Shown here piece by piece: positions 1 through 64,000 of a DNA stretch of 64,000 nucleotides (position 1 is its first letter; every line of letters starts with the position of its first letter). The translations under genes and the position numbers were made by a program. The notes beneath the pieces are model-generated. The model had not been told where the DNA came from and ran no database searches. It saw nothing but the letters and a program-made list of their open reading frames with translations. Origin of the DNA: a virus; the IMG/VR virus record IMGVR_UViG_3300020401_000016, positions 1 to 64,000 of that record; one strand, 5' to 3'.

Positions 1-89
1 CTCTCAATAACAGGTACAACGGCGTTGGCTCCGTTCTTGACCTCGTTAGTAAGATTCTCAGTATAGGTTTTTAGTTTTTCACTGCTCAT
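1..89 (-). CDS. N-terminal part of an unidentified protein (runs off the left edge)
   Basis: A reading frame starts with ATG (complement of positions 87-89) and stays open to the window edge, giving about 29 residues beginning MSSEKLKTYTENL. A late-promoter-like box (AATAAATA on the minus strand, 105-112) lies upstream, which would give a leader of about 10 bases. It is divergent from the gp55 gene. Too little is visible to name the product. The reality of the gene rests on the open frame and the promoter-like box. Confidence 0.5.
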   Translation of the reverse strand, partial: MSSEKLKTYTENLTNEVKNGANAVVPVIE

Positions 90-104
90 AATGTTTGATA
101 CATT

Positions 105-112
105 TATTTATT
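105..112 (-). promoter_or_regulatory. Late-promoter-like box for the left-edge minus-strand gene
   Basis: AATAAATA on the minus strand, a variant of the T4 late promoter TATAAATA. By T4 geometry the start of transcription would be near position 99, 10 bases before the ATG. Confidence 0.5.
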
Positions 113-139
113 GACAAAATTAAGTGCGTAGTTTATAGT
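111..139 (+). promoter_or_regulatory. Sigma-70-type promoter of the gp55 gene
   Basis: TTGACA (111-116), 17-base spacer, TATAGT (134-139). Transcription would start near 146, only 3-4 bases before the ATG at 150, so the message would be nearly leaderless. No Shine-Dalgarno sequence is visible. An overlapping TAAATA box (143-148) is too close to the ATG to serve this start. Confidence 0.65.
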
Positions 140-149
140 AGATAAATAT

Positions 150-992
150 ATGGCGTTGAGAAAAATAAATTACCTTAATAATAGAGATCTACTGGTAGAA
201 ATACACAAATCTAAGTCCAGTTATTGCAGTTTTGTGGCAGATGAGTTTCATCAATATGATATAATTTTGACCAGTATAGACAGAATTAACCTTAGAACTA
301 TTGCAGAAGCAAAACGCAATAGAGCAAAGAGGCTGACCCAAGAAGCATATGAAAAAGCCAAACAAGTCAATCCAAAAATACGTTTGAGCCAATGCGAAAT
401 CAAATATAAAAGCATTCCAAAGGACAGTTTAGTATTCAGAATTTACACATATGAACACGTGCCAGATGAACCTGGTAGAAAAAAGAATCCAAAAAGTGTT
501 GCAGACAGCAAAGTTAAAGTTAATTTTACACCATTTCAACATTGGAAATTTGATGAACATAACAATTTAATTTGCGTTGGAAAAAGTCATTGGGAAGGCG
601 GAATGAGCAATGGCTACTTTAATAAGGACAAAGGCAGAGCAACTAATGAATTAGCAAAGATGTGGATGAAATTGTGTGAACGTTATGGTACAAGAGGTAA
701 TGTTAGAGGTTACACGTACAATGATGAAATGCAAGGTCAAGCAATCTTGCAACTGGCACAAATTGGTTTACAGTTTGATGAATCTAAATCAAAAAACCCA
801 TTTGCATATTACACTGCCGCAGTTACCAATTCATTTGTAAGAATAATCAATATCGAAAAAAGAAATCAAAACATTAGAGATGATATTTTAGAAATGAATG
901 ACATGATGCCGAGTTTGACAAGACAGACTCAATCATTAAATGCACAGCCAGAAAAAAAGACAAAAGCAAAAAAAACAAAAGCCAAAAAGTAA
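150..992 (+). CDS. 55: Late-transcription sigma factor, T4 gp55 family
   Basis: 280 residues, longer than T4 gp55 (185). In T4, gp55 is a minimal sigma-family protein that joins host RNA polymerase core and recognises the TATAAATA late promoter. The C-terminal half carries the recognisable part: a helical stretch around residues 170-240 with NKDKGRATNELAKMW and then NPFAYYTAAVTNSFVRIINIEKR, which resembles sigma region 2. The tail is Lys-rich (KKTKAKKTKAKK). The N-terminal 100 residues are basic and unassigned. No ribosome-binding site is seen; the start is the first ATG after a good sigma-70-type promoter. The many TAAATA boxes elsewhere in this window are its expected targets. Family assignment is from sequence pattern; the extended N-terminus is unexplained. 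Confidence 0.75.
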   Translation: MALRKINYLNNRDLLVEIHKSKSSYCSFVADEFHQYDIILTSIDRINLRTIAEAKRNRAKRLTQEAYEKAKQVNPKIRLSQCEIKYKSIPKDSLVFRIYTYEHVPDEPGRKKNPKSVADSKVKVNFTPFQHWKFDEHNNLICVGKSHWEGGMSNGYFNKDKGRATNELAKMWMKLCERYGTRGNVRGYTYNDEMQGQAILQLAQIGLQFDESKSKNPFAYYTAAVTNSFVRIINIEKRNQNIRDDILEMNDMMPSLTRQTQSLNAQPEKKTKAKKTKAKK

Positions 993-994
993 AC

Positions 995-1023
995 TTGACA
1001 TTATTCAAGTTAGACTTTAAACT
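995..1023 (+). promoter_or_regulatory. Probable sigma-70-type promoter of gp47-gp46
   Basis: TTGACA (995-1000), 17-base spacer, TAAACT (1018-1023, four of six matches to TATAAT). The start would be near 1030, giving a short leader that carries the TAGGAG ribosome-binding site at 1031-1036. Confidence 0.45.
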
Positions 1024-1043
1024 GTGGATGTAGGAGAACAATA

Positions 1044-2051
1044 TTGTTTAAGAAATTAGCGGTTTTTACTGACATACACTTTGGCTTAAAATCCAATTCT
1101 AAACTTCATAATGATGACTGCGAAGAATTTGTAGATTGGTATATTGAACAAGCAAAAAAAGAAGGTTGTGAAACAGGAATGTTTTGCGGTGACTGGCATC
1201 ACAACAGAAACAGTGTAAACATTACCACTATGGATGCTTCTATCCGATGCTTAGAAAAATTAGGAAAAGCATTTGATAAATTTTATTTCTTTCCAGGCAA
1301 TCACGACTTGTATTACAAAGACAGCAGAGACATACAATCCACAGAGTTCGGAAGATTTATTCCTGGCATAACCATGGTTAATGAAATAACAGAAATTGAT
1401 GATGTTGTTATGGTTCCTTGGTTAGTTGGAGATGAATGGCGTAAAATAGGAAATATGAAATGCAAATATATGTTTGGTCATTTTGAATTGCCAAACTTTT
1501 TTATGAATGCTATGGTTGAGATGCCTGACACAGGAGAACTAAAAGGCAGTGATTTTAAAAATCAAGAATATGTGTTCTCTGGACATTTTCATAAACGTCA
1601 AGTGAAAAACAATATTCATTATTTGGGTAATTCTTTTCCACACAATTACGCAGACGTAGATGACGTTGATCGTGGTATGATGATTTTAGAATGGGACAAA
1701 GAGCCAAGATATTTGAATTGGCACAACTGCCCGAAATACAAATACGTAAAATTAAGCACGTTACTAGATAAAACAAAAGAAATTATGCAACCTAAAATGC
1801 ACTTAAGAGTTACACTAGACATAGACATTTCTTATGAAGAGGCAAGTTTTATTAAAGAAACTTTTATGAAAGAATATGATTGTAGAGAGATTACACTTAT
1901 TCCAAGTAAAAAGGATGAAGAAATAAACAGTGATTTAGATTTGACAAAGTTCGAAAGTGTTGACGAAATAGTTGCTAAAGAATTAGATTCTATTGAATCT
2001 GACAATTACAACAAGAAAACATTGATGGACATTTACAGCGACTTAGGATGA
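1044..2051 (+). CDS. 47: Recombination endonuclease subunit gp47 (SbcD/Mre11-like)
   Basis: 335 residues, close to T4 gp47 (339). It is the nuclease subunit of the gp46/gp47 complex that resects DNA ends for recombination-dependent replication. Metallophosphoesterase motifs are all present in order: FTDIHFG (D and H, residues 8-14), CGDWHHNR (about 48), PGNHD (about 84), GHFE and SGHFHKRQ (about 180). The start is TTG at 1044, chosen because TAGGAG lies 8 bases upstream and the phosphoesterase motif I begins eight residues in. The stop overlaps the ATG of gp46 by four bases, so the two are translationally coupled as in T4. An early-type promoter is proposed at 995-1023. Confidence 0.92.
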   Translation: MFKKLAVFTDIHFGLKSNSKLHNDDCEEFVDWYIEQAKKEGCETGMFCGDWHHNRNSVNITTMDASIRCLEKLGKAFDKFYFFPGNHDLYYKDSRDIQSTEFGRFIPGITMVNEITEIDDVVMVPWLVGDEWRKIGNMKCKYMFGHFELPNFFMNAMVEMPDTGELKGSDFKNQEYVFSGHFHKRQVKNNIHYLGNSFPHNYADVDDVDRGMMILEWDKEPRYLNWHNCPKYKYVKLSTLLDKTKEIMQPKMHLRVTLDIDISYEEASFIKETFMKEYDCREITLIPSKKDEEINSDLDLTKFESVDEIVAKELDSIESDNYNKKTLMDIYSDLG

Positions 2052-3829
2052 GATTAAAAGAATTAACTGTTAAGAACTTTATGAGTGTGGGTAACCAAAC
2101 TCAAGGACTTAACTTTGATCAAAAACATTTGACCCTTGTATTGGGCGAAAATTTAGACCAAGGTGGACATGATGCTGGTTCAAGAAACGGAACAGGAAAA
2201 ACCACCATGGTCAACGCCCTGTCTTATGCAATGTATGGTGAAGCATTAACAAAGATCAGAAGAGACAATTTGGTTAACAAAACCAACGGCAAAAATATGT
2301 TGGTTACTTTAACATTCGAACAGAACGGAATAGATTACAGAATTGAACGCGGAAGAAAACCGGGCGTGATGAAGTGGTTTGTAAACGAACAGGAACAAGA
2401 ACTAGAAGATATCAGTCAAGGTGATTCCAGAAAAACTCAAGAAGAATTGAACAAGATGATTGGTATGAGTCCAGAAATGTTTAAACACATTGTGGCACTA
2501 AACACATACACTCAACCATTTTTAAGTTTGCATCACACAGAGCAACAAAAAATAATCGAGCAACTACTAGGAATAACACTATTATCTGAAAAAGCAGAAG
2601 TACTTAAACAAAAAATTAAAAAGTCCAAAGAAGATATTGCGTTGGAAAATGCAAGAATAGAAGGAATTAAAATATCAAATGAAAAAGTAAAAGAAACAAT
2701 TCAATCATTGCACAGTAAATCCAGTGCATGGGAATCACAGAAAAAAGAAGACATACGTAAATTAGAACGCACAATCACAGAACTAGTAGATGTAGACATT
2801 GAAAAAGAATTAGAATCACATAACAAACTAGAACTATGGCAAAAATTAACAAACACAATTAATCAGTTGTTAAAAGACAAAAGCAATTATGAAGCCTCTA
2901 TTGTACAAGCAGACAAGCAAGTGCAAAAACTAGGCAATGATTTAGACAGTTTGCATGATGATGCAAAATGTTATGCTTGTGAACAAGAACTTCCAGCAGA
3001 CAAAGTTGAAAAAATGCAAAGAGACCTTGAAGAACAGTTTGGTGATGCAAACAGTTACGTAATGGATCTGGCAGAAAAAATTAAAAATATTGATCAAGAA
3101 TTAAAAGAATTGGGAGAGCCCGAACACAAACCAGAAACTTTTTATGATGCAATACAACAAGCATATGAACACAAACAACATTTAACTACATTAGAAACTG
3201 CTGTAAAGAATAAAAAAGAAGAATCTAATCCATATGAGGATCAAATTAAAGAACTTGAAAGTCAAGCAGTACAAGAAGTTGATTGGACTGTGGTCAATGA
3301 TATGCAAAAATTAAAAGAACATCAAGAATTCCTACACAAACTATTAACAAACAAGGATTCATTTATAAGAAAAAAGATTATAGATCAGAACTTGCTATTC
3401 TTAAACAATAGACTTACAGTTTATTTGGATCAGTTAGGTTTGCCTCATCTTGTAACATTTAGAAATGATTTAAGTGTAGAAATTACACAACTAGGTCAAG
3501 AACTAGATTTCGATAATTTAAGTAGAGGTGAACGTAATAGATTGATACTAGGATTATCTTTTGCATTTAGAGATGTATGGGAAAGTTTGTATCAGAATAT
3601 TAATTTATTGTTTATAGATGAATTAATTGATAGTGGCATGGACAGTGCAGGTGTTGAAAGCAGTTTGGCAATTCTTAAGAAAATGAGCAGAGAACGTGGC
3701 AAAAACATATTCTTAATCAGTCATAGAGATGAATTAATGGGAAGAGTGAACAGAGTACTCAAAGTAATAAAGGAGAACGGATTCACATCATACGCAAACG
3801 ATGTAGACGTTATGGATTCACATGGATGA
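2048..3829 (+). CDS. 46: Recombination endonuclease subunit gp46 (SbcC/Rad50-like ATPase)
   Basis: 593 residues (T4 gp46: 560). SMC-type ATPase partner of gp47. Visible: Walker A region GSRNGTGKTT (residues about 44-53), long coiled coils about 170-300 and 320-450, the zinc-hook CxxC (KCYACEQE, about residue 307), the ABC signature LSRGERNR (about 490) and Walker B/D-loop LLFIDELIDSGMD (about 520). A C-terminal LISHRDE supplies the H-loop. It overlaps gp47 by 4 bases and the next gene by 8. All motifs are intact, so it is expected to be functional. Confidence 0.93.
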   Translation: MRLKELTVKNFMSVGNQTQGLNFDQKHLTLVLGENLDQGGHDAGSRNGTGKTTMVNALSYAMYGEALTKIRRDNLVNKTNGKNMLVTLTFEQNGIDYRIERGRKPGVMKWFVNEQEQELEDISQGDSRKTQEELNKMIGMSPEMFKHIVALNTYTQPFLSLHHTEQQKIIEQLLGITLLSEKAEVLKQKIKKSKEDIALENARIEGIKISNEKVKETIQSLHSKSSAWESQKKEDIRKLERTITELVDVDIEKELESHNKLELWQKLTNTINQLLKDKSNYEASIVQADKQVQKLGNDLDSLHDDAKCYACEQELPADKVEKMQRDLEEQFGDANSYVMDLAEKIKNIDQELKELGEPEHKPETFYDAIQQAYEHKQHLTTLETAVKNKKEESNPYEDQIKELESQAVQEVDWTVVNDMQKLKEHQEFLHKLLTNKDSFIRKKIIDQNLLFLNNRLTVYLDQLGLPHLVTFRNDLSVEITQLGQELDFDNLSRGERNRLILGLSFAFRDVWESLYQNINLLFIDELIDSGMDSAGVESSLAILKKMSRERGKNIFLISHRDELMGRVNRVLKVIKENGFTSYANDVDVMDSHG

Positions 3830-4028
3830 TACACACGACCAATTATATAAAGCATACATGGAATATCACAAAGCAAACGAACAGTTTGAGCAGAAGAAAT
3901 CCTATAGAACAAAAATTAAAGCAAGAAAATTTCTCAGTCTAATTAGAAGATTAGCAATTAAAAGAAGAGCGGAAATAATGGAGCAGTTCAAAGCGGCTCA
4001 AAAAAATAATGAAACTGGAAACAATTAA
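3822..4028 (+). CDS. Small basic protein of unknown function
   Basis: 68 residues, rich in Lys and Arg and predicted helical (YRTKIKARKFLSLIRRLAIKRRAEIMEQFK). It overlaps the end of gp46 by 8 bases and the start of the following oxygenase gene by 20, so it is in the same transcription unit. No family is recognised. The basic helix could bind nucleic acid or a partner; that is only a guess. Tight overlaps on both sides argue that it is a real gene. Confidence 0.6.
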   Translation: MDDTHDQLYKAYMEYHKANEQFEQKKSYRTKIKARKFLSLIRRLAIKRRAEIMEQFKAAQKNNETGNN

Positions 4029-4569
4029 TACAAGAGTCCTATCCACTCAGCACCAATTACTTTCAATAGAGTTTACAGAAGAATGGTTAGCACATTTACG
4101 TGAACAAGCAGAAACAAAAAGAGGAGAAGATAGGAGTGATAGATTAGCAGGAGAATGTTCCTATCAACCTGAATGGTTAGAGCAAAATGTTTGGATAGAG
4201 CATCTTTGCACAGAATATCTTAAAACTTTTAAACCAAATCTCAAAGACTACAAATTAGACATATTTGCAAGTTGGTTGGTGTATCAAAAGGGAGATAATT
4301 TTAATCCGATACACAATCACTCAGGAGATATTAGTGGAGTAATATATCTAGATTGCCCAGATGATGTTGTAAACGAAAAATGGCAACAAGGACAAAGCAA
4401 ACAAGCAGGACTTGATATTCTATTAAACAATGGAGAATTATTTCACATAAGACCCAAACCAGGCACAGGTGTATTGTTTAACAGTCTTACAAATCATTGT
4501 GCATATCCTTACAAAAGCAAATTAGACACAATTAGGTTGAGTGCTTCATTCAACGCGAAGGTGATCTAG
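4009..4569 (+). CDS. Putative 2OG-Fe(II) oxygenase
   Basis: 186 residues. It resembles the 2-oxoglutarate/Fe(II) oxygenases common in marine T4-like phages. The double-stranded beta-helix part covers about residues 85-186: an iron-ligand region IHNHSGD (His102, His104, Asp107), then SGVIYLDCP, the distal His in NHCAYPY (His163) and a 2OG-binding Arg in IRLSASF (Arg176). The family hydroxylates proteins or small molecules; the substrate here is unknown. It is the last gene of the gp47-gp46 unit and is followed by tandem terminator-like hairpins. Which of His102 and His104 binds iron cannot be settled by eye. Confidence 0.7.
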   Translation: MKLETINTRVLSTQHQLLSIEFTEEWLAHLREQAETKRGEDRSDRLAGECSYQPEWLEQNVWIEHLCTEYLKTFKPNLKDYKLDIFASWLVYQKGDNFNPIHNHSGDISGVIYLDCPDDVVNEKWQQGQSKQAGLDILLNNGELFHIRPKPGTGVLFNSLTNHCAYPYKSKLDTIRLSASFNAKVI

Positions 4570-4577
4570 GAGTAGAG

Positions 4578-4635
4578 AAGGCGAAGCCTCGCCAAAATTT
4601 TTTAGAGCGAAGCGATGCTACGCAAAAATTTTTTT
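4578..4635 (+). terminator. Tandem terminator-like hairpins
   Basis: First: GGCGA pairs with TCGCC (4580-4593), followed by AAAATTTTTT. Second: a GCG...CGC hairpin (about 4608-4623), followed by AAAAATTTTTTT. Two hairpin-plus-T-run units in a row at the end of the gp47/gp46/oxygenase unit. Both contain GCGAAGC, a sequence known to form very stable mini-hairpins. Confidence 0.6.
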
Positions 4636-4680
4636 AGCGGAAGCCAATTTTTGACCTGACAGATACAATCGCTGGTAACT

Positions 4681-5121
4681 ATGTGTATGCCATGGACTTA
4701 TCAAGGTAAACCAATCAACACACTGCCGGAAGACTGTGAAGGATTTGTGTATCTAATCACAAACACAACCAACGGTAAACGGTATGTGGGCAAAAAATTG
4801 GCGAAATTCAAAAAGACACGCCCACCACTCAAGGGCAGGATAAACAAACGTAGAAGCAAGGTGGAATCAGACTGGAAAGACTATTGGGGTTCCAATGATC
4901 ACTTGCTGGAAGACGTGGCACAACTAGGCGAACACAAATTCACAAGGCAAATATTGTACATCTGCAACAGCAGAGGCGCAATGAGTTATCTCGAGGCTCG
5001 AGAACAGTTCGAAAGGCGAGTATTAGAATCCGACGAATATTACAATGGAATTATCAATGTGAGAGTTGGTGGTTCACGAATCCTAAGAGAAGAAATAAAG
5101 AAACACAATCCCAAGGCATAA
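4681..5121 (+). CDS. GIY-YIG nuclease-family protein
   Basis: 146 residues. The GIY-YIG signature is clear: GFVYLITN (residues 21-28) and KRYVGKK (33-39), with a basic insert (KGRINKRRSKVESDWKDYW), the helix carrying the expected catalytic Glu (YLEAREQF, about 104-111) and an Asn in YYNGIIN (about 122). The family includes phage homing endonucleases such as I-TevI and SegA, but small versions of this type also occur in marine phages with unknown roles. No separate DNA-binding module is visible. The start is ATG 4681; ATG 4687 is also possible, and neither has a clear ribosome-binding site. The structured region just downstream has group I intron features, which makes a homing role plausible. 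Confidence 0.75.
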   Translation: MCMPWTYQGKPINTLPEDCEGFVYLITNTTNGKRYVGKKLAKFKKTRPPLKGRINKRRSKVESDWKDYWGSNDHLLEDVAQLGEHKFTRQILYICNSRGAMSYLEAREQFERRVLESDEYYNGIINVRVGGSRILREEIKKHNPKA

Positions 5122-5522
5122 CATAGCAACACCGTTGATAGTGATATCCAGGAAATGCAGTCGATAAGACGTTTGGTGAATCCTGAGTTGCAAGGCAAGT
5201 GCTAACTGAAGGCACAAAAGATGATGCTCTGTGAAAAAGATACAACATCACAACTGCACACTTTGTTTGCAAAGGGTGTGTCAGTTGCCCGTGACTATGA
5301 AGTCTGGAGTAGGGAGTTGGCGGGTCACCGCTTCCGTTCTTAAGAAATCTCCTTTTGCACAATGGTAGGCTAGTCTCGCATGATGGCTCCGTACTTTTCC
5401 CGGCAACGGGTGAAGTATGGCTCAACTGTCTGCATGATGCAACAACTTACTTCGTAAGTGATTGTGAAGCACTAATTAGGACGACGAGTCCTAATTTGGA
5501 TTAACGAAGTTAATCCACTCAA
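5122..5522 (+). ncRNA. Structured non-coding region, possible group I intron core
   Basis: About 400 bases without a credible protein gene, between convergent genes and visibly richer in G+C. Group I-like elements in order on the plus strand: P4 candidate CAGG (5149-5152) then AA, and AA then CCTG (5179-5185); P6 candidate GGCAA (5194-5198) with TTGCC (5285-5289); P7 candidate GACTA (5293-5297) with TAGTC (5371-5375). GGAGTAGGG at 5306-5314 is like the P7.1 region I recall from the T4 td intron. Strong hairpins: 5251-5287 (15 paired bases with small bulges), 5389-5420 (GCAA tetraloop), 5445-5459, 5474-5496 and 5497-5517. P3, P8 and the splice sites could not be assigned and no interrupted exon is seen, so the class is tentative. 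A structured RNA is likely; the group I label is inference. Confidence 0.45.
5445..5517. terminator. Three tandem hairpins between convergent genes
   Basis: ACTTAC/GTAAGT with a TTC loop (5445-5459), AATTAGGAC/GTCCTAATT with a 5-base loop (5474-5496) and TGGATTAAC/GTTAATCCA with a GAA loop (5497-5517). All stems are perfect. They lie just beyond the stop of the minus-strand hemD-like gene, so they may end or protect transcripts from either side. No long T-run follows. Confidence 0.4.
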
Positions 5523-6092
5523 CTATGGCGTACTAGGATTGAATGATTCCATGCGTTTCCAAATCACGTGGTCTGGTTCGCACGATGGTGTGTAATGAAG
5601 AATTGTGTCTCCCCATTTTTTAATACTCTCTAGATGTCTCAACACTTTGGGCGAATACACATAAAGGTGTGCAGGATTCTCTTCTGCCAATTCATTGCAG
5701 TTGGGTATGTGCAACTCTGTGTGATAGGTTTGCAGTTTGTCCACACCTTCGTAGGATGAAAAATCTCTGGCGTGGCTATCGCCACACAACCACGTTAATG
5801 GCGCAAGGTCTTTGGCCACCATGGGAATATCCTTGGCAGTGTCGTACCAATTGATATTTTTAAAACCTTTGGCATTCAATCTGTCCCAACTCTTGTTGCC
5901 CACACTGTAGATGGGTTCATCTAGGAATGGTTCAAGGCTGTGCTGATAATTGTTCAGTGCTTCCATGTGTGTGATTAAGAGTGGACCTTTGCGAGCCGCT
6001 GTGTGTTCCACGTGATGCGATTGTAAACAAGGCAACCACCTGGCTCCCTCTTCGAGCGGTCCGGGATCTTGTATCTGAGTGTACACTATCAT
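5523..6092 (-). CDS. hemD: HemD-like protein (uroporphyrinogen-III synthase family)
   Basis: 189 residues, shorter than typical HemD (about 230-260). HemD closes hydroxymethylbilane to uroporphyrinogen III in tetrapyrrole synthesis. Family-like blocks in the expected order: a GPLLITHMEAL strand (36-46), PIYSVGNKSWDRLNAKGF (60-77, matching the usual VG-x-TA-x-x-L-x-x-x-GF), LTWLCGDSHARDF (99-111, matching the L-x-G-x-x-x-R-D region), VDKLQTYHT (117-125, matching the V-x-x-x-x-x-Y-x-T turn) and LYVYSPKVLRHL (143-154). HemD is poorly conserved in sequence, so this is a pattern-based call. A hemB homologue 11 kb away supports it. It is on the minus strand behind a late-promoter-like box with a very short leader. 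Confidence 0.6.
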   Translation of the reverse strand: MIVYTQIQDPGPLEEGARWLPCLQSHHVEHTAARKGPLLITHMEALNNYQHSLEPFLDEPIYSVGNKSWDRLNAKGFKNINWYDTAKDIPMVAKDLAPLTWLCGDSHARDFSSYEGVDKLQTYHTELHIPNCNELAEENPAHLYVYSPKVLRHLESIKKWGDTILHYTPSCEPDHVIWKRMESFNPSTP

Positions 6093-6104
6093 AAAATGTA
6101 GAAT

Positions 6105-6112
6105 TATTTAAT
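6105..6112 (-). promoter_or_regulatory. Late-promoter-like box of the hemD-like gene
   Basis: ATTAAATA on the minus strand. By T4 geometry transcription would begin near 6099, about 7 bases before the ATG at 6092. Weaker match than the other boxes. Confidence 0.4.
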
Positions 6113-6215
6113 TTGCCGATTGCATGATTAAATTAGCACATTTGCTTGTAGGTGTCAAGAAAGCACATTGTCGCATACTTTATATATTGTACTTGTACAC
6201 AGGTTTTTGGCAATT

Positions 6216-6428
6216 TTAAAAGAATGGTTGTCCAGTTTTCTTGGCAGTTTCCAGATTTTCTTTGACCAAATTGCCAATCATTTCACGTTCTTCAAATGTG
6301 CTGGCATAGGCTTCACTGAGTGTTACTCCGCCTCTCATGTACCAACACATTCGTACCAAATCAAATCTGAATGCTTTCTTCTCTGCTTCCATCTTGGCGA
6401 TTTCTTGTTTCACCTCGAGTACGGACAT
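6216..6428 (-). CDS. Small conserved tail/baseplate assembly protein
   Basis: 70 residues: EVKQEIAKMEAEKKAFRFD, then LVRMCWYMRGGVTLSEAY and FEEREMIGNLVKENLETAKK. This compact helical protein with a WYMRGG core resembles a small protein found next to gene 26 in marine T4-like phages, and the C-terminal parts of tail-assembly chaperones. A gp51-like role in hub assembly is possible but not shown. It starts 11 bases after the stop of gp26 on the same strand, so the two are co-transcribed. Confidence 0.6.
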   Translation of the reverse strand: MSVLEVKQEIAKMEAEKKAFRFDLVRMCWYMRGGVTLSEAYASTFEEREMIGNLVKENLETAKKTGQPFF

Positions 6429-6439
6429 GGAGAGTATTC

Positions 6440-7309
6440 TTATACGAAAAAATTTGATTGATCGAAAGTGATTGGAACTTCAAAAGTTTCCGGAGCACCC
6501 TTCTCCTGTTCTTCTTTGGTTGTGTTTGCAATGAAAGGTTTCACAGCAAATTTGTCACGCTGTTCACCTATGTGATCTAAAATTGTGGAATAAAACTCTT
6601 TGCTAGTGTTTTGCATGAACTCCAAAATGTGTTTTGGTTCAGACACTGTTTTATCATCCACTTCGATTGTGGCAATACTTTTTGCCACAGTTTCCACAGT
6701 CAAGTCAGTCAACTTATTAAATGCTGTTCTGAATCTTTCCATCTTTTCTTCTGCAGGAATTGAATCATCATTTATCAAGTTGTAGACTCTTTGTTCTTCA
6801 AAACTACGCATAGCATCTTTAGTGAACTCTGTGTACATCAATGGACGCAGTGTGATTTTCATATTGTCCATCTGGATTACATTTTCATATTTGGCTGACA
6901 TCAACGGAGCCATTATGGTGTTAAGATCAATTTCGTAATCTTTCTCGTCACCTATATTAGGCACTTTGATTGTGATTGTCATTTTTTCACCATACGTGGC
7001 AATTCTAATTGCTATGATTAATGCATCAACATCTAAACTTGGCATATACCAAGGATTTTTAATTGCTGGCACACAACTCTTGATAACATCTGCTGTGGCT
7101 GTGCCATTCATTAGGCTGTCTGGTGTTTTTAAAAGTAATTCATCTTTTGCAGTGAGTGGATAAATTGCCACTTCACCCGATTCAGGTAGATCCAATGCTC
7201 CTGGTGGATAGTACTTGCCACCACTTGGTAATCGAACGTGTAATTTAGGCTGTCTAAAATACTTCTGTAACGGATTACTGGTATTTTGTCCTGTTGTTTG
7301 TTCTGTCAT
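6440..7309 (-). CDS. 26: Baseplate hub subunit, T4 gp26 family
   Basis: 289 residues from ATG 7309. The start at 7309 is preferred over an upstream in-frame start at 7345 because AGGAGAAAAA lies directly upstream of it. The conserved N-terminal block KLHVRLPSGGKYYPPGALDLPESGEVAIYPLTAKDELLL, followed by DSLMNGTATADVIKSCVPAIKNPW and DALIIAIRIATYGE, is typical of the gp26 hub family. gp26 is part of the central hub that nucleates the baseplate. A late-promoter-like box on the minus strand (7362-7369) gives a leader of about 47 bases. The gene is divergent from the tape-measure gene. Confidence 0.85.
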   Translation of the reverse strand: MTEQTTGQNTSNPLQKYFRQPKLHVRLPSGGKYYPPGALDLPESGEVAIYPLTAKDELLLKTPDSLMNGTATADVIKSCVPAIKNPWYMPSLDVDALIIAIRIATYGEKMTITIKVPNIGDEKDYEIDLNTIMAPLMSAKYENVIQMDNMKITLRPLMYTEFTKDAMRSFEEQRVYNLINDDSIPAEEKMERFRTAFNKLTDLTVETVAKSIATIEVDDKTVSEPKHILEFMQNTSKEFYSTILDHIGEQRDKFAVKPFIANTTKEEQEKGAPETFEVPITFDQSNFFV

Positions 7310-7318
7310 TTTTTCTCC

Positions 7319-7326
7319 TATAAATA
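7319..7326 (+). promoter_or_regulatory. Perfect T4 late promoter TATAAATA for the tape-measure operon
   Basis: Exact T4 late consensus. Transcription would start near 7332, 64 bases before ATG 7396. It overlaps the leader of the divergent gp26 gene. Confidence 0.7.
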
Positions 7327-7361
7327 CACACACAAAGGAGTGCATTCAAATAATATAGTAG

Positions 7362-7369
7362 TATTTACT
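7362..7369 (-). promoter_or_regulatory. Late-promoter-like box of gp26
   Basis: AGTAAATA on the minus strand. Expected start near 7356, 47 bases before ATG 7309. It crosses the plus-strand late promoter at 7319, so the two divergent late transcripts would overlap by about 25 bases. Confidence 0.5.
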
Positions 7370-7395
7370 ACTGCTCATTAAGTGCGTACATAATT

Positions 7396-9531
7396 ATGGC
7401 AGATAACCAGGATCTTATAGAATATTTTGAGGGGTTACCCAATACCGAAAAACAAGGCCCTGCCAGTGAAGCCACTTTAAGAGCACTATTAGATGCTTTC
7501 ACAGGCAAATCCAGTAAAGATAACAAAGATAAGAAAATTCAACAAGACGTCAACAAAGCCAAAAAAGAAGAAAAAGAAGAAATAAAGACAATCACCCAAC
7601 GATTACGTAAATGGGAGGCACAGTTATTTGAATCCGAACGTGGAATGTATTCAGCGTACATAGGTGCTAAAATGTTTGGTACCCAATTGATGACAGGCAG
7701 AGCATCAATTGAAAGTTTCGGAGATACCCTGGTTGAAATGGCTGATCAAACTGGTAATAAGTTTTTGTTTGGATTGGCAAAAAGTTTTCAAGTACTTACG
7801 AGAATTGTTGACCAACAAATAGATAACTTCAAACAGTTATCGGAAGTAGGTGTGCAGTTCAGTGACGGTTTGTTCACCACTCGTGAATTGGCTTTGAGAG
7901 CAGGAGTTTCTTTAGATGTGTTTACACAAAACTTAGGCAAAAGTGCAAACACCTTTGCATTGCTAGGTGGAAGTGTTAGAGCAGGAACTGAAAGGTTCAC
8001 AGAGATCAGTAGATTGTTACAAACTGAATTTAGATCACAAGCAAATGCACTTGGTTTAACATTTGAAGAAACAACAGACTACCTAACAGATTATTTAGAA
8101 ATACAAACTAGACAAGGTAAAGCACAAACAATGACAGACAGACAACTGAACATGGGTGCTCAAGAATTTATTGTGCAATTGGATCAACTAGCGGCAATCA
8201 CTGGTAAGCAAAGAAAACAACTTGCTGATCAATTAAAAGCAGATATACAAGATACTAAAATTAAAGCGGCATTGCAGGCAGTGGAAGCCAGTGGTGCAAA
8301 AAATATTCAAAACATAGTGATGGCTATGAGTTCACTGCCTCCTAGTATGCAAGAAGGATTTAAAGTGCTAATTGGTACAGCAGGTGTACCTATTGGTGAC
8401 ATGGCAGAAAGTTTAGTAAGGCTTAATCCTAATTTAATGGAGTTTTTCAGACGTGTGGCAAATGGTCAAGGCACTGTGGCAGAATTTGAGGCAATAGTAA
8501 GACAAACAGCAAACCGTTCACAAGCGTTGGGCAGTAGTTTCCAATCACAAGGTAGACTTTTATCAACTTTGGGTATTAACACCCTAGAAGCCAATGTGCA
8601 AATGTTTGATCAAACCAAGTTCGGTTTACAAAGAAACAAAGTTGAAAAACAACAGACAGAAGCAATGAAGGCAATGTCAAATCAAATTGTAGGCTTTAAA
8701 GATTCTCTCAAAGACATTCAAAACTTTTTAATAACTGCGTTAATGCCGGCATTAAAAGTGCTTGGTTTCGTGTTAGGTGGTATTGCAAAATTAGTGTCTG
8801 GATTAACTGCCGGATTAATTAACAGTGAAAATGCAGTGGTCAGTTTTGTAGGCAGTTTAGGTGCGGCAGTTCTTGCACTTGGTGCCTTGAAAGTTGCCGC
8901 TGGTGCATTAAGATTAGCATTCTCCGGCGTAGGTGGCATCATGAGCAAATTTATGCCAACGCTTGGAGGCGGCGGAGCCACAAAAGCAGTTGTGGGAGCA
9001 TCGGCTTTAAGCAAGGCAGGCCCGGCAGTAGCAAAAGGCGGTGCGTTTGCTGGTTTAGGTATTGGTGCACTATTAGGTTTATCAGGTGCAGGTGCTGGTT
9101 TAGGTATTGCCGCAATTGGTAAAGGGTTACAGACATTCAACAATGTAGACGGTAAAAACTTATCAGAAGTGGCAGATGCCACAAAGAAAATGGTAATGGC
9201 TATGGTATCAGGAGTAGCCAATGGTGGAGATTTGGCACAAGGTGTATCAGGATTAAGAACTTATGCCAAAAGTATGTCTCAGGCGCTAGATGATCTTGAC
9301 AAAGACAAATTATCGTTATATACTACAAAGTTAGAAGAATTAGCAGGAGCATTTAGAGAAGTGAATACAAGCATGAGTGGAGCAATTACATCATCCGGAA
9401 GAACTAACAAAGATAAACTCGATGCGATAAGTACAATACTTCAAGAAATTAAAGTGGTAATGGAAGACGTAGCAAATAGTAACAAGAATATTTCAAGAAA
9501 AACTACTAATTCAAACGTTTACAATACTTAG
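7396..9531 (+). CDS. Probable tail tape-measure / hub protein
   Basis: 711 residues. Features of a tape measure: an N-terminal charged coiled coil (about 40-80), long helical regions (about 80-440), then hydrophobic and Gly/Ala-rich segments between about 445 and 590 (AVLALGALKVAAGALRLAF, GIGALLGLSGAGAGLGIAAIGKGL), and a helical C-terminus. The position between gp26 and the portal fits a tail protein. The T4 tape measure is gp29 (590 residues); clear sequence identity to it is not visible here, so no gene number is given. ATG 7396 follows a T4 late promoter, but no good ribosome-binding site is seen. The upstream 12-mer ATTAAGTGCGTA also occurs upstream of gp55. Confidence 0.6.
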   Translation: MADNQDLIEYFEGLPNTEKQGPASEATLRALLDAFTGKSSKDNKDKKIQQDVNKAKKEEKEEIKTITQRLRKWEAQLFESERGMYSAYIGAKMFGTQLMTGRASIESFGDTLVEMADQTGNKFLFGLAKSFQVLTRIVDQQIDNFKQLSEVGVQFSDGLFTTRELALRAGVSLDVFTQNLGKSANTFALLGGSVRAGTERFTEISRLLQTEFRSQANALGLTFEETTDYLTDYLEIQTRQGKAQTMTDRQLNMGAQEFIVQLDQLAAITGKQRKQLADQLKADIQDTKIKAALQAVEASGAKNIQNIVMAMSSLPPSMQEGFKVLIGTAGVPIGDMAESLVRLNPNLMEFFRRVANGQGTVAEFEAIVRQTANRSQALGSSFQSQGRLLSTLGINTLEANVQMFDQTKFGLQRNKVEKQQTEAMKAMSNQIVGFKDSLKDIQNFLITALMPALKVLGFVLGGIAKLVSGLTAGLINSENAVVSFVGSLGAAVLALGALKVAAGALRLAFSGVGGIMSKFMPTLGGGGATKAVVGASALSKAGPAVAKGGAFAGLGIGALLGLSGAGAGLGIAAIGKGLQTFNNVDGKNLSEVADATKKMVMAMVSGVANGGDLAQGVSGLRTYAKSMSQALDDLDKDKLSLYTTKLEELAGAFREVNTSMSGAITSSGRTNKDKLDAISTILQEIKVVMEDVANSNKNISRKTTNSNVYNT

Positions 9532-9539
9532 GATAAAAA

Positions 9540-11300
9540 ATGAGTTGGAAAAGATATTTTACGCAAGTCCCAGTAGGCACAGATGTCACAGGTAATGCAT
9601 CACCAATGGGATCAACAGCATCTGGTACAGCCGGTCCGGCAAGAACAAATTATTCATCATATCTACCAGATGTGTACACAGGTTCACCAAACAGGATTGA
9701 AAGATACGGACAATACAACACAATGGATTTAGATTCTGAGGTCAATGCGGCTTTAGATATACTTGCAGAATTTTGCAGTCAGCAAAATCCTAACAACAGC
9801 ACAGTATTTAAAATGCATTTCAAACAGAGAGCAACTAATTCTGAAGTGCAAATATTAAAACAATACCTGCAACAATGGTGTAAAATGAATGACTTCAACA
9901 AAAGAATGTTTAAAATTTTACGTAATGTGTTCAAGTATGGCGATGCATTTTTTATAAGAGATCCTGAAACTAAAAAATGGTTCCATGTTGATCCTGCAAA
10001 AGTAACAAAAATTATTGTTAATGAAAGCACAGGCAAAACTCCTGAACAATATATTGTTAAAGATATAAATTTTAATTTCAAAAACATGGTTGCAACAACA
10101 CCATATCAAACAACAGGCAATGTGACAGGTGGTGGCTCTGGATATTTGACAGGCGGTGCAAGAGGTTACGTAGGAGCAAGTGGTCATGACTACGCAACAT
10201 CATCTGGATCAAGATTTTCAACTGGTATGAAAGAAATTGCAGTTGATTCTGAACACGTTGTACATTTAAGTTTGTCTGAAGGATTAGATAACAATTTCCC
10301 ATTTGGTAATTCATTGCTTGAAGCAGTGTTTAAAGTGTTTAAACAAAAAGAATTATTAGAAGACGCAATTATAATTTACAGAACACAAAGAGCACCTGAG
10401 AGACGTGTGTTCTACATTGACGTTGGTAATATGCCAAGTCACCTTGCAATGCAGTTTGTTGAAAGAGTTAAAACAGAAATTCACCAAAGACGTATTCCAA
10501 GTGCAACAGGTGGCGGAACAAGTGTAATTGATTCAGCATACAATCCATTATCCACAAACGAAGATTACTTCTTCCCGCAAACTGCTGAAGGTAGGGGTTC
10601 TAAAGTTGAAACATTGCCTGGTGGTACAAACTTAGGCGAGATTGATGACCTCAAGTTCTTTACAAATAAATTGTTTAGAGGTTTAAGAATACCAAGTTCA
10701 TACTTGCCAACAGGAGCAGATGATTCAAACAGTCAATACAATGACGGTAGAGTGGGCACAGCATACATCCAAGAGTTAAGATTTAACAAATATTGCGAAA
10801 GATTACAAAACTTAATAGTAGAAGAGTTTAATCAAGAATTTAAAAGATACTTGTTAGAAAAAGGAATCAATATTGATACATCAATGTTTGATTTGAAAAT
10901 GCAACCACCAATGAATTTTGCATCATACAGACAAGCAGAACTAGATAATCAAAGAATATCAACATTTACACAGTTGTCAGCAGTGCCACACGTAAGCAAA
11001 CGTTACGCATTAATGAGATTCTTAGGCTTGACAGAAGAAGAAATGGCTGAAAATGAAAGACTGTGGAGAGAAGAGAATGATGATACTTTAGGTGCTAGAC
11101 CTACTGAAAGCACAGGTGAATTGAGAAGTGCAGGAATCAGTGGAGCAGGCATACAACAAGATTTAGATAACGTAGATCAAGAAGCAGAAACAGGAGATGA
11201 ACCTGCAGGCGGACAATCACCAATAGGTGGTACTGGTACAGCAACACCAACACCTGATCAAACAGGCGGCACTGGTGGACAAACTCCTCCTACTACATAA
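9540..11300 (+). CDS. 20: Portal vertex protein gp20
   Basis: 586 residues (T4 gp20: 524). Forms the dodecameric portal through which DNA is packaged and on which the prohead starts. Conserved blocks: GQYNTMDLDSEVNAALDILAEF (about 57-78), KYGDAFF (about 138), LEDAIIIYRTQRAPERRVFYIDVGN (about 275-299) and FFTNKLFRGLRIPSSYLPTGADDSN, followed by YIQELRFNKYCERLQNL (about 378-430). The C-terminus is Gly/Thr/Gln-rich and low in complexity. AGGA lies upstream of ATG 9540, 8 bases after the previous stop. Confidence 0.93.
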   Translation: MSWKRYFTQVPVGTDVTGNASPMGSTASGTAGPARTNYSSYLPDVYTGSPNRIERYGQYNTMDLDSEVNAALDILAEFCSQQNPNNSTVFKMHFKQRATNSEVQILKQYLQQWCKMNDFNKRMFKILRNVFKYGDAFFIRDPETKKWFHVDPAKVTKIIVNESTGKTPEQYIVKDINFNFKNMVATTPYQTTGNVTGGGSGYLTGGARGYVGASGHDYATSSGSRFSTGMKEIAVDSEHVVHLSLSEGLDNNFPFGNSLLEAVFKVFKQKELLEDAIIIYRTQRAPERRVFYIDVGNMPSHLAMQFVERVKTEIHQRRIPSATGGGTSVIDSAYNPLSTNEDYFFPQTAEGRGSKVETLPGGTNLGEIDDLKFFTNKLFRGLRIPSSYLPTGADDSNSQYNDGRVGTAYIQELRFNKYCERLQNLIVEEFNQEFKRYLLEKGINIDTSMFDLKMQPPMNFASYRQAELDNQRISTFTQLSAVPHVSKRYALMRFLGLTEEEMAENERLWREENDDTLGARPTESTGELRSAGISGAGIQQDLDNVDQEAETGDEPAGGQSPIGGTGTATPTPDQTGGTGGQTPPTT

Positions 11301-11303
11301 ATA
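11296..11303 (+). promoter_or_regulatory. Late-promoter-like box CATAAATA
   Basis: Overlaps the gp20 stop codon. By T4 spacing the start of transcription would fall exactly on the ATG at 11309, giving a leaderless message. Confidence 0.4.
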
Positions 11304-11308
11304 TTGTC

Positions 11309-11548
11309 ATGATACTGAGAGAACTTTTTTATTTCGATAAAAATACATTGGAGAATGGAGAGAACAAAGGTTATTCTCCAAGCGATGACCAATCTATTGT
11401 GTCAAAAGATGATACACGTAAGACAAGATTAACACTGAAGCAGATCAACAGAGCCAGAATGGCAGGCGAATTTCATAAAGAAGAGCAAGAGAAAGAATTA
11501 GAATTCATCAGAAAAATGTATTCTGCGGACCAACAAGCAGAGATTTAA
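11309..11548 (+). CDS. Conserved small protein between portal and prohead genes
   Basis: 79 residues. The segment DDTRKTRLTLKQINRARMAGEFHKEEQEKELEFIRKMY is a type seen just after gene 20 in marine T4-like phages; its function is unknown. The position corresponds to where T4 keeps the prohead core genes 67 and 68, so a small core or assembly role is possible. It is charged and helical, with no membrane segment. The next gene begins 2 bases after its stop. Confidence 0.7.
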   Translation: MILRELFYFDKNTLENGENKGYSPSDDQSIVSKDDTRKTRLTLKQINRARMAGEFHKEEQEKELEFIRKMYSADQQAEI

Positions 11549-11550
11549 CC

Positions 11551-12141
11551 ATGTCAACAGCATTTGTGCTAGGCAACGGCACAAGTAGGCAAGGAATTGC
11601 CTTAGAACCATTGCGAGATTATGGCAAAATATATGCCTGCAATGCCGTGTTCAGAGAGTTTGATCCCGATTATCTAGTGGCTGTTGATGCCAAGATGATA
11701 TTTGAGATATGTGGGGAGAACTATCAATACAAAAAGCCGGTATGGACCAACGAAAACAGAGCCTTTAAGAAGTTTAAGAAGTTGAATTACTTTTCACCAC
11801 CCCTTGGTTGGAGTTCTGGACCAACTGCCTTGCACCTTGCCACTAAAAATGCCCACACAAGACTATATCTATTGGGTTGGGACTTCGTTGGCACAAGGGA
11901 AGGCAAGTTAAACAACCTATATGCCGACACTAAGAACTACAAGAAAAGCACAGACGTTGCAACCTACCACGGTAATTGGATGCGTCAAACTTGCATTATT
12001 CTGCAGAAAAATCCACTAAAGAGATATATACGTGTAGTCAGAGATGGTAAATCGACGTTCAAGGCGCAAGATTTACACAAATACGCGAATTACAGTGAGA
12101 TTACTATTTCTGAGTTCAAGAATACACACAACCTGCCATAA
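11551..12141 (+). CDS. Conserved hypothetical protein with Rossmann-like start
   Basis: 196 residues. It begins STAFVLGNGTSRQGI, a glycine-rich loop after a beta strand, followed by IYACNAVFREFDPDYLVAVDAKM (about 29-51) and a region TRLYLLGWDFVG (about 103-114). This layout resembles a nucleotide-sugar or DUF115-like fold found in proteins of marine T4-like phages. I do not recognise a defined activity. It sits inside the head operon but has no obvious structural role. It is followed by about 95 bases holding a late-promoter-like box. Confidence 0.65.
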   Translation: MSTAFVLGNGTSRQGIALEPLRDYGKIYACNAVFREFDPDYLVAVDAKMIFEICGENYQYKKPVWTNENRAFKKFKKLNYFSPPLGWSSGPTALHLATKNAHTRLYLLGWDFVGTREGKLNNLYADTKNYKKSTDVATYHGNWMRQTCIILQKNPLKRYIRVVRDGKSTFKAQDLHKYANYSEITISEFKNTHNLP

Positions 12142-12187
12142 ACAGGGCCATTTTGGGCCTATTACCTACCGTTTTGACTAATTAAAA

Positions 12188-12194
12188 CTAAATA
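12188..12194 (+). promoter_or_regulatory. Late-promoter-like box CTAAATA of the prohead operon
   Basis: Expected start near 12200, about 38 bases before ATG 12238; a strong GGAGGA ribosome-binding site lies at 12225-12230. It would drive the core protein, protease, scaffold and capsid genes. Confidence 0.6.
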
Positions 12195-12237
12195 ATATTT
12201 GACAGTACTATAATCTTAACTTACGGAGGAAAAACAG

Positions 12238-13266
12238 ATGTCAGAACAAAAAAATAAGTTCGAAGCAATGTTAGAAAAACTCGTAGCCGATGACAAACAA
12301 GGCGCAGAAGAGTTATTCCACGACATTGTTGTAGAAAAATCAAGAGAGATTTATGAAAATCTTCTTGAAGGCGATTTAGAAGATGCTAAAGTTGAAGAAA
12401 AAACTGAAGAAAAAACTGAAGCAAAAGCCAAAGAAGATAAAAAAGATGAAGCAGTAGAAGAGAAAACAGACGCTTCTGAAAAAGAAGAAGATGCTGTAGA
12501 AGAAAAAACTGAAACTTCTGAAAAAGAAGAAGACGCTGTAGAAGAAAAAGCAGACGATTCTGAAAAAGCAGAAGACAAAGTTGAAGAAGTATCTACTGAT
12601 GAAGCAGAAGAGAAAGCAGAAGAAACTGCTGAAATCCCTGCTGAGCAACAAATTTCGCCAGAAGCACACGGTGGAGATGCAACTGATGATATGATCGGTG
12701 ATATCGAAGCAGACAAAGGCGAAGAAGGCAACGATGAAAACGGTGAAGAAGACATCGAAGACAGAGTTGTTGATTTAGAAGATGCTATTGATGACCTTAA
12801 AGCAGAATTTGAAAAAATGATGTCAGACAAGGAAGATGGCGAAGGCGACGACGAAGACTCTGAAGGCGACGAAGAGAAAGAAGACGAAGCAATCGCAGAT
12901 CAATCAGCAGAGGGAGAAGTAGAAGTTGCTCCCGAACTTGGTGACCAACCAGCAGTTGAGTCAAAAGAAGCACCAAAAACTGCAACAGAAGAAATTAGAG
13001 AGTATGTGAACAAAGTAAGTGCATCAAACACTGACGGTTCAGATAATTCTAAATCTCCAGTTGCTGGTAAAAATGACATGGGTGGATCTTCAAGCAATAT
13101 AGCACAAGGTGGTGAAGAAGCAGGTTCTAAAGCACCAGCGGCTAAAGAAGAAGATGCAGGCAATGTTAACAAACCAGGTGCAAAGGCTAAAATGAGTGCG
13201 GCACCAAAGGCTCAGACTAAAGCAGATGATGACGGTTCTGCTTCAAAGTCAACATTGGGCAGTTAA
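12238..13266 (+). CDS. Very acidic prohead core / virion protein
   Basis: 342 residues, extremely rich in Glu, Asp and Lys. Residues about 75-120 hold three 14-residue repeats (VEEKTDASEKEEDA and two variants). Residues about 175-225 are a predicted coiled coil (IEDRVVDLEDAIDDLKAEFEKMM) followed by an acidic run. Its position directly before the protease, scaffold and capsid genes matches the T4 prohead core proteins gp67/gp68, which are small, charged and processed by gp21. It is much longer than either, so orthology is inferred from place and composition only. It has the clearest ribosome-binding site in the head block. Confidence 0.65.
   Translation: MSEQKNKFEAMLEKLVADDKQGAEELFHDIVVEKSREIYENLLEGDLEDAKVEEKTEEKTEAKAKEDKKDEAVEEKTDASEKEEDAVEEKTETSEKEEDAVEEKADDSEKAEDKVEEVSTDEAEEKAEETAEIPAEQQISPEAHGGDATDDMIGDIEADKGEEGNDENGEEDIEDRVVDLEDAIDDLKAEFEKMMSDKEDGEGDDEDSEGDEEKEDEAIADQSAEGEVEVAPELGDQPAVESKEAPKTATEEIREYVNKVSASNTDGSDNSKSPVAGKNDMGGSSSNIAQGGEEAGSKAPAAKEEDAGNVNKPGAKAKMSAAPKAQTKADDDGSASKSTLGS
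12454..12580 (+). repeat. Three tandem 42-bp repeats in the acidic core gene
   Basis: The 14-residue unit VEEK(T/A)(D/E)(A/T/D)SEK(E/A)ED(A/K) occurs three times, in frame. Such repeats readily expand or contract by slippage. Confidence 0.7.
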
Positions 13267-13286
13267 TAACCGTTAGGATATAAAGG

Positions 13287-13904
13287 ATGTTATCATTACG
13301 TGAGACGCTGACCTTCGACCAAGCAAAAATAGTCGTTGAGTCCAAAGATGAAAACAACGGAAAATCCCTTTACATGAAGGGTATTTGTATACAAGGTGGT
13401 GTGAAGAACGCTAACCAGAGAGTATATCCCGTGAGTGAGATCAGTAGGGCTGTCAGCACACTTAACGACCAAATAACTGGTGGATATTCAGTGTTAGGCG
13501 AAGTTGATCATCCGGAAGGTCTTAACATTAATTTGGACAGAGTCAGCCATATGTTAACAGATATGTGGATGGAAGGTCCAAACGGATACGGAAAATTAAA
13601 AATATTACCGACCCCTATGGGAAAACTAGTTGAAACAATGCTACAAAGCGGAGTTAAACTTGGTGTTTCTAGTAGGGGATCTGGTAATGTTAAAGAAGAC
13701 GGATCCGGACAAGTATCAGATTTTGAAATTATTACAGTAGATGTTGTTGCACAACCAAGTGCACCAGGAGCCTATCCAACTCCAATCTACGAACAGTTAA
13801 TGAATTCTAAAGGTGGATATAAGGCGTTACAAACAGCAAGGGACACAAAGGCACAAAAATATCTAAAAGAGGCGTTGGTTAACATAATCAACGGACTCAA
13901 ATAG
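13287..13904 (+). CDS. 21: Prohead core protease gp21
   Basis: 205 residues (T4 gp21: 212). Serine protease of the herpesvirus-assemblin fold that degrades the scaffold and trims capsid proteins after prohead assembly. The His motif is GEVDHPEG (His75) and the Ser motif is LGVSSRGSG (Ser128/129), with the fold elements GGVKNANQRVYP (38-49) and SDFEIITVDVVAQPSAPGA (about 143-162) around them. It is placed between the acidic core protein and the scaffold, as in T4. It probably cleaves after L/I-x-E sites such as the one in gp23. Confidence 0.93.
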   Translation: MLSLRETLTFDQAKIVVESKDENNGKSLYMKGICIQGGVKNANQRVYPVSEISRAVSTLNDQITGGYSVLGEVDHPEGLNINLDRVSHMLTDMWMEGPNGYGKLKILPTPMGKLVETMLQSGVKLGVSSRGSGNVKEDGSGQVSDFEIITVDVVAQPSAPGAYPTPIYEQLMNSKGGYKALQTARDTKAQKYLKEALVNIINGLK

Positions 13905-13917
13905 TAGGAGAAAATAA

Positions 13918-15009
13918 ATGTTAGATGCACTGAAATCACTCTTCGAAAACAACGCAATTTCAGAAGAGATCAGAGCAGAGATTGAATCCGCTTGGAATAC
14001 CAAAGTGGAGGAAAACAAACACGCAGTAACGTCAGAACTTCGCGAAGAATTTGCGAAGAAATATGAACATGACAAAGCACAGATGGTAGAAGCCATCGAT
14101 GCTATGGTTAATGAAAAGTTACAGGCGGAAATTGCTGAATTTGCCGAAGATCGTAAACAGTTGGCTGAACAAAAAGCCAAGTATGCGATTGCAATGAAGG
14201 AAGATTCAGCGAAGTTGAAAGGCTTTGTGTTTGAAAGACTTAAATCTGAAATCAGCGAATTACACGCAGACCAAAAAGTTATGGCAGAAAACTTCCAGAA
14301 ACTTGAGGAATTCGTAGTTGATGCTCTATCTAAAGAAATCGCAGAGTTTAACGAAGACAAACAAGACGTCGCAGAGACGAAAGTACGTCTTATCAGAGAA
14401 GCAAAAGCACACTTTGAAAAAGTAAGAACGAAGTTCATTACAAAGAGTGCTGAAGCAGTGACTACTATCGTTGAGAAAACATTGAAAAATGAAATTTCTC
14501 AATTGAGAGAAGACATTGACGCGGCTCGTAAAAACGACTTTGGTCGCAGACTGTACGAATCTTACGCTCAAGAATATTCACAATCTTTCTTGAACGAAAA
14601 AGGTGAGACAGCAAAACTTCTAAAAGTAGTTGACACAACAAAACTACAGGCGGAAGAAGCGAAAAAGACTGCTGAAGAGTTCAAGGCACAGGTTGACGCC
14701 AAAGAGGCTGAAATCAAATCGCTAAAAGAATCAGCAGAGAGAGAAAAAGTAATCAACGACTTGGTAAAGCCGTTGAATACAGAACAAAAAGATATAATGA
14801 CAAATCTACTGGAGAGCGTGGAGACTGGAAAGTTGCAAAAGCAATTTGAAAAGTATATGCCAGCGGTTATCAATGGTAATTCTCCAGCGAAAAAACAGGC
14901 ATTGAAAGAAGGCACAGAAATAACAGGCGACAAACAAGAAACAGTTAGTAAACCCGTGGGTCAATTCAACGGTAACATCGTTGATATTAAAAGACTTGCA
15001 GGGATATAA
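13918..15009 (+). CDS. 22: Prohead scaffold (core) protein gp22
   Basis: 363 residues (T4 gp22: 269). Almost entirely predicted alpha-helical coiled coil, rich in Glu, Lys and Ala, as expected for the major scaffold that fills the prohead and is digested by gp21. N-terminal LDALKSLFENNAISEEIRAEIESAW (1-25) and C-terminal NLLESVETGKLQKQFEKYMPAVI (about 298-320) are typical of marine T4-like gp22 proteins. Its place between genes 21 and 23 is diagnostic. AGGAG lies before ATG 13918. Confidence 0.88.
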   Translation: MLDALKSLFENNAISEEIRAEIESAWNTKVEENKHAVTSELREEFAKKYEHDKAQMVEAIDAMVNEKLQAEIAEFAEDRKQLAEQKAKYAIAMKEDSAKLKGFVFERLKSEISELHADQKVMAENFQKLEEFVVDALSKEIAEFNEDKQDVAETKVRLIREAKAHFEKVRTKFITKSAEAVTTIVEKTLKNEISQLREDIDAARKNDFGRRLYESYAQEYSQSFLNEKGETAKLLKVVDTTKLQAEEAKKTAEEFKAQVDAKEAEIKSLKESAEREKVINDLVKPLNTEQKDIMTNLLESVETGKLQKQFEKYMPAVINGNSPAKKQALKEGTEITGDKQETVSKPVGQFNGNIVDIKRLAGI

Positions 15010-15027
15010 CATTAAGGAGAAAAAACA

Positions 15028-16197
15028 ATGTCAGAACTAACAGAAGCTCGCTGGCAGGATACAAAGACAGCATTACTAGAAGGTCTTTCTGGTAATCAGA
15101 AGTCTGTAATGGAAGTGACTTTAGAGAATACAAGATCGTATTTGAACGAAGCCGCTACGGCAGGTGCCACTTCAGCAGGTAATGTTGCAACTTTGAACAG
15201 AGTGATTCTACCAGTAATCAGACGGGTTATGCCGACTGTGATTGCTAACGAATTGGTTGGTGTACAACCGATGACTGGCCCAGTTGGACAAATCCACACT
15301 CTAAGAGTAAGATACGCTGACACAACATCAGGTGGTGCAACAACAACCACTGCTGGTGAAGAGGCGTTATCACCGTTCAAGATCGCAGAAGCATATTCTG
15401 GAAACGACGGCAATCCGGCAAAAGGTGGCGCAACAGCGGCATTAGAAGGATCTGCAGGTAACAGATTATCAATCCAAATCTTGAAACAAACAGTTGAAGC
15501 GAAAACTCGTAAGTTATCAGCAAGATGGACTTTTGAGTCTGCTCAAGACGCTCAAGCACAGCAAGGTATCGACATCGAAGCAGAAGTAATGGCGGCATTA
15601 GCCCAAGAAATTACTGCTGAAATCGATCAAGAGATCTTAGCATCTTTGAGAGCATTAGCGGCTACAGAAGAAACATTCGACCAATCTGCTGTGTCAGGTA
15701 CGGCAACATTCGTAGGTGACGAACACGCGGCTTTGGCTGTATTGATCAACAGAGTAGCGAACAAGATCGCTCAACGTACAAGAAGAGGCGCAGGTAACTA
15801 CGCAGTAGTATCACCACACGCTTTAACTGTACTTCAATCAGCAACAACTTCAGCGTTCGCAAGAACAACTGAAGGTGCATTTGCGGCTCCAACTAACAAC
15901 AAAATGGTTGGTACGTTAAATGGTGCTATGAAAGTATACGTTGACACATATGCCTCAGACGCAACACCAGTATTGGTAGGTTACAAAGGTGCATCAGAAT
16001 CTGATGCGGCGGCGTTCTACTGCCCATACATTCCGTTGATGTCTTCAGGCGTTGTTCTTGATCCAACTACTTTTGAGCCAGTAGTAAGTTTCATGACTAG
16101 ATATGGTTATGTAGAGTTATCAAACACTGCATCATCACTAGGTAATGCGGCAGACTACTTAGGTGAAGTAGCGATCAGCAACGTTTCTTTCTCATAA
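15028..16197 (+). CDS. 23: Major capsid protein gp23
   Basis: 389 residues, shorter than T4 gp23 (521). HK97-fold major head protein. Conserved regions: LNRVILPVIRRVMPTVIANELVGVQPMTGPVGQIHTLRVRY (about 55-95), KLSARWTFESAQD (about 157-169), QEILASLRALA and the C-terminal YCPYIPLMSS-DPTTFEPVVSFMTRYGY (about 332-368). A candidate gp21 cleavage site is Leu39-Asn40-Glu41, which would remove a 41-residue delta peptide. Strong AAGGAG ribosome-binding site. A strong terminator follows the gene. There is no separate gp24 vertex gene here. Confidence 0.95.
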   Translation: MSELTEARWQDTKTALLEGLSGNQKSVMEVTLENTRSYLNEAATAGATSAGNVATLNRVILPVIRRVMPTVIANELVGVQPMTGPVGQIHTLRVRYADTTSGGATTTTAGEEALSPFKIAEAYSGNDGNPAKGGATAALEGSAGNRLSIQILKQTVEAKTRKLSARWTFESAQDAQAQQGIDIEAEVMAALAQEITAEIDQEILASLRALAATEETFDQSAVSGTATFVGDEHAALAVLINRVANKIAQRTRRGAGNYAVVSPHALTVLQSATTSAFARTTEGAFAAPTNNKMVGTLNGAMKVYVDTYASDATPVLVGYKGASESDAAAFYCPYIPLMSSGVVLDPTTFEPVVSFMTRYGYVELSNTASSLGNAADYLGEVAISNVSFS

Positions 16198-16218
16198 TAG
16201 AGAGCGAAGCAAAAATTT

Positions 16219-16247
16219 AAAAGGGCGGCTTTATGTCGCCCTTTTTT
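16219..16247 (+). terminator. Strong rho-independent terminator after gp23
   Basis: AAAAGGGCG (16219-16227) pairs with CGCCCTTTT (16237-16245), 9 base pairs, followed by T residues. It ends the morphogenesis operon. Confidence 0.9.
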
Positions 16248-16282
16248 ATTGACTGAATATCCACATTTTTTTCAAAAAACGG

Positions 16283-16310
16283 TTGACTTTTATTTTTTTG
16301 ATGCTATATT
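16283..16310 (+). promoter_or_regulatory. Sigma-70-type promoter with extended -10
   Basis: TTGACT (16283-16288), 16-base spacer, TATATT (16305-16310) preceded by TGC (extended -10). Start expected near 16317. There is no protein gene for nearly 300 bases, so it appears to serve the structured RNA that follows. Confidence 0.7.
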
Positions 16311-16316
16311 GTAAAC

Positions 16317-16535
16317 ATAAGCATTAGGAACGTAATTAATTCCTAATTATAGTGCAAGGAAGAGGCCTTTACCAGAAGGGTCGAACTTGACTAACCAGGG
16401 GTGGTACCCAGGCATTATCCGGAGAACGGAAGGTGTCACATCGCAGTCACTGGCGGGGTTAGGTTGTACGTATTAGAATGGTATTCGGGTACGTGCTTGT
16501 AGGTGTAACCAAGTCCTACCTATTTTGCTTATACT
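16317..16535 (+). ncRNA. Candidate structured small RNA of about 220 nt
   Basis: The region starts at the predicted transcription start and lacks a protein gene. Hairpins: ATTAGGAA/TTCCTAAT (16323-16347), CCTT/AAGG, GGG/CCC around GGTACC (about 16397-16410), CCG/CGG around GAGAA (about 16419-16430), GTACGT/ACGTGC enclosing GAAT/ATTC (about 16468-16500), and GTAGG/CCTAC (about 16499-16520) followed by TATTTT, which could act as a weak terminator. It is richer in G+C than the surroundings. No known RNA class is recognised. It could be a trans-acting RNA or a long leader for the next gene, though a late-type box lies between. Boundaries are estimates. Confidence 0.55.
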
Positions 16536-16590
16536 TTCTTATACTACCATTTAATTTTTTAGTTGTCTTTTATCTTTCTCAACAACCAAT

Positions 16591-16597
16591 CTAAATA
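16591..16597 (+). promoter_or_regulatory. Late-promoter-like box CTAAATA
   Basis: By T4 spacing the transcript would begin exactly on the ATG at 16603, so the message would be leaderless. Confidence 0.45.
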
Positions 16598-16602
16598 CTT
16601 TT

Positions 16603-16830
16603 ATGCATTGGTTAGTAATCTACTTTTACATACAAGGTAGTTGGATAGCAGGTGACTTTGTTCGTCCTGATGGTTGGAGCAGTATTGCTTACGACACTAA
16701 ACAACAGTGTGTTGAAAAAATGTATATGGCTAATGAAAACCTACAAAATACTGAAGGTTTACAAAATAAGGCTATTGCAATTTGTCAAGAATATAAACCT
16801 GGACCGTTCACAGCAACACCAAAATTCTAG
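16603..16830 (+). CDS. Small protein with hydrophobic N-terminus, unknown function
   Basis: 75 residues. The first 17 (MHWLVIYFYIQGSWIAG) are hydrophobic and aromatic, possibly a membrane anchor or signal. Two Cys (CVEKMY and AICQEY) are spaced as in a small disulfide-bonded domain. No family is recognised. It has no ribosome-binding site and lies 6 bases after a late-type box. Its stop immediately precedes the -35 element of the hemB promoter. Confidence 0.55.
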   Translation: MHWLVIYFYIQGSWIAGDFVRPDGWSSIAYDTKQQCVEKMYMANENLQNTEGLQNKAIAICQEYKPGPFTATPKF

Positions 16831-16859
16831 TTGACTGTTTACCAAAATTGTTGTATAAT
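16831..16859 (+). promoter_or_regulatory. Near-perfect sigma-70 promoter of hemB
   Basis: TTGACT (16831-16836), 17-base spacer, TATAAT (16854-16859). The start is expected at about 16866, which is the ATG itself. It is the best host-type promoter in the window and would allow hemB expression early, without gp55. Confidence 0.8.
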
Positions 16860-16865
16860 GTGCAT

Positions 16866-17678
16866 ATGGATTTTATACAACCAATATTTGTAAATCAGAC
16901 TAGTGACATCGTGCAGGGAAAATTAGGACCTGACAATGCAAGTTTTCCTTTACAAAAAATTAATGATGCAATCCAGAAAGATATTGACGTTGGTGTAGAA
17001 GATTTTCTTTTATTTGTTACTCCAGACAAAAAAACAAATACTCCGGATTGGAAATTTCAATCAGATGTTGTTAGTCATATCAAATCAAAATTTAACAAAC
17101 AAATAAATTTAGCAGTTGATGTGTGTATGTGTTCTACTACATTAGACGGACATTGTTGTATATTAGATAAACCACAAACCACCCAAGCACTTTTTATAGA
17201 TTTAGGTCGAAAATTAAAACAAGCAGGTGCTGATATTTTAGCACCTAGTGATATGCAAAAAGACACTGTGAAAAATTTAAAAATTGAAACACAATTACCA
17301 ATACTGTCTTACATAAAGTTTAGATCAAATTTTTACAGTTCATTTAGAGACCTTGCAAATAGCACACCTAGTTCAGAAAGATTTTATCAAATCAGTGTTG
17401 CTGATCCTCACAGTGCAAAGATCATTGCTTCGCAATATGATAAAGATGGTGCTGATTACTTGATGTTAAAGCCTGGTATGACAACTATAGATTTAATCAG
17501 TATGATAAAATGTAATACATATAAACCAGTTGGAGTGTATCAAGTCAGTGATGAATATTTAGGTTTGCCAACCGATAAACATCTTTATGAAACATATCAA
17601 ATATTCGATAGAGTAGGTTGTAATTTTATGGTTACATACGGTGCAAGAAAATTAGTAACAATGGTTAGTAAATATTAA
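16866..17678 (+). CDS. hemB: Porphobilinogen synthase (delta-aminolevulinate dehydratase), HemB
   Basis: 270 residues from ATG 16866; bacterial HemB is usually about 320-340. It condenses two 5-aminolevulinate molecules to porphobilinogen, the second common step of tetrapyrrole synthesis. Both active-site lysines are present: Lys151 in SYIKFRSNFYSSFRD and Lys202 in LMLKPGMTTIDLI. A zinc-type site C-x-C-x7-C is formed by Cys87, Cys89 and Cys97 (DVCMCSTTLDGHC). GADILAPSDM (121-130) and PVGVYQVSDEY (221-231) are diagnostic. The missing part is the N-terminal arm that in cellular HemB holds the octamer together. The in-frame TTG at 16848 lies inside the promoter, so the ATG at 16866 is preferred; the message would be leaderless. 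Confidence 0.92.
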   Translation: MDFIQPIFVNQTSDIVQGKLGPDNASFPLQKINDAIQKDIDVGVEDFLLFVTPDKKTNTPDWKFQSDVVSHIKSKFNKQINLAVDVCMCSTTLDGHCCILDKPQTTQALFIDLGRKLKQAGADILAPSDMQKDTVKNLKIETQLPILSYIKFRSNFYSSFRDLANSTPSSERFYQISVADPHSAKIIASQYDKDGADYLMLKPGMTTIDLISMIKCNTYKPVGVYQVSDEYLGLPTDKHLYETYQIFDRVGCNFMVTYGARKLVTMVSKY

Positions 17679-17679
17679 T

Positions 17680-17949
17680 ATGCATGAAGAACTACTAAAA
17701 AAATTTAAAGATTTAAAAAATAGACTACCTATTTGGAGAAAACAACATGGCATATTCCAAACAGATATCATGCGTATTGAAAAGAGTGCGGAAAAAACAT
17801 ACAATGAGTACTTAGATGTGATGATAAAATATAGGCAATCACGCAAACAACACTATGCAGATCAAGGAGCTCAAATACTTCAAAAAGGCATAGAAACTCT
17901 AAATAAAGTGTCAAAAATAGAGTTATTAACATCTCTCAGCAAAAGATAA
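17680..17949 (+). CDS. Small basic helical protein, unknown function
   Basis: 89 residues, basic and predicted helical (LLKKFKDLKNRLPIWRKQHG; YRQSRKQHYADQGAQILQKGIETLNKVSKIELL). It begins 1 base after the hemB stop, so it is probably translated from the hemB transcript. No family is recognised. A late-type box overlaps its stop codon. Confidence 0.6.
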   Translation: MHEELLKKFKDLKNRLPIWRKQHGIFQTDIMRIEKSAEKTYNEYLDVMIKYRQSRKQHYADQGAQILQKGIETLNKVSKIELLTSLSKR

Positions 17950-17952
17950 ATA
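17945..17952 (+). promoter_or_regulatory. Late-promoter-like box GATAAATA
   Basis: Overlaps the preceding stop codon. Start expected near 17958, giving an 80-base leader to ATG 18037. The leader holds two hairpins: CCGTAC/GTACGG (17970-17986) and GGGG/CCCC (17993-18006), followed by an AAAGGAG ribosome-binding site. Confidence 0.55.
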
Positions 17953-18036
17953 TCACTATAAAAAACGTGCCGTACATAGAGTACGGACTTATGGGGACAA
18001 CACCCCGTAGACCTAGAACGTCAAAGGAGAAAACAA

Positions 18037-18495
18037 ATGGGAAGACCACTTAACAAAAGGCTGTTTACAACAGCGGCTGGCGGTGCAACTGCTGGTGCAA
18101 ATGAAATAAAAGTAAACTTTAATTCAGGCGGTGGAGTAAAAGAAGGTACTATAATTAGGCAAAAAGGATCTAAAAAATTCGTTGTTGCTGAAACAGGTGC
18201 CGCAGATACGGAACACACTTGTACATTAACTACAGGAAAATTACCTGCCAATTTAGCGTCAGGTGAGATGAGTATCTCTGTACAAGGTAACGATAATGAA
18301 ACTTACACAGTAAGTAAAATTGCTGGACGTAAGTTAACAGTATCAGCGCCAACATCTACTGGATCTAACGCATTAGACGGATTATCTCTAAAATGGGATT
18401 TCGCGGCGGCTAGTGCAGGTAAAGTAAAAGTTGAAGAGGCTGGTGACGATGACGTTGCTAACACAGATGACGACGACTTTACAGAAGATGCATAA
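18037..18495 (+). CDS. Conserved virion-associated protein
   Basis: 152 residues, beginning MGRPLNKRLF and continuing GSKKFVVAETG and WDFAAASAGKVKVEEAG, with an acidic tail (DDDVANTDDDDFTEDA). It is a beta-rich type often seen in marine T4-like phages near structural genes; its exact place in the virion is unknown. It has a structured 80-base leader with a late-type box and a strong ribosome-binding site, so it is probably made in quantity late in infection. A perfect GNRA hairpin follows its stop. Confidence 0.65.
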   Translation: MGRPLNKRLFTTAAGGATAGANEIKVNFNSGGGVKEGTIIRQKGSKKFVVAETGAADTEHTCTLTTGKLPANLASGEMSISVQGNDNETYTVSKIAGRKLTVSAPTSTGSNALDGLSLKWDFAAASAGKVKVEEAGDDDVANTDDDDFTEDA

Positions 18496-18505
18496 TGAAG
18501 ACTTT

Positions 18506-18527
18506 GTTGTGGGGGCAACCCCACAAC
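18506..18527 (+). terminator. GNRA-capped hairpin after the 152-residue gene
   Basis: GTTGTGGGG (18506-18514) pairs with CCCCACAAC (18519-18527) around a GCAA tetraloop. No T-run follows, so it may be an mRNA 3'-end stabiliser or processing signal rather than a classic terminator. Confidence 0.5.
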
Positions 18528-18548
18528 ATACTAACAGGATTTTTATAA

Positions 18549-19574
18549 ATGAGTAAATTTTTAGTAGTCAACGATGGTGATTACACAATAAAAGTACAGT
18601 CGGGAGGAAAAATTACACTCGACACAGGTGGATCAACAGGTAGTGTAGAAATTACAGGCGATTTAATTGTACAAGGTGATCAAACAACCATCAACACTCA
18701 AGAACTTGATGTAGAAGATTCTATTATTAGAGTAAACAGAAATGATTCGACTCCAGGTGGTGTTGCATCTCCGGGTGCTGGTATAGAAATTTACAATGGT
18801 TTAGGTGGCGGTACGGCGCAAGGTGATGATGACCAAACTGCTCCAATGTTTTTATTCACTAAAGATTTCAATCATTCTTATTGGGGATCATCAGGAAACT
18901 TATCACAAAGTGGAACTTTTATATTAAGAAGCAAAAGTTCTAACACAGATTTAATTGGTTTAAGAACGCACAATATAAATTCAGACACAGGTATTGTTTT
19001 AGAGCCAGGCGGAAACACAACAATAAGAATTGAAAAAGTAAACTATGAAACTTATCTTTCAAATGACAATGATATACCAAACAAAAAATATGTAGATGAT
19101 GAAATTAATGCTATTACACTTGGTGCCGCATTTCCAAGAATTGTAGACGGTGATAGTGAAATAAAGATTTTTGATAATTCTACAACAGGTGCAGATTCAA
19201 GAATTGAAACAAAAATTGACAATGTTTTAAAATCATTCATTAGCAAAGATTATTTTGATGTTTACAGCACAACAATAAACTTAAATGAAGTAAGAATTGA
19301 GCAGAATGAAATTTCTACTAATTCTTCAAATGAAGATTTAATCCTTTCAGCACCAGGCACGGGTAGTGTTAAAGTGTCAGACAGTATGGTAATCAAACTG
19401 CGTCCAAACGTGTTAGATCCACTTGCTGACCCTGTATACAGCACAGAAGGTATAAAATTGTATGCTAAAACGCCAGGTGTGGGTGACTCAGGATTATTTT
19501 TTGTAAATACAAACGACGAAAGAGACGAATTGATCAGCAAACAACGTGCTTTGGTGTTCAGTCATATGTTTTAA
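18549..19574 (+). CDS. Fibre/baseplate-associated structural protein
   Basis: 341 residues, beta-rich, with N-terminal MSKFLVVNDGDYTIKVQSGGKITLDTG and the motif GDLIVQGDQTTINTQELDVEDSIIRVN (about 36-62). This motif recurs in tail-fibre proteins of marine T4-like phages. The sequence contains repeats of the type 'NEISTNSSNEDLILSAPGTGSVKV', also present in the two long fibres downstream, and ends in YSTEGIKLYAKTPGVGDSGLFFVNT. It is probably part of the fibre network. Its exact role is unknown. Confidence 0.65.
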   Translation: MSKFLVVNDGDYTIKVQSGGKITLDTGGSTGSVEITGDLIVQGDQTTINTQELDVEDSIIRVNRNDSTPGGVASPGAGIEIYNGLGGGTAQGDDDQTAPMFLFTKDFNHSYWGSSGNLSQSGTFILRSKSSNTDLIGLRTHNINSDTGIVLEPGGNTTIRIEKVNYETYLSNDNDIPNKKYVDDEINAITLGAAFPRIVDGDSEIKIFDNSTTGADSRIETKIDNVLKSFISKDYFDVYSTTINLNEVRIEQNEISTNSSNEDLILSAPGTGSVKVSDSMVIKLRPNVLDPLADPVYSTEGIKLYAKTPGVGDSGLFFVNTNDERDELISKQRALVFSHMF

Positions 19575-19583
19575 GGAGCAAAG

Positions 19584-19937
19584 ATGGCAATAAACAACGT
19601 AACAGTAACGCAAGGTAGCAATGCTCAAGTGTTTGCATCTGGTACTGTGCCAGCAGGTAAAACTTACGGAGTAACAAATATTTTAATCTGTAACACTGCG
19701 GCAGAAGACCAAACAGGAGCCAATGATGCAAGATTTAGAGTTTTTGTTGTGCCTAACGGACAAACATTTAACGCCAACAGCAACATGATAATCAATGATG
19801 CACTTTTACCAGGGGCAGAAACTTTTATCTTGGATTCAGAGAAATTGATGTTGACTGCTGGTGACACAGTTGTGGTTGAAAACACAGCAGTGAACAATGT
19901 AACTTTGATTGCAACAGTAAGTTACCTAGAGGTATAA
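19584..19937 (+). CDS. Small beta-sandwich structural protein
   Basis: 117 residues: AINNVTVTQGSNAQVFASGTVPAGKTYGVTNILICNTAAED then TFILDSEKLMLTAGDTVVVENTAVNNVTLIATVSYLEV. The pattern, a conserved 'I-C-N' strand and a final 'GD-x-x-V' strand, is shared with the small proteins at 28537 and 41952, so it belongs to a local paralogue family. It overlaps the next gene by 1 base. It is probably a fibre-tip or connector component; that is inference from place. Confidence 0.6.
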   Translation: MAINNVTVTQGSNAQVFASGTVPAGKTYGVTNILICNTAAEDQTGANDARFRVFVVPNGQTFNANSNMIINDALLPGAETFILDSEKLMLTAGDTVVVENTAVNNVTLIATVSYLEV

Positions 19938-20800
19938 TGCGATATCTAAAAAGACAATCAACTAACACTAGACTAATCGCTGGAAGAGGCGTGGTGTATG
20001 ACCAATATGAACAATTGATTATACCAGGTACAGGAGCAATTTTAGTTCCTAAAGGCGATACAGCAAGTAGACCTAATCCTGCAGAAGTTGGACAATTAAG
20101 ATACAACACAGACACAAGAAGTTTTGAATACTATGAAGGTGTCCCTAACGGCGGTAATGCATGGAAACAAGCAAGATTTAGAGAACCAGTTGCAGTTACA
20201 AAACAAAATTTAGGAAACGGCGATGACCTAGAAGTAAACTTTGGTCCACTTAATGCAAATGATGTAGACTTTTACTATCCCGCAAATCCAGAACAAGTTT
20301 TAGTGATGGTAGAAAACGTTTTACAAATACCAGACACAAACTATTCAATTGTGCAACAACCTTGTTATTATCAAACTACAAACATAGGATTTGCAAGTTC
20401 CTACAATGGCTATGCGGCTATTATTGGTAGAAACAATGCACTTGTAAATTTTGTTACAAAAGGTTTTTATGCAGGACAACAAATTACTGTAAGTGGTGCA
20501 TCTAACGGACAAAACAACGGTACATTCACGGTTGTAGATGTTGGTATAGATTTAAGTTTTCCACTTACTCCATCTTTCCCATCACAAGTAAGTTATATTC
20601 AAATACAAGAAACATTGATCACAGAATCAAACGGATCGTCCCCAAATATCATAACATTAGAAGGTAAAGATTCTAATAATGCATCTTATCAATCTACAAT
20701 TACCATCAATAATGTTGCGGAACCTGCCTTTTATATTAACTTTGGGACACCAGTACCAACTGGAAAACCTGTTAATGTATTACACAACTTTGACAAATAA
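19937..20800 (+). CDS. Fibre-associated structural protein
   Basis: 287 residues. The N-terminal part has GTGAILVPKGDTASRPNPAEVGQLRYNTDTRSFEYYEG (about 31-68), a short repeat unit found at the ends of many phage fibre proteins (compare the C-terminal GMLRYNTD and GMIRYNTN units of the 1448-residue fibre). The middle (about 120-210) has two Cys (PCYYQT) and a beta domain of unknown type. Start ATG 19937 overlaps the previous stop. Confidence 0.6.
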   Translation: MRYLKRQSTNTRLIAGRGVVYDQYEQLIIPGTGAILVPKGDTASRPNPAEVGQLRYNTDTRSFEYYEGVPNGGNAWKQARFREPVAVTKQNLGNGDDLEVNFGPLNANDVDFYYPANPEQVLVMVENVLQIPDTNYSIVQQPCYYQTTNIGFASSYNGYAAIIGRNNALVNFVTKGFYAGQQITVSGASNGQNNGTFTVVDVGIDLSFPLTPSFPSQVSYIQIQETLITESNGSSPNIITLEGKDSNNASYQSTITINNVAEPAFYINFGTPVPTGKPVNVLHNFDK

Positions 20801-20817
20801 AGTCAAGCACAATATTC

Positions 20818-20825
20818 AATAAATA
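20818..20825 (+). promoter_or_regulatory. Late-promoter-like box AATAAATA
   Basis: Start expected near 20831, 12 bases before ATG 20843, with an AAGGAG ribosome-binding site between. Confidence 0.65.
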
Positions 20826-20842
20826 CACAAAAAGGAGAAACA

Positions 20843-23800
20843 ATGGCTCACGTAGCAGGGCACGAAGTAGGACGTATATCAGGACCATTATTAAAGTCTA
20901 ATCTACAAAGGACTAGTGATTTAGCGTTCGAAACTGATCTCCTTTACATTGCACACACAAACGGAAAAATAGGTATCAAGAACGATGCTCCTGCATTTGA
21001 ACTTACAGTAGATGGTACAACAAATACTCCTGCTAGTTTAATTGCAACAAACTCCGCACAATTAGGAAATTTTCAAGTAACAGGCACAGGATTTCAAGCG
21101 CCTACAGGTGATATTACAATAGGACTTGTTGACGGTCTTGGAAATCCTAAAGCAGGTGATATTGTGATGAATGAACTGCGGACTGCAAGTTTAAGTTTTA
21201 CAAACAGTACAATCAGTTCAAGTGATGATATTATTATACAGCCTGGACCTGGCACAGGTATTTTTAGAATACCAACAGATTTAAAATCATATGGTGATAT
21301 ACACGCAACTGGCGACATAACTTTTGATGGAAATCTTTTAATATCAGGAGATAATGCTAACGAAGACACAATTACAATTGGCGGTGAATTAGATAGTAAT
21401 CTTGTTCCTGATCAAACTTTAACTTACAATTTAGGTAGCAACACACAGAGATGGGGACACATTTACACAAATAGAATTTTAGATTTAAATGACGTTGCTA
21501 TTCAAGGTGATTTAAGTTTCAATGGTATCGCGGTAAATTTAGGAATAGTAAACAAATGGTATGTAAGTACAAATGGTTTAGATACATCACCAGGAGATCA
21601 TCCTAACTTTGCGTTTGCAACAATTCAAAAAGCCATCGAAGCAGTTGAAGAAAGCACAGCAGGTCCGCATGAAATCCACATTTTAGCAGGTGAATATGAA
21701 GAAGTATTTCCGTTAGAAATTCCAATGAATACAACAATAAAAGGATTTTCATTAAGATCTGTTACTATTAAACCAACAGTAGCAACACAAAATAAAGATG
21801 CATTTTTATTAAATGAAGCATCATTGGTTTCCGATTTAACAGTAAAAGATTTTTATTATGACAGTGTAAATGATACTGGTTATGCTTTTAGATTTGCACC
21901 TAATGCCGCTTTGATAGGCAAAAGTCCATACGTGCAAAATGTCACAGTAATCACAAAAGGTTCAACAATCACAGTTGCAGACCCAAGAGGTTTTGCAAGT
22001 GGTGACGCAGGTAAAGGTGTTTTATTAGATGCATCAATTGTTGATCCTTCTAGTTATGCGGCAAGTATGTTGTTCAATGCAGTAACATTTATTACACCAG
22101 GTGTGGATGCAGTCACAGTAAAAAATGGTGCTAGAATGGAATTTATAGATTGCTTTACATACTTTGCAAATAGAGGTGTGTACATGGAACACACATTAAA
22201 TCAATACACACCATCAGCAGGCAGTTACGATCCCGCTACTGGCGTGATGAGTTTAACTATTGGCAGTCACTCTATGAGAGTTGGAGAAACAATTACTATT
22301 GCAAATAACAGTTTGACTTTTACGTGTGCCATGGACAATCATCAAACAGATCACACGTACCCTAGATCAACAGATCCTTATTCAGGTAAAAAAGTTACAA
22401 TTACAGAAACAACTGCAACAACTATAACTTGTAATGTTGGAGTATCTAGTAACACATCAGCACACTTATTCAAATCAGCAACTGCAAATGCTGTAACAGA
22501 AGGCTCAATGAATGAAGTTAGAAGTATTGCAAGTGCCAATGTTTATGGAAATAAAGGAATTGAAGCAGATGGAAATGGTTGTTTAGCATACCTAATCAGT
22601 CATAACTTTGCTTACATAGGTGTAGGAAAAGATGTTACTAATGACGTAAGTTTAGTAAATCAATTCGCGGAAGTTTTAGAATCTAATGGTGCAAAAGTAA
22701 CTTTTGTCAGTCAAGATCAAGGCAGTGATTTTAGAGTGGGTAATAACTTTTTTGTTGATGCTTCGAAAGGAACAGCAACAATTGATGTAACAGGATCTGA
22801 TTTGACAGGATCAAGTTTAACTATTGGAAGAAACAATATTACCTTTATAGATGCAACAAAAATTGAAACAGGTAATTTTAGAATTACAAACAATACAATA
22901 CAATCTATTGTTAATGGCATTAATGTAACATCAGCAGGTGGAACAATTAATTTTGCTGGCAATGTTAATATGCAAAAAGACTTGACTGTATCAAACAATG
23001 TTACCATTGGCGGATCAGCAATAAACTTTGGTAATGATAGCAATGATACGATTGATTTCAGTATGGATATTGATCAAGATTTAGTTCCAAGTACCGACGG
23101 TGCACATAATTTAGGGCAAATTAATAGACAATGGAAAAAGTTAAACAACTCAAAAACAGTGATTGAAGACATAGAAATTCATAACAATTACATCACAGCA
23201 TTTAATACAAATCAAGACCTTACTTTGCGTGGATCTGGAACTGGTTATGTAAAAATAGGTGATTTAGATTTCAAAACAAATATTTCAAATGCAGGCGGAG
23301 ATGTTGCAATAAACAGTAATACTGCTACAACAAATATTAATTCTACAGGTGCATTAGAATTGCCAATTGGAACAACAGGACAAGATCCTGCAACTGCACA
23401 ATCATTAAGATTTAATTCATCATTAGGAAACTTTGTATCATACACGTCTGGACCAAGCATTTTAAGTGGTGTAACAGACTTTGATAAAGACACATATATC
23501 AGTACAGCAAGTAATCAATATACATTCTTTGCTGGCAATAATCCAACAGCACAAATTACAGGAGCAGGTACACTTGACGCTATTGCTGTAAGTTCTAACA
23601 ATCAAACAAAACTAGATGGCAACAGTATCACAGTTGGTTCAAACGGTGGTCAAGGTGGAGTATCGGCAAATGGTGCAGGTAGAGTTCTTTTTGACACATC
23701 AGATTTTGAAATAGGTAACAGTGACTGGTACGTAACAAGCACTAATTCTGACCTTGATTTTGCATTTAATGGCACTGTAAGAAACACCTATTTGCACTTC

Positions 23801-24013
23801 GATACAACTAAAGCGGCAGTTATGCCATATGGTGCCCAAGGAGTGCGTCCTGTGAACGCTAGACAGGGTGAATTATGGTGGAACGAAACTAATAGTACAC
23901 TTGAAGTTTATACAGGCACAGAATGGGTAACTTCTGTAGGTTCCCAAACAATCACTGTAACACAGCAATTTGCAGAAGATCTTAACGTAATTTACGAATT
24001 AATATTAGCATAA
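20843..24013 (+). CDS. Long tail-fibre protein (1056 residues)
   Basis: N-terminal GRISGPLLKSNLQR-LAFETDLLYI (about 10-40) is shared with the next gene and is a likely attachment module. About residue 235, WYVSTNGLDTSPGDHPNFAFATIQKAIEAVEE starts a pectate-lyase-like right-handed beta-helix. A 'YDPATG...LTIGSH' module is inserted at about 460-550 and also occurs in the 1906-residue protein. A further region (about 640-700) has DFRVGNNFFVD, matching DFRVGDQFYVN in the next gene. The C-terminus ends with GELWWNETNSTLEVYTGTEWV. It probably binds host surface glycans. It is a paralogue of the next gene, without its LamG insertion. Confidence 0.75.
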   Translation: MAHVAGHEVGRISGPLLKSNLQRTSDLAFETDLLYIAHTNGKIGIKNDAPAFELTVDGTTNTPASLIATNSAQLGNFQVTGTGFQAPTGDITIGLVDGLGNPKAGDIVMNELRTASLSFTNSTISSSDDIIIQPGPGTGIFRIPTDLKSYGDIHATGDITFDGNLLISGDNANEDTITIGGELDSNLVPDQTLTYNLGSNTQRWGHIYTNRILDLNDVAIQGDLSFNGIAVNLGIVNKWYVSTNGLDTSPGDHPNFAFATIQKAIEAVEESTAGPHEIHILAGEYEEVFPLEIPMNTTIKGFSLRSVTIKPTVATQNKDAFLLNEASLVSDLTVKDFYYDSVNDTGYAFRFAPNAALIGKSPYVQNVTVITKGSTITVADPRGFASGDAGKGVLLDASIVDPSSYAASMLFNAVTFITPGVDAVTVKNGARMEFIDCFTYFANRGVYMEHTLNQYTPSAGSYDPATGVMSLTIGSHSMRVGETITIANNSLTFTCAMDNHQTDHTYPRSTDPYSGKKVTITETTATTITCNVGVSSNTSAHLFKSATANAVTEGSMNEVRSIASANVYGNKGIEADGNGCLAYLISHNFAYIGVGKDVTNDVSLVNQFAEVLESNGAKVTFVSQDQGSDFRVGNNFFVDASKGTATIDVTGSDLTGSSLTIGRNNITFIDATKIETGNFRITNNTIQSIVNGINVTSAGGTINFAGNVNMQKDLTVSNNVTIGGSAINFGNDSNDTIDFSMDIDQDLVPSTDGAHNLGQINRQWKKLNNSKTVIEDIEIHNNYITAFNTNQDLTLRGSGTGYVKIGDLDFKTNISNAGGDVAINSNTATTNINSTGALELPIGTTGQDPATAQSLRFNSSLGNFVSYTSGPSILSGVTDFDKDTYISTASNQYTFFAGNNPTAQITGAGTLDAIAVSSNNQTKLDGNSITVGSNGGQGGVSANGAGRVLFDTSDFEIGNSDWYVTSTNSDLDFAFNGTVRNTYLHFDTTKAAVMPYGAQGVRPVNARQGELWWNETNSTLEVYTGTEWVTSVGSQTITVTQQFAEDLNVIYELILA

Positions 24014-24030
24014 TTCTATTGTAATAGAAT
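24013..24030 (+). terminator. Inverted repeat at the end of the 1056-residue fibre gene
   Basis: ATTCTATT and AATAGAAT flank GT, starting within the stop codon. No T-run, so termination is uncertain. Confidence 0.35.
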
Positions 24031-24048
24031 CAAATACCAAAACGCGAA

Positions 24049-24056
24049 TAAATAGT
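24049..24056 (+). promoter_or_regulatory. Late-promoter-like box AATAAATA
   Basis: Coordinates within about two bases. It gives a leader of about 120 bases to ATG 24182, unusually long for this phage. Confidence 0.5.
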
Positions 24057-24117
24057 ATTAATGTTTGAGTATGACCAATATTCAATCAGGACAAACCGTG
24101 GTTAACCGGCGAAGAGT

Positions 24118-24177
24118 CTTTAAACAGCAAAGAATGAAAATTGGGTTAGAGGCACAAGATGCCCGTTTAAAGGAGAG
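24118..24177 (+). promoter_or_regulatory. Possible ribosome-binding-site-masking stem in the fibre leader
   Basis: CTTTAAAC (24118-24125) is a perfect complement of GTTTAAAG (24165-24172). The second arm runs into the AGGAGAG ribosome-binding site (24171-24177). A small GGCA/TGCC hairpin lies between. When folded, the stem would partly hide the site. Confidence 0.4.
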
Positions 24178-24181
24178 ATAA

Positions 24182-27100
24182 ATGGCCGTTGGTCGAATTT
24201 CAGGTCCGCTCTTAAAGGCAAATCTCGTTCGAAGTACGCTACCAGCGGAAAGACGAAACCTTGCGTTTGAGACTGACTTATTATACATTGATGTTAACAA
24301 TGACAGAATTGGGGTCAAGACAACTAGTCCTCAATATCCTTTAGACGTTGCAGGTACAATCAGAACTACAGATTTACAAGTTTCCACTAGTACACAAATT
24401 AATAATGTTACAATTAGTGCGAACTCTATTACTACCACAGGAAATCAATTAAATCTAGCAACACCAGACAGTGCTGTATACAACAATAGACTGATAGTAG
24501 ATGATTTAATTATTGACGGCAACACAATTACTGCTACAGATACCAATCAAAATTTTGAAATTATACCAAGCGGAACTGGTACTGTTGAAGTAAGAGGTGA
24601 CACAAGAGTTGAAGGTAATATTCACGCAACAGGCAATATTAGAGCAGATGGAAACATTCAAATTGGTGACCAAGACACTGATACGATTACAATTAATGCT
24701 GATGTGGCATCTAATTTAGTACCTGATGCATCAAACACATACACACTAGGTTTAGCAAATAAAAGATGGGACGAAGTATTTGCGAATAACTTAACTGTTG
24801 ATAACCTAACATTGACAGGTAATATCACTGTAAATGGTCTAGACTTAACTGCTCGTCCAGGTAAAACTTATTACGTAGCAACAAATGGTGATGACTTGCA
24901 AACAGGGACACACCAAAATGATCCATACGCAAGTTTAACAAAAGCATTATCTGTTGCAACATCAGGTGATCATATTCACATATATCCAGGAACATACACA
25001 GAAGTATTTCCTATGGTTGTTCCAGTGGGAGTATCTGTAAGAGGTGATGGATTAAGAGCAGTTACTATACAGCCAACAACTCCAACAAAAACAAATGACG
25101 GATTTATTTTAAATGGTGAAGTAACAATTGAAGATTTAACAATTACAGGATTTAATTTTGATTCTGTAAACAACACAGGACACGCATTTAGATTTAATTC
25201 AAATGGAGACAGTAGCGGATACGCAGTAACGTCAAGATCACCATACATAAGAAACGTGACTGTATTAACACAAGGTACGGTGACAAGTGCTACTGATCCT
25301 AGAGGTTTTGGTTCAGGAGATGCAGGTAAAGGTGCATTTTTAGATGGTTCTATGGCAACTGCTTGGAGTAGAGAAGCAGGTGCATTGTTCCAAAATGTTA
25401 CAATGATTACTCCAGGAGTTGATGCAATGACATTGACAAATGGTGTTAGAGTTGAATGGTTAAACTCGTTCACATACTTTGCTAACAGATCAATTTATGC
25501 ATATGACGGTGTGTCAGGTCTTGCTGGACAAGGACAAACAAATTTAAGAGTCGATGGAATCAGCGGATCAATCACTGCTGGTGAAACAATATTCTACTAC
25601 AATAACAGTGGACAAGTAATAAGTTCTGCAACAATTGATTCAGTAGATGGCAATAGAATTACTATTAACGGGAAAGTAACAGGATTTGAATTGCCACCTG
25701 AATCAGGCGGAAAAACAATGGTCACAAACGGTAATGCACAATTGAATACAAGCATTAAAAAGTTTGGACAAAGCAGTTTACAACTAGGTGGAACTGCTGA
25801 TGGAACAAATACAGCAAACAGTGTAGACTTTGGTTTTGGAACAGACGACTTCACAATTGAAACGTGGGTAAGATCAAATCAAGCACAAACAACTGTATTG
25901 TTTGACACACGAGCAAATACAAGTAGCGACAACGGAATTCAAGTTTCTGTAAGCAATAGTACTCCAAGAATTTTATTGAATGGTTCTTATGTGTTGACAG
26001 GTACAAATGGATTTAATGATAACATTTGGACACACTTTGCAGTGTCTAGAAGAAACAGTTACACTAAAATTTTTATAGACGGAGTTAATTCGGGACAAAC
26101 TAGAAATCCAAAAGTTTTAACTTCAAATGATGGCGTGACGACAAACAGTAGTGTTAAGAAATATGGCGACAAATCAGTTCAGTTCGATGGTGCTGATGAT
26201 TGCATAGATGTTGCCAACACGGCAGATTTTGGTTTCGGTACTGGCGACTTTACTGCTGAAGCATGGATACAAACAAATTCAACTGCACAACAAACTGTGT
26301 ATGACTTTAGAACTACTAGCATTGAAGACAAAGTTTGGATGTACATCACACCAACAAACAACAAATTAATACTATATGTAAATGGTTCTGCTATTGCAGA
26401 ACTAACAGGCATAACATTGTCTAATTGGCATCACGTTGCATTAACAAGACAAGCAGGAGTTGGAAGATTATTTTTAGATGGTGTTCTAGGTGCAACATTT
26501 ACTTTTGCAAACAATTTAGGTGCAACAACTCCTTGTAGAATAGGTGCAAGATATGATGCAATTGGCACAAATGAATTTTCTGGATACATGGATGCAGTAA
26601 GAGTAAGTTCAACTGCAAAATACACAACAGCATTTACTCCTGCTAATTTAGTTAATACTACTGACACTTTATTATTAATAGACGCAGAAGATGGCATTGT
26701 TGATAACACAAATCTATACATGAATACAAATTTAGCAAGTGCAAAACCTTTAACAATAGGAAACAATTATTCTAACAACAACGGTTTCAATGGTTATCTT
26801 GATGACTTTAGAATTATCAAAGGCTTTTCACTTTACAGCACAAACTTTACACCACCAACAGCAGAACTAACAAGAACAAATGACACTTCTTTACTTTTAA
26901 GATTTAATGGAGATAATGGTTCAACAACATTTACAGAAACATTAACACTTCCACAAGATATTAGATTTAGTGGCGGTGCAACTGCTGAAAGATTTACTTT
27001 AGTAGATTACGCAGACTTTGGTGCGGAAGTACGTGCTATTGCATCTGCATCAATCTATGGAAATTATGGAATATGGGGTGATGGTCTTGGTGTAAGAATG

Positions 27101-28528
27101 TATCTAATCTCACACAACCTTGCTTACATAGGAAATGGTAAAGAAGTTTCTAATGATGCAAACACTGTGGTACAAGCAAATGAAATTGTAAAACAAAATG
27201 ACGCAAGTATATTCTTTACTTCAGTTGACCATAAAGGTGATTTTAGAGTTGGTGATCAATTTTATGTAAATCAAGAAACAGGACAAGTAGACTTTACTAC
27301 ATCTACATTGAATATTGATATTGATCAAGGCGTTACATTTACAACAGGAAATGATATCACAGTAATCAATGGTTCAAGTGTTGAAACAGGAAACATAAAA
27401 ATAAGTGGAAACACAATAGAAAGTTTAACAGGCGATGTGACGTTTGATTCAAATTCTGATCAAATGAATCTACAAAATAATGTTGCAATTAGTGGAAACT
27501 TAGATGTAACAGGTGACATAACAATTGGTGGTAATGTTACTATTGGAGATGAAACAACAGACTCAATAAACATCACAGCAGGTATAGGTTCTGATCTTAA
27601 ACCAGCAGTTGATAACTTGTATGACTTAGGTACTGCAACAAAAAGATGGAATACAGTATTCACTAGAGAATTACAAACTGACAGTATAAAAATAGATAAC
27701 AATGTAATTCAAACTATTGATTCAAATGCAGATTTAGAATTGAGAACAAATGGAACTGGAAACGTAAATGTAGAAAACTTCAGTTTCAATGGCAATACTA
27801 TTTCAAATACAAACGATATTACAATCAATCCATCAACTGGAGTATTTAGAGTAGATGGTACAGGAGCAGTAAAAGTTCCAGCAGGAACAACAGCAGAAAG
27901 ACCAGGATCACCAGCTCTTGGTATGTTGCGTTACAACACAGATACTGGATTCTTTGAAGGTTATGATGGAAATTGGATACCTTTAGCGGGTGTATCAGAT
28001 ATTGACCAAGACACTTATATCACTGCTGAATTAAATCCTGGTGATGATGACGATACTTTAAGATTTTATGCGGCAGGACAGTTGGTTGCTGATGTAAATT
28101 CTACAAGATTTGATGTTCAAAGTTTGGTAGTAGACAATCTATTATTACAAGGAAATTCAATATCAACAACAGGAACTGACCAAGATTTACTCCTAAATGC
28201 TAATGGTTTAGGTACAATCAAAGTAGAAGACTTTGTTTTTGAAGGAAATACGATAACTAATAGTGTACCCGACAGTCCGACGGTTTTTAGGACCACAGGA
28301 GACGGTTACATCGACGTTTCGCAGGCTGGTGGATTCGTTTTACCAACCGGAACAAGCGTAGATAGACCAAGTGTTGGTGTTACTGGTATGATCAGGTACA
28401 ACACAAATGACCAAAGGGTTGAGTTGTATGATGGTACTAGTTGGGGATCAATTGCTGGAAGTTCAGGAGCAGTTAGTATCCTTGACGCAACAGAAATTGC
28501 AATTAAAATTGCATTAACATATGGATAA
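24182..28528 (+). CDS. Long tail-fibre protein with LamG domains (1448 residues)
   Basis: Paralogue of the preceding fibre: same N-terminal GRISGPLLKANL / LAFETDLLYI, same beta-helix start (YYVATNGDDLQTGTHQNDPYASL, about 229) and matching C-terminal half. The extra length is largely explained by a LamG/concanavalin-like insert at about 510-890: FGFGTDDFTIETWVRS...WTHFAVSRR-IFIDGV and FGFGTGDFTAEAWIQT...WHHVALTRQ-LFLDGV, ending GYMDAVRVSS and GYLDDFRIIKG. The second LamG seems nested inside the first. LamG domains bind glycans. Two C-terminal 'RYNTD/RYNTN' units (about 1250 and 1400) precede the end. Strong AGGAG site; structured leader. Confidence 0.78.
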   Translation: MAVGRISGPLLKANLVRSTLPAERRNLAFETDLLYIDVNNDRIGVKTTSPQYPLDVAGTIRTTDLQVSTSTQINNVTISANSITTTGNQLNLATPDSAVYNNRLIVDDLIIDGNTITATDTNQNFEIIPSGTGTVEVRGDTRVEGNIHATGNIRADGNIQIGDQDTDTITINADVASNLVPDASNTYTLGLANKRWDEVFANNLTVDNLTLTGNITVNGLDLTARPGKTYYVATNGDDLQTGTHQNDPYASLTKALSVATSGDHIHIYPGTYTEVFPMVVPVGVSVRGDGLRAVTIQPTTPTKTNDGFILNGEVTIEDLTITGFNFDSVNNTGHAFRFNSNGDSSGYAVTSRSPYIRNVTVLTQGTVTSATDPRGFGSGDAGKGAFLDGSMATAWSREAGALFQNVTMITPGVDAMTLTNGVRVEWLNSFTYFANRSIYAYDGVSGLAGQGQTNLRVDGISGSITAGETIFYYNNSGQVISSATIDSVDGNRITINGKVTGFELPPESGGKTMVTNGNAQLNTSIKKFGQSSLQLGGTADGTNTANSVDFGFGTDDFTIETWVRSNQAQTTVLFDTRANTSSDNGIQVSVSNSTPRILLNGSYVLTGTNGFNDNIWTHFAVSRRNSYTKIFIDGVNSGQTRNPKVLTSNDGVTTNSSVKKYGDKSVQFDGADDCIDVANTADFGFGTGDFTAEAWIQTNSTAQQTVYDFRTTSIEDKVWMYITPTNNKLILYVNGSAIAELTGITLSNWHHVALTRQAGVGRLFLDGVLGATFTFANNLGATTPCRIGARYDAIGTNEFSGYMDAVRVSSTAKYTTAFTPANLVNTTDTLLLIDAEDGIVDNTNLYMNTNLASAKPLTIGNNYSNNNGFNGYLDDFRIIKGFSLYSTNFTPPTAELTRTNDTSLLLRFNGDNGSTTFTETLTLPQDIRFSGGATAERFTLVDYADFGAEVRAIASASIYGNYGIWGDGLGVRMYLISHNLAYIGNGKEVSNDANTVVQANEIVKQNDASIFFTSVDHKGDFRVGDQFYVNQETGQVDFTTSTLNIDIDQGVTFTTGNDITVINGSSVETGNIKISGNTIESLTGDVTFDSNSDQMNLQNNVAISGNLDVTGDITIGGNVTIGDETTDSINITAGIGSDLKPAVDNLYDLGTATKRWNTVFTRELQTDSIKIDNNVIQTIDSNADLELRTNGTGNVNVENFSFNGNTISNTNDITINPSTGVFRVDGTGAVKVPAGTTAERPGSPALGMLRYNTDTGFFEGYDGNWIPLAGVSDIDQDTYITAELNPGDDDDTLRFYAAGQLVADVNSTRFDVQSLVVDNLLLQGNSISTTGTDQDLLLNANGLGTIKVEDFVFEGNTITNSVPDSPTVFRTTGDGYIDVSQAGGFVLPTGTSVDRPSVGVTGMIRYNTNDQRVELYDGTSWGSIAGSSGAVSILDATEIAIKIALTYG

Positions 28529-28536
28529 GATTTGAG

Positions 28537-28866
28537 ATGGCAACGGCATTTAAAAACACAATAATCAAAAATATAGGAACTGTTCCTGTAGAATTATACA
28601 CAGCAGATCCTGGAACTAACACAACTTTTGTTGGATTAAGTCTTGCAAACTTGACAGATTCAGTTGTAAGAGCAAGTGTTACTTTGAAAGACACAACATC
28701 AGTTGAAGGTTTCATAATTAAAGACTGTTTTATAGCACCTAATTCAAGTTTAAGAGTTTTGAACGCAGGTGAAAAATTAATTGTTGCAGAAAACAATCAA
28801 TTATTTTGCACAGCAAACATTAACGATTCTTTGGATGTTGTTGCAAGTTTTGTGGAGATAACATAA
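28537..28866 (+). CDS. Small beta-sandwich structural protein
   Basis: 109 residues: IIKNIGTVPVELYTADPGTNTTFVGLSLANLTDSVVRASVTL, then LRVLNAGEKLIVAENNQLFCTANINDSLDVVASFVEI. The same length and strand layout as the small proteins at 19584 and 41952. It lies 8 bases after the 1448-residue fibre and probably acts with it, perhaps as a cap or connector. Confidence 0.6.
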   Translation: MATAFKNTIIKNIGTVPVELYTADPGTNTTFVGLSLANLTDSVVRASVTLKDTTSVEGFIIKDCFIAPNSSLRVLNAGEKLIVAENNQLFCTANINDSLDVVASFVEIT

Positions 28867-28867
28867 G

Positions 28868-29329
28868 ATGACACAGAGTGTTGGTCAGAGTGTAAACGTA
28901 TATTTAAAAGAAGGAATCAAAGACAGATACTTCTATGGTTTATACCGTACAGACGAAGGTATGTTATACCTTGGTAGAGTTGACCAATTGGCTCGTAATG
29001 ACAGTATTCAAGTGAACAATCCTGGAGCGGCGGCAAATGACTTTGTTGACTTTGATCAAGGATATGATTTCTTTGAAGGACGTGATCTCAATCATGAAAA
29101 AGTATTTTTGAATTTGAGATACGAACAATTCAGATGGGACGATGTAAATCTGGATTATTTTATAAACGATGACGGCGAACTGTGCGTGAGAGTTAATAGT
29201 AAAAAAGGAGAGGGTGTGGTAACATATCCTGATGTATCTGAATCAGTAGATGCAGTTGTATCTCCATTTACTTTTGACAAAGAAGCATACACATTTGACG
29301 ACAGTGACATAACATTTGATAGAGGATAG
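28868..29329 (+). CDS. Structural protein, paralogue of the gene at 30647
   Basis: 153 residues. Shared pattern with the 30647 protein: RYFYGLYRTDEGMLYLGRVDQL, NNPGAAANDFVDFDQGYDFFEGRD and VFLNLRYEQFRWDDVNLDYFINDDGELCVRVN. Function is unknown. Its place in the fibre block and its duplication suggest a fibre-associated adaptor. The last 40 residues (SPFTFDKEAYTFDDSDITFDRG) are absent from the paralogue. Confidence 0.6.
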   Translation: MTQSVGQSVNVYLKEGIKDRYFYGLYRTDEGMLYLGRVDQLARNDSIQVNNPGAAANDFVDFDQGYDFFEGRDLNHEKVFLNLRYEQFRWDDVNLDYFINDDGELCVRVNSKKGEGVVTYPDVSESVDAVVSPFTFDKEAYTFDDSDITFDRG

Positions 29330-29343
29330 GAGTAGTAGGAAAA

Positions 29344-30630
29344 ATGGCACGACAACTTATAAATGACGGTATCCTACCTAATGACGGTCAAGGTGACACG
29401 TTAAGGCAAGGTGCGTCGAAAATAAACAATAACTTCCAAGAGTTATATCAAACTTTAGGAAATGGAACACAAATTACTTTAATAGAAAATAATCTATTAA
29501 ATGTAACAGGTGCAAACAAAGTAACTTTTTTATATAACGCATTGACAGATTTGCCAAGTGCGGCAACATATCACGGTATGTTTGCTCATGTACATAGTGA
29601 GAATGCTTCCTACTACGCTCACGCAGGTGCTTGGGTAAAACTACTTGATACTAACAAATCAATTGGTTTACTAGCAGATGTTGATGTCGCAACTGCGGCT
29701 CCACAAGATGGACAGGCGTTAGTCTGGGACAATGGAAATGGAACTTGGAAACCAGGAACTGTACAAGCCGGCGGCGGTGGCGGTGGCGGAGGTGCAACAA
29801 ACTTCTTAGGTTTGTCTGATACACCTTCAAGTTTTACAGGTAATGCAAATTATTTTGTTACTGTAAACGGACAAAGCAACGCACTTACTTTTACAGCATC
29901 TCCAGGAGGAGTAAATGTTTTATCTGATGTAGACACAGTTACAACTCCACCAGTTGCAGGACAAGTTTTAAAATGGAACGGAAACAATTGGGTACCAGCC
30001 AATGATGCAACATCAGGCGGTGGTTCTACAGATGCAGATACATTAGATGGTTTAGACAGTACGTATTTCTTAAATTACAATAACTTGTCTAACAAACCAA
30101 CTATTCCTACAGAACTACAAGATTTAGGAATTGTAGACGGTAGTGCAAACCAAGTTTTAACTACTGATGGTGCAGGTGGATTTACTTTTGAAGATGCGGC
30201 AAGTGGTGGTGCAACTACTCTTAATGCATTAACTGACGTAACAGTAGCAAGTCCTTCACAAGGTGATGTGCTTTATTATAATGGCACAGGTTGGGTAGCA
30301 CAAAATGGTCCAGTTATTAGATGGACAATGACAGCAAATGGTGCCTCTGACTATGTTTTCAGTGGTCCAGGTTTTGTGTCAGCAACTAATGATCCAACAT
30401 TATATTTGTCAAGAGGACACACATATATTTTTGTAAACAATTCGGGCGGAAGTCATCCATTTGAAATAAGAACAGGTTTCAATGGATCAGCATATTCGTC
30501 TGGTGTTTCAAACAATGGTGCAAACAGCGGTGCAATAACATTTACTGTACCGATGAACGCTCCATCAACTTTGTATTATCAATGTACTAGTCACCAAAAC
30601 ATGGGTAATACAATTAATATTGTAGCATAA
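29344..30630 (+). CDS. Fibre protein with C-terminal cupredoxin-like domain
   Basis: 428 residues. The N-terminus RQLINDGILPNDGQGDTLRQGASKINNNFQELY (4-36) is a known phage-fibre attachment motif. The middle contains short repeats of the type VLSDVDTVTTPPVAGQVLKWNGNNWVPAN, and a Gly run (about 143-150). The last 100 residues form a cupredoxin-like domain: YLSRGHTYIFVNNSGGSHPFEI ... FTVPMNAPSTLYYQCTSHQNMG. The potential type-1 copper ligands are His371, Cys414, His417 and Met420. The C-x2-H-x2-M spacing equals that of amicyanin. Copper binding has not been shown for such fibre domains as far as I know. Confidence 0.72.
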   Translation: MARQLINDGILPNDGQGDTLRQGASKINNNFQELYQTLGNGTQITLIENNLLNVTGANKVTFLYNALTDLPSAATYHGMFAHVHSENASYYAHAGAWVKLLDTNKSIGLLADVDVATAAPQDGQALVWDNGNGTWKPGTVQAGGGGGGGGATNFLGLSDTPSSFTGNANYFVTVNGQSNALTFTASPGGVNVLSDVDTVTTPPVAGQVLKWNGNNWVPANDATSGGGSTDADTLDGLDSTYFLNYNNLSNKPTIPTELQDLGIVDGSANQVLTTDGAGGFTFEDAASGGATTLNALTDVTVASPSQGDVLYYNGTGWVAQNGPVIRWTMTANGASDYVFSGPGFVSATNDPTLYLSRGHTYIFVNNSGGSHPFEIRTGFNGSAYSSGVSNNGANSGAITFTVPMNAPSTLYYQCTSHQNMGNTINIVA

Positions 30631-30646
30631 GGAGTTAAAGGTTTAG

Positions 30647-31000
30647 ATGTCTGAAACTTTTGGAATAGGAATAGAAGATTTACAACAGTCACTTGGTAAT
30701 GCTCGTTACTTTTACGGCTTAAGAAGAACTGACCAAGGCACTTTGTATCTTGTTAAAGCCGATTTGTTAGAGTTAGAAGACGGGGTGATTGTTAATAAAC
30801 CAGGTGCTCCAAGTCAAAATTACAATGATTTCAGTAGAGGACAGGACTTTTTTGATGGTAAAGATACAGAACATAAAAAAGTTTTTGAAAATCTAGTGTA
30901 TGAACAATTTAGGTGGGATGGCAGAAATGTATTCTACTATATTAACGAACAGGGCGAATTAGTTCTAAAAGTGAACGAATCGCACACTTACGAGGAATAA
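30647..31000 (+). CDS. Structural protein, paralogue of the gene at 28868
   Basis: 117 residues with NARYFYGLRRTDQGTLYLVKADLL, NKPGAPSQNYNDFSRGQDFFDGKD and VFENLVYEQFRWDGRNVFYYINEQGELVLKVN. The same domain as in the 28868 protein, without its C-terminal tail. It directly precedes a late-type box and the first giant adhesin gene. Confidence 0.6.
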   Translation: MSETFGIGIEDLQQSLGNARYFYGLRRTDQGTLYLVKADLLELEDGVIVNKPGAPSQNYNDFSRGQDFFDGKDTEHKKVFENLVYEQFRWDGRNVFYYINEQGELVLKVNESHTYEE

Positions 31001-31006
31001 TAAATA
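30999..31006 (+). promoter_or_regulatory. Late-promoter-like box AATAAATA
   Basis: Start expected near 31012, 11 bases before ATG 31023; begins within the previous stop codon. Confidence 0.6.
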
Positions 31007-31022
31007 CAGGTAACAGAAGTCT

Positions 31023-34000
31023 ATGGCAGAATTTAAACTAGATAGGATACGTTTTAGATACAGAGGTGATTGGAGTTCAGCAACCAATTACGTAAAAGAC
31101 GATGTGATTCGTTACGGAGCAAAAGTATATGTCTGTATCGAAGTACACCAAGCAGATGCTAATTTCTACAATGATTTAAACAATTCTACACCAAGATGGG
31201 TGCAGATGATGGATGGTCAGTCTTGGACTGGCGAATGGCAAGCGGCAACTTTCTACAGAATTGGTGATCTTGTTAAATTAGGTGGTGTAATTTACAAATG
31301 TATAGAAGGACATACATCTAATACAAGTGCAAATGACGGAATTTTAGGTGATGAATTAAAATGGGTTTACTTTGCAAGAGGTGAAAACTGGACAAGTGTA
31401 TGGACACCAGAGACACTTTACAATGTAGATGACACAGTAATATATGGTGGTACAGTTTACAAATGTTTAACATCACACCAATCACAAAATGCTGATGCTG
31501 GTTTAGAATTTGATGCAGAAAAATGGGAATTCTATTCGCAATCAGATAATTTTAGAGGTGAGTGGCAACCAAACACACACTATTACATTGATGATATAGC
31601 AAGATATGGTGGTATCTTATACAGAGCAATTGGTTCACACATCAGTACACCTAACATTGTGTACACAAACCCAACAAACACTTACAATCAAGACAATGTA
31701 AACAATCCAACAGGCGGAACTAATGCAACATTTGAAGTTTACAGAGATGGTGGAAACTATTATGGTAAAATTTTAACTGCTGGATCTGGATATATTCAAG
31801 CAGAAACATTTACAGTATTAGGATCTAACTTAAATGGTGCAGACTCAACTAACGATTGTACAATTACAATTACAACAGTTGATGGAACAGGAGCAATTAC
31901 AGCCATAAGTGTGGCAGGAACGGCAGATGCAACTGTAACATTTGGATTAGAAACTGACGCGGCAAGATGGGAAACTGCTTTAGAAGGTGTTGAATATAAA
32001 ACTAATTTTGCACAATATACACACTACAAAGTAAATGAAATTGTAAAATGGTCACCGGGTTTATGGAAAGTAACAACTTCACACTTTGCATTTAATCAAA
32101 ATTTAGATGAAACCAAATTTTCATTGTTTGTTCCAGGTTTAGAATTTGAAACACAATGGGTAGACACACAATATTATCAAAAAGGTGACATTGTACTTTA
32201 CGGTGGTTACTCTTACGTTGCATTACAATCTAACGTTGCTAGTAAACCAGCAGTAACAGATAGTACAGGCAACTGGGAACTTATTTTCCCTGGCTACAAT
32301 TACAGAGGCGAATGGGTAGGCACAGTTGAAAACAATGGAGTCAATGAACCAGTTCCATATAAAACTGGAGATGTTGTACTTGCAGGTGGTAACTTATACA
32401 TTGCTGTAAGAGACAACGAAGACACAGGTCCTGATACAGAATCAGTTTACGATCCAGGATCAGACGATCCTTTTCCATGGCAGTTACTTGTAACTGGTAA
32501 ACGTTGGAGAGGTCCTTGGATTGAAACAACTTCAGCGGGTGCAAATGAATATTTCCCTGGTGATGTTGTAACAGTAGCAGGAACACTTTGGGCTTGTATC
32601 GACAAGCACATGGCTAATTCATCAGATGCTAAACCACCATTAGATTTAGAATCAGAAAATGTTGGTCCTTATTGGGTGCTATTGGCACAAGGTGCTCCAG
32701 GTAACGTTCTAGAATATCCAGGAGATTTAAAAACACAAAACGATGATTCTACAAGATTAAGAATTGGAATAGGAACTCCAGGACAAATTTCAAAAGTATC
32801 TGCAAATGGATTCCCAGGTTGGGGTGATTTTGAATTAACAACAAATGTATACTATGTGGCTCCAGAAGGTGCAGACACACCAGACAATGGATTATTACCA
32901 AGTGCTCCATTTGCCTCAATAAAATATGCTTGTGAATATATTCAAGAATCTCCAGGTACAAGAACACCAGCAACTGTGTTTATAAAAACAGGTTTCTATG
33001 AAGAACAACTTCCAATCAAAGTACCAAGAGACACAGCACTTGTTGGAGATGAATTAAGAAGTACAAATGTAAGACCAGCACCAGGGTTTGAATCACAAAA
33101 TATGTTCTACGTAAACAACGGTTCTGGAATCAGAAACATGACTTTACAAGGTTTATCAGGAACATTAGGTGATGTTAATGAGTATGGTACTAGAAGACCA
33201 ACAGGAGGTGCGTTTGTATCTCTTGATCCAGGCACAGGTCCAACTGATGCTACAACTTGGATAACAAGTAAATCTTGTTATGTACAAAACGTATCAACAT
33301 TTGGTTCTGGTGCAATTGGTTTAAAAGTAGATGGTGATTTACACAACGGTGGTAATAAATCAGTTGTTGCAAACGACTTTACACAAATTATAGACAACGG
33401 AATAGGATTCTGGGTAAATGGTGATGGTAAATCAGAACTTGTATCTGTGTTTACATATTACAATCACATTGGTTATCTAGCAACTAACGGTGGTAAAGTT
33501 AGAGCAACTAACGGTAACAATTCATATGGAGACTTTGGTTCAGTTGCAGAAGGAGTTGCCGCAACAGAAACTCCAATTACTTGTAAAATTGACAACTACA
33601 CAGGTGAAGCAATAGTAAATGATGTTTACAACGATGAAAATGAAATTTATGCTTTTGCTTACACACATGGTGGTGAAAATTATACAACAGCAAATATTAC
33701 AATTGAAGGTTCAGGTGAAGGTGCGGCGGCAAGTATAAAATATGAAAATACTAGAGACGGTGCAATTAAAGAAATAAGAATAAAAGGACCAGATGATTCA
33801 TCACCGGCAGGTGGTGCTCAGTACACTCAGATTGATGGTACAGCAAGAAGTGGTACTTCAACACAAATCGAACTTGCGGCACAATTAGGTAGACCAGCAT
33901 CTGAATTAATTGGACAAAGAATTTATTTAAGAGAAGGTCGTGGAAGAGGACAATATGCATATATTGATACTTTCAACGAAGTTACAAAAGTTGCAACAGT

Positions 34001-36179
34001 AAAAAGAGAATGGGATGACTTACCTGGATGGCAACACTTATTAGGTGGTTTCCCAATTGAAGAATTATTAGATGCATCAACAAAATATGTAATAGAACCA
34101 AGAATTACATTTAGTAATCCACCATACGCAAAAACATTATCGAGCGTAGGCAATAGCGGTTCTTTCCTTGTAGGAGAATATGGTAGAGTTGGTTCAACAA
34201 ATGTTACTGTTGTTATTGGAAATGGTACAGCAAGAAGAACATCTAATGGAACAAGTTGGACAACACACGGTGCACCTGCAGGAAATTATGTAGATACAGC
34301 AAGAAGTGATAACTGGTTCTTTGCAGTATCAAGTGATGGTAAAGTAATACGTTCACAAGATGGTGCAACATGGAATGATATTTCTAACTCAGTTGGTACT
34401 GATGTATTCAGAGGTGTAGCGGCATATGGAACAAATGTTATAGTTGCTTCTGAAACAGGAGTAGTATATTACTCATCAGATGATGGTGCTAACTGGAATA
34501 ATTCACAAGTTGAACCATATGACGGATCAACTCCAGTGTTTACTCAAGCGGCAGGTGGAAATGGAATGTTTTTACTTGCAAATACAGAAGGTGCTACTTG
34601 GGAAAGTGCTGATGACGGTATTACTTGGAGACAAAGCACAAATATTGGTGGTAACAAATACAGAGTTACAGATTTAATTTATGGTGGAGGAAAATTTGTT
34701 GCATCAGTTCAAGATTCTCCATTAGATGATTCTACATCACCTAACAAGTTTTATGTTACAACGGCAACAAAAGCATCTATCCAAGATAGTGCATTAACAA
34801 GATGGCAAGAGAGTGCAACTCCTCCTCACGCAGGACCATACTATGTTTCATATAGCCAAGGTGTATATGTTGCAATTACTTCAACAGGTGAAATGGCATA
34901 CAGTCAAGACGCAATGGTTTGGTTAGAATTAGATACTCCTTTAGGAGGAACATTCCAAGGAATTTGTGCAGGTAGAAGCAGTGGTGCTTTCTTTGTACCA
35001 ATTGAAATTGGAAACCAATCTAATTTAAATGTTATATCTTATGGTGCAAGACCTTTAGTAAGAATTATTACAAATGCAGGTAAACTTTCAAGATTACAAA
35101 TATTTGAACCAGGAAGTGGTTACGTATCTGCTCCAACTGTAACTGTAACAGACAATAAAAATACTATAGATGCAGTACTAGAACCAAGAATGGCTTCTGG
35201 TGTATTAACACAGCCTACATTTACAAATAGAGGTACAGGATTCCTAAACGTTTCTGCTACAATAGATGGAGATGGATTCAAAGATGAATATCAAACTGGA
35301 AAAGTAATTCAAATTAAAGAATTATCTAGAGAACCTGGACCAGGTGACTTATTATTCATTGATGGAATAGATGATCAAGTTTATAGAGTCACACAAATTA
35401 CAAACTTAACAGGTAGTGAACCAAATCTAACTGCAACATTTAGAATTTCACCAAGTTTAAGAGCACAAGAATCACCTGACCACGAAACAGTATTCACTAT
35501 AAGACAACTTTACAGTCAAGTACGTTTAACAGGTCATGATTTCTTAGACATAGGTACAGGTGGAGTAACAACAACCAATTATCCAGAACTTTACACTAAC
35601 AAAGGATTCACTGAAGGTTATGAAGCACAACCTAATAGAGAAGTTAAAGAAGGCGGTGGTGGTAGAGTATTCTACACTTCAACTGACCAAGATGGTAACT
35701 TCCGTGTTGGTGAATTATTTGAAGTTGAACAGGCAACTGGTATTGTAACACTAAACGCAGACTTATTCAATCTAGCAGGATTGTCTGAGTTAAGTTTAGG
35801 TGGTGTTGTATTGGGTGGTACTGAGGTTGTAATTAGAGAATTCAGTACAGATCCAACAATGGCGGCAAATTCAGACAATATTGTGCCTACACAAAAAGCA
35901 ATAGTGTCATACATCAACTCTAGGGTATCTGGAGGTGGTTCAAATCTTAACGTTTCGCGTGTAAGAGCTGGTTCAGTTAGAATTGAAACTAACCAAATCT
36001 TCAACGAAGCAGACCCAGTGAACGGAACAATAACTTTCCCTGTAACTGTGTTTATGAACAAAGGAATAAGTGGTAGTTTATTAGCACTTTCTTACTTCAC
36101 AGGAGGTACAGCAAGTGTGAATTTGGATGAAGGAGACGCAGTATCCACTATCGACAGTTCCAATGGATATGGAAATTAA
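31023..36179 (+). CDS. Giant adhesin with carbohydrate-binding repeats and BNR propeller (1718 residues)
   Basis: Residues 1-560: about eight repeats of 50-60 residues with the pattern W-x-x-x-x-Y-x-x-x-D-x-V-x-Y-x-G-x-x-Y-x-C-x-x-x-H (for example FYRIGDLVKLGGVIYKCIEGHTS), like CBM5/12 chitin-binding modules. One repeat is interrupted (about 215-310) by a unit related to the 2325-residue fibre. Beta-helix from about 609 (YYVAPEGADTPDNG). About 1040-1330: Asp-box/BNR-type repeats (SSDDGANW, SADDGITW), a probable beta-propeller missing from the paralogue at 36220. C-terminal part from about 1500 (VRLTGHDFLDIGTG; STDQDGNFRVGELFEVEQATG) is shared with that paralogue. A receptor-binding role is inferred. 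Confidence 0.75.
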   Translation: MAEFKLDRIRFRYRGDWSSATNYVKDDVIRYGAKVYVCIEVHQADANFYNDLNNSTPRWVQMMDGQSWTGEWQAATFYRIGDLVKLGGVIYKCIEGHTSNTSANDGILGDELKWVYFARGENWTSVWTPETLYNVDDTVIYGGTVYKCLTSHQSQNADAGLEFDAEKWEFYSQSDNFRGEWQPNTHYYIDDIARYGGILYRAIGSHISTPNIVYTNPTNTYNQDNVNNPTGGTNATFEVYRDGGNYYGKILTAGSGYIQAETFTVLGSNLNGADSTNDCTITITTVDGTGAITAISVAGTADATVTFGLETDAARWETALEGVEYKTNFAQYTHYKVNEIVKWSPGLWKVTTSHFAFNQNLDETKFSLFVPGLEFETQWVDTQYYQKGDIVLYGGYSYVALQSNVASKPAVTDSTGNWELIFPGYNYRGEWVGTVENNGVNEPVPYKTGDVVLAGGNLYIAVRDNEDTGPDTESVYDPGSDDPFPWQLLVTGKRWRGPWIETTSAGANEYFPGDVVTVAGTLWACIDKHMANSSDAKPPLDLESENVGPYWVLLAQGAPGNVLEYPGDLKTQNDDSTRLRIGIGTPGQISKVSANGFPGWGDFELTTNVYYVAPEGADTPDNGLLPSAPFASIKYACEYIQESPGTRTPATVFIKTGFYEEQLPIKVPRDTALVGDELRSTNVRPAPGFESQNMFYVNNGSGIRNMTLQGLSGTLGDVNEYGTRRPTGGAFVSLDPGTGPTDATTWITSKSCYVQNVSTFGSGAIGLKVDGDLHNGGNKSVVANDFTQIIDNGIGFWVNGDGKSELVSVFTYYNHIGYLATNGGKVRATNGNNSYGDFGSVAEGVAATETPITCKIDNYTGEAIVNDVYNDENEIYAFAYTHGGENYTTANITIEGSGEGAAASIKYENTRDGAIKEIRIKGPDDSSPAGGAQYTQIDGTARSGTSTQIELAAQLGRPASELIGQRIYLREGRGRGQYAYIDTFNEVTKVATVKREWDDLPGWQHLLGGFPIEELLDASTKYVIEPRITFSNPPYAKTLSSVGNSGSFLVGEYGRVGSTNVTVVIGNGTARRTSNGTSWTTHGAPAGNYVDTARSDNWFFAVSSDGKVIRSQDGATWNDISNSVGTDVFRGVAAYGTNVIVASETGVVYYSSDDGANWNNSQVEPYDGSTPVFTQAAGGNGMFLLANTEGATWESADDGITWRQSTNIGGNKYRVTDLIYGGGKFVASVQDSPLDDSTSPNKFYVTTATKASIQDSALTRWQESATPPHAGPYYVSYSQGVYVAITSTGEMAYSQDAMVWLELDTPLGGTFQGICAGRSSGAFFVPIEIGNQSNLNVISYGARPLVRIITNAGKLSRLQIFEPGSGYVSAPTVTVTDNKNTIDAVLEPRMASGVLTQPTFTNRGTGFLNVSATIDGDGFKDEYQTGKVIQIKELSREPGPGDLLFIDGIDDQVYRVTQITNLTGSEPNLTATFRISPSLRAQESPDHETVFTIRQLYSQVRLTGHDFLDIGTGGVTTTNYPELYTNKGFTEGYEAQPNREVKEGGGGRVFYTSTDQDGNFRVGELFEVEQATGIVTLNADLFNLAGLSELSLGGVVLGGTEVVIREFSTDPTMAANSDNIVPTQKAIVSYINSRVSGGGSNLNVSRVRAGSVRIETNQIFNEADPVNGTITFPVTVFMNKGISGSLLALSYFTGGTASVNLDEGDAVSTIDSSNGYGN

Positions 36180-36185
36180 TAAAAT

Positions 36186-36193
36186 GCTAAATA
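36186..36193 (+). promoter_or_regulatory. Late-promoter-like box GCTAAATA
   Basis: Start expected near 36199, 21 bases before ATG 36220. Confidence 0.55.
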
Positions 36194-36219
36194 ACACTAA
36201 TACGGAGTTAAATTAATCA

Positions 36220-39200
36220 ATGGCTGAGTTTAAATTAGGTAGAATACGTTTTGTTTGGAAAGGTGCTTGGTTCACCGGTAATGAATATTTCATCGACGAT
36301 GTAGTAAGATACGGTGGTAGAACATATATCGGTATCAAAGGACACACCGCATCTAGCGATTTCCAGGCAGATTTAACTGCCAACTATTGGGCATTGATGT
36401 CAGATGGTCAAGAATGGAAAGGTGATTGGAATGTTAACATCACTTATAAACCAAATGACGTTGTAAAATATGGTGGTTACATTTATCTTTGTAACACAGG
36501 ACACACTTCTGCAGAATTAGTTGCAGATGGATTAGAAGCAGATCAATCTAAATGGGATTTATTTTCAGAAGGTTTCAATTATTTAGGTAATTGGGGAACA
36601 TCAACAAGATATAAAATTAATGATTTAGTAAAATATGGTGAATCAGTTTACCTATGTGTTACTCAACACACTTCATCAGCAACAGCGGCTGGTGGTTTAG
36701 AAGGTGATGATGGTGCAGGTAATCAAACTGATTTAGCAAAATGGGAATTGTTTGCAAAAGGTTTCGGATGGAACAATGCATGGCAAACTTCAACAAGATA
36801 CAAACCAAATGACACAGTTAGATACGGTGGACAAGTTTATATTTGTATAACTGGACACACTTCTGCCGCAACAACTACATTAGGTTTAGAAAACGATCAA
36901 GCAAAATGGCAATACGTTCACAAAGGTATTGAATATTTAGGTGACTGGACAGGAACAACAAGATACAAAGTTAACGACCTTGTAAAATATGGTGGTAACA
37001 TTTGGATTTGTACAGCACACCACACATCAACAAGTTCATTAGCAACTGACGAAGCAAACTGGTCAATTTTTGTACCAGGTTTAGAATTTGAAGATTCATG
37101 GAGTTCAGCAACACAATACCAACCAGGTGACTTTAGTACATACGGTGGATATTCTTATGTTGCAAAAACAAACAACCTAAACAAACAACCAAGTCAATAT
37201 CCAGCAGACTGGGATTTATTTGTAACAGGATTTAGTTTAAAAGGTGACTATGATAATGCAACGGCTTACAAAACAGGTGACGTTGTAAGAGTTGGTGGTT
37301 TCACATATTTAAATATTGAAGATTCAACAGGAAATAGACCACCTAATGTAACTTACTGGAATAAACTTAACGAAGGTTTATACTGGAAAGGTGCATGGTC
37401 AAACGCAGTTTACTATGACAAAGGCGATATTGTAAGAGGAACAATTAACACAGACACTTCTTATATTTGTATTCAATCACACACATCTAACAATGTTGGT
37501 CCAAGCACAATTAACCAACCAGATGCGGCTCCAGGAGCAGGTGTTGATTCAGGATCTTACTGGCAATTATTATCAGGTGGTCCAGAAAATGATGTAATAT
37601 CAGCACAAGGTGATTTATTAATTTATGGTCCTTCAGGTCCAACTAGATTGCCAATCGGAAGAGCAGGTCAATCTTTAGTTGTAAACAACGCAGGTAACTT
37701 ACCTGAATGGGGTTACGTTGGACAAGTAGATCAAGTTTATTATGTTGCACCAAATGGTGAAGACATTGCGGCGCCAGATGCTGGTGTAACATTGGATAGA
37801 CCATGGAAGAGTGTAAGATATGGATTATTTAATATTGAAAAAGGTCCAAGATTTCCTTTCAGCACATACTTGTTAGAAAGAAACAAACAGTTTATACAAG
37901 ATGAAACTATTGCTTGGATTAATGATCAGATTGCAAACAATACTCCACCATTTACAAATGCATTTACATACAACGCAACTAAATGTAGAAGAGATATTGG
38001 ATTATTAATTGATGCAACATTGTGGGACATGAGACATGGCGGCAATGAAAGATCAAGAAAAGCGGCTTTACAATACTTTACACCAGCAGGTGCTTCATAC
38101 GTAACAGGACAAGAGGCTGAAACTGCGGCATCAATTGTAAGAGCAATTTATATTGCACAACAAGTAATTGCTAACAACACAGGTTACACACCAGAACAAA
38201 ACACAACTCCACAATATTCAGATGTAAGTTACGTTGCGGAAGCAGATGCAGGTACGACTATTGAAACGTACATGAAATATTCATCAGATGCAATAACTGC
38301 CGGCAACTCAAACGGCGTTCCAGCATTGAGAATTGCAAATTCAACTTTAAATGTTAAAACTGGAAGATATCAAGAAGTTGGTCCAATGATTATTGATGAA
38401 TCAGTAGCATTGGTAGGTGATGAATTAAGATCAACAGCAATCAGTCCAGCAGGTTCTATAACTTCAGCAGGTGACACGCAATACAGTTTACAAGGTATTG
38501 ACAGAATGATTGCAATTATTAGTGATGTTGTACAAAACAACTCAGTTACAGTTACACCATCAGGTGGTGTTATAAGTGTTGACAACGATTCTGGACCGAA
38601 TTTGAACTACAATGATGGTACAGGTACTGGCGTTGCTTCTACAACTACAGGTAACGGTGTAGGTGCAACATTTAATATTACAGTTGCTTCTTTCTCTGTA
38701 ACAGCAATTACAGTAAACAATCCAGGACAAGGGTACGCATCAGATGATAGAATTACAATTCCAGCAAACACAGTGATAATTGGTGGAAGTGGAAACACAA
38801 CACTTGGTGCAGATTTCAGTTTTGATGCAAATGAAGTAACAAGTGGAAACACAATTACACAAAATACAAGTAATCCAGCAGGTTCGGCGGCGGCAGGTGC
38901 TCGTTCAGTTGTGATTGCAACAGACATAAAAGAATACATTGACTTTAAAATTAACGCAAACGGTTCTGAACCAACAATGGCAGGTTCAAACATTCCTGAA
39001 AATGATGCAGGATACACAGATGCACGTGGAAGATTGTTAGCAAACAGAGAATTTATTGCTAAAGAAGCCGCAGAATTTGTGAAAAGAGCGAATCCAGGTG
39101 TAAGTTTCAGTCAAACTGCTTGTGAAAGAGATGTTAAAGAGTATGTAGACGCAATTATATTTGATCTAGAATACACAGGAAATTACAGAGCATTGAGATC

Positions 39201-41940
39201 AGGTGAATGGTATGTAAACAGTGTTCAAGGTTCTACAACAAAAGATATGTTCTACATGAGAAACGGTTCAGGTTTAAGAAACTGTACACTAACAGGATTA
39301 TCGGGTTCATTAGGTTCAGCAAATGCTTACGGCACAAAACGTCCAACAGCAGGTGCGTTTGTATCGCTTGATCCAGGATTTGGTCCATTAGACTACAAGG
39401 CATGGATTGCAACAACAACTGCTGGTACAGGACAATTTACACCAACTAATGGTACATATGATCCTGCAACAGGAACAACTGTGTTAACAATTGGTTCACA
39501 CCAATTACAAGCGGGTGACACTGTAAGATTAACAACAGCAAGTTTAACTTTTGAATGTTCTCAGGACAATTATCAAACTCAACACGCATATCCAAGAGCA
39601 ACAGACCCAGCGGCTGGTAAAGAATTATTAGTAGAAGCAGTTACTCCAACAACAATTACAATTAATGTTGGTGCAAGTGGCGGTGGAGATCAATATGTAC
39701 ACAGATGGGTAAGTGCATCTGCAAACGCTGTACAAGAAGAAACTATAAACAGATTTGGTGGTAAATCACCATACGTACAAAACGTATCTAACTTTGGTGT
39801 AGGAGCAACAGGTTTAAAAATTGATGGAGATTTACACGCAGGTGGTAATGATTCAATTGTTGCAAACGACTTTACACAAATTATTTCCGATGGTATTGGT
39901 GCATGGGTAACAAACTTAGGTAGATCAGAACTTGTATCTGTGTTTGCTTACTATAATCACATTGGATACCTTGCAGAAACAGGTGGAAAAATACGTGCTA
40001 CAAACGGTAACAACTCTTATGGAGATTTTGGTTCTGTTGCAGAAGGTGTTGATCCAACAGAAGTTCCTGTAACAGGTAGAGTTGACAACAGATCAACAGA
40101 TGCTTTAGTAGAAAGAGTGTTCACAGATGGTGATCAAATACTTGCATTAGAATACAGCAACGCAGGTAGAGAATACTCAAATGCTAACATATCTATTGTT
40201 GGTACTGGTTATGGTTTATCTGGTGTTACTGCAACATACAACACAGGTGGAATATACAAAATTAGATTAACAGAAACAATTACTACTCCAGAATCAAACT
40301 TAGGTGGTAAAGGTTATGTAACAGCAACAAACGCCGCACAAACAGGTGACTTAACTTCTATTACAATAGCAGTAACAGACACAAATCCTTCAAGTGCATA
40401 CATTGGAATGGCAGTATGGATGGTAGAAGGTCTAGGTGCAGGTCAATTTGGATACATTGACACATACAACGCGGCTTCAAAAGTTGCAACTGTTAGAAAA
40501 TATTCAGATGGTACTCCAGGTTGGGATCACTTATTAGGTGATTCTTCTGTAAGTTCATACTTAGATGCAACTTCAATCTACGTGATTGAACCAAGAGTAT
40601 CTATTCCTGCTCCGCAAAATGATGGATCTACTCCACCAAGAAATGCAATAGCAAGAGCGATTGTAACAGCGGAACAAGTTTCATCAATAAGAATTTTAGA
40701 TTGTGGTGCTTCTTATACAAGTGCTCCAACTATTACACTTGTTGATCCTAACAACACAACAGACGCTCCAACTCAAGCATATGTTGGTGATGGTGTATTA
40801 GGTCAACCTACTTACACTGTAAGAGGATTTGAATTTGAAACAGCAGATGCAACAATTACAGAAACAGGAACAGAGGCAACTGTAAGTGGTGTAACTCAAG
40901 CAAATCCGGCAGTAGTAACAACTTCTGCGGCTCATAACTTTAACAACAACGATAAAGTTGTGTTTACAGATGTTGGTGGAATGATTGAATTAAACACAGG
41001 TGTATACTACTATGTAAAAGTTTTAACTACTGATACATTTGAAATTTACAGAGATTATCAATTAACTCAAGCGATAGATTCAACAAACTTTACTGCTTAC
41101 TCAGTAAGTAACGGTAAAGCAACTACATTTGGTGGATTTAGAGATGAATATCAATCAGGAAAATACATACAGGTTGAAAATTTAACGGACCTTCCAAGAG
41201 CAGGATCAAACATTGAGTTTGGACACCTACCAGGAACGTTCTTCAAACTTGTTGCTGTTAACCAACAGTTAGGTACTCAAGCACCTTACACAGGATTGTT
41301 ACAAATATCTCCAGACTTAAAAGTTTCTGAAGCACCAGAACATGGTCAATCACTTGAAATGAGAATTAGATATTCTCAAGTTAGATTAACAGGTCATGAT
41401 TTCCTAGACATTGGAACAGGTAATCAGACAAATACAAATTATCCAGGAATACCATTAAATGATCCAGACCCAACAAAAGAAACTGTTGAGTCAAATGGTG
41501 GTAGAGTATTCTTTACATCAACTGACCAAGACGGTAACTTTAGAGTTGGTGACTTGTTCTCAGTAGAACAGGCAACTGGTATTGCAACATTGAATGCAGA
41601 TGCATTTAATATTTCTGGATTACAAGAGTTACAGTTGGGTGATTTAGCATTAGGTGGAACAAGTGCATCTATTAATGAATTCTCAACTGATGGTACAATG
41701 TCCGCGAACAGCGATGCAATAGTACCAACTCAGAGGGCAATAAGAACTTATATCGCTTCACAAATTGGTGGTGGTGCAAGTTCTTTGAACGTCAACTTGA
41801 TTGTCGCAGGTTTCGTAGTAGTTACTGGGCAGACAATATCAACAACAACTGATACAGGTATTAACTTTAATTCTACTGTTAACTTCAATAAAGGAGTTAG
41901 TGGTGTACCTGTAGCAATGAACTACTTAATACATAGTTAA
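36220..41940 (+). CDS. Giant adhesin with carbohydrate-binding repeats (1906 residues)
   Basis: Paralogue of the preceding gene. Residues 1-470 contain seven to eight CBM5/12-like repeats (for example RYKVNDLVKYGGNIWICTAHHTS). Beta-helix start VYYVAPNGEDIAAPD at about 505. An all-helical insert follows (RNKQFIQDETIAWINDQIANN; KCRRDIGLLIDATLWDMRHGGNERS, about 550-660), related to the start of the 2325-residue fibre. The 'YDPATG...LTIGSH' module lies at about 1080-1170. The shared C-terminus has VRLTGHDFLDIGTG (about 1722) and STDQDGNFRVGDLFSVEQATG. It lacks the BNR propeller. Modular exchange between fibres is evident. Confidence 0.75.
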   Translation: MAEFKLGRIRFVWKGAWFTGNEYFIDDVVRYGGRTYIGIKGHTASSDFQADLTANYWALMSDGQEWKGDWNVNITYKPNDVVKYGGYIYLCNTGHTSAELVADGLEADQSKWDLFSEGFNYLGNWGTSTRYKINDLVKYGESVYLCVTQHTSSATAAGGLEGDDGAGNQTDLAKWELFAKGFGWNNAWQTSTRYKPNDTVRYGGQVYICITGHTSAATTTLGLENDQAKWQYVHKGIEYLGDWTGTTRYKVNDLVKYGGNIWICTAHHTSTSSLATDEANWSIFVPGLEFEDSWSSATQYQPGDFSTYGGYSYVAKTNNLNKQPSQYPADWDLFVTGFSLKGDYDNATAYKTGDVVRVGGFTYLNIEDSTGNRPPNVTYWNKLNEGLYWKGAWSNAVYYDKGDIVRGTINTDTSYICIQSHTSNNVGPSTINQPDAAPGAGVDSGSYWQLLSGGPENDVISAQGDLLIYGPSGPTRLPIGRAGQSLVVNNAGNLPEWGYVGQVDQVYYVAPNGEDIAAPDAGVTLDRPWKSVRYGLFNIEKGPRFPFSTYLLERNKQFIQDETIAWINDQIANNTPPFTNAFTYNATKCRRDIGLLIDATLWDMRHGGNERSRKAALQYFTPAGASYVTGQEAETAASIVRAIYIAQQVIANNTGYTPEQNTTPQYSDVSYVAEADAGTTIETYMKYSSDAITAGNSNGVPALRIANSTLNVKTGRYQEVGPMIIDESVALVGDELRSTAISPAGSITSAGDTQYSLQGIDRMIAIISDVVQNNSVTVTPSGGVISVDNDSGPNLNYNDGTGTGVASTTTGNGVGATFNITVASFSVTAITVNNPGQGYASDDRITIPANTVIIGGSGNTTLGADFSFDANEVTSGNTITQNTSNPAGSAAAGARSVVIATDIKEYIDFKINANGSEPTMAGSNIPENDAGYTDARGRLLANREFIAKEAAEFVKRANPGVSFSQTACERDVKEYVDAIIFDLEYTGNYRALRSGEWYVNSVQGSTTKDMFYMRNGSGLRNCTLTGLSGSLGSANAYGTKRPTAGAFVSLDPGFGPLDYKAWIATTTAGTGQFTPTNGTYDPATGTTVLTIGSHQLQAGDTVRLTTASLTFECSQDNYQTQHAYPRATDPAAGKELLVEAVTPTTITINVGASGGGDQYVHRWVSASANAVQEETINRFGGKSPYVQNVSNFGVGATGLKIDGDLHAGGNDSIVANDFTQIISDGIGAWVTNLGRSELVSVFAYYNHIGYLAETGGKIRATNGNNSYGDFGSVAEGVDPTEVPVTGRVDNRSTDALVERVFTDGDQILALEYSNAGREYSNANISIVGTGYGLSGVTATYNTGGIYKIRLTETITTPESNLGGKGYVTATNAAQTGDLTSITIAVTDTNPSSAYIGMAVWMVEGLGAGQFGYIDTYNAASKVATVRKYSDGTPGWDHLLGDSSVSSYLDATSIYVIEPRVSIPAPQNDGSTPPRNAIARAIVTAEQVSSIRILDCGASYTSAPTITLVDPNNTTDAPTQAYVGDGVLGQPTYTVRGFEFETADATITETGTEATVSGVTQANPAVVTTSAAHNFNNNDKVVFTDVGGMIELNTGVYYYVKVLTTDTFEIYRDYQLTQAIDSTNFTAYSVSNGKATTFGGFRDEYQSGKYIQVENLTDLPRAGSNIEFGHLPGTFFKLVAVNQQLGTQAPYTGLLQISPDLKVSEAPEHGQSLEMRIRYSQVRLTGHDFLDIGTGNQTNTNYPGIPLNDPDPTKETVESNGGRVFFTSTDQDGNFRVGDLFSVEQATGIATLNADAFNISGLQELQLGDLALGGTSASINEFSTDGTMSANSDAIVPTQRAIRTYIASQIGGGASSLNVNLIVAGFVVVTGQTISTTTDTGINFNSTVNFNKGVSGVPVAMNYLIHS

Positions 41941-41951
41941 AGGAGGAAAAT

Positions 41952-42272
41952 ATGGCTTCAGGAAGACTTGGTACTGCAAACTTAACTGCCGCTACTAATA
42001 CATCTGTATATACTGTGCCCGCTGATACATTTACTGTCGCTACGATATCTATCTGTAACAGAGGAAATCAGGCTATCACAGTGCAAATGGCTGTGGCTGA
42101 CTCGGCAACTCCGAATGCTTCAGAATACATAGAGTATGAAACAGAGGTTTTATCTCATGGTGTTTTGGAAAGAACGGGTGTTGTGATGAGTGCAGGTCAG
42201 ATATTGGTGGTATACGCCAGTGCGGCAAACGTAAGTGCTGTTGTTATGGGCATTGAAACGTCAACAGCGTAG
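41952..42272 (+). CDS. Small beta-sandwich structural protein
   Basis: 106 residues: RLGTANLTAATNTSVYTVPADTFTVATISICNRGNQAITVQMAVAD, then GVLERTGVVMSAGQILVVYASAANVSAVVMGIE. This 'S-I-C-N-R-G' family is common next to phage fibre genes and is a paralogue of the proteins at 19584 and 28537. A strong AGGAGG ribosome-binding site suggests high expression. It is probably a fibre-associated component. Confidence 0.65.
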   Translation: MASGRLGTANLTAATNTSVYTVPADTFTVATISICNRGNQAITVQMAVADSATPNASEYIEYETEVLSHGVLERTGVVMSAGQILVVYASAANVSAVVMGIETSTA

Positions 42273-42288
42273 TAAATTAACAAAAATG

Positions 42289-42296
42289 AATAAATA
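42289..42296 (+). promoter_or_regulatory. Late-promoter-like box AATAAATA
   Basis: Start expected near 42302, 18 bases before ATG 42320, with AAAGGA between. Confidence 0.6.
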
Positions 42297-42319
42297 ACAT
42301 TGAAAAAGGAAACAAAACA

Positions 42320-42652
42320 ATGGGAAGATACATATCAACAACTGGAACAGCAGGGGTAGTTACTAGAGAAGTAAACAGTACCTTTAATGCAACGGTGAAT
42401 GATAGAATACTTGCAGACAGTTCGTCAGCAGGTTTTACTATTACTTTACCTGCCAGCACAACATTGTTGTTAAATGATACAATTCAAATCATTGATGCAA
42501 CATCAAGTGCAGGTACCAATGCTATTACAATAGCAAGAAATGGTGCAAAAATTCAAGGTGCGGCAGAAGATCTAACTTTCGATATCACAGGTGGTATTGT
42601 TACAATGATCTACACTGGTACAACTTACGGTTGGATAGTTGGTGCTGTATAA
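42320..42652 (+). CDS. Small beta-rich structural protein
   Basis: 110 residues: RYISTTGTAGVVTREVNSTFNATVNDRILADSSSAGFTITLPASTTLLLNDTIQIIDATSSAGTNAITIARNG, a pattern seen in short fibre-tip or trimerisation modules of phage fibres ('FTITLP', 'ITIARNG', ending in 'YGWIV'). Its own late-type promoter and the palindrome at its stop make it a separate unit. Function is inferred from its place. Confidence 0.6.
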   Translation: MGRYISTTGTAGVVTREVNSTFNATVNDRILADSSSAGFTITLPASTTLLLNDTIQIIDATSSAGTNAITIARNGAKIQGAAEDLTFDITGGIVTMIYTGTTYGWIVGAV

Positions 42653-42667
42653 TCAGTACTGATTATA
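42648..42667. repeat. Perfect 20-bp palindrome at the end of the 110-residue gene
   Basis: TATAATCAGTACTGATTATA is fully self-complementary and overlaps the stop codon. It could be a cruciform/hairpin or a dimeric protein-binding site upstream of the Cys-rich gene cluster. Confidence 0.6.
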
Positions 42668-42704
42668 ATCGTATTAGTAACTAATTTTGTAAAGGAAAAG
42701 TAAC

Positions 42705-43670
42705 ATGGCAAGTTTAAAGTCGTTATTAGCAACTAAATCAGACGCATTTGCAACGCCTGAGCAAGAACAGAACTTGGAAAAAGGTAGAATTTATACTTAC
42801 AATCCAGGAACTAACTACTCAAGACTATGGTGTTGTTTTTGTTTCCATCCTGAAGAATCAGGAATTGCAGTCGTAGACATTTGGGGTGCTGGTGGATCAG
42901 GCGCAGAAATGTGTTGTTGTGGTTTTGGACTAGCAGGTAACTCAGGCGCATACACTAGAAGAACAGTAGTAATGGCGGCAGGAGATTACATTGAAGGTCG
43001 TGTTGGAATTGCTTGTGGTAACTCAGACTCATTATGTTTTAGAGGATGTTCAGAAGCAACCTGTGTAAGATATTGTATATCAGGAATTTGTACGTGTACT
43101 TGTACGGAAGGTGGAAGAGGAGGAATTTCTTTCTGTTCTACAAACTCATCATTTTATTGTTGTTACAGAGCAAACGGTTTCTGTTATACTAGAACAGATA
43201 ACGATAACTGCGGAATAATTTGTAACAAGTGTAATGGTTCTTTCGAAGGAAGATCATTTAATGGTGATATTAACTGTCCAAGTAGACTTTCATGTGTAAG
43301 TGCATTTGGATGTTATCCAACTTGTATTTGTATGTTTAACTACCACATACCTACTCCGTATGGACAGTTTTCATTATGTGGTAACAAACCGGTTTTTGCA
43401 AACGAAAACAGAACTCAGTCAGCAGATTGGTCAGGTCAAGGTAGACACCAACACGTTGCAACACTAGGATCTGGTAGATGGCCAACAGGAGGAATTCCAT
43501 TCTCAACTTGTTGGGGTAAATCAGGTGCTTGTAACTGTTACAACAATGAAGGTTGTGTACCAGTTATGCCTTATGGAACTGGCGGTATGGGACCTTTCCC
43601 ATGTCCAGGTGTAAGGGATCACGCAACAAGAGGCGGACACGGAACTGTTAGAATTAAATTTATAAGGTAA
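42705..43670 (+). CDS. Cysteine-rich structural protein, copy 1
   Basis: 321 residues with about 32 Cys (10 %). After an N-terminal helix (LLATKSD...EQEQNLEKGRIYTY) comes WCCFCFHP, then the strand VDIWGAGGSGAEMCCCG, which resembles the Gly-rich beta domain at the tips of many phage fibres. Cys clusters fill the middle (GICTCTCTEGG, YCCYRANGFC, CGIICNKC). The C-terminus PCPGVRDHATRGGHGTVRIKF is common to all three copies. Roles could be disulfide-hardened adhesin or metal binder. Family unknown to me; AAAGGA precedes the ATG. Confidence 0.65.
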   Translation: MASLKSLLATKSDAFATPEQEQNLEKGRIYTYNPGTNYSRLWCCFCFHPEESGIAVVDIWGAGGSGAEMCCCGFGLAGNSGAYTRRTVVMAAGDYIEGRVGIACGNSDSLCFRGCSEATCVRYCISGICTCTCTEGGRGGISFCSTNSSFYCCYRANGFCYTRTDNDNCGIICNKCNGSFEGRSFNGDINCPSRLSCVSAFGCYPTCICMFNYHIPTPYGQFSLCGNKPVFANENRTQSADWSGQGRHQHVATLGSGRWPTGGIPFSTCWGKSGACNCYNNEGCVPVMPYGTGGMGPFPCPGVRDHATRGGHGTVRIKFIR

Positions 43671-43680
43671 GGATAACGAT

Positions 43681-44712
43681 ATGGCAAGTTTAACAACACT
43701 ACTAAAAAACAAATACTCGTTTTTCGTTGGTAACGAGCAAAACCTTGAAAGAGGTGAAATATATTCTTACTATCCAGGTAACCACTACACGAACTTTAGA
43801 TGTCACGTGTGTTGGGTTCCACCAAGAGCAGGTTGTGCCAGAATAGAAATTTGGGGTGCAGGCGGTTCAGGTGCAGAGATGTGCTGTTGTGGTGGAGGAT
43901 TACCAGGAAACCCAGGTGCATATTCAACAAAATGTATAAGAATTGAACAAGCAGATATTGATGCTGGAACAACTTTTGTATGTGGTGTAATTGGTTTTAG
44001 TTGTGGTAACGCAAGTGATTTATGTCACAGAGGAAGATCAGAGCCAACACAAATTTGTTGGTTTGGTAACAATGGCGCAGATGGTTGTATGTGTGCTCAA
44101 GGTGGTAAAGGTGGATACTCTTATTGTTCAACTGGAACATCATTGTACTGTTGTTTTGTAGCAGGCGGATTCTGCGGAAACAGAGTAGGTAACGATGGTT
44201 GTGGAGTTGTATGTAATTACAAAGGTGCCGCTGATACTGATTGGTGTGCTCAAGCATATGGTGGAGACCTTAACTGTTATGGTGGTTTCTCTTGTGCAAG
44301 ATTTGAAAGATGTCAACCAAACTGTAACTGCGGTAAGATAATGATTTTAAGAATACCAGCAGGTATGTGGTCAGAATGTGGTGGAGAGATTCATTACACA
44401 GTTGACCAAAATGGTAGAAGATACAGACACTCAGGTGCAGGTGGACACCACGGTGCAACTCACCCATTAAACTTAATGGGAAGAAATCCAACACAAGGAG
44501 CGGCTTACACTGCTTGTTGGACAGGAAATACTAGTTGTGGATGTTATGAATGGAATGGTTGTACAGCATTTATGCCAGCAGGTATTCCAGGACAAGGACC
44601 AACACCATGTGATGGTGTAAGAGATCACGCACACAGAGGTGGACATGGTATGATTAGAATAAGATTTATAGCGGATGTGGATGAAGATCCAACATACCCA
44701 GAATACCAATAG
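43681..44712 (+). CDS. Cysteine-rich structural protein, copy 2
   Basis: 343 residues, about 31 Cys. The same architecture as copy 1: NLERGEIYSYYPG, IEIWGAGGSGAEMCCCG, LYCCFVAGGFC, GCGVVCN, then a His-rich stretch (RHSGAGGHHGATH, about 255-267) not in the other copies, and CDGVRDHAHRGGHGMIRIRF. An acidic tail (DVDEDPTYPEYQ) is added. It begins 10 bases after copy 1. The copies have diverged strongly outside the Cys framework, so the duplication is old or under selection for variation. Confidence 0.65.
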   Translation: MASLTTLLKNKYSFFVGNEQNLERGEIYSYYPGNHYTNFRCHVCWVPPRAGCARIEIWGAGGSGAEMCCCGGGLPGNPGAYSTKCIRIEQADIDAGTTFVCGVIGFSCGNASDLCHRGRSEPTQICWFGNNGADGCMCAQGGKGGYSYCSTGTSLYCCFVAGGFCGNRVGNDGCGVVCNYKGAADTDWCAQAYGGDLNCYGGFSCARFERCQPNCNCGKIMILRIPAGMWSECGGEIHYTVDQNGRRYRHSGAGGHHGATHPLNLMGRNPTQGAAYTACWTGNTSCGCYEWNGCTAFMPAGIPGQGPTPCDGVRDHAHRGGHGMIRIRFIADVDEDPTYPEYQ

Positions 44713-44727
44713 GAGTAAATAAAGTAT

Positions 44728-45696
44728 ATGGCAACACTTAAAGGACTTTTAATACAGAGAAATACTGCTGTACCTCAGGAAGAAAACCTAGAAAAAGGTT
44801 ATATCTGGTCATGGACTCCTGGTTCAGATTTTACAAACTTTTGTAACGGTATATGTTGGACTGCTCCATCAAACGGCGCCGCACTAATTGAGATTTGGGG
44901 TGCTGGTGGATCTGGTTCAAGAATGTGTTGTTGTGGTGACGGATTACCAGGAAATGCTGGTGCATACGTTAAAAAATCTATTCAAGTAGAACAAGGTGAC
45001 ACAGTAACTGGTTGTACAGGTATGCCATGTTACGCTCACCCATTATGTTTTTCAGGCTGTTCAAATGCAACAGGAGTTTGTATTGTAACAGCATCAAGCG
45101 GCGACTTATGTATGTGTGCTGAAGGTGGAAGAGGTGGTACTTCTTTCTGTAACCCAAACACACACTCAATATACTGTTGTTTCAGAGCAAACGGTTTCTG
45201 CGGTACAAGATGTAACGAAAACTATTGTGGAGTGATTTGTAATCACTGCTCAGGAGGCTGGTGTGCATTTGGTTACGGCGGAGATGTATGTTGCTGTGGA
45301 CAAGTTGGTTGTGTAAGTTTCTTTGGATGTTATCCGCATTGTAAATGTCAATTCCAAAGACACGTACCAACTCCAGCAGGATTATTTGCAGAAGAAGGCG
45401 CATTGATTACTTTCCAAACTGAGTCGGATGGAACTCCGATGTCACAATGGTCAGGTAACCAATTATTCCAGTTTTATGCGGCACTAAACTCAACTTCAAG
45501 AGCACCTAGAATGGGTACTCCAAACAGTTATTGTTGGAGATCAGATAGGTCTTGTGGTTGTTATGAATCTCAAGGTTGTTCAAACTACCTTCCAGTAGGA
45601 ACAGGTGGTATTGGACCTAATGCTTGTCCGGATGTTAGAGATCACGGTATAAGAGGTGGATTCGGTGGCGTAAGAATCAAGTTTTTAGCAGATTAA
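44728..45696 (+). CDS. Cysteine-rich structural protein, copy 3
   Basis: 322 residues, about 33 Cys. Shared framework: NLEKGYIWSWTPG, IEIWGAGGSGSRMCCCG, IYCCFRANGFCG, GVICNHC, GCYPHCKC (like GCYPTCIC of copy 1), and CPDVRDHGIRGGFGGVRIKF. It is closer to copy 1 than to copy 2 in the middle. It starts 15 bases after copy 2, with an AGGAG site. It completes a three-gene tandem array. Confidence 0.65.
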   Translation: MATLKGLLIQRNTAVPQEENLEKGYIWSWTPGSDFTNFCNGICWTAPSNGAALIEIWGAGGSGSRMCCCGDGLPGNAGAYVKKSIQVEQGDTVTGCTGMPCYAHPLCFSGCSNATGVCIVTASSGDLCMCAEGGRGGTSFCNPNTHSIYCCFRANGFCGTRCNENYCGVICNHCSGGWCAFGYGGDVCCCGQVGCVSFFGCYPHCKCQFQRHVPTPAGLFAEEGALITFQTESDGTPMSQWSGNQLFQFYAALNSTSRAPRMGTPNSYCWRSDRSCGCYESQGCSNYLPVGTGGIGPNACPDVRDHGIRGGFGGVRIKFLAD

Positions 45697-45707
45697 TAAC
45701 GAAATCC

Positions 45708-45715
45708 GCTAAATA
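45708..45715 (+). promoter_or_regulatory. Late-promoter-like box GCTAAATA
   Basis: Start expected near 45721, 23 bases before ATG 45744. It may also supply the downstream GT9-carbamoyltransferase genes by read-through, since no closer late box is seen. Confidence 0.55.
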
Positions 45716-45743
45716 GAAGTATTAAAATATAGGAGCAAAACAA

Positions 45744-46391
45744 ATGGCAATTACAGTAAACTTTGACATACCAATGCCAAACGAGCCATATGTGAACGAC
45801 TTTAGCGATGGCAACACGCAATCGGCTACATACAAGGGTCCAAGATACTGGAAAGTAGAAAAATCGGATTCCGATGGAACGATTGGTGCCGTAATTGCTG
45901 ATGGCGACACAGAAGCAGAGTTGGATAATGGTATACCAGCAAGAGAAGGAACTTCCTTCCACGTAATAGATGCACAACAAAATCCATTACAAGCGTCGTA
46001 CATTACAGGATTCTATGAAACAGGTGATGTTGCAGACTACGAAGAAGACATCGGAACAACTGATGCAGAAGGAAATGCAGAAACATGGACGTATTATTGG
46101 AACGATAATACAGGATGTATATCTCAAATATACTTACATGGTACATTGAAGTTTGATGGTACAAACTACACAGGTCCTGATTTCAGAGCTCATGCAATAG
46201 CGGAAGATTCTTTTAACAGCACATTTGCTAATCAAAAAGCAATCATCCAAGCAGAAATTGACAGCGGTAATCACCCTGCAGAAAAAGTAACAGAACTTAA
46301 CGCCTACATTACATGGTTGGATAATGCACCAACAAAATATGCAGGTGTAAAACACTGGAAAATCCCTTTTCCAGCATTCCCAGAACTTTAA
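45744..46391 (+). CDS. Conserved hypothetical protein, probably virion-associated
   Basis: 215 residues, acidic, beginning AITVNFDIPMPNEPYVNDFSDG, with WTYYWNDNTGCISQIYLHGTLKFDG (about 111-135) and a helical C-terminal region (NQKAIIQAEIDSGNHPAEKVTELNAYITWLD). No family is recognised. It has an own late-type box and a ribosome-binding site (AGGAG). It stands between the Cys-rich cluster and the glycan cassette, so it could belong functionally to either. Confidence 0.55.
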   Translation: MAITVNFDIPMPNEPYVNDFSDGNTQSATYKGPRYWKVEKSDSDGTIGAVIADGDTEAELDNGIPAREGTSFHVIDAQQNPLQASYITGFYETGDVADYEEDIGTTDAEGNAETWTYYWNDNTGCISQIYLHGTLKFDGTNYTGPDFRAHAIAEDSFNSTFANQKAIIQAEIDSGNHPAEKVTELNAYITWLDNAPTKYAGVKHWKIPFPAFPEL

Positions 46392-46404
46392 GATCCAAGA
46401 ATCA

Positions 46405-46445
46405 TTCATGTAACTGTGTGTTATCGATACATACAGTTACATGAA
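46405..46445 (+). promoter_or_regulatory. 17-bp hairpin that includes the start codon of the first GT9 gene
   Basis: TTCATGTAACTGTGTGT (46405-46421) pairs with ACATACAGTTACATGAA (46429-46445), with one G-T pair and a 7-base loop TATCGAT. The ATG at 46441-46443 lies in the 3' arm. There is no T-run. It could block translation of the cassette, mark an RNase cut, or attenuate transcription. Confidence 0.65.
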
Positions 46446-47394
46446 CACTCAAACTGAAAGATCCAAAGCAATATTTCTAAACGGTGGCATAGGAAGAATT
46501 CTATGTGCAATTCCGGCAATAGAAAAATATCAAAAAGAATCAGGTGACGAAGATTTTATCGTTGTCATCGAAGGAAAATGTAACATATTAGATGGGCATC
46601 CAACATTGGATAGTAAAGCCTACGATATGTATCACAAAAATTTATTCCATACACACATTAAAAAGAGAGATATTATAAGTCCTGAACCTTATAGAGTATA
46701 CGAATATTTTTCTCAACAATGTAACTTATCTCAAGCATTTGATATTATATTAAATGACAAAGGTATTAGAGAGTTAGATAAACCTAAACTTTATCTTTCT
46801 AAAGAAGAAAAATTAAAAGCAACAGAAATTTTAAAAGAATGCAAAGAAAAAATTAAAGCAGACAAGTATGTTATATTTCAACCTTTTGGAAGAGCAATAA
46901 AACAAATAGATTCTAGTTTTGTTGATCCAAGTAACAGAAGTATTGAGTACACAAATTTTAAGAATATTATTAGAAAATTACACAAAGAAAAGGTTGGTGT
47001 AATTGTTATGAGCGATTTTGGGATAGAACTTAAAAAAGAAAATTTTGAAATGGACGTCGCACAACCTGAAAATATAGATTTAAGAATATGGGCGGCAATT
47101 ATTGAACAAGTTGATCATTTTATTGGTTGTGATTCTGTTGGACAACACTTTGCTTACAGTTTAGGAACTCCGTCAACAGTAATAACAGGAGCAACATTTC
47201 CAGAAAACACAACATATCCAGATAAAGAAGGTGTAAACATTGTTGATCTTGGACAAAATGATAGACAGTATGACCCTATTAGAATTACTTTCGACGAAAG
47301 AATTAGTCGAGTTAATGAAAACCTAATGTTTATGACTCCAGAAATAGAAGACTATGTTATAGACACAATAATGGGAAGGCAAACCGATGAGTAA
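46441..47394 (+). CDS. GT9-like (heptosyltransferase-type) glycosyltransferase A
   Basis: 317 residues, GT-B fold. N-terminal KAIFLNGGIGRILCAIPAIEKY (9-30) is the GT9 'GD-x-x-x-t-P-a' region. C-terminal domain: YVIFQPFGRA (about 141), VIVMSDFG, and IEQVDHFIGCDSVGQHFAYSLGTPSTVITGATFPENTTYP (about 221-260), matching the GT9 donor block (D-S-x-x-x-H-x-A-x-x-L-G-x-P-x-x-x-x-x-G). GT9 enzymes mainly transfer heptose from ADP-heptose. About 46 % of positions look shared with the gene at 49194 by eye. It overlaps the next gene by 8 bases. The acceptor is unknown; start codon lies in a hairpin. Confidence 0.75.
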   Translation: MNTQTERSKAIFLNGGIGRILCAIPAIEKYQKESGDEDFIVVIEGKCNILDGHPTLDSKAYDMYHKNLFHTHIKKRDIISPEPYRVYEYFSQQCNLSQAFDIILNDKGIRELDKPKLYLSKEEKLKATEILKECKEKIKADKYVIFQPFGRAIKQIDSSFVDPSNRSIEYTNFKNIIRKLHKEKVGVIVMSDFGIELKKENFEMDVAQPENIDLRIWAAIIEQVDHFIGCDSVGQHFAYSLGTPSTVITGATFPENTTYPDKEGVNIVDLGQNDRQYDPIRITFDERISRVNENLMFMTPEIEDYVIDTIMGRQTDE

Positions 47395-49201
47395 GAAAAC
47401 AGGATACATAGCCGCAATAGCCAGAGGACACAATTCCGGTGTATGTTTGTTAAAAGATGGTAAAATAGTTTTTTCTATTGAAGAAGAAAGATTGAGTCGA
47501 GTAAAATACGATGGTGGTCCATATGCTTCAATGGTAAAAATATTAGAATACACAGATAAAATTGATTATCTAGTTATTGCACATACTCAGTCATTGAAAG
47601 ATAGAAGCACAGGTAGAGTAGATTATAATGGTGATGATGTTTACACAGGACTAGCAAGAAAATTAGGATTAATAGATAAGAGAGGCACAGCAAAATCTCC
47701 AGATCATCCACAAGTAATTGACCTTTCACATATACACCACAAACTACACGCCGCTTTGGCTTTTTATAGATCAGGTTGGGACGATGCCGCGGCACTTATT
47801 GTTGACGGTGCTGGAACTTTTATTCCTGCAACTCACAGTGCAGGTCATCAGATGACTGTGTTTGAAACAGAAACAATTTTTGATTGTGCTTATCCTAACG
47901 ATTTTATAACAAAATATAAACACTATGGAACAAGTGAAAATTGTCAGTGTGCATATATTCCTGCCTATCCATCAGATTCGATGGGTGAACCAGGAAGTAC
48001 ACATGAAGCAGTTTTTTCTGACAGAGCAGGAATAGTAAAAGTTTATGAAGCAGTTACACAATACTGCGGATTTAGTGCCATTGAAGCAGGTAAAACAATG
48101 GGACTATTTCCTTATGGAAAACCAAATAAAGAAATTCCTGAACTGTTTGTACACAATGGTAAAGGAACTTTAAGTAATAGAAACTTGATAATTCCAACTT
48201 ATCCTAATGCGGCTCTTGTAAATTATGACAATTATCATGCATTGGAAGAAAAATTACAAGTAGACCAAAAAGACTTAACGGAACTTCAAAGTAGAAGAGA
48301 TCTGGCTTACGCTTGTCAAACTGATACACAAGAAGAAGTGCGAAAATTAATCTACAAAGCAGTTGAAATGACAGGCAAGAAAAAAGTTGTAATATCAGGC
48401 GGATATGGACTGAATTGTGTTGCAAATTATTATTACCTAGATACTTTACGCAAAGATGGTATAGAGATATATGTAGAGCCAGTTTCAAATGATGCCGGAA
48501 CGGCTATGGGAGCGGCTTTATTGTACTATTATTCATTGTCACAAAGCACAGATAAAGACACAACTAAAACATTATACCTAGGTCCTAAATATGACCTTTC
48601 AAACAATGACATAATGAAATACAATGACGAAGACGGCATTGAAGTTGTAGATTCTACAGATGAAGAAATTGCAAAACTGTTGACTGAAAAAAATATTGTT
48701 GCTTTATGGCAAGGTCAATCGGAAAACGGCCCTAGAGCATTAGGTAATAGAAGTTTATTATTTGATCCACGTTTTAAAGATGGTAAAGATTATGTTAATA
48801 GAGTAAAAAGAAGAGAATACTTTAGACCTTTTGCTGGATCTATACTGCATGAATACACACATGAATGGTTTGATTTGCGTGGCATGGAGGAAACTCCACA
48901 CATGATGTATGCAGTAAATTGTAAACCAGGTGTTGAAGAAAAAATACCTAGCATTATACACGTAGATGGAACTTGTAGGATTCAAAGTGTTAAAAAAGAA
49001 GACAATGAATTGTACTATAGATTAATTAAAAAGTTCCATGAAATGACAGAATGTCCTATTGTGTTTAACACTTCTTTCAATTTAGGTGGTGAACCTTTAG
49101 TGGAAACTCTTGATGATGCAGTTAGAACTTTACAAAATTCAGATATAGAATATCTATACTTGATTGAATATGGTAAATTAGTGAAGGTGAAAAATGGATA
49201 G
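47387..49201 (+). CDS. Carbamoyltransferase (NodU/TobZ/CmcH family)
   Basis: 604 residues, full family length. It transfers the carbamoyl group of carbamoyl phosphate, by way of carbamoyl-AMP, to a hydroxyl of a sugar or antibiotic. N-terminal Kae1-like domain: GYIAAIARGHNSGVCLLKDGKIVFSIEEERLSR (6-38) and the metal-site His117/His121 in HIHHKLHAALAFYRSG, DDAAALIVDGAG (132-143). C-terminal YrdC-like domain: SENGPRALGNRSLLFDPR (445-462), REYFRPFAGSIL and CPIVFNTSFNLGGEPLV (556-572). All motifs are intact. It overlaps both neighbouring GT9 genes by 8 bases, so the three are translated together and probably build one glycan. Confidence 0.9.
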   Translation: MSKKTGYIAAIARGHNSGVCLLKDGKIVFSIEEERLSRVKYDGGPYASMVKILEYTDKIDYLVIAHTQSLKDRSTGRVDYNGDDVYTGLARKLGLIDKRGTAKSPDHPQVIDLSHIHHKLHAALAFYRSGWDDAAALIVDGAGTFIPATHSAGHQMTVFETETIFDCAYPNDFITKYKHYGTSENCQCAYIPAYPSDSMGEPGSTHEAVFSDRAGIVKVYEAVTQYCGFSAIEAGKTMGLFPYGKPNKEIPELFVHNGKGTLSNRNLIIPTYPNAALVNYDNYHALEEKLQVDQKDLTELQSRRDLAYACQTDTQEEVRKLIYKAVEMTGKKKVVISGGYGLNCVANYYYLDTLRKDGIEIYVEPVSNDAGTAMGAALLYYYSLSQSTDKDTTKTLYLGPKYDLSNNDIMKYNDEDGIEVVDSTDEEIAKLLTEKNIVALWQGQSENGPRALGNRSLLFDPRFKDGKDYVNRVKRREYFRPFAGSILHEYTHEWFDLRGMEETPHMMYAVNCKPGVEEKIPSIIHVDGTCRIQSVKKEDNELYYRLIKKFHEMTECPIVFNTSFNLGGEPLVETLDDAVRTLQNSDIEYLYLIEYGKLVKVKNG

Positions 49202-50150
49202 ACAAAGTGCTTTTTTTATGAATGGTGGTGCTGGTAGGCATATTAGTTCCATACCCGCTTTAGAATTATATGCTAAAGAAAATCCTGATGATGATTTTAT
49301 AATTGTTTGTGAAGGTGGAACAGATGCGTACAAAGGTCATCCTTTATTACATTTTAGAGCATATGACAATTGGCACAAAAACTTATTTCAAGATTTATTA
49401 AAAGATAGAAACCTTATTTCTCCTGAACCATACAGAGTATGGGAATACTACAATCAAAAATGCAGTCTGGCGGAAGCATATGACATTGCAATTAATAAAA
49501 AAGGTCTTCGTAAATTACCTAAACCAAGGATATATCTTTCTAAAGAAGAAATTTTAATGGCAAGACAGATGATAGGTGAAGTAAAAGAAAAAACAAAGAA
49601 AAATAAAATTGTTTTAATACAGCCTTTTGGCAGAGGTGCTGAGAAAAAATCAGAATCTGAAGTTGTTGATTTGACAGGTAGAAGCATAGAGTTGAAAAAC
49701 TTATGGGCTATAATAAAAAAATTAAGCAAAGATTACGGTGTAATGGTGATGAGTGAGTTTGGTTTAGAATTTAAAACGCATGGCGGAATAAATCAACCCG
49801 TTGCACTGCCTTTACAGACACACATAAGAATATGGGCCGCATTAATCAAGCAGGTAGAACATTTTGTTGGGTGTGATTCAGTAGGGCAACACATTGCATA
49901 TTCATTTGATAAAACTATGACAGTGCTAATAGGCAGTACTTTCCCAATTAATACGTCTTTTCCAGACAATGACAAAGTAGACATCATTGATTTAGGCAAA
50001 GATAGCCGTATATACAGTCCTATACGTATTACACAGGACGAATATTCCGACCGTCTAAATGAAGGAATCATGGAAATGGACGAAAATCAAGAGCAAAAAG
50101 TGGTCAATTCCGTGAAGTTCATGATCAAGCACAAACACAAAAAAAAGTAG
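49194..50150 (+). CDS. GT9-like (heptosyltransferase-type) glycosyltransferase B
   Basis: 318 residues, paralogue of the gene at 46441: SAFFMNGGAGRHISSIPALELYAKENPDDDFIIVCEGG (5-42), KGHPLLHFRAYDNWHKNLF, SPEPYRVWEYYNQKCSLAEAYDI, VLIQPFGRG (about 140) and VEHFVGCDSVGQHIAYSFDKTMTVLIGSTFPINTSFP (about 222-258). The conserved donor-site Gly-Pro pair of glycosyltransferase A (LGTP) is SFDKT here, so donor use may differ. Ends in a Lys-rich tail (KHKHKKK). With two GT9 enzymes and one carbamoyltransferase, an at least two-sugar carbamoylated product is plausible. Confidence 0.75.
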   Translation: MDRQSAFFMNGGAGRHISSIPALELYAKENPDDDFIIVCEGGTDAYKGHPLLHFRAYDNWHKNLFQDLLKDRNLISPEPYRVWEYYNQKCSLAEAYDIAINKKGLRKLPKPRIYLSKEEILMARQMIGEVKEKTKKNKIVLIQPFGRGAEKKSESEVVDLTGRSIELKNLWAIIKKLSKDYGVMVMSEFGLEFKTHGGINQPVALPLQTHIRIWAALIKQVEHFVGCDSVGQHIAYSFDKTMTVLIGSTFPINTSFPDNDKVDIIDLGKDSRIYSPIRITQDEYSDRLNEGIMEMDENQEQKVVNSVKFMIKHKHKKK

Positions 50151-50172
50151 TTTTTCAATTCCTATAAAAATA

Positions 50173-50180
50173 GGTAAATA
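50173..50180 (+). promoter_or_regulatory. Late-promoter-like box GGTAAATA
   Basis: Start expected near 50186, 20 bases before ATG 50206. A small CCTAT/ATAGG hairpin (50161-50174) touches it. Weakest match in the set. Confidence 0.4.
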
Positions 50181-50205
50181 CACGTAAAAGAAGTAGATTA
50201 CACTT

Positions 50206-50703
50206 ATGTTTGACGTATCAAGACTATTTGGCAAGGGAATTAGAAACACATTATTGTTGAAGAATGGACTTCAATTGTCCTATAACGGCCCATATGTGGT
50301 TGTTGGAACTGACACAGTAATGGATCAATTCCATGTAAACACATTTTGCACAGCAGAATATACAATGTCTGTGGATTATGATACAAATAACAAAGAGATT
50401 ATCAAAGTATTAGTAAGTGCTACACCATCTAACAGTTCTGTAACTGTTTACGGTAGAAGTAATATGGGCAATGATTTAGTGAATATTACAAGCACTGTAA
50501 ACAATTCATATGTAAGAATTGTATTAAATCCAGCACAAAAAACTCCAACTACTACATACGCAGGAGCCAAAGTTATTTTTAGTGCAACTTATTTTCAAAC
50601 ACAGAATGCCTTACAAGGTGGAGCGGCAGAACTTATTAATTCAGGCAACAACTATGACAACACAAATGTAAACAGTGGACAAGGTGGAGGAAGTGGTTAT
50701 TAA
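50206..50703 (+). CDS. Beta-rich structural protein
   Basis: 165 residues: FDVSRLFGKGIRNTLLLKNGLQLSYNGPYVVVGTDTVMDQFHVNTFCTAEYTMSVDYDTNNKEIIKVLVSA, then a Gly/Asn-rich tail (NVNSGQGGGSGY). It is a type found near fibre genes in marine T4-like phages. The Gly-rich flexible end may connect to another subunit. Function is not known. Confidence 0.55.
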   Translation: MFDVSRLFGKGIRNTLLLKNGLQLSYNGPYVVVGTDTVMDQFHVNTFCTAEYTMSVDYDTNNKEIIKVLVSATPSNSSVTVYGRSNMGNDLVNITSTVNNSYVRIVLNPAQKTPTTTYAGAKVIFSATYFQTQNALQGGAAELINSGNNYDNTNVNSGQGGGSGY

Positions 50704-50721
50704 AATTGCAAAATAAATTTT

Positions 50722-50729
50722 AATAAATA
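50722..50729 (+). promoter_or_regulatory. Late-promoter-like box AATAAATA
   Basis: Start expected near 50735, only 4 bases before ATG 50739; nearly leaderless. Confidence 0.5.
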
Positions 50730-50738
50730 TAGAAAAAG

Positions 50739-52616
50739 ATGGCTATCAACTACAAACAATTTGAAACACAATCAGGTTTTAAAAGTCCCGGCTTTACAGT
50801 TGACACAGCGGGTAACGTTGTTGTAAGAACACTTACCCAAACGTTTATTCCTGAAGAAGCAACTACGCCACCTGATTTTACAGTTACAGAAAATGCAGGT
50901 GCATTTAATATTGCTAACTTTAGCGGTGATAATCCTACTATATCTTTAACAAGAGGTGAATCAAAAACTTTATCTTTAAACTTAACAAGTTTAGGATTTA
51001 ACTTTTTTAGACCGTCAGATGCTAATCCAAATGTTCCAGGCACTTTATTAAGCACAGGTTTAAGTCATGCAAATGTAGTAACAGGTAATACAATCACAAC
51101 TGGAGAATGGACATTTACACAATCTTGGGTACAAGAAGCAAGTTTTGATAGAAAAGTAAAAGTTACAGTTCCAGATGTAGCAACAATAACAAAATTAAGC
51201 GGTAAAAAAATACCAGTTGTAATAGCATTGCATGATGTTGGAAGCACAATGTCATCTGTAACTGATAGTGTAAACTTTATTACAGATAAAATTTTAATTG
51301 CTCCTCAAGGATATAAAAATACATGGAACGTAGGATACAGCACTAGTCAAGCAGATGATCAAGCATTAATTGATAGTATTTTAACAAAATTAGAAACTTA
51401 TGATAATGTTGATACGCGAGACATTACATTTATTGGCTATGGCGTAGGCGGACAATTAGCATCACAATATTTCATACAAACACAAAAAACAAATTTAAAA
51501 AATTTAGTTTTAATATCAAGTTTATTACACTTTGACCAACACAAAGTTACGTATGATTCTCAAAATAATAGAGTAGACACATTTTATTCTTTAACATTGA
51601 ATCCATTACAAGCAGAAGATTCAACTCAAATGATTTGGTCACCAGTAACACCGCTATCAGGAAGAAATTATTTGATGTTTAATGGTACAAATAATTTAGA
51701 TTGGCCTTACACAGGCGGAATTGCAAATGGATTGGAATTAAAAAGTGCTCAAGATACAATTTATGCATGGGCAAAAGCAGAAAACGATATAGCAGATCAA
51801 TTAACATCTGGTGCGATTCAACCAGGTGGAGAAACTTTGTACAGTTATAAAAATGGCGCACTAAGATTATTTGCATACGACGGTGTAGGAAGTAACTTTG
51901 GTGAATACTTAACTGGCTTACAAAATTATATCACAACACAAATTGATGTTTCATCATATGAAAACATTCCTGTTGCAACAACTTTAACAGGTGCAGATGC
52001 ACAAAATAAAAGCACAGGAACTTTAACAATAACTGTACCAGTTGACACTCCTGATACTATATTCTACGGTGACGGAGATGGTAACCCGTTTGGAACGATT
52101 TCTATAGCAGATCCGACTTTTACAGGTATTGGAAGTTTTAGTGCAATTTTAAACACAGGCGATTTGATTAGTAACGGACAAGATGCAGAAATATCATTAC
52201 AGCCTACAGGATCGTATGGAACAGTTTCAATAAATCCAGCAGGTGGTGGATTTATTTCTAACATGGATATAAATGCAAGTTCAATTACCAGTGTAGGACA
52301 AACAACTTTAACACCTGTAAACGCAGATGTTGTGTTAAGTCCACAAGGCACAGGTATATTAACTGTAAATCCTATTAATTTAAGCACATTAGACAACGTT
52401 GATATTGGTCAAACCACAGCAAGAAAAGGTTCTTTTTCATTGTTGGAAACGACCCAAGGAACGTTAAATAACACTACAATAGGAGCAACTGTACCGACAA
52501 CTGGTGCTTTTACCAGTGCAACAGTAACAAGTGCCCCTACTGATGCTAATGATGTGAGTAACAAAAATTATGTAGACAGCACAAGTACAGTGTTGGCTAT
52601 TGCGTTAGGAGTTTAA
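50739..52616 (+). CDS. Adhesin with a degenerate esterase (alpha/beta-hydrolase) domain
   Basis: 625 residues. After a beta N-terminus, residues about 150-400 resemble the PHB-depolymerase/feruloyl-esterase (LpqC) family: IPVVIALHDVGSTM (about 158), KILIAPQGYKNTWNVGYSTSQADDQALIDSILTKLETYDNVDTRDITFIGYGVGGQLASQYF. The nucleophile elbow G-x-S-x-G is G-Y-G-V-G, with Gly235 (codon GGC) where Ser is expected. The usual catalytic Asp (HGT-x-D) reads Asn319 in GTNNLDWPY, and the usual G-G-H motif is missing near ALRLFAYDGVGSNFG. It is probably a binding domain now. The C-terminus has fibre-type repeats (DVVLSPQGTGILTVNPI, 'SNKNYVDS'). Confidence 0.65.
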   Translation: MAINYKQFETQSGFKSPGFTVDTAGNVVVRTLTQTFIPEEATTPPDFTVTENAGAFNIANFSGDNPTISLTRGESKTLSLNLTSLGFNFFRPSDANPNVPGTLLSTGLSHANVVTGNTITTGEWTFTQSWVQEASFDRKVKVTVPDVATITKLSGKKIPVVIALHDVGSTMSSVTDSVNFITDKILIAPQGYKNTWNVGYSTSQADDQALIDSILTKLETYDNVDTRDITFIGYGVGGQLASQYFIQTQKTNLKNLVLISSLLHFDQHKVTYDSQNNRVDTFYSLTLNPLQAEDSTQMIWSPVTPLSGRNYLMFNGTNNLDWPYTGGIANGLELKSAQDTIYAWAKAENDIADQLTSGAIQPGGETLYSYKNGALRLFAYDGVGSNFGEYLTGLQNYITTQIDVSSYENIPVATTLTGADAQNKSTGTLTITVPVDTPDTIFYGDGDGNPFGTISIADPTFTGIGSFSAILNTGDLISNGQDAEISLQPTGSYGTVSINPAGGGFISNMDINASSITSVGQTTLTPVNADVVLSPQGTGILTVNPINLSTLDNVDIGQTTARKGSFSLLETTQGTLNNTTIGATVPTTGAFTSATVTSAPTDANDVSNKNYVDSTSTVLAIALGV

Positions 52617-52619
52617 TAA

Positions 52620-55600
52620 ATGGCAAAACGTAAGGTAGTAAATTATATATTTCAACCAGGGATACCAAAGTCTGGAAATCTATATCCTAATGCATATGAT
52701 TTAATACAAAATAACTTAGAATTTTTACAAGACGAATCTGTTGCATATGTGGCAGATAGAGTAGCAACTGATACAGCGGCAAATAATTTTCCTAATGCTG
52801 TTGCAAGATTAGACAATAACAAAGAATTTATTAAAGATGAAGTAGCGGCTTGGGTGGCACAACAAGTTGGTGCTAACGTTCCACCATACGCAGGATATGG
52901 CTATGATGTTTTAGCACTTGAAACTACTATTGACGATTACATAACAAGATTAAAAAATGACTTAAGATACGGTGGAAACGAAAACATGGTATCTTTTGCT
53001 CAAAGTTATTACACAGATGGATCTCTTAATATCCCAGGTGATGGAGAACCAGAAGTAACATACTTTGAATATGCAAGAGACCTTTGTGTAAGTTATATTT
53101 TACCAGGAGTAAATTTTAGTAATTTACAAAGTGTAACAAGTCAAGACACATCTGGCGGTAGTGCTGAGCCAACAGGCACAACAACATTTACATCACTTGC
53201 TAACGGCTTTATCACAACACTAGATAACGGAATTATTAACTTGCCTACATTGGTAAGCAGTCCTTATATATTTGCAGGATACACATATGATTCATACAAA
53301 TGTGAAAGAGACATGGGTTACAACATAAATGGTTTCTTAAATGATTTAAGATACAACGGTAACCAAGAGTCAAGATTTAATGCTTCAAAATATTGGATAG
53401 GTTCAACTCCACAAATTGATGGAGACAGACAACCTGAAATACTTGTTAAAAACCATATTAGAGATGTAATAAACAATTACATTTTAACTAGAACTGCATA
53501 CACATCACAACAGTCACCAGTAGTAACTACACAGTACTTTGGCACTGCGGCTGGTGAGGCAGGTGCTTCAGCAAGAATTACAGCACTAACTTTTATTATT
53601 ACAGATGTAATTGATAATGGATTAGATAATTTACCAGCATTAGAAAGAAATGAAATAAGTTCAATCAAAGCGCCAACTAAAATTGGTTTAGAAGATATCT
53701 TATTGATTACAAATACTACACGTAACAAAGTTTTATACAACTTTGCTGATGCAACCTTAGGTGCAGAAGTAAGTTATGAGCAAGAAGAAGACGCAGACTA
53801 TCCTACATTTTTACAAAACACAGACACAATTACAACTGTATTTTTAAACTTTGATACAAGTTCATTTGCGGCAACAGATGAAATTCAAATGTTTGTTGAA
53901 GACAAAGTAATTAGAACAAGACCTTTTGACTTTGGTACAGATGCTATTGAAAGAATGAGAGTAGCACCTGCTCAATCAATGCTTGACGCTGACTTTGAGT
54001 ATGGATTACAGCCTACGAAGTGGCAAGCCATTGGAACACAAAGAGGTTATCCTTCGATTTATGAAATACCAGGAACAGACATAGACGTTGATGATGTTAC
54101 AACTGATGCATCTGCAGGTACAAACGGTATTGGTTCTTCATTAATCACAGTAAACACAACAGGTCCACATGGTTTTGAACCTGGTGATGCATTTACAATT
54201 ATTGGTTTTACAAACGGTGTGCCTGGAACAGGTAGAGCTCAAGGTTCATTTGTAGTAAACACAATTCCTACAAATAGACAATTTACATATTACGCAAAAG
54301 CAAAAGTTGGTGTATCTAATCCAACTACAATTAGCACAACATTTACACAATTAAGAGCGGCAGGATTTTATTCAGGAGCAACAATTGGTAGACCAACTTT
54401 TAGTGTATCATCAAACGGTGCAAATGGAAACTTTATTTTACCAATAGGTGGTCTTGCAGGAGTTTCAATTATTCCTTTCCAAGATGCACAATTACCTGAA
54501 ATAGGTGCTCCTATTACTGGATCAGGTATGGCAACTGGTGCACAGATTACAGCAGTAACTGGTACAGGTTCAACACTTGCAACTCCAGAAATTGAAGGAG
54601 ACTACACAGCAGGAGCAACTGAAATTAATGTAGTTGACTCTGCAGGAATTTTACAAAATAGTATTATTGATAGAGGTGATGGATTTGGTGTTGCAATTAC
54701 CAATGTATCAGGAAATTCATTAACATTAAGTTCAGGATTAACATCAAACTTGATTGGTGACAGAACAACATATGGAAACATTGGTGGATTCAATGTCAAT
54801 CCAGCAGGACAAAATTTTGCTTGTGATGTGTTTAATAATGCTGGCGTTTACAGTATTACTATTTCTAACTCAGGCGAAAATTATGAAGTAGGTGATGCGA
54901 TTGTAATTACAGGAGACTTAATAGGTGGAGCAACTCCGGCTAACGATTTAACTATCAGTGTTGCTTCTGTAGATACAGGTGGTGAAATTTTAACATACAC
55001 TTTAGACGGTGACGCATTTACTGGCTCTGGATCTAAAACAGCGATTTCAGGTACATATCAAAATGGAAATGGTACTGGTGGTGGCTGGGATATAACAAAA
55101 ACTAATAACAGTTATTCAGCAAGTTTAAGAAATCCAAGTTTCACAGCAGTAGAAGGAACAGTTGCTGGAGGTTCAGGATCAGGTTTAGAACTAGATGTAA
55201 CAATTAACAACAACGCCTACTCTGCGGCACTAGGTGGAGATGATCAAAGTACAGGATACGTTGTAAATGATGTTGTATCATTTGCAGGAGGAACTTTTGG
55301 CGGAACAACTAACGAAAACTTATTTGTAAGAATCACAGGAGTAAATGGAACAGGTGGAATTACAACTTTTACAACATCAGGTACGGCTCCGGATGCTTTA
55401 GAAAGTTACAACATTGGCGTAAGTGATTACACAGCAAGTCAATCAGGTGCAGGTGCAACGTTCACAGTGACAAGAACTGGAACAACATATTCTGCAACAA
55501 CAACTGGATTAGGATCAGGATTTGTACTTAACGAAACATTATTAATAGCAGGAACATTACTAGGTGGTACTAGTCCTGCAAATGATTGTACAATTACAGT

Positions 55601-58600
55601 TGATGGTGTTGATGGTAGTGGAGGAATTATTCAACAAACTCCAACAGGAACAGCAGTTAACAGCAAAACATTTTTAGATGTAGATTCAGGTTCAAACTTA
55701 ATAGGTAATGGTGCTTCTTTTGACGTAGCATTGTCTGGAACTTCTTACAACACAATTACAATTAACAACGCAGGTCAAAACTATGGTGATGGTCAAGACA
55801 TAGTAATACCTGGAACTGCTTTAGGTGGTGTATCACCAACACATGATTTAACGATTAACATTGCTTCTTTAACAACACCAGCAAGAGGAGTTGCTACATT
55901 TACAAACAGTGGAACTGGTGCAAATGGTGGAACAGCCAACTACAAAGTTGGAGATATTATTAAAGCAGAAGGTTCTAACTTAGGTGGTGTAACAGGAACA
56001 AATGATGCGTTAATTAAAGTTGCTTCTATTAATGGTGACTCATCTATAAACACATTTACAGTAACAGGTTCAGCCACAGATGCAGTAGTTGATTATACAA
56101 ATCCAAACTACACAGGTGGTGATGGTGTTGGTGCAAATTTTGTTGTAACAAGAACAGGTACAGTTTACAGTGCAACAATAGATCCAGCAGGTACTGGATA
56201 TAATGCTACAAACCAAATTGTTGTTGCAGGTACAGATTTAGGCGGAACGTCACCAGGAAATGATTGTACAATCACAGTAGATTCAGTAGATGGTGGTGGT
56301 GGTATTGCAACTATCACAGTAAGTGGTACAGCAGTTAACGTTCAAGACTATACTGATGCATCAGTAACTAACCAAGTAGGTCAAAGTGCTTCATTTGATG
56401 TAACATTAAATTCAGGTACATATTCAGTTGGAATAGCAAGTGCAGGTAACGACTATGGTGTTGATCAAACTTTTGTAATATTAGGTACAGATTTATTTGG
56501 AACATCTCCAGCAAACGATGCCACAATAACAGTTACTGGCGTTGATGCATCTGGTGGTATTACAGGAGCAAATATTTCAGGTACTGCTAATCAAGGTAGT
56601 GCAAGTACTTTAGGCGTAACAGGTTCCAACAGACAGCCACAAGGTGTTGGTGCAACGTTCAGTGTACAAAGATCAACAACTGCTTCAACAACAGCATACA
56701 CAGAAGTAATTGTATCAGGTACAGGATCAAATTATCAAGTAGGTGATAGAATTACATTACAAGGACAAAGTTTAGGTGGTAGTTCACCAGCAAATGACGT
56801 GACTGTTAGAGTTCAAGCAATAAACACAACAGGTGGAATTTTAACAAATACACACTCGGGTGTTGCGGCATCTGGTACAGGAATTTCAGTTTACTCAAGT
56901 GTTACTATATCTGAACCAACGTCAAGCAGTATTGCACAAAGTACACAATTAACTTACAGTGCATTAGCAACTATGCAGGTTGATTTTGAAACACCACATG
57001 GTCTTGTCCCAGGAGATGCTTTCTTGGTAACAATTCAATCAGATGATGGTAACAACAATCACTTATTAGCATCTGGACCGTTTTTAGCAACGTCGATTCC
57101 TACATTAACACAATTACAATATCAAGTAAGAGCACCAGGAACTATAACAGACTCTGCTTGGCAAGGATTTATATATGTAAGACCAGACTCTTTCTTTGTT
57201 CACAGACCATTTGATGGTGGTGTTCAATTAGGTACAGGTGGTCCACAACACGGTGCACAGGCAATACGTCAATCTAAAAAATATATTAGATACCAATCAG
57301 GTAAAGGTATCATGTACACAACTGGTGCCTTGTTTGCACCAAGTTATGACTTATTAAATGTTACTGCTGATGGAACATCGGTAGGTTCAACAATTACAGT
57401 AACAACAGATGACACTGATCATGGATTACAAGTTGGATCAAGAGTAAGACTAATTGGTTTAAGTACATCAGGATATAACGGTTATTACACAGTTGCAAGT
57501 GTTGTTAGTGAAAGACAATTTACTGTATTAGCAGTACAATCTTTAGGAAGCACTGTTGCTGAATTTGAAGATCAACCTCAAGTATCATTGTCTAATTGGA
57601 ATGGTGCAACTGTTCGTTCAGGAACATTTGATGATCAAAACGGAATTTTCTGGCAGTATGATGGTGGAAATTTAGCGGCTGTACAAAGAACTTCAACAAG
57701 ACAAATTACAGGTACAGTAACAGCAACGCCAGACTCTAACTCAATAACAGGTGATGGAACAAGATTTAGAGAACAATTAAAAGCAGGTGACAGAATTGTA
57801 GTAAGAGGAATGACACACGTTGTTGCTCAAGTAAATTCAAACACACAGATGTTTGTAACTCCAGATTACAGAGGAGTAAATGTATCAGCAGGTGTTAAGG
57901 CTTGTTTAGTTTTAGATAAAGTTGCAAAACAAAGCGAATTCAACCTAGATACTATTGATGGTAATGGTCCGAGTGGATACAATTTTGATCCAGGCAAAAT
58001 GCAGATGATCGGGATACAGTTTTCATGGTACGGGGCTGGATTTATTGACTTCATGACAAGAGGTTCAAACGGTGACTTTGTGTTTGCTCACAGAATGAGA
58101 AATTCAAACGTAAACACAGAAGCATTTATGAGAACAGGTAACCAACCTGTACGTTATGAAGTTGCAAACGAAGGACCAAGTGGCAAATTAGAATCTAACG
58201 TAAATTCAACTGCAACAGAATTACCATTAATAGATGCATCATTCTTCCCAACTACAGGTGGAACAGTTTATGTTGATAATGAAATTATAACATTTACAGG
58301 TGTATCAGGAGATAAACTAACAGGATGTACACGTGCGGCACAGTTGACAAACTTTGCTTCAGGTGCCACAAGATCATATTCGGCTGGTCCGGCTTCAGAT
58401 CACTTTAGGAACACTGGTGTTGTTTTAATATCTAACACAACATCACCTATTATATCACACTGGGGATCAGCATTTATTACAGATGGTAACTTTGATGAAG
58501 ATAGAGGATACTTATTCAGTTACTCAGCATCAGGTTTGGATATCACAACAACAAGACAAACAGTATTCCTATTAAGACTAGCACCGTCAGTATCTAATGC

Positions 58601-59597
58601 ATTGACAGGTGATTTAGGAGACAGAGACTTGTTGAACAGAGCCCAGTTGCTATTGGACGGACTAGAAATTACTTCAGATGAACCGGCTTCGGGTACTAAT
58701 GGACAGATTGTAATTAATGGAATTTTGAATCCGCAAAACTATCCAGTTGATCCAAGCGATATTGGTTGGACAGACTTAACTGGAGTTGCACAAGGTGGTC
58801 AGCCGTCATTTGCTCAAATTGCACCAGGTGGTTCGGTTGTATGGAACTCAGGTACAACAACTACAACTGCAACAGCACTTACAACAAACGCAATGACTAG
58901 TTCTGCTAATCACTGGTTCAACTTAGGTGGAAACAGAAACTATGGTTACTTCTTACAAAATGATTGGGAAAACAAAGGTCACGTAGTTGGTATGAAAGTT
59001 ACATCTGGACAATTCCCAGCAGGAACAACAGTCACACAGATTCAAGACAGAGGAAGTTACTATCTTGTTTACTTCTCACAAAGACACACAGGTTTACAGA
59101 GTGGTCAAGCAGTAGACTTTGAATATGGTGGAGACATAGCGAACTCTAACTACTTGTTCTTCCAAGAAGCATCTTGGTTGGCACTTGGTGCTACAACAGG
59201 AACAGAAGTAGACTTTGCAACAAGTACAGAATTTCCGGCGGGTGCTTCAATTGTATCTGTTGCCTCATTGGCACAGTTCGGAGCAACAAACTATTACAGG
59301 GTAACATTTAACCAATCGTTCCAAGGAACTATTGCAGGTGGTACAGCGATATCATTCCAATTTGGTCAACCACCATACGCACAGCCAGGACAGAGTATTT
59401 TCTCTTTCGTTGCACAGCCAGGTGAAAGATCAACATTATCATTGGCATCAATCCAAGAGTTAACAAACACTACATTAGGTGGTAGAGGTACTTTCCCTAA
59501 TGGTCCGGACGTATTGGCGATTAACGTTTATAGAACGGCAGGAACAGGTGGTGTTCCAGCAACAGTTACACTGCGTTGGTCAGAAGCACAAGCGTAA
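52620..59597 (+). CDS. Giant tail-fibre protein with tandem beta repeats (2325 residues)
   Basis: The largest gene here. N-terminus MAKRKVVNYIFQPGIPKSGNLYPNAYDLI, then two helical modules with YDVLALETTIDDYITRLKNDLRYGGNENM and YDSYKCERDMGYNINGFLNDLRYNGNQES (up to about 340), related to part of the 1906-residue adhesin. Residues about 720-1410 hold at least eight repeats of roughly 80-90 residues with the pattern ATF-x-V-x-R-x-G-x-x-Y-x-x-x-I-x-x-x-G-x-x-Y-x-x-x-D-x-x-x-I-x-G-x-x-LGG-x-SPANDxTI-x-V. The C-terminal part (about 1790: IGIQFSWYGAGFIDFMTRG-NGDFVFAHRMRNSN) is typical of marine T4-like fibres. It starts 3 bases after the previous gene and ends 12 bases before the convergent operon. 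Confidence 0.78.
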   Translation: MAKRKVVNYIFQPGIPKSGNLYPNAYDLIQNNLEFLQDESVAYVADRVATDTAANNFPNAVARLDNNKEFIKDEVAAWVAQQVGANVPPYAGYGYDVLALETTIDDYITRLKNDLRYGGNENMVSFAQSYYTDGSLNIPGDGEPEVTYFEYARDLCVSYILPGVNFSNLQSVTSQDTSGGSAEPTGTTTFTSLANGFITTLDNGIINLPTLVSSPYIFAGYTYDSYKCERDMGYNINGFLNDLRYNGNQESRFNASKYWIGSTPQIDGDRQPEILVKNHIRDVINNYILTRTAYTSQQSPVVTTQYFGTAAGEAGASARITALTFIITDVIDNGLDNLPALERNEISSIKAPTKIGLEDILLITNTTRNKVLYNFADATLGAEVSYEQEEDADYPTFLQNTDTITTVFLNFDTSSFAATDEIQMFVEDKVIRTRPFDFGTDAIERMRVAPAQSMLDADFEYGLQPTKWQAIGTQRGYPSIYEIPGTDIDVDDVTTDASAGTNGIGSSLITVNTTGPHGFEPGDAFTIIGFTNGVPGTGRAQGSFVVNTIPTNRQFTYYAKAKVGVSNPTTISTTFTQLRAAGFYSGATIGRPTFSVSSNGANGNFILPIGGLAGVSIIPFQDAQLPEIGAPITGSGMATGAQITAVTGTGSTLATPEIEGDYTAGATEINVVDSAGILQNSIIDRGDGFGVAITNVSGNSLTLSSGLTSNLIGDRTTYGNIGGFNVNPAGQNFACDVFNNAGVYSITISNSGENYEVGDAIVITGDLIGGATPANDLTISVASVDTGGEILTYTLDGDAFTGSGSKTAISGTYQNGNGTGGGWDITKTNNSYSASLRNPSFTAVEGTVAGGSGSGLELDVTINNNAYSAALGGDDQSTGYVVNDVVSFAGGTFGGTTNENLFVRITGVNGTGGITTFTTSGTAPDALESYNIGVSDYTASQSGAGATFTVTRTGTTYSATTTGLGSGFVLNETLLIAGTLLGGTSPANDCTITVDGVDGSGGIIQQTPTGTAVNSKTFLDVDSGSNLIGNGASFDVALSGTSYNTITINNAGQNYGDGQDIVIPGTALGGVSPTHDLTINIASLTTPARGVATFTNSGTGANGGTANYKVGDIIKAEGSNLGGVTGTNDALIKVASINGDSSINTFTVTGSATDAVVDYTNPNYTGGDGVGANFVVTRTGTVYSATIDPAGTGYNATNQIVVAGTDLGGTSPGNDCTITVDSVDGGGGIATITVSGTAVNVQDYTDASVTNQVGQSASFDVTLNSGTYSVGIASAGNDYGVDQTFVILGTDLFGTSPANDATITVTGVDASGGITGANISGTANQGSASTLGVTGSNRQPQGVGATFSVQRSTTASTTAYTEVIVSGTGSNYQVGDRITLQGQSLGGSSPANDVTVRVQAINTTGGILTNTHSGVAASGTGISVYSSVTISEPTSSSIAQSTQLTYSALATMQVDFETPHGLVPGDAFLVTIQSDDGNNNHLLASGPFLATSIPTLTQLQYQVRAPGTITDSAWQGFIYVRPDSFFVHRPFDGGVQLGTGGPQHGAQAIRQSKKYIRYQSGKGIMYTTGALFAPSYDLLNVTADGTSVGSTITVTTDDTDHGLQVGSRVRLIGLSTSGYNGYYTVASVVSERQFTVLAVQSLGSTVAEFEDQPQVSLSNWNGATVRSGTFDDQNGIFWQYDGGNLAAVQRTSTRQITGTVTATPDSNSITGDGTRFREQLKAGDRIVVRGMTHVVAQVNSNTQMFVTPDYRGVNVSAGVKACLVLDKVAKQSEFNLDTIDGNGPSGYNFDPGKMQMIGIQFSWYGAGFIDFMTRGSNGDFVFAHRMRNSNVNTEAFMRTGNQPVRYEVANEGPSGKLESNVNSTATELPLIDASFFPTTGGTVYVDNEIITFTGVSGDKLTGCTRAAQLTNFASGATRSYSAGPASDHFRNTGVVLISNTTSPIISHWGSAFITDGNFDEDRGYLFSYSASGLDITTTRQTVFLLRLAPSVSNALTGDLGDRDLLNRAQLLLDGLEITSDEPASGTNGQIVINGILNPQNYPVDPSDIGWTDLTGVAQGGQPSFAQIAPGGSVVWNSGTTTTTATALTTNAMTSSANHWFNLGGNRNYGYFLQNDWENKGHVVGMKVTSGQFPAGTTVTQIQDRGSYYLVYFSQRHTGLQSGQAVDFEYGGDIANSNYLFFQEASWLALGATTGTEVDFATSTEFPAGASIVSVASLAQFGATNYYRVTFNQSFQGTIAGGTAISFQFGQPPYAQPGQSIFSFVAQPGERSTLSLASIQELTNTTLGGRGTFPNGPDVLAINVYRTAGTGGVPATVTLRWSEAQA
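54780..56850 (+). repeat. Tandem 80-90-residue repeat array in the giant fibre
   Basis: At least eight copies of a beta module marked by 'LGG(T/V)SPAND(C/A)TI(T/R)V' followed by a short G-I strand. Repeats differ in length and sequence. A single copy is embedded in the carbohydrate-binding repeats of the protein starting at 31023. Confidence 0.7.
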
Positions 59598-59609
59598 TTC
59601 AATAATATT

Positions 59610-60041
59610 TTAAAGTAATTTTTTGGCTAAACTTTGTTGGTCAGCAGGACTTACTGGTGTCTTTTGTCCATCACCAGGAATAACTCTGTAGTTGTCATCT
59701 GGATCATCCATTGTGCTAACTTCTGTAACACTACCTGTATCTGTTGTACAAATAAGTTGATGTGGCATCAATGGAGGATTGTGCCATGTTGCACCAGTTT
59801 TTAATGGCTTTTCATATAATGTTGCAGTCTTTGTGTCAATATATCTTAATTTAAATTCACCATCATTTACAAACCAAGTTTCATCTTTGTTTTTATGAAA
59901 ATGCATTGAAAATTTTGCATCTTTTTTAGTGAATACTAAAAATTTACCACAGTAGTGTTCGTTGGATGCCCATACAACTTCATATCCCCATCCTTTTTCA
60001 ATCTTACCTTCTTTATTAAAATTTTTCGACATATTGTTCAA
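59610..60041 (-). CDS. Cupin-domain protein (sugar-phosphate isomerase-like)
   Basis: 143 residues, single cupin barrel: KGWGYEVVWASNEHYCGKFLVFTKKDAKFSMHFHKNKDETWFVNDGEFKLRYID (about 16-70) with metal-type His in FSMHFHKNKDETWF, then GATWHNPPLMPHQLICTTD (about 83-101) with the second His motif. It resembles the mannose-6-phosphate isomerase type II family, but the activity is not proven. The TTG at 60041 has GGAG 5 bases upstream, while ATG 60032 is the alternative start. It overlaps the end of hldD, so it is the last gene of the heptose operon. Confidence 0.7.
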   Translation of the reverse strand: MNNMSKNFNKEGKIEKGWGYEVVWASNEHYCGKFLVFTKKDAKFSMHFHKNKDETWFVNDGEFKLRYIDTKTATLYEKPLKTGATWHNPPLMPHQLICTTDTGSVTEVSTMDDPDDNYRVIPGDGQKTPVSPADQQSLAKKLL

Positions 60042-60828
60042 TTGTACTCCAATCTACGTTAACAAATTTATTTACTTTAGAATTGTCTGCCCGTGTGTAA
60101 CTTTGGTAATGCTTTTTAATATTTTCTGGCATTGGAATTTCTTCTATTTTGGCATTAAATTTATTTGCCACTACTTCTGCAACGTGTTTAAAACTTATAT
60201 TAGTGCCAGTGCCAACATTGAACACACCAGAAGTATCTGCTGAAAGCATTTGTTTATGAACTTCACAAACATCATGCACACTGACAAAATCACGTGTGTA
60301 GTTTTCACTCCCCTCAAAAATCTTAATCACTCCTGTTTGTTTTGCCTGTTCAATAAATTTACTGACTGGACTCATTTGTTTTCCTTTATGTTCTTCCATT
60401 GGTCCGTACACATTAAAATATCTGAATCCTTGTACCAAAATATTAAATTCTCCTGCTTCTTTTACGAATCTATCAAATAGGTACTTGCTCCATGCATAAG
60501 GCGACTGTGGTGACACATTGTCTTCTTCATTAAATTTTTCTGTATTACCATAGACACTTGCCGAACTGGCGTATTGAAAATTTGCACCCATTTGTTCACA
60601 CATTTGTAACAAACGCATACTATATTCGTAATTCTGTGTTAAAATTTTATCTACATTAGTTTCTGTTGTAGAACTAATTGCACCTAAGTGTATTACCCAA
60701 TCATATTTAGATGGATCTGGATAAACGTTTGGAGTGTATTCAAATCCTTCTACTAAATGATCTTTTTCAAGATGCTGTATTAAATTTTGTCCAATAAAAC
60801 CAGCGCCACCTGTAACTAATATTCTCAT
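60016..60828 (-). CDS. hldD: ADP-L-glycero-D-manno-heptose 6-epimerase-like, HldD
   Basis: 270 residues, about 40 shorter than E. coli HldD (310). Short-chain dehydrogenase fold: NAD(P) motif GGAGFIG (7-13), HLGAISSTTETNVDKILTQN (48-66), YASSASVYG (86-94) and the catalytic YAWSK (Tyr111, Lys115). GFRYFNVYGPMEEHKGKQMSPVSKFIEQA (134-162) is the diagnostic HldD block; DFVSVHDV (180-187) follows. HldD makes the L-glycero form of ADP-heptose used by heptosyltransferases. It starts directly after the stop of the SGNH gene, in one operon with hldE. Confidence 0.85.
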   Translation of the reverse strand: MRILVTGGAGFIGQNLIQHLEKDHLVEGFEYTPNVYPDPSKYDWVIHLGAISSTTETNVDKILTQNYEYSMRLLQMCEQMGANFQYASSASVYGNTEKFNEEDNVSPQSPYAWSKYLFDRFVKEAGEFNILVQGFRYFNVYGPMEEHKGKQMSPVSKFIEQAKQTGVIKIFEGSENYTRDFVSVHDVCEVHKQMLSADTSGVFNVGTGTNISFKHVAEVVANKFNAKIEEIPMPENIKKHYQSYTRADNSKVNKFVNVDWSTIEQYVEKF

Positions 60829-61614
60829 TTAAAAACCAAAATATTGGAAATCACCTTTCCATTTAAATTTTTTGTAATAATCGTTGTCCATTTCAACCAT
60901 GTTAACATCTAATTCATCATTTGTCAAATAGTGTTGAATAAATTCATTTTTAGATACGTCAACACCTAATCTTGGTGCTAAATGTTCTTTTACCCAATTA
61001 GCATGAGTGCTTATAGATGGATGCTTATCTTTTTCAATTTTTTTCCTTTTTGTAAACAAACTAATAGGATCTTGATCTTTATATGTAACATTAATCACTG
61101 GACTTTTTCTATCATCAGCATATGATTGAATTGCTGTCACCCAACCTGTGTAAATATTTGTGTTGTGTACAAACTCTTTATTTTGTAATAAAGTAGGCAC
61201 ATCTACACTACTTGTGACAGTCCATTTACAAGGTAAACTTCTTAAAAAATTTATTGTCATGCTAATATAATTGTGGCTCATGTACATATAACTTTCTTCA
61301 TTCCAAGTTTGTTGGATCCAAGGTTCTTCTACACTTTTCATCCAAATATTACCACCTGCTCTCCAATTGCCAAAAGGTAATATGCCCACTGAGTGTAAAT
61401 CTAATCTGTTAAAATCTGTAAACTGAACAACAACGTAATCATCTTCAGTAACTTTATTTTTCGTTAGTGCTTCATTGACACGTTGCATAATTGCGTTGTT
61501 ACCAAGACCACTTATTGCCCAATTCTGATGTTCATCGAATTGATATCCAAGCAAATCACTCCATGTGGGCCAATAGTAATTTGTGTAACTACAACCAAAT
61601 GTAAAAAGTTTCAT
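60829..61614 (-). CDS. SGNH/GDSL hydrolase-like protein
   Basis: 261 residues. SGNH block I: FTFGCSYT (5-11, Ser9); block II Gly in ISGLGNNA (34-41) with Asn40 nearby; block V DKHPSISTHANWVKEHL (196-212, Asp196 and His198). The order and spacing fit an SGNH esterase/acetyltransferase-partner fold. Such enzymes remove or move acyl groups on sugars. In this operon it may edit a glycan. The substrate is not known. No signal peptide. It is 1 base downstream of the 2OG oxygenase stop. Confidence 0.7.
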   Translation of the reverse strand: MKLFTFGCSYTNYYWPTWSDLLGYQFDEHQNWAISGLGNNAIMQRVNEALTKNKVTEDDYVVVQFTDFNRLDLHSVGILPFGNWRAGGNIWMKSVEEPWIQQTWNEESYMYMSHNYISMTINFLRSLPCKWTVTSSVDVPTLLQNKEFVHNTNIYTGWVTAIQSYADDRKSPVINVTYKDQDPISLFTKRKKIEKDKHPSISTHANWVKEHLAPRLGVDVSKNEFIQHYLTNDELDVNMVEMDNDYYKKFKWKGDFQYFGF

Positions 61615-61615
61615 C

Positions 61616-62233
61616 TTAGTCTATCTTATCACACCATTTTACAATTTCATTCCATTGTTCTATTGTCAATATGTCTTTGTACATTGAATCTTCATGGAAT
61701 CTTGGAATAAAATTAATATTAAGTGCTACCCTTGAATTAGCATTTGTACAAGTGGACCCTGAATGTTCCATGTTACTTGGGAACAATACAATTCGATTTG
61801 CTATACTTTCTACTTTATCTCCATCAGCAAAAGCAGTGTAACCATCATTTGTATTCATGTAATATATTCCTGTAATACTTAAAGGTACCATACAATCACA
61901 GTGAAATCCATGCACGTAAATTTTTTCAGTTCTTGGAACCAAATTAGCCTTTATCCTTACAAAAGTATTAGGATGAATTCTATTAAAGATAGGAAATAGC
62001 ATCTGCCAATTATCCTGTTCAGTGACTATGTTTCCATCTTCTCTAAGCACGTGATGAGTAAATTGATATTGATGTTTTTTACTTTCTTCTACAACCTGTG
62101 ATTCGTCTACAACATAATTTTTAAAATACCAAGGAAAGTGTTCACCATAGTAACGATCAATTATTACTTTTGATTCATTTTCAGGCAACAAATTATCAAT
62201 AATTATTTTATTATTTTGAATTTTTTTCTGCAT
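61616..62233 (-). CDS. 2OG-Fe(II) oxygenase
   Basis: 205 residues. Iron-binding triad His111-x-Asp113 (HGFHCDC) and His157 (PSNMEHSG), with the 2OG-binding Arg168 (SRVALNINF). The strands TGIYYMNTNDGYTAFADGDKVESIANRIVLFP (121-152) are typical of prolyl-hydroxylase-like phage oxygenases. All ligands are intact. Related enzymes hydroxylate proteins or sugars; here the operon context suggests a glycan or nucleotide-sugar, but this is a guess. Overlaps the hldE stop by 23 bases. Confidence 0.8.
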   Translation of the reverse strand: MQKKIQNNKIIIDNLLPENESKVIIDRYYGEHFPWYFKNYVVDESQVVEESKKHQYQFTHHVLREDGNIVTEQDNWQMLFPIFNRIHPNTFVRIKANLVPRTEKIYVHGFHCDCMVPLSITGIYYMNTNDGYTAFADGDKVESIANRIVLFPSNMEHSGSTCTNANSRVALNINFIPRFHEDSMYKDILTIEQWNEIVKWCDKID

Positions 62234-63476
62234 TGTTTTTCACCTTCTCCATTATTTGTGTTGTAGAAAATCCTTCAACAGTTGGAAAAATTTTTACTTC
62301 AGCAAGTTCATTACCCACTGTGGTTTCTACTGTATAATCTCCGCCTTTTACAATAATGTCCGGAGAATATTCTTGAATTTTTTCTAATGGTGTATCATCT
62401 TCAAACACAACCACTTTGTCTACCCAAGGTAGTTGTAGTAACTGTTGTTCTCTTACATATGAATTATTAAAAGGTCGTCCTTCACCTTTTAATCTTTTTA
62501 CACTACTGTCGGAATTAATTCCTACAATTAAAATATCTCCCTGTTGTTTGGCAAATTTTAACAGTTCTAAATGTCCATTGTGTAAAATATCAAACACACC
62601 ATTTGTCCATACTACTGTATCTTCAATATCAGTTTTATCAATAATTGAAACACCTCTTTTTTGAATTATTTTTTGAGCACCTTTAACCGCTAATTCACAG
62701 CACGATACCATATCGTGTGTTTGCAGATAATGTGCAATCACTGCCAACACAGAATCTCCTGCACCACTTACATCTGCTATTTCTACTTCTTCACCTTGAA
62801 TGTGTTTGTGAGAATCTTTGCTCACAACATGAATACCGTTAGCACCATCAGTCACTATAAGCCAAGTCCAATGATTTTCTTTACAATGCTGTTGTGCGGA
62901 TTTAGGTTCGAATTCCCCAAACCAGGATTCATATTCTTTCATATTTGGCTTTACTAAAAATGCACCAACGTATGCAGTAAAATCTTGCTTAGGATCTACA
63001 TAAACATTTTTGCATTTTTGCAATATTTTTTGCACAGTATCTTTTTTAATCACACCTTTGTTGTAGTCACTTACAATCACTGTGTCACTTTCTGTCAAGT
63101 CTTCTAATAATTTTTCTGCAGGAATATTTTCTTTGTATTGTTCTTCTTTATCTACTCTAATAAGGTGTTGTCCGTTTTGACCTATAATTCTTGTTTTGGT
63201 AGTAGTGCATTTACTGTCCAAAGATAGATAGGATTTTACACTATTTTGTATTAGTATTTCACGTATTTTTAACCCTGGGGTGTCGCTACCCACGGATCCA
63301 TAAAGAGACGTGTGTGTGCCCAAATTTGACAGGTTTAAAGACAGATTTCCAGCGCCTCCTACGTTATATTCTTTGCTAGATTCTTTAACAACAAGCACAG
63401 GTGCTTCTGGACTTACTTTTTGGCAGTCACCATTTACCCATGCATCTAACATAATGTCACCAATAATTTTAATCAT
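62211..63476 (-). CDS. hldE: Bifunctional heptose-7-phosphate kinase / heptose-1-phosphate adenylyltransferase, HldE
   Basis: 421 residues (E. coli HldE 477). N-terminal PfkB-type kinase: IIGDIMLDAWVNGDCQKVSPEAPV (4-27), NVGGAGNLSLNLSNLG (38-53), SDYNKGV (136-142) and the catalytic DVSGAGDS (235-242, Asp241). C-terminal nucleotidyltransferase: WTNGVFDILHNGHLELL (290-306) with the H-x-G-H motif at 299-302, VGINSDSSVKRLKG, VKGGDYTVETTVG (376-388) and EGFSTT (401-406). Both active sites are complete. It makes ADP-heptose from D-glycero-D-manno-heptose 7-phosphate (with a phosphatase step, GmhB, not seen here). Overlaps the Nudix gene by 8 bases. Confidence 0.93.
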   Translation of the reverse strand: MIKIIGDIMLDAWVNGDCQKVSPEAPVLVVKESSKEYNVGGAGNLSLNLSNLGTHTSLYGSVGSDTPGLKIREILIQNSVKSYLSLDSKCTTTKTRIIGQNGQHLIRVDKEEQYKENIPAEKLLEDLTESDTVIVSDYNKGVIKKDTVQKILQKCKNVYVDPKQDFTAYVGAFLVKPNMKEYESWFGEFEPKSAQQHCKENHWTWLIVTDGANGIHVVSKDSHKHIQGEEVEIADVSGAGDSVLAVIAHYLQTHDMVSCCELAVKGAQKIIQKRGVSIIDKTDIEDTVVWTNGVFDILHNGHLELLKFAKQQGDILIVGINSDSSVKRLKGEGRPFNNSYVREQQLLQLPWVDKVVVFEDDTPLEKIQEYSPDIIVKGGDYTVETTVGNELAEVKIFPTVEGFSTTQIMEKVKNNAEKNSK

Positions 63477-63903
63477 CTAAAAACTTTAGTATTTTAAATA
63501 CTGTATCTAATTTTGTTTGGTTTACTTTTGATTGCAAAGTTTTTCTTAAACCTTGGTGTAAAGGTTTGGGCCAATGGTTAAATGTACACCATGCAAATCC
63601 ATCGTGTTCTTTATTCAGTTTTGGTAAAAATTCAGGACCTACAACACACAGGTAAGTGTGATACAAAAATGCTTCATCATTGCTAATAAAGGTTTCCATT
63701 GGGATTGTTTTTAAAATTTTTACGTCACCAATTTCTTCTTTTATTTCTCTTTTAAGACCTGCCCACGCTAATTCATTAGTGGTGGTTCCTCCAACAAGTC
63801 CCCACACTCTGTTTTGTTTACTTTGCGTTCTGTGTAGCAGTAAAAATCTATTAGTTTCTTTAGAATAGAATAATGCACCGCACCCAATAATCTTCTCGGT
63901 CAT
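63469..63903 (-). CDS. Nudix hydrolase
   Basis: 144 residues. Perfect Nudix box: GGTTTNELAWAGLK, then REIKEEIG (G-x5-E-x7-R-E-U-x-E-E-x-G-U), at about 37-60. The fold resembles GDP-mannose hydrolase or other (d)NTP/nucleotide-sugar pyrophosphatases. In this operon it could cleave a nucleotide-sugar or clean nucleotides, but the substrate is unknown. First complete gene of the minus-strand heptose operon; a late-type box (63913-63919) gives a leader of only about 4 bases. Confidence 0.85.
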   Translation of the reverse strand: MTEKIIGCGALFYSKETNRFLLLHRTQSKQNRVWGLVGGTTTNELAWAGLKREIKEEIGDVKILKTIPMETFISNDEAFLYHTYLCVVGPEFLPKLNKEHDGFAWCTFNHWPKPLHQGLRKTLQSKVNQTKLDTVFKILKFLDD

Positions 63904-63912
63904 ACAGTTAAT

Positions 63913-63919
63913 TATTTAG
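63913..63919 (-). promoter_or_regulatory. Late-promoter-like box CTAAATA of the heptose operon
   Basis: On the minus strand; overlaps the stop codon of the upstream gene. Start expected near 63907, 4 bases before the Nudix ATG. Confidence 0.5.
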
Positions 63920-64000
63920 AGTTGAATTTGCCAGGTTCCTTTACGATATTCACCTTCAAATGATAACAGCCATTGTTCGCCTGTCCACTTGTATTGTATT
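63916..64000 (-). CDS. C-terminal end of an unidentified protein (runs off the right edge)
   Basis: The minus strand is open from the window edge to TAA (complement of 63916-63918), giving a C-terminus that reads IQYKWTGEQWLLSFEGEYRK and ends in GTWQIQL. It looks protein-like (aromatic, balanced) and lies just upstream of the Nudix gene on the same strand. Not enough to name. Confidence 0.5.
   Translation of the reverse strand, partial: IQYKWTGEQWLLSFEGEYRKGTWQIQL

Follow-up and report, generated by a model that had tools for sequence, protein, structure and literature searches.

Porphobilinogen synthase (PBGS), the product of hemB, is a textbook case of regulation via changing oligomer shape, a model that hinges on the N-terminal arm. 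A viral hemB gene that appears to encode the enzyme without this arm raises the questions of whether the arm is truly absent, where such a protein comes from, and what it might do during infection. The gene lies in a stretch of 64,000 nucleotides (positions 1 to 64,000 of IMG/VR record IMGVR_UViG_3300020401_000016; hereafter, the window), in which hemB occupies 16866..17678 on the + strand and encodes, from an ATG start, a protein of 270 aa.

The assignment of this protein as an armless, zinc-type PBGS was made from a profile search, phmmer, an AF2 model and dN/dS. The hemB product matched the Pfam family ALAD (PF00490) with an E value of 2.7e-45 and 155.3 bits (cut-off 24.6), and phmmer against the PBGS entries of the PDB gave an E value of 1e-21. 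A homologue set was obtained by scans of IMG/VR, in which about 50 contigs proved to carry such a gene, giving 26 distinct full-length sequences. The full catalytic set that the initial annotation had named was found exactly at the positions given there: the Schiff-base lysines K151 (17316..17318) and K202 (17469..17471), which align with the lysines of the PDB PBGS structures, and the zinc-site cysteines C87 (17124-17126), C89 (17130-17132) and C97 (17154-17156), within 17124..17156, all on the + strand. The three-cysteine DxCxC...C site reads DVCMCSTTLDGHC. Its cysteines are kept in 26/26 armless phage sequences, as are K151, K202 and the lid residues R161 and Q175, and the predicted protein thus carries the Cys3 site of zinc-type PBGS, as had been proposed. 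Although identity within the set falls to about 52%, none of the 26 departs from the common set of active-site, lid and zinc residues, except for Tyr/Phe at 225 and one Ser-to-Gly change at 228, and the dN/dS of phage hemB (0.04-0.20) indicates strong purifying selection.

The AF2 model of the window HemB is a PBGS barrel (pLDDT 93.4, pTM 0.92), and its comparison with PBGS crystal structures gave TM scores of 0.89-0.92, the predicted fold being the (beta/alpha)8 fold of PBGS. Four internal loops are shorter than in cellular HemB, indicating that the phage protein has been slimmed throughout, beyond the N-terminus alone. The NCBIfam equivalog for porphobilinogen synthase (NF006762) has a cut-off of 297 bits; the window HemB scored 142, and a chromosomal HemB of the HIMB59-like alphaproteobacteria described below, at 278.5, also fell under the cut-off. 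Since the Pfam threshold was passed but that of NF006762 was not, the most fitting label for the window HemB is that of a divergent PBGS subfamily without an arm (within PF00490). No PHROG family covers it, and no PBGS was found among viral predicted structures. From the conserved residues and the model, we infer that the window protein is an active zinc PBGS.

The PF00490 alignment pairs hemB residues 2-264 with profile positions 26-315. Because it opens at position 26, the first 25 positions, which constitute the arm, are absent from the window HemB, and the phmmer alignments with PBGS of mouse, human and E. coli likewise begin only at residue 29-31 of those proteins. All 26 armless sequences share the start M-[DEQ]-[FL]-[IL]-QP, and in every armless homologue the barrel strand begins after just one or two residues and an in-frame stop lies 0-37 codons upstream of the ATG; in the L029 group, a TAA stands immediately before it. 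A frameshift or a wrongly called gene start could in principle conceal an arm, considering that the stop-to-stop frame of the window hemB reaches 6 codons further upstream, from a TTG. However, the identical start in 26 sequences, the close in-frame stops and a promoter that overlaps the putative arm codons leave this reading a negligible chance, and it was rejected. Since the would-be arm codons in the window are filled by the promoter and stops lie upstream, the arm is truly absent, and the earlier description of a protein that starts near the barrel is borne out. As predicted from its gene, the window HemB thus lacks the 25-35-aa arm of canonical octameric, allosteric PBGS.

The promoter in question is a sigma-70-like element, TTGACT-N17-TATAAT with ACCAAAA in the spacer, at 16831..16859 (+ strand), the -10 box of which stops 6 nt short of the hemB ATG. 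With a score of 11/12, it was the best of 19 promoter-like sites in 13000-20000 and the sole instance of TTGAC..TATAAT in the 64-kb window; the whole motif occurs once, against 0.14 occurrences expected by chance. The promoter pattern with the CCAAAA spacer block was present at 26/397 loci examined, every one a hemB locus. A second clade of hemB phages (phage clade 2) keeps both the pattern and the ACCAAAA spacer motif, as in L394 (TTGACA-N17-TATAAT-N6-ATG) and L389 (TTGACA-N16-TACAAT-N6-ATG). In the L029 subgroup, the pattern lies about 200 nt upstream, not at the ATG, and the family relatives further out have no promoter directly at the hemB ATG. Given the short distance between -10 box and ATG, the hemB transcript is probably leaderless in the window's group.

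With its 69,862 bases, the record represents a T4-like myovirus contig that encodes gp20 (portal), gp21 (prohead protease), gp23 (major capsid protein) and a baseplate protein resembling gp26. The gp23 gene (15028..16197, + strand; PF07068, E 1.3e-99) is the fixed upstream neighbour of the hemB site in all hemB phages; among named phages, its closest counterparts are found in Sinorhizobium phage Phosso (72%) and in jumbo phages, PA5oct and GAP32 among them. Every hemB phage examined has the gene order gp21-gp22-gp23-(variable small ORF)-hemB-orf89-orf341-orf117-orf287. The variable ORF is orf75 in the window (16603..16830, + strand), and only some relatives have one. The small charged protein encoded by orf89 (17680..17949, + strand) follows hemB directly at every locus examined, in both phage clades; an orf89 also lies beside gp23 in a phage without hemB (L295:6272-6511).

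The fixed place of hemB between gp23 and neck/whisker-region genes, together with the four shortened loops, might suggest that HemB was recruited to serve the head-gene region structurally or as a regulator, with catalysis incidental. Nevertheless, the catalytic, lid and zinc residues are invariant and hemB has a sigma-70-like promoter of its own. Moreover, among 42 gp23-related contigs with enough downstream sequence, hemB was found in 2 and was absent from 40, so that it is not needed for the virion, and we regard such a recruitment as very improbable. The same count indicates a clade-specific insertion at one otherwise variable site. Since gp20-gp23 and other virion genes flank all loci examined, hemB is a host-type metabolic gene in true viral genomes. 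Neither hemC nor genes for a class I/II aminotransferase (the ALA synthase fold) or a HemF-type coproporphyrinogen oxidase were found in the hemB phage contigs, which are mostly fragments, indicating that the benefit of hemB rests on the host pathway. Collectively, these loci demonstrate that T4-like myoviruses of one aquatic lineage carry a zinc-type HemB, catalytically complete as judged from its residues, as a single auxiliary metabolic gene in the arrangement gp23-hemB-orf89.

Several other elements of the window were recorded. A manA-like RNA (RF01745) lies between gp23 and orf75 at 16324-16529 (+ strand; 47.3 bits, below the gathering score of 55.2; E 3e-11); a separate promoter-like site for it was seen at 16283-16310. 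A 32-nt core of this RNA occurs exactly in 68 IMG/VR contigs, and the element is absent from two close hemB relatives (L003 and L004). The structured region 16317-16540 had been considered as a novel RNA, and this was rejected in favor of the manA-like assignment. An Rfam freshwater-2 RNA at 17970-18039 (+ strand; 57.2 bits, above gathering) precedes, and slightly overlaps, the start of an ORF at 18037. Sugar-modification genes at 46441-50150 and 59610-63903 encode a NodU-like carbamoyltransferase, located between two similar ORFs of which one is weakly glycosyltransferase-9-like, as well as an HldE-like bifunctional kinase/adenylyltransferase, an NAD epimerase, and cupin, 2OG oxygenase and NUDIX proteins. 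A gene for a SegE-type GIY-YIG homing endonuclease (4681-5121; PF19835, E 9e-36) lies near the recombination genes gp46/gp47.

The origin of the phage HemB was assessed with a final tree of 83 rows. L069, a 400-kb contig with HemB and HemC, was set aside as cellular. The armless phages formed one clade (100/100) and phage clade 2 another (99/96); the two were united at 100/99, and together they joined the HemB of HIMB59-like alphaproteobacteria and a short HemB of some SAR11 genomes (SAR11-short), again at 100/99. Full arms characterize the next group out (L199, L231, L232). An ordinary SAR11 HemB as the sister of the phage proteins was rejected (AU p 5e-9), and the metal-free motif DVALDPYT-HGHD was present in each of the 9 ordinary SAR11 sequences that were inspected. 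A long-branch artefact was considered and dismissed, the phage stem having shortened from 1.5 in the first tree to 0.54 and 0.56 once clade 2 was added, with the placement unchanged. The CSxTxDGHC motif is exclusive to the phage, HIMB59-like and SAR11-short groups, and the YG[AT]R motif is shared by these three, the next group out and 1/17 other alphaproteobacteria; both agree with the tree and carry no long-branch risk. At the level of sequence, it is therefore established that the phage HemB belongs to an arm-eroding subfamily shared with HIMB59-like alphaproteobacteria and a few SAR11 genomes. The supposition of the initial annotation that this copy came from outside the host lineage stands in part: the phage HemB does fall outside the ordinary alphaproteobacterial and SAR11 clade, but its sister is the zinc-type HemB of HIMB59-like alphaproteobacteria and of 2/49 SAR11-order genomes. 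Nothing in the analysis shows that the host is Pelagibacter.

The closest cellular proteins, L070 and L071 (on Alphaproteobacteria/Proteobacteria contigs), have 42-43% identity to the phage HemB, the next best 31%, and their hemB genes lie in chromosomal operons of the order hemC-hemB-hemE-hemH. About half of 60 sampled genomes of the L070/L071 order have a short-arm HemB of 306-307 aa and about half the ordinary 334-aa type, and the short-arm protein is the sole HemB found in the cellular sister genomes. The two SAR11-order genomes have a similar short form of 302 aa, while the remainder of the 49 have ordinary HemB; when 142 genomes from across the class were sampled, a HemB of the phage-like type was limited to the HIMB59-like and SAR11-short groups, plus one more genome, G111. 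SAR11 16S probes gave no match in the order with the short-arm cellular HemB, and an assignment of this order to HIMB59, which has two families (PMC10734472), fits. The short-arm, zinc-type HemB of these bacteria (L071, L155, L178 and kin) is an apparently undescribed replacement of the ordinary metal-free alphaproteobacterial HemB. Since the phage HemB branch beside the cellular clade and not from within it, the tree names no direct donor; hemB may have been transferred from phage to cell. Nine INPHARED matches of HemB to named phages were judged to be bacterial contigs filed as phages. These putative contaminants (OR847202, OR844993, OR851529, CAKLQH020000030 and similar) carry ordinary bacterial HemB and are mostly unannotated 'UNVERIFIED' clones; one is an Acinetobacter contig with hemB beside dadA.

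Arm lengths, counted up to the barrel motif, were compared across the tree. The arm comprises 25-35 aa with an RLR...R..V.ET motif in canonical HemB, 27-30 aa in the full-arm relatives of the next group out, 17-18 aa in HIMB59-like HemB, 13 aa in SAR11-short HemB, about 2-13 aa in phage clade 2, and 1-2 aa in the window clade. This distribution indicates a stepwise erosion, in which about 27 arm residues became 13-18 and then none, and since short arms are already present in the cellular sister proteins, armlessness was not a one-step phage invention. A model of the HIMB59-like protein has a confident barrel and, at lower confidence, the short arm. A second feature of the allosteric enzyme is Glu232 of E. 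coli PBGS, a ligand of the allosteric Mg, whose equivalent in animals is an arginine. Among other bacteria and archaea, 25/26 have Glu at the aligned position, as does every ordinary SAR11 sequence examined; the residue is Ala in the full-arm relatives, Ser in the HIMB59-like and SAR11-short proteins, and T/I/R/L/H in the phages. By this alignment, the window HemB does not have the allosteric-Mg glutamate of canonical PBGS, and given its replacement in full-arm relatives, the glutamate was lost before the arm.

These two trends also bear on a plainer account, in which HemB is an ordinary accessory enzyme, the arm is dispensable throughout the subfamily, and its loss reflects genome streamlining with regulation unchanged, the HIMB59-like ancestor having already lost the switch. 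The stepwise drop in arm length along the tree and the early replacement of Glu232, in full-arm relatives and in cellular proteins with arms of 13-18 aa alike, are in its favor, yet it leaves unexplained why a short arm was retained in cells and in phage clade 2 while phage clade 1 has none. We consider this account possible but somewhat doubtful.

According to the morpheein model, the octamer is the only form that closes the lid securely, and it is the arm that stabilises this closed-lid state (PMC7729013). Given that the arm normally stabilises the active octamer, its loss does not imply constitutive activity, and the hypothesis that the window HemB is constitutively active is, as stated, not supported. 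Since the arm supports lid closure in known PBGS, an armless enzyme could be weak unless compensated; by analogy with the PBGS of Rhodobacter capsulatus, which is an active hexamer (PMC535902), compensation for a lost octamer is possible. The armless HemB might therefore be a weak, high-Km form, hexamer- or dimer-like, that drains or buffers ALA instead of raising heme output. Non-octameric human or E. coli PBGS indeed has a Km of 5-20 mM at neutral pH (PMC7729013), and the hemB phages yielded no further tetrapyrrole gene of the tested families. On the other hand, strong purifying selection acts over the whole active site and lid, and the reduced-arm cellular sisters, which rely on the only HemB found in their genomes, indicate that a reduced arm is compatible with a working pathway; we thus judge a weak enzyme unlikely.

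Most likely, hemB encodes an early-expressed auxiliary enzyme that would feed host heme synthesis without the octamer-hexamer switch. The host sigma-70 RNA polymerase would transcribe hemB early, giving a leaderless mRNA from at or near the ATG. The phage HemB would then condense two ALA to porphobilinogen using Zn and the two lysines, and host HemC, HemE and HemH would take the product on to heme, so that the infected cell keeps its cytochromes supplied. Lacking both the arm and the glutamate for the allosteric Mg, the phage HemB should not run the octamer-hexamer switch; it would probably be a smaller or detached-dimer assembly, the lid of which closes without an arm. This explanation is supported by the kept active site, the low dN/dS, the PBGS fold, the conserved start, the promoter, the synteny, the tree, the shared motifs, the replaced Glu232, the cellular hem operon context and the heme-pathway genes known in aquatic phages (PMC7029224, PMC11480375). 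Against it stand the arm-aided lid closure of known PBGS, as a result of which activity could be low (PMC7729013), the failure to find hemC, an aminotransferase or HemF in the mostly fragmentary hemB contigs, and the further-out family relatives without a promoter at the ATG. As a whole, the explanation of an auxiliary zinc PBGS with an eroded arm, a leaderless early mRNA, a contribution to host heme supply and no switch seems to us fairly probable. That it would be the first natural armless PBGS, active outside the octamer-hexamer switch with a lid that closes without an arm, at the end of a series from full through short and vestigial to armless, and made from a leaderless mRNA in infection, is a stronger claim, to which we give slightly less than an even chance.

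A natural armless enzyme, with cellular and viral intermediates on one tree, would make the need for the arm testable with four or five natural proteins in place of engineered truncations. In addition, the step from ALA to porphobilinogen joins the heme genes known from aquatic phages, and attention is drawn to a zinc-type HemB with a short arm, not described so far, in abundant marine bacteria that have relatives with the metal-free enzyme.

Among known systems, the heme-pathway genes captured by aquatic phages are comparable to hemB but concern other steps of the pathway: aquatic phages carry alaS, with loci for heme oxygenase and bilin reductase (PMC11480375), and pelagimyophages carry hemC and coproporphyrinogen oxidase (PMC7029224). 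The texts of both papers do not mention hemB, and a literature search, with subscription papers and preprints outside its reach, found no phage HemB. The canonical zinc PBGS of human and E. coli and the metal-free alphaproteobacterial and SAR11 HemB share with the window protein the TIM barrel, the two Schiff-base lysines and the lid Arg/Gln; they differ in their 25-35-aa arm with the RLR-R-ET motif, their allosteric-Mg glutamate and their longer loops. The PBGS of Rhodobacter capsulatus resembles the window HemB in having no allosteric metal site, whereas its catalysis is metal-free, its active form is a hexamer, and its published homology model has N-terminal arms (PMC535902). The short-arm cellular HemB (L071, L070, L155, L178), which form the sister group, are closer, with the CSxTxDGHC zinc motif, the YGAR motif and the loss of the allosteric glutamate, but they have an arm of 13-18 aa, full-length loops, a place in a chromosomal hem operon and 42-45% identity. 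Phage clade 2 (L286, L382-L397) has the same gp23-hemB-orf89 synteny and the same kind of promoter, and differs from the window HemB in a residual arm of <=13 residues in most members, an intact lid-lysine spacing (STKF) and an identity of 43-47%.
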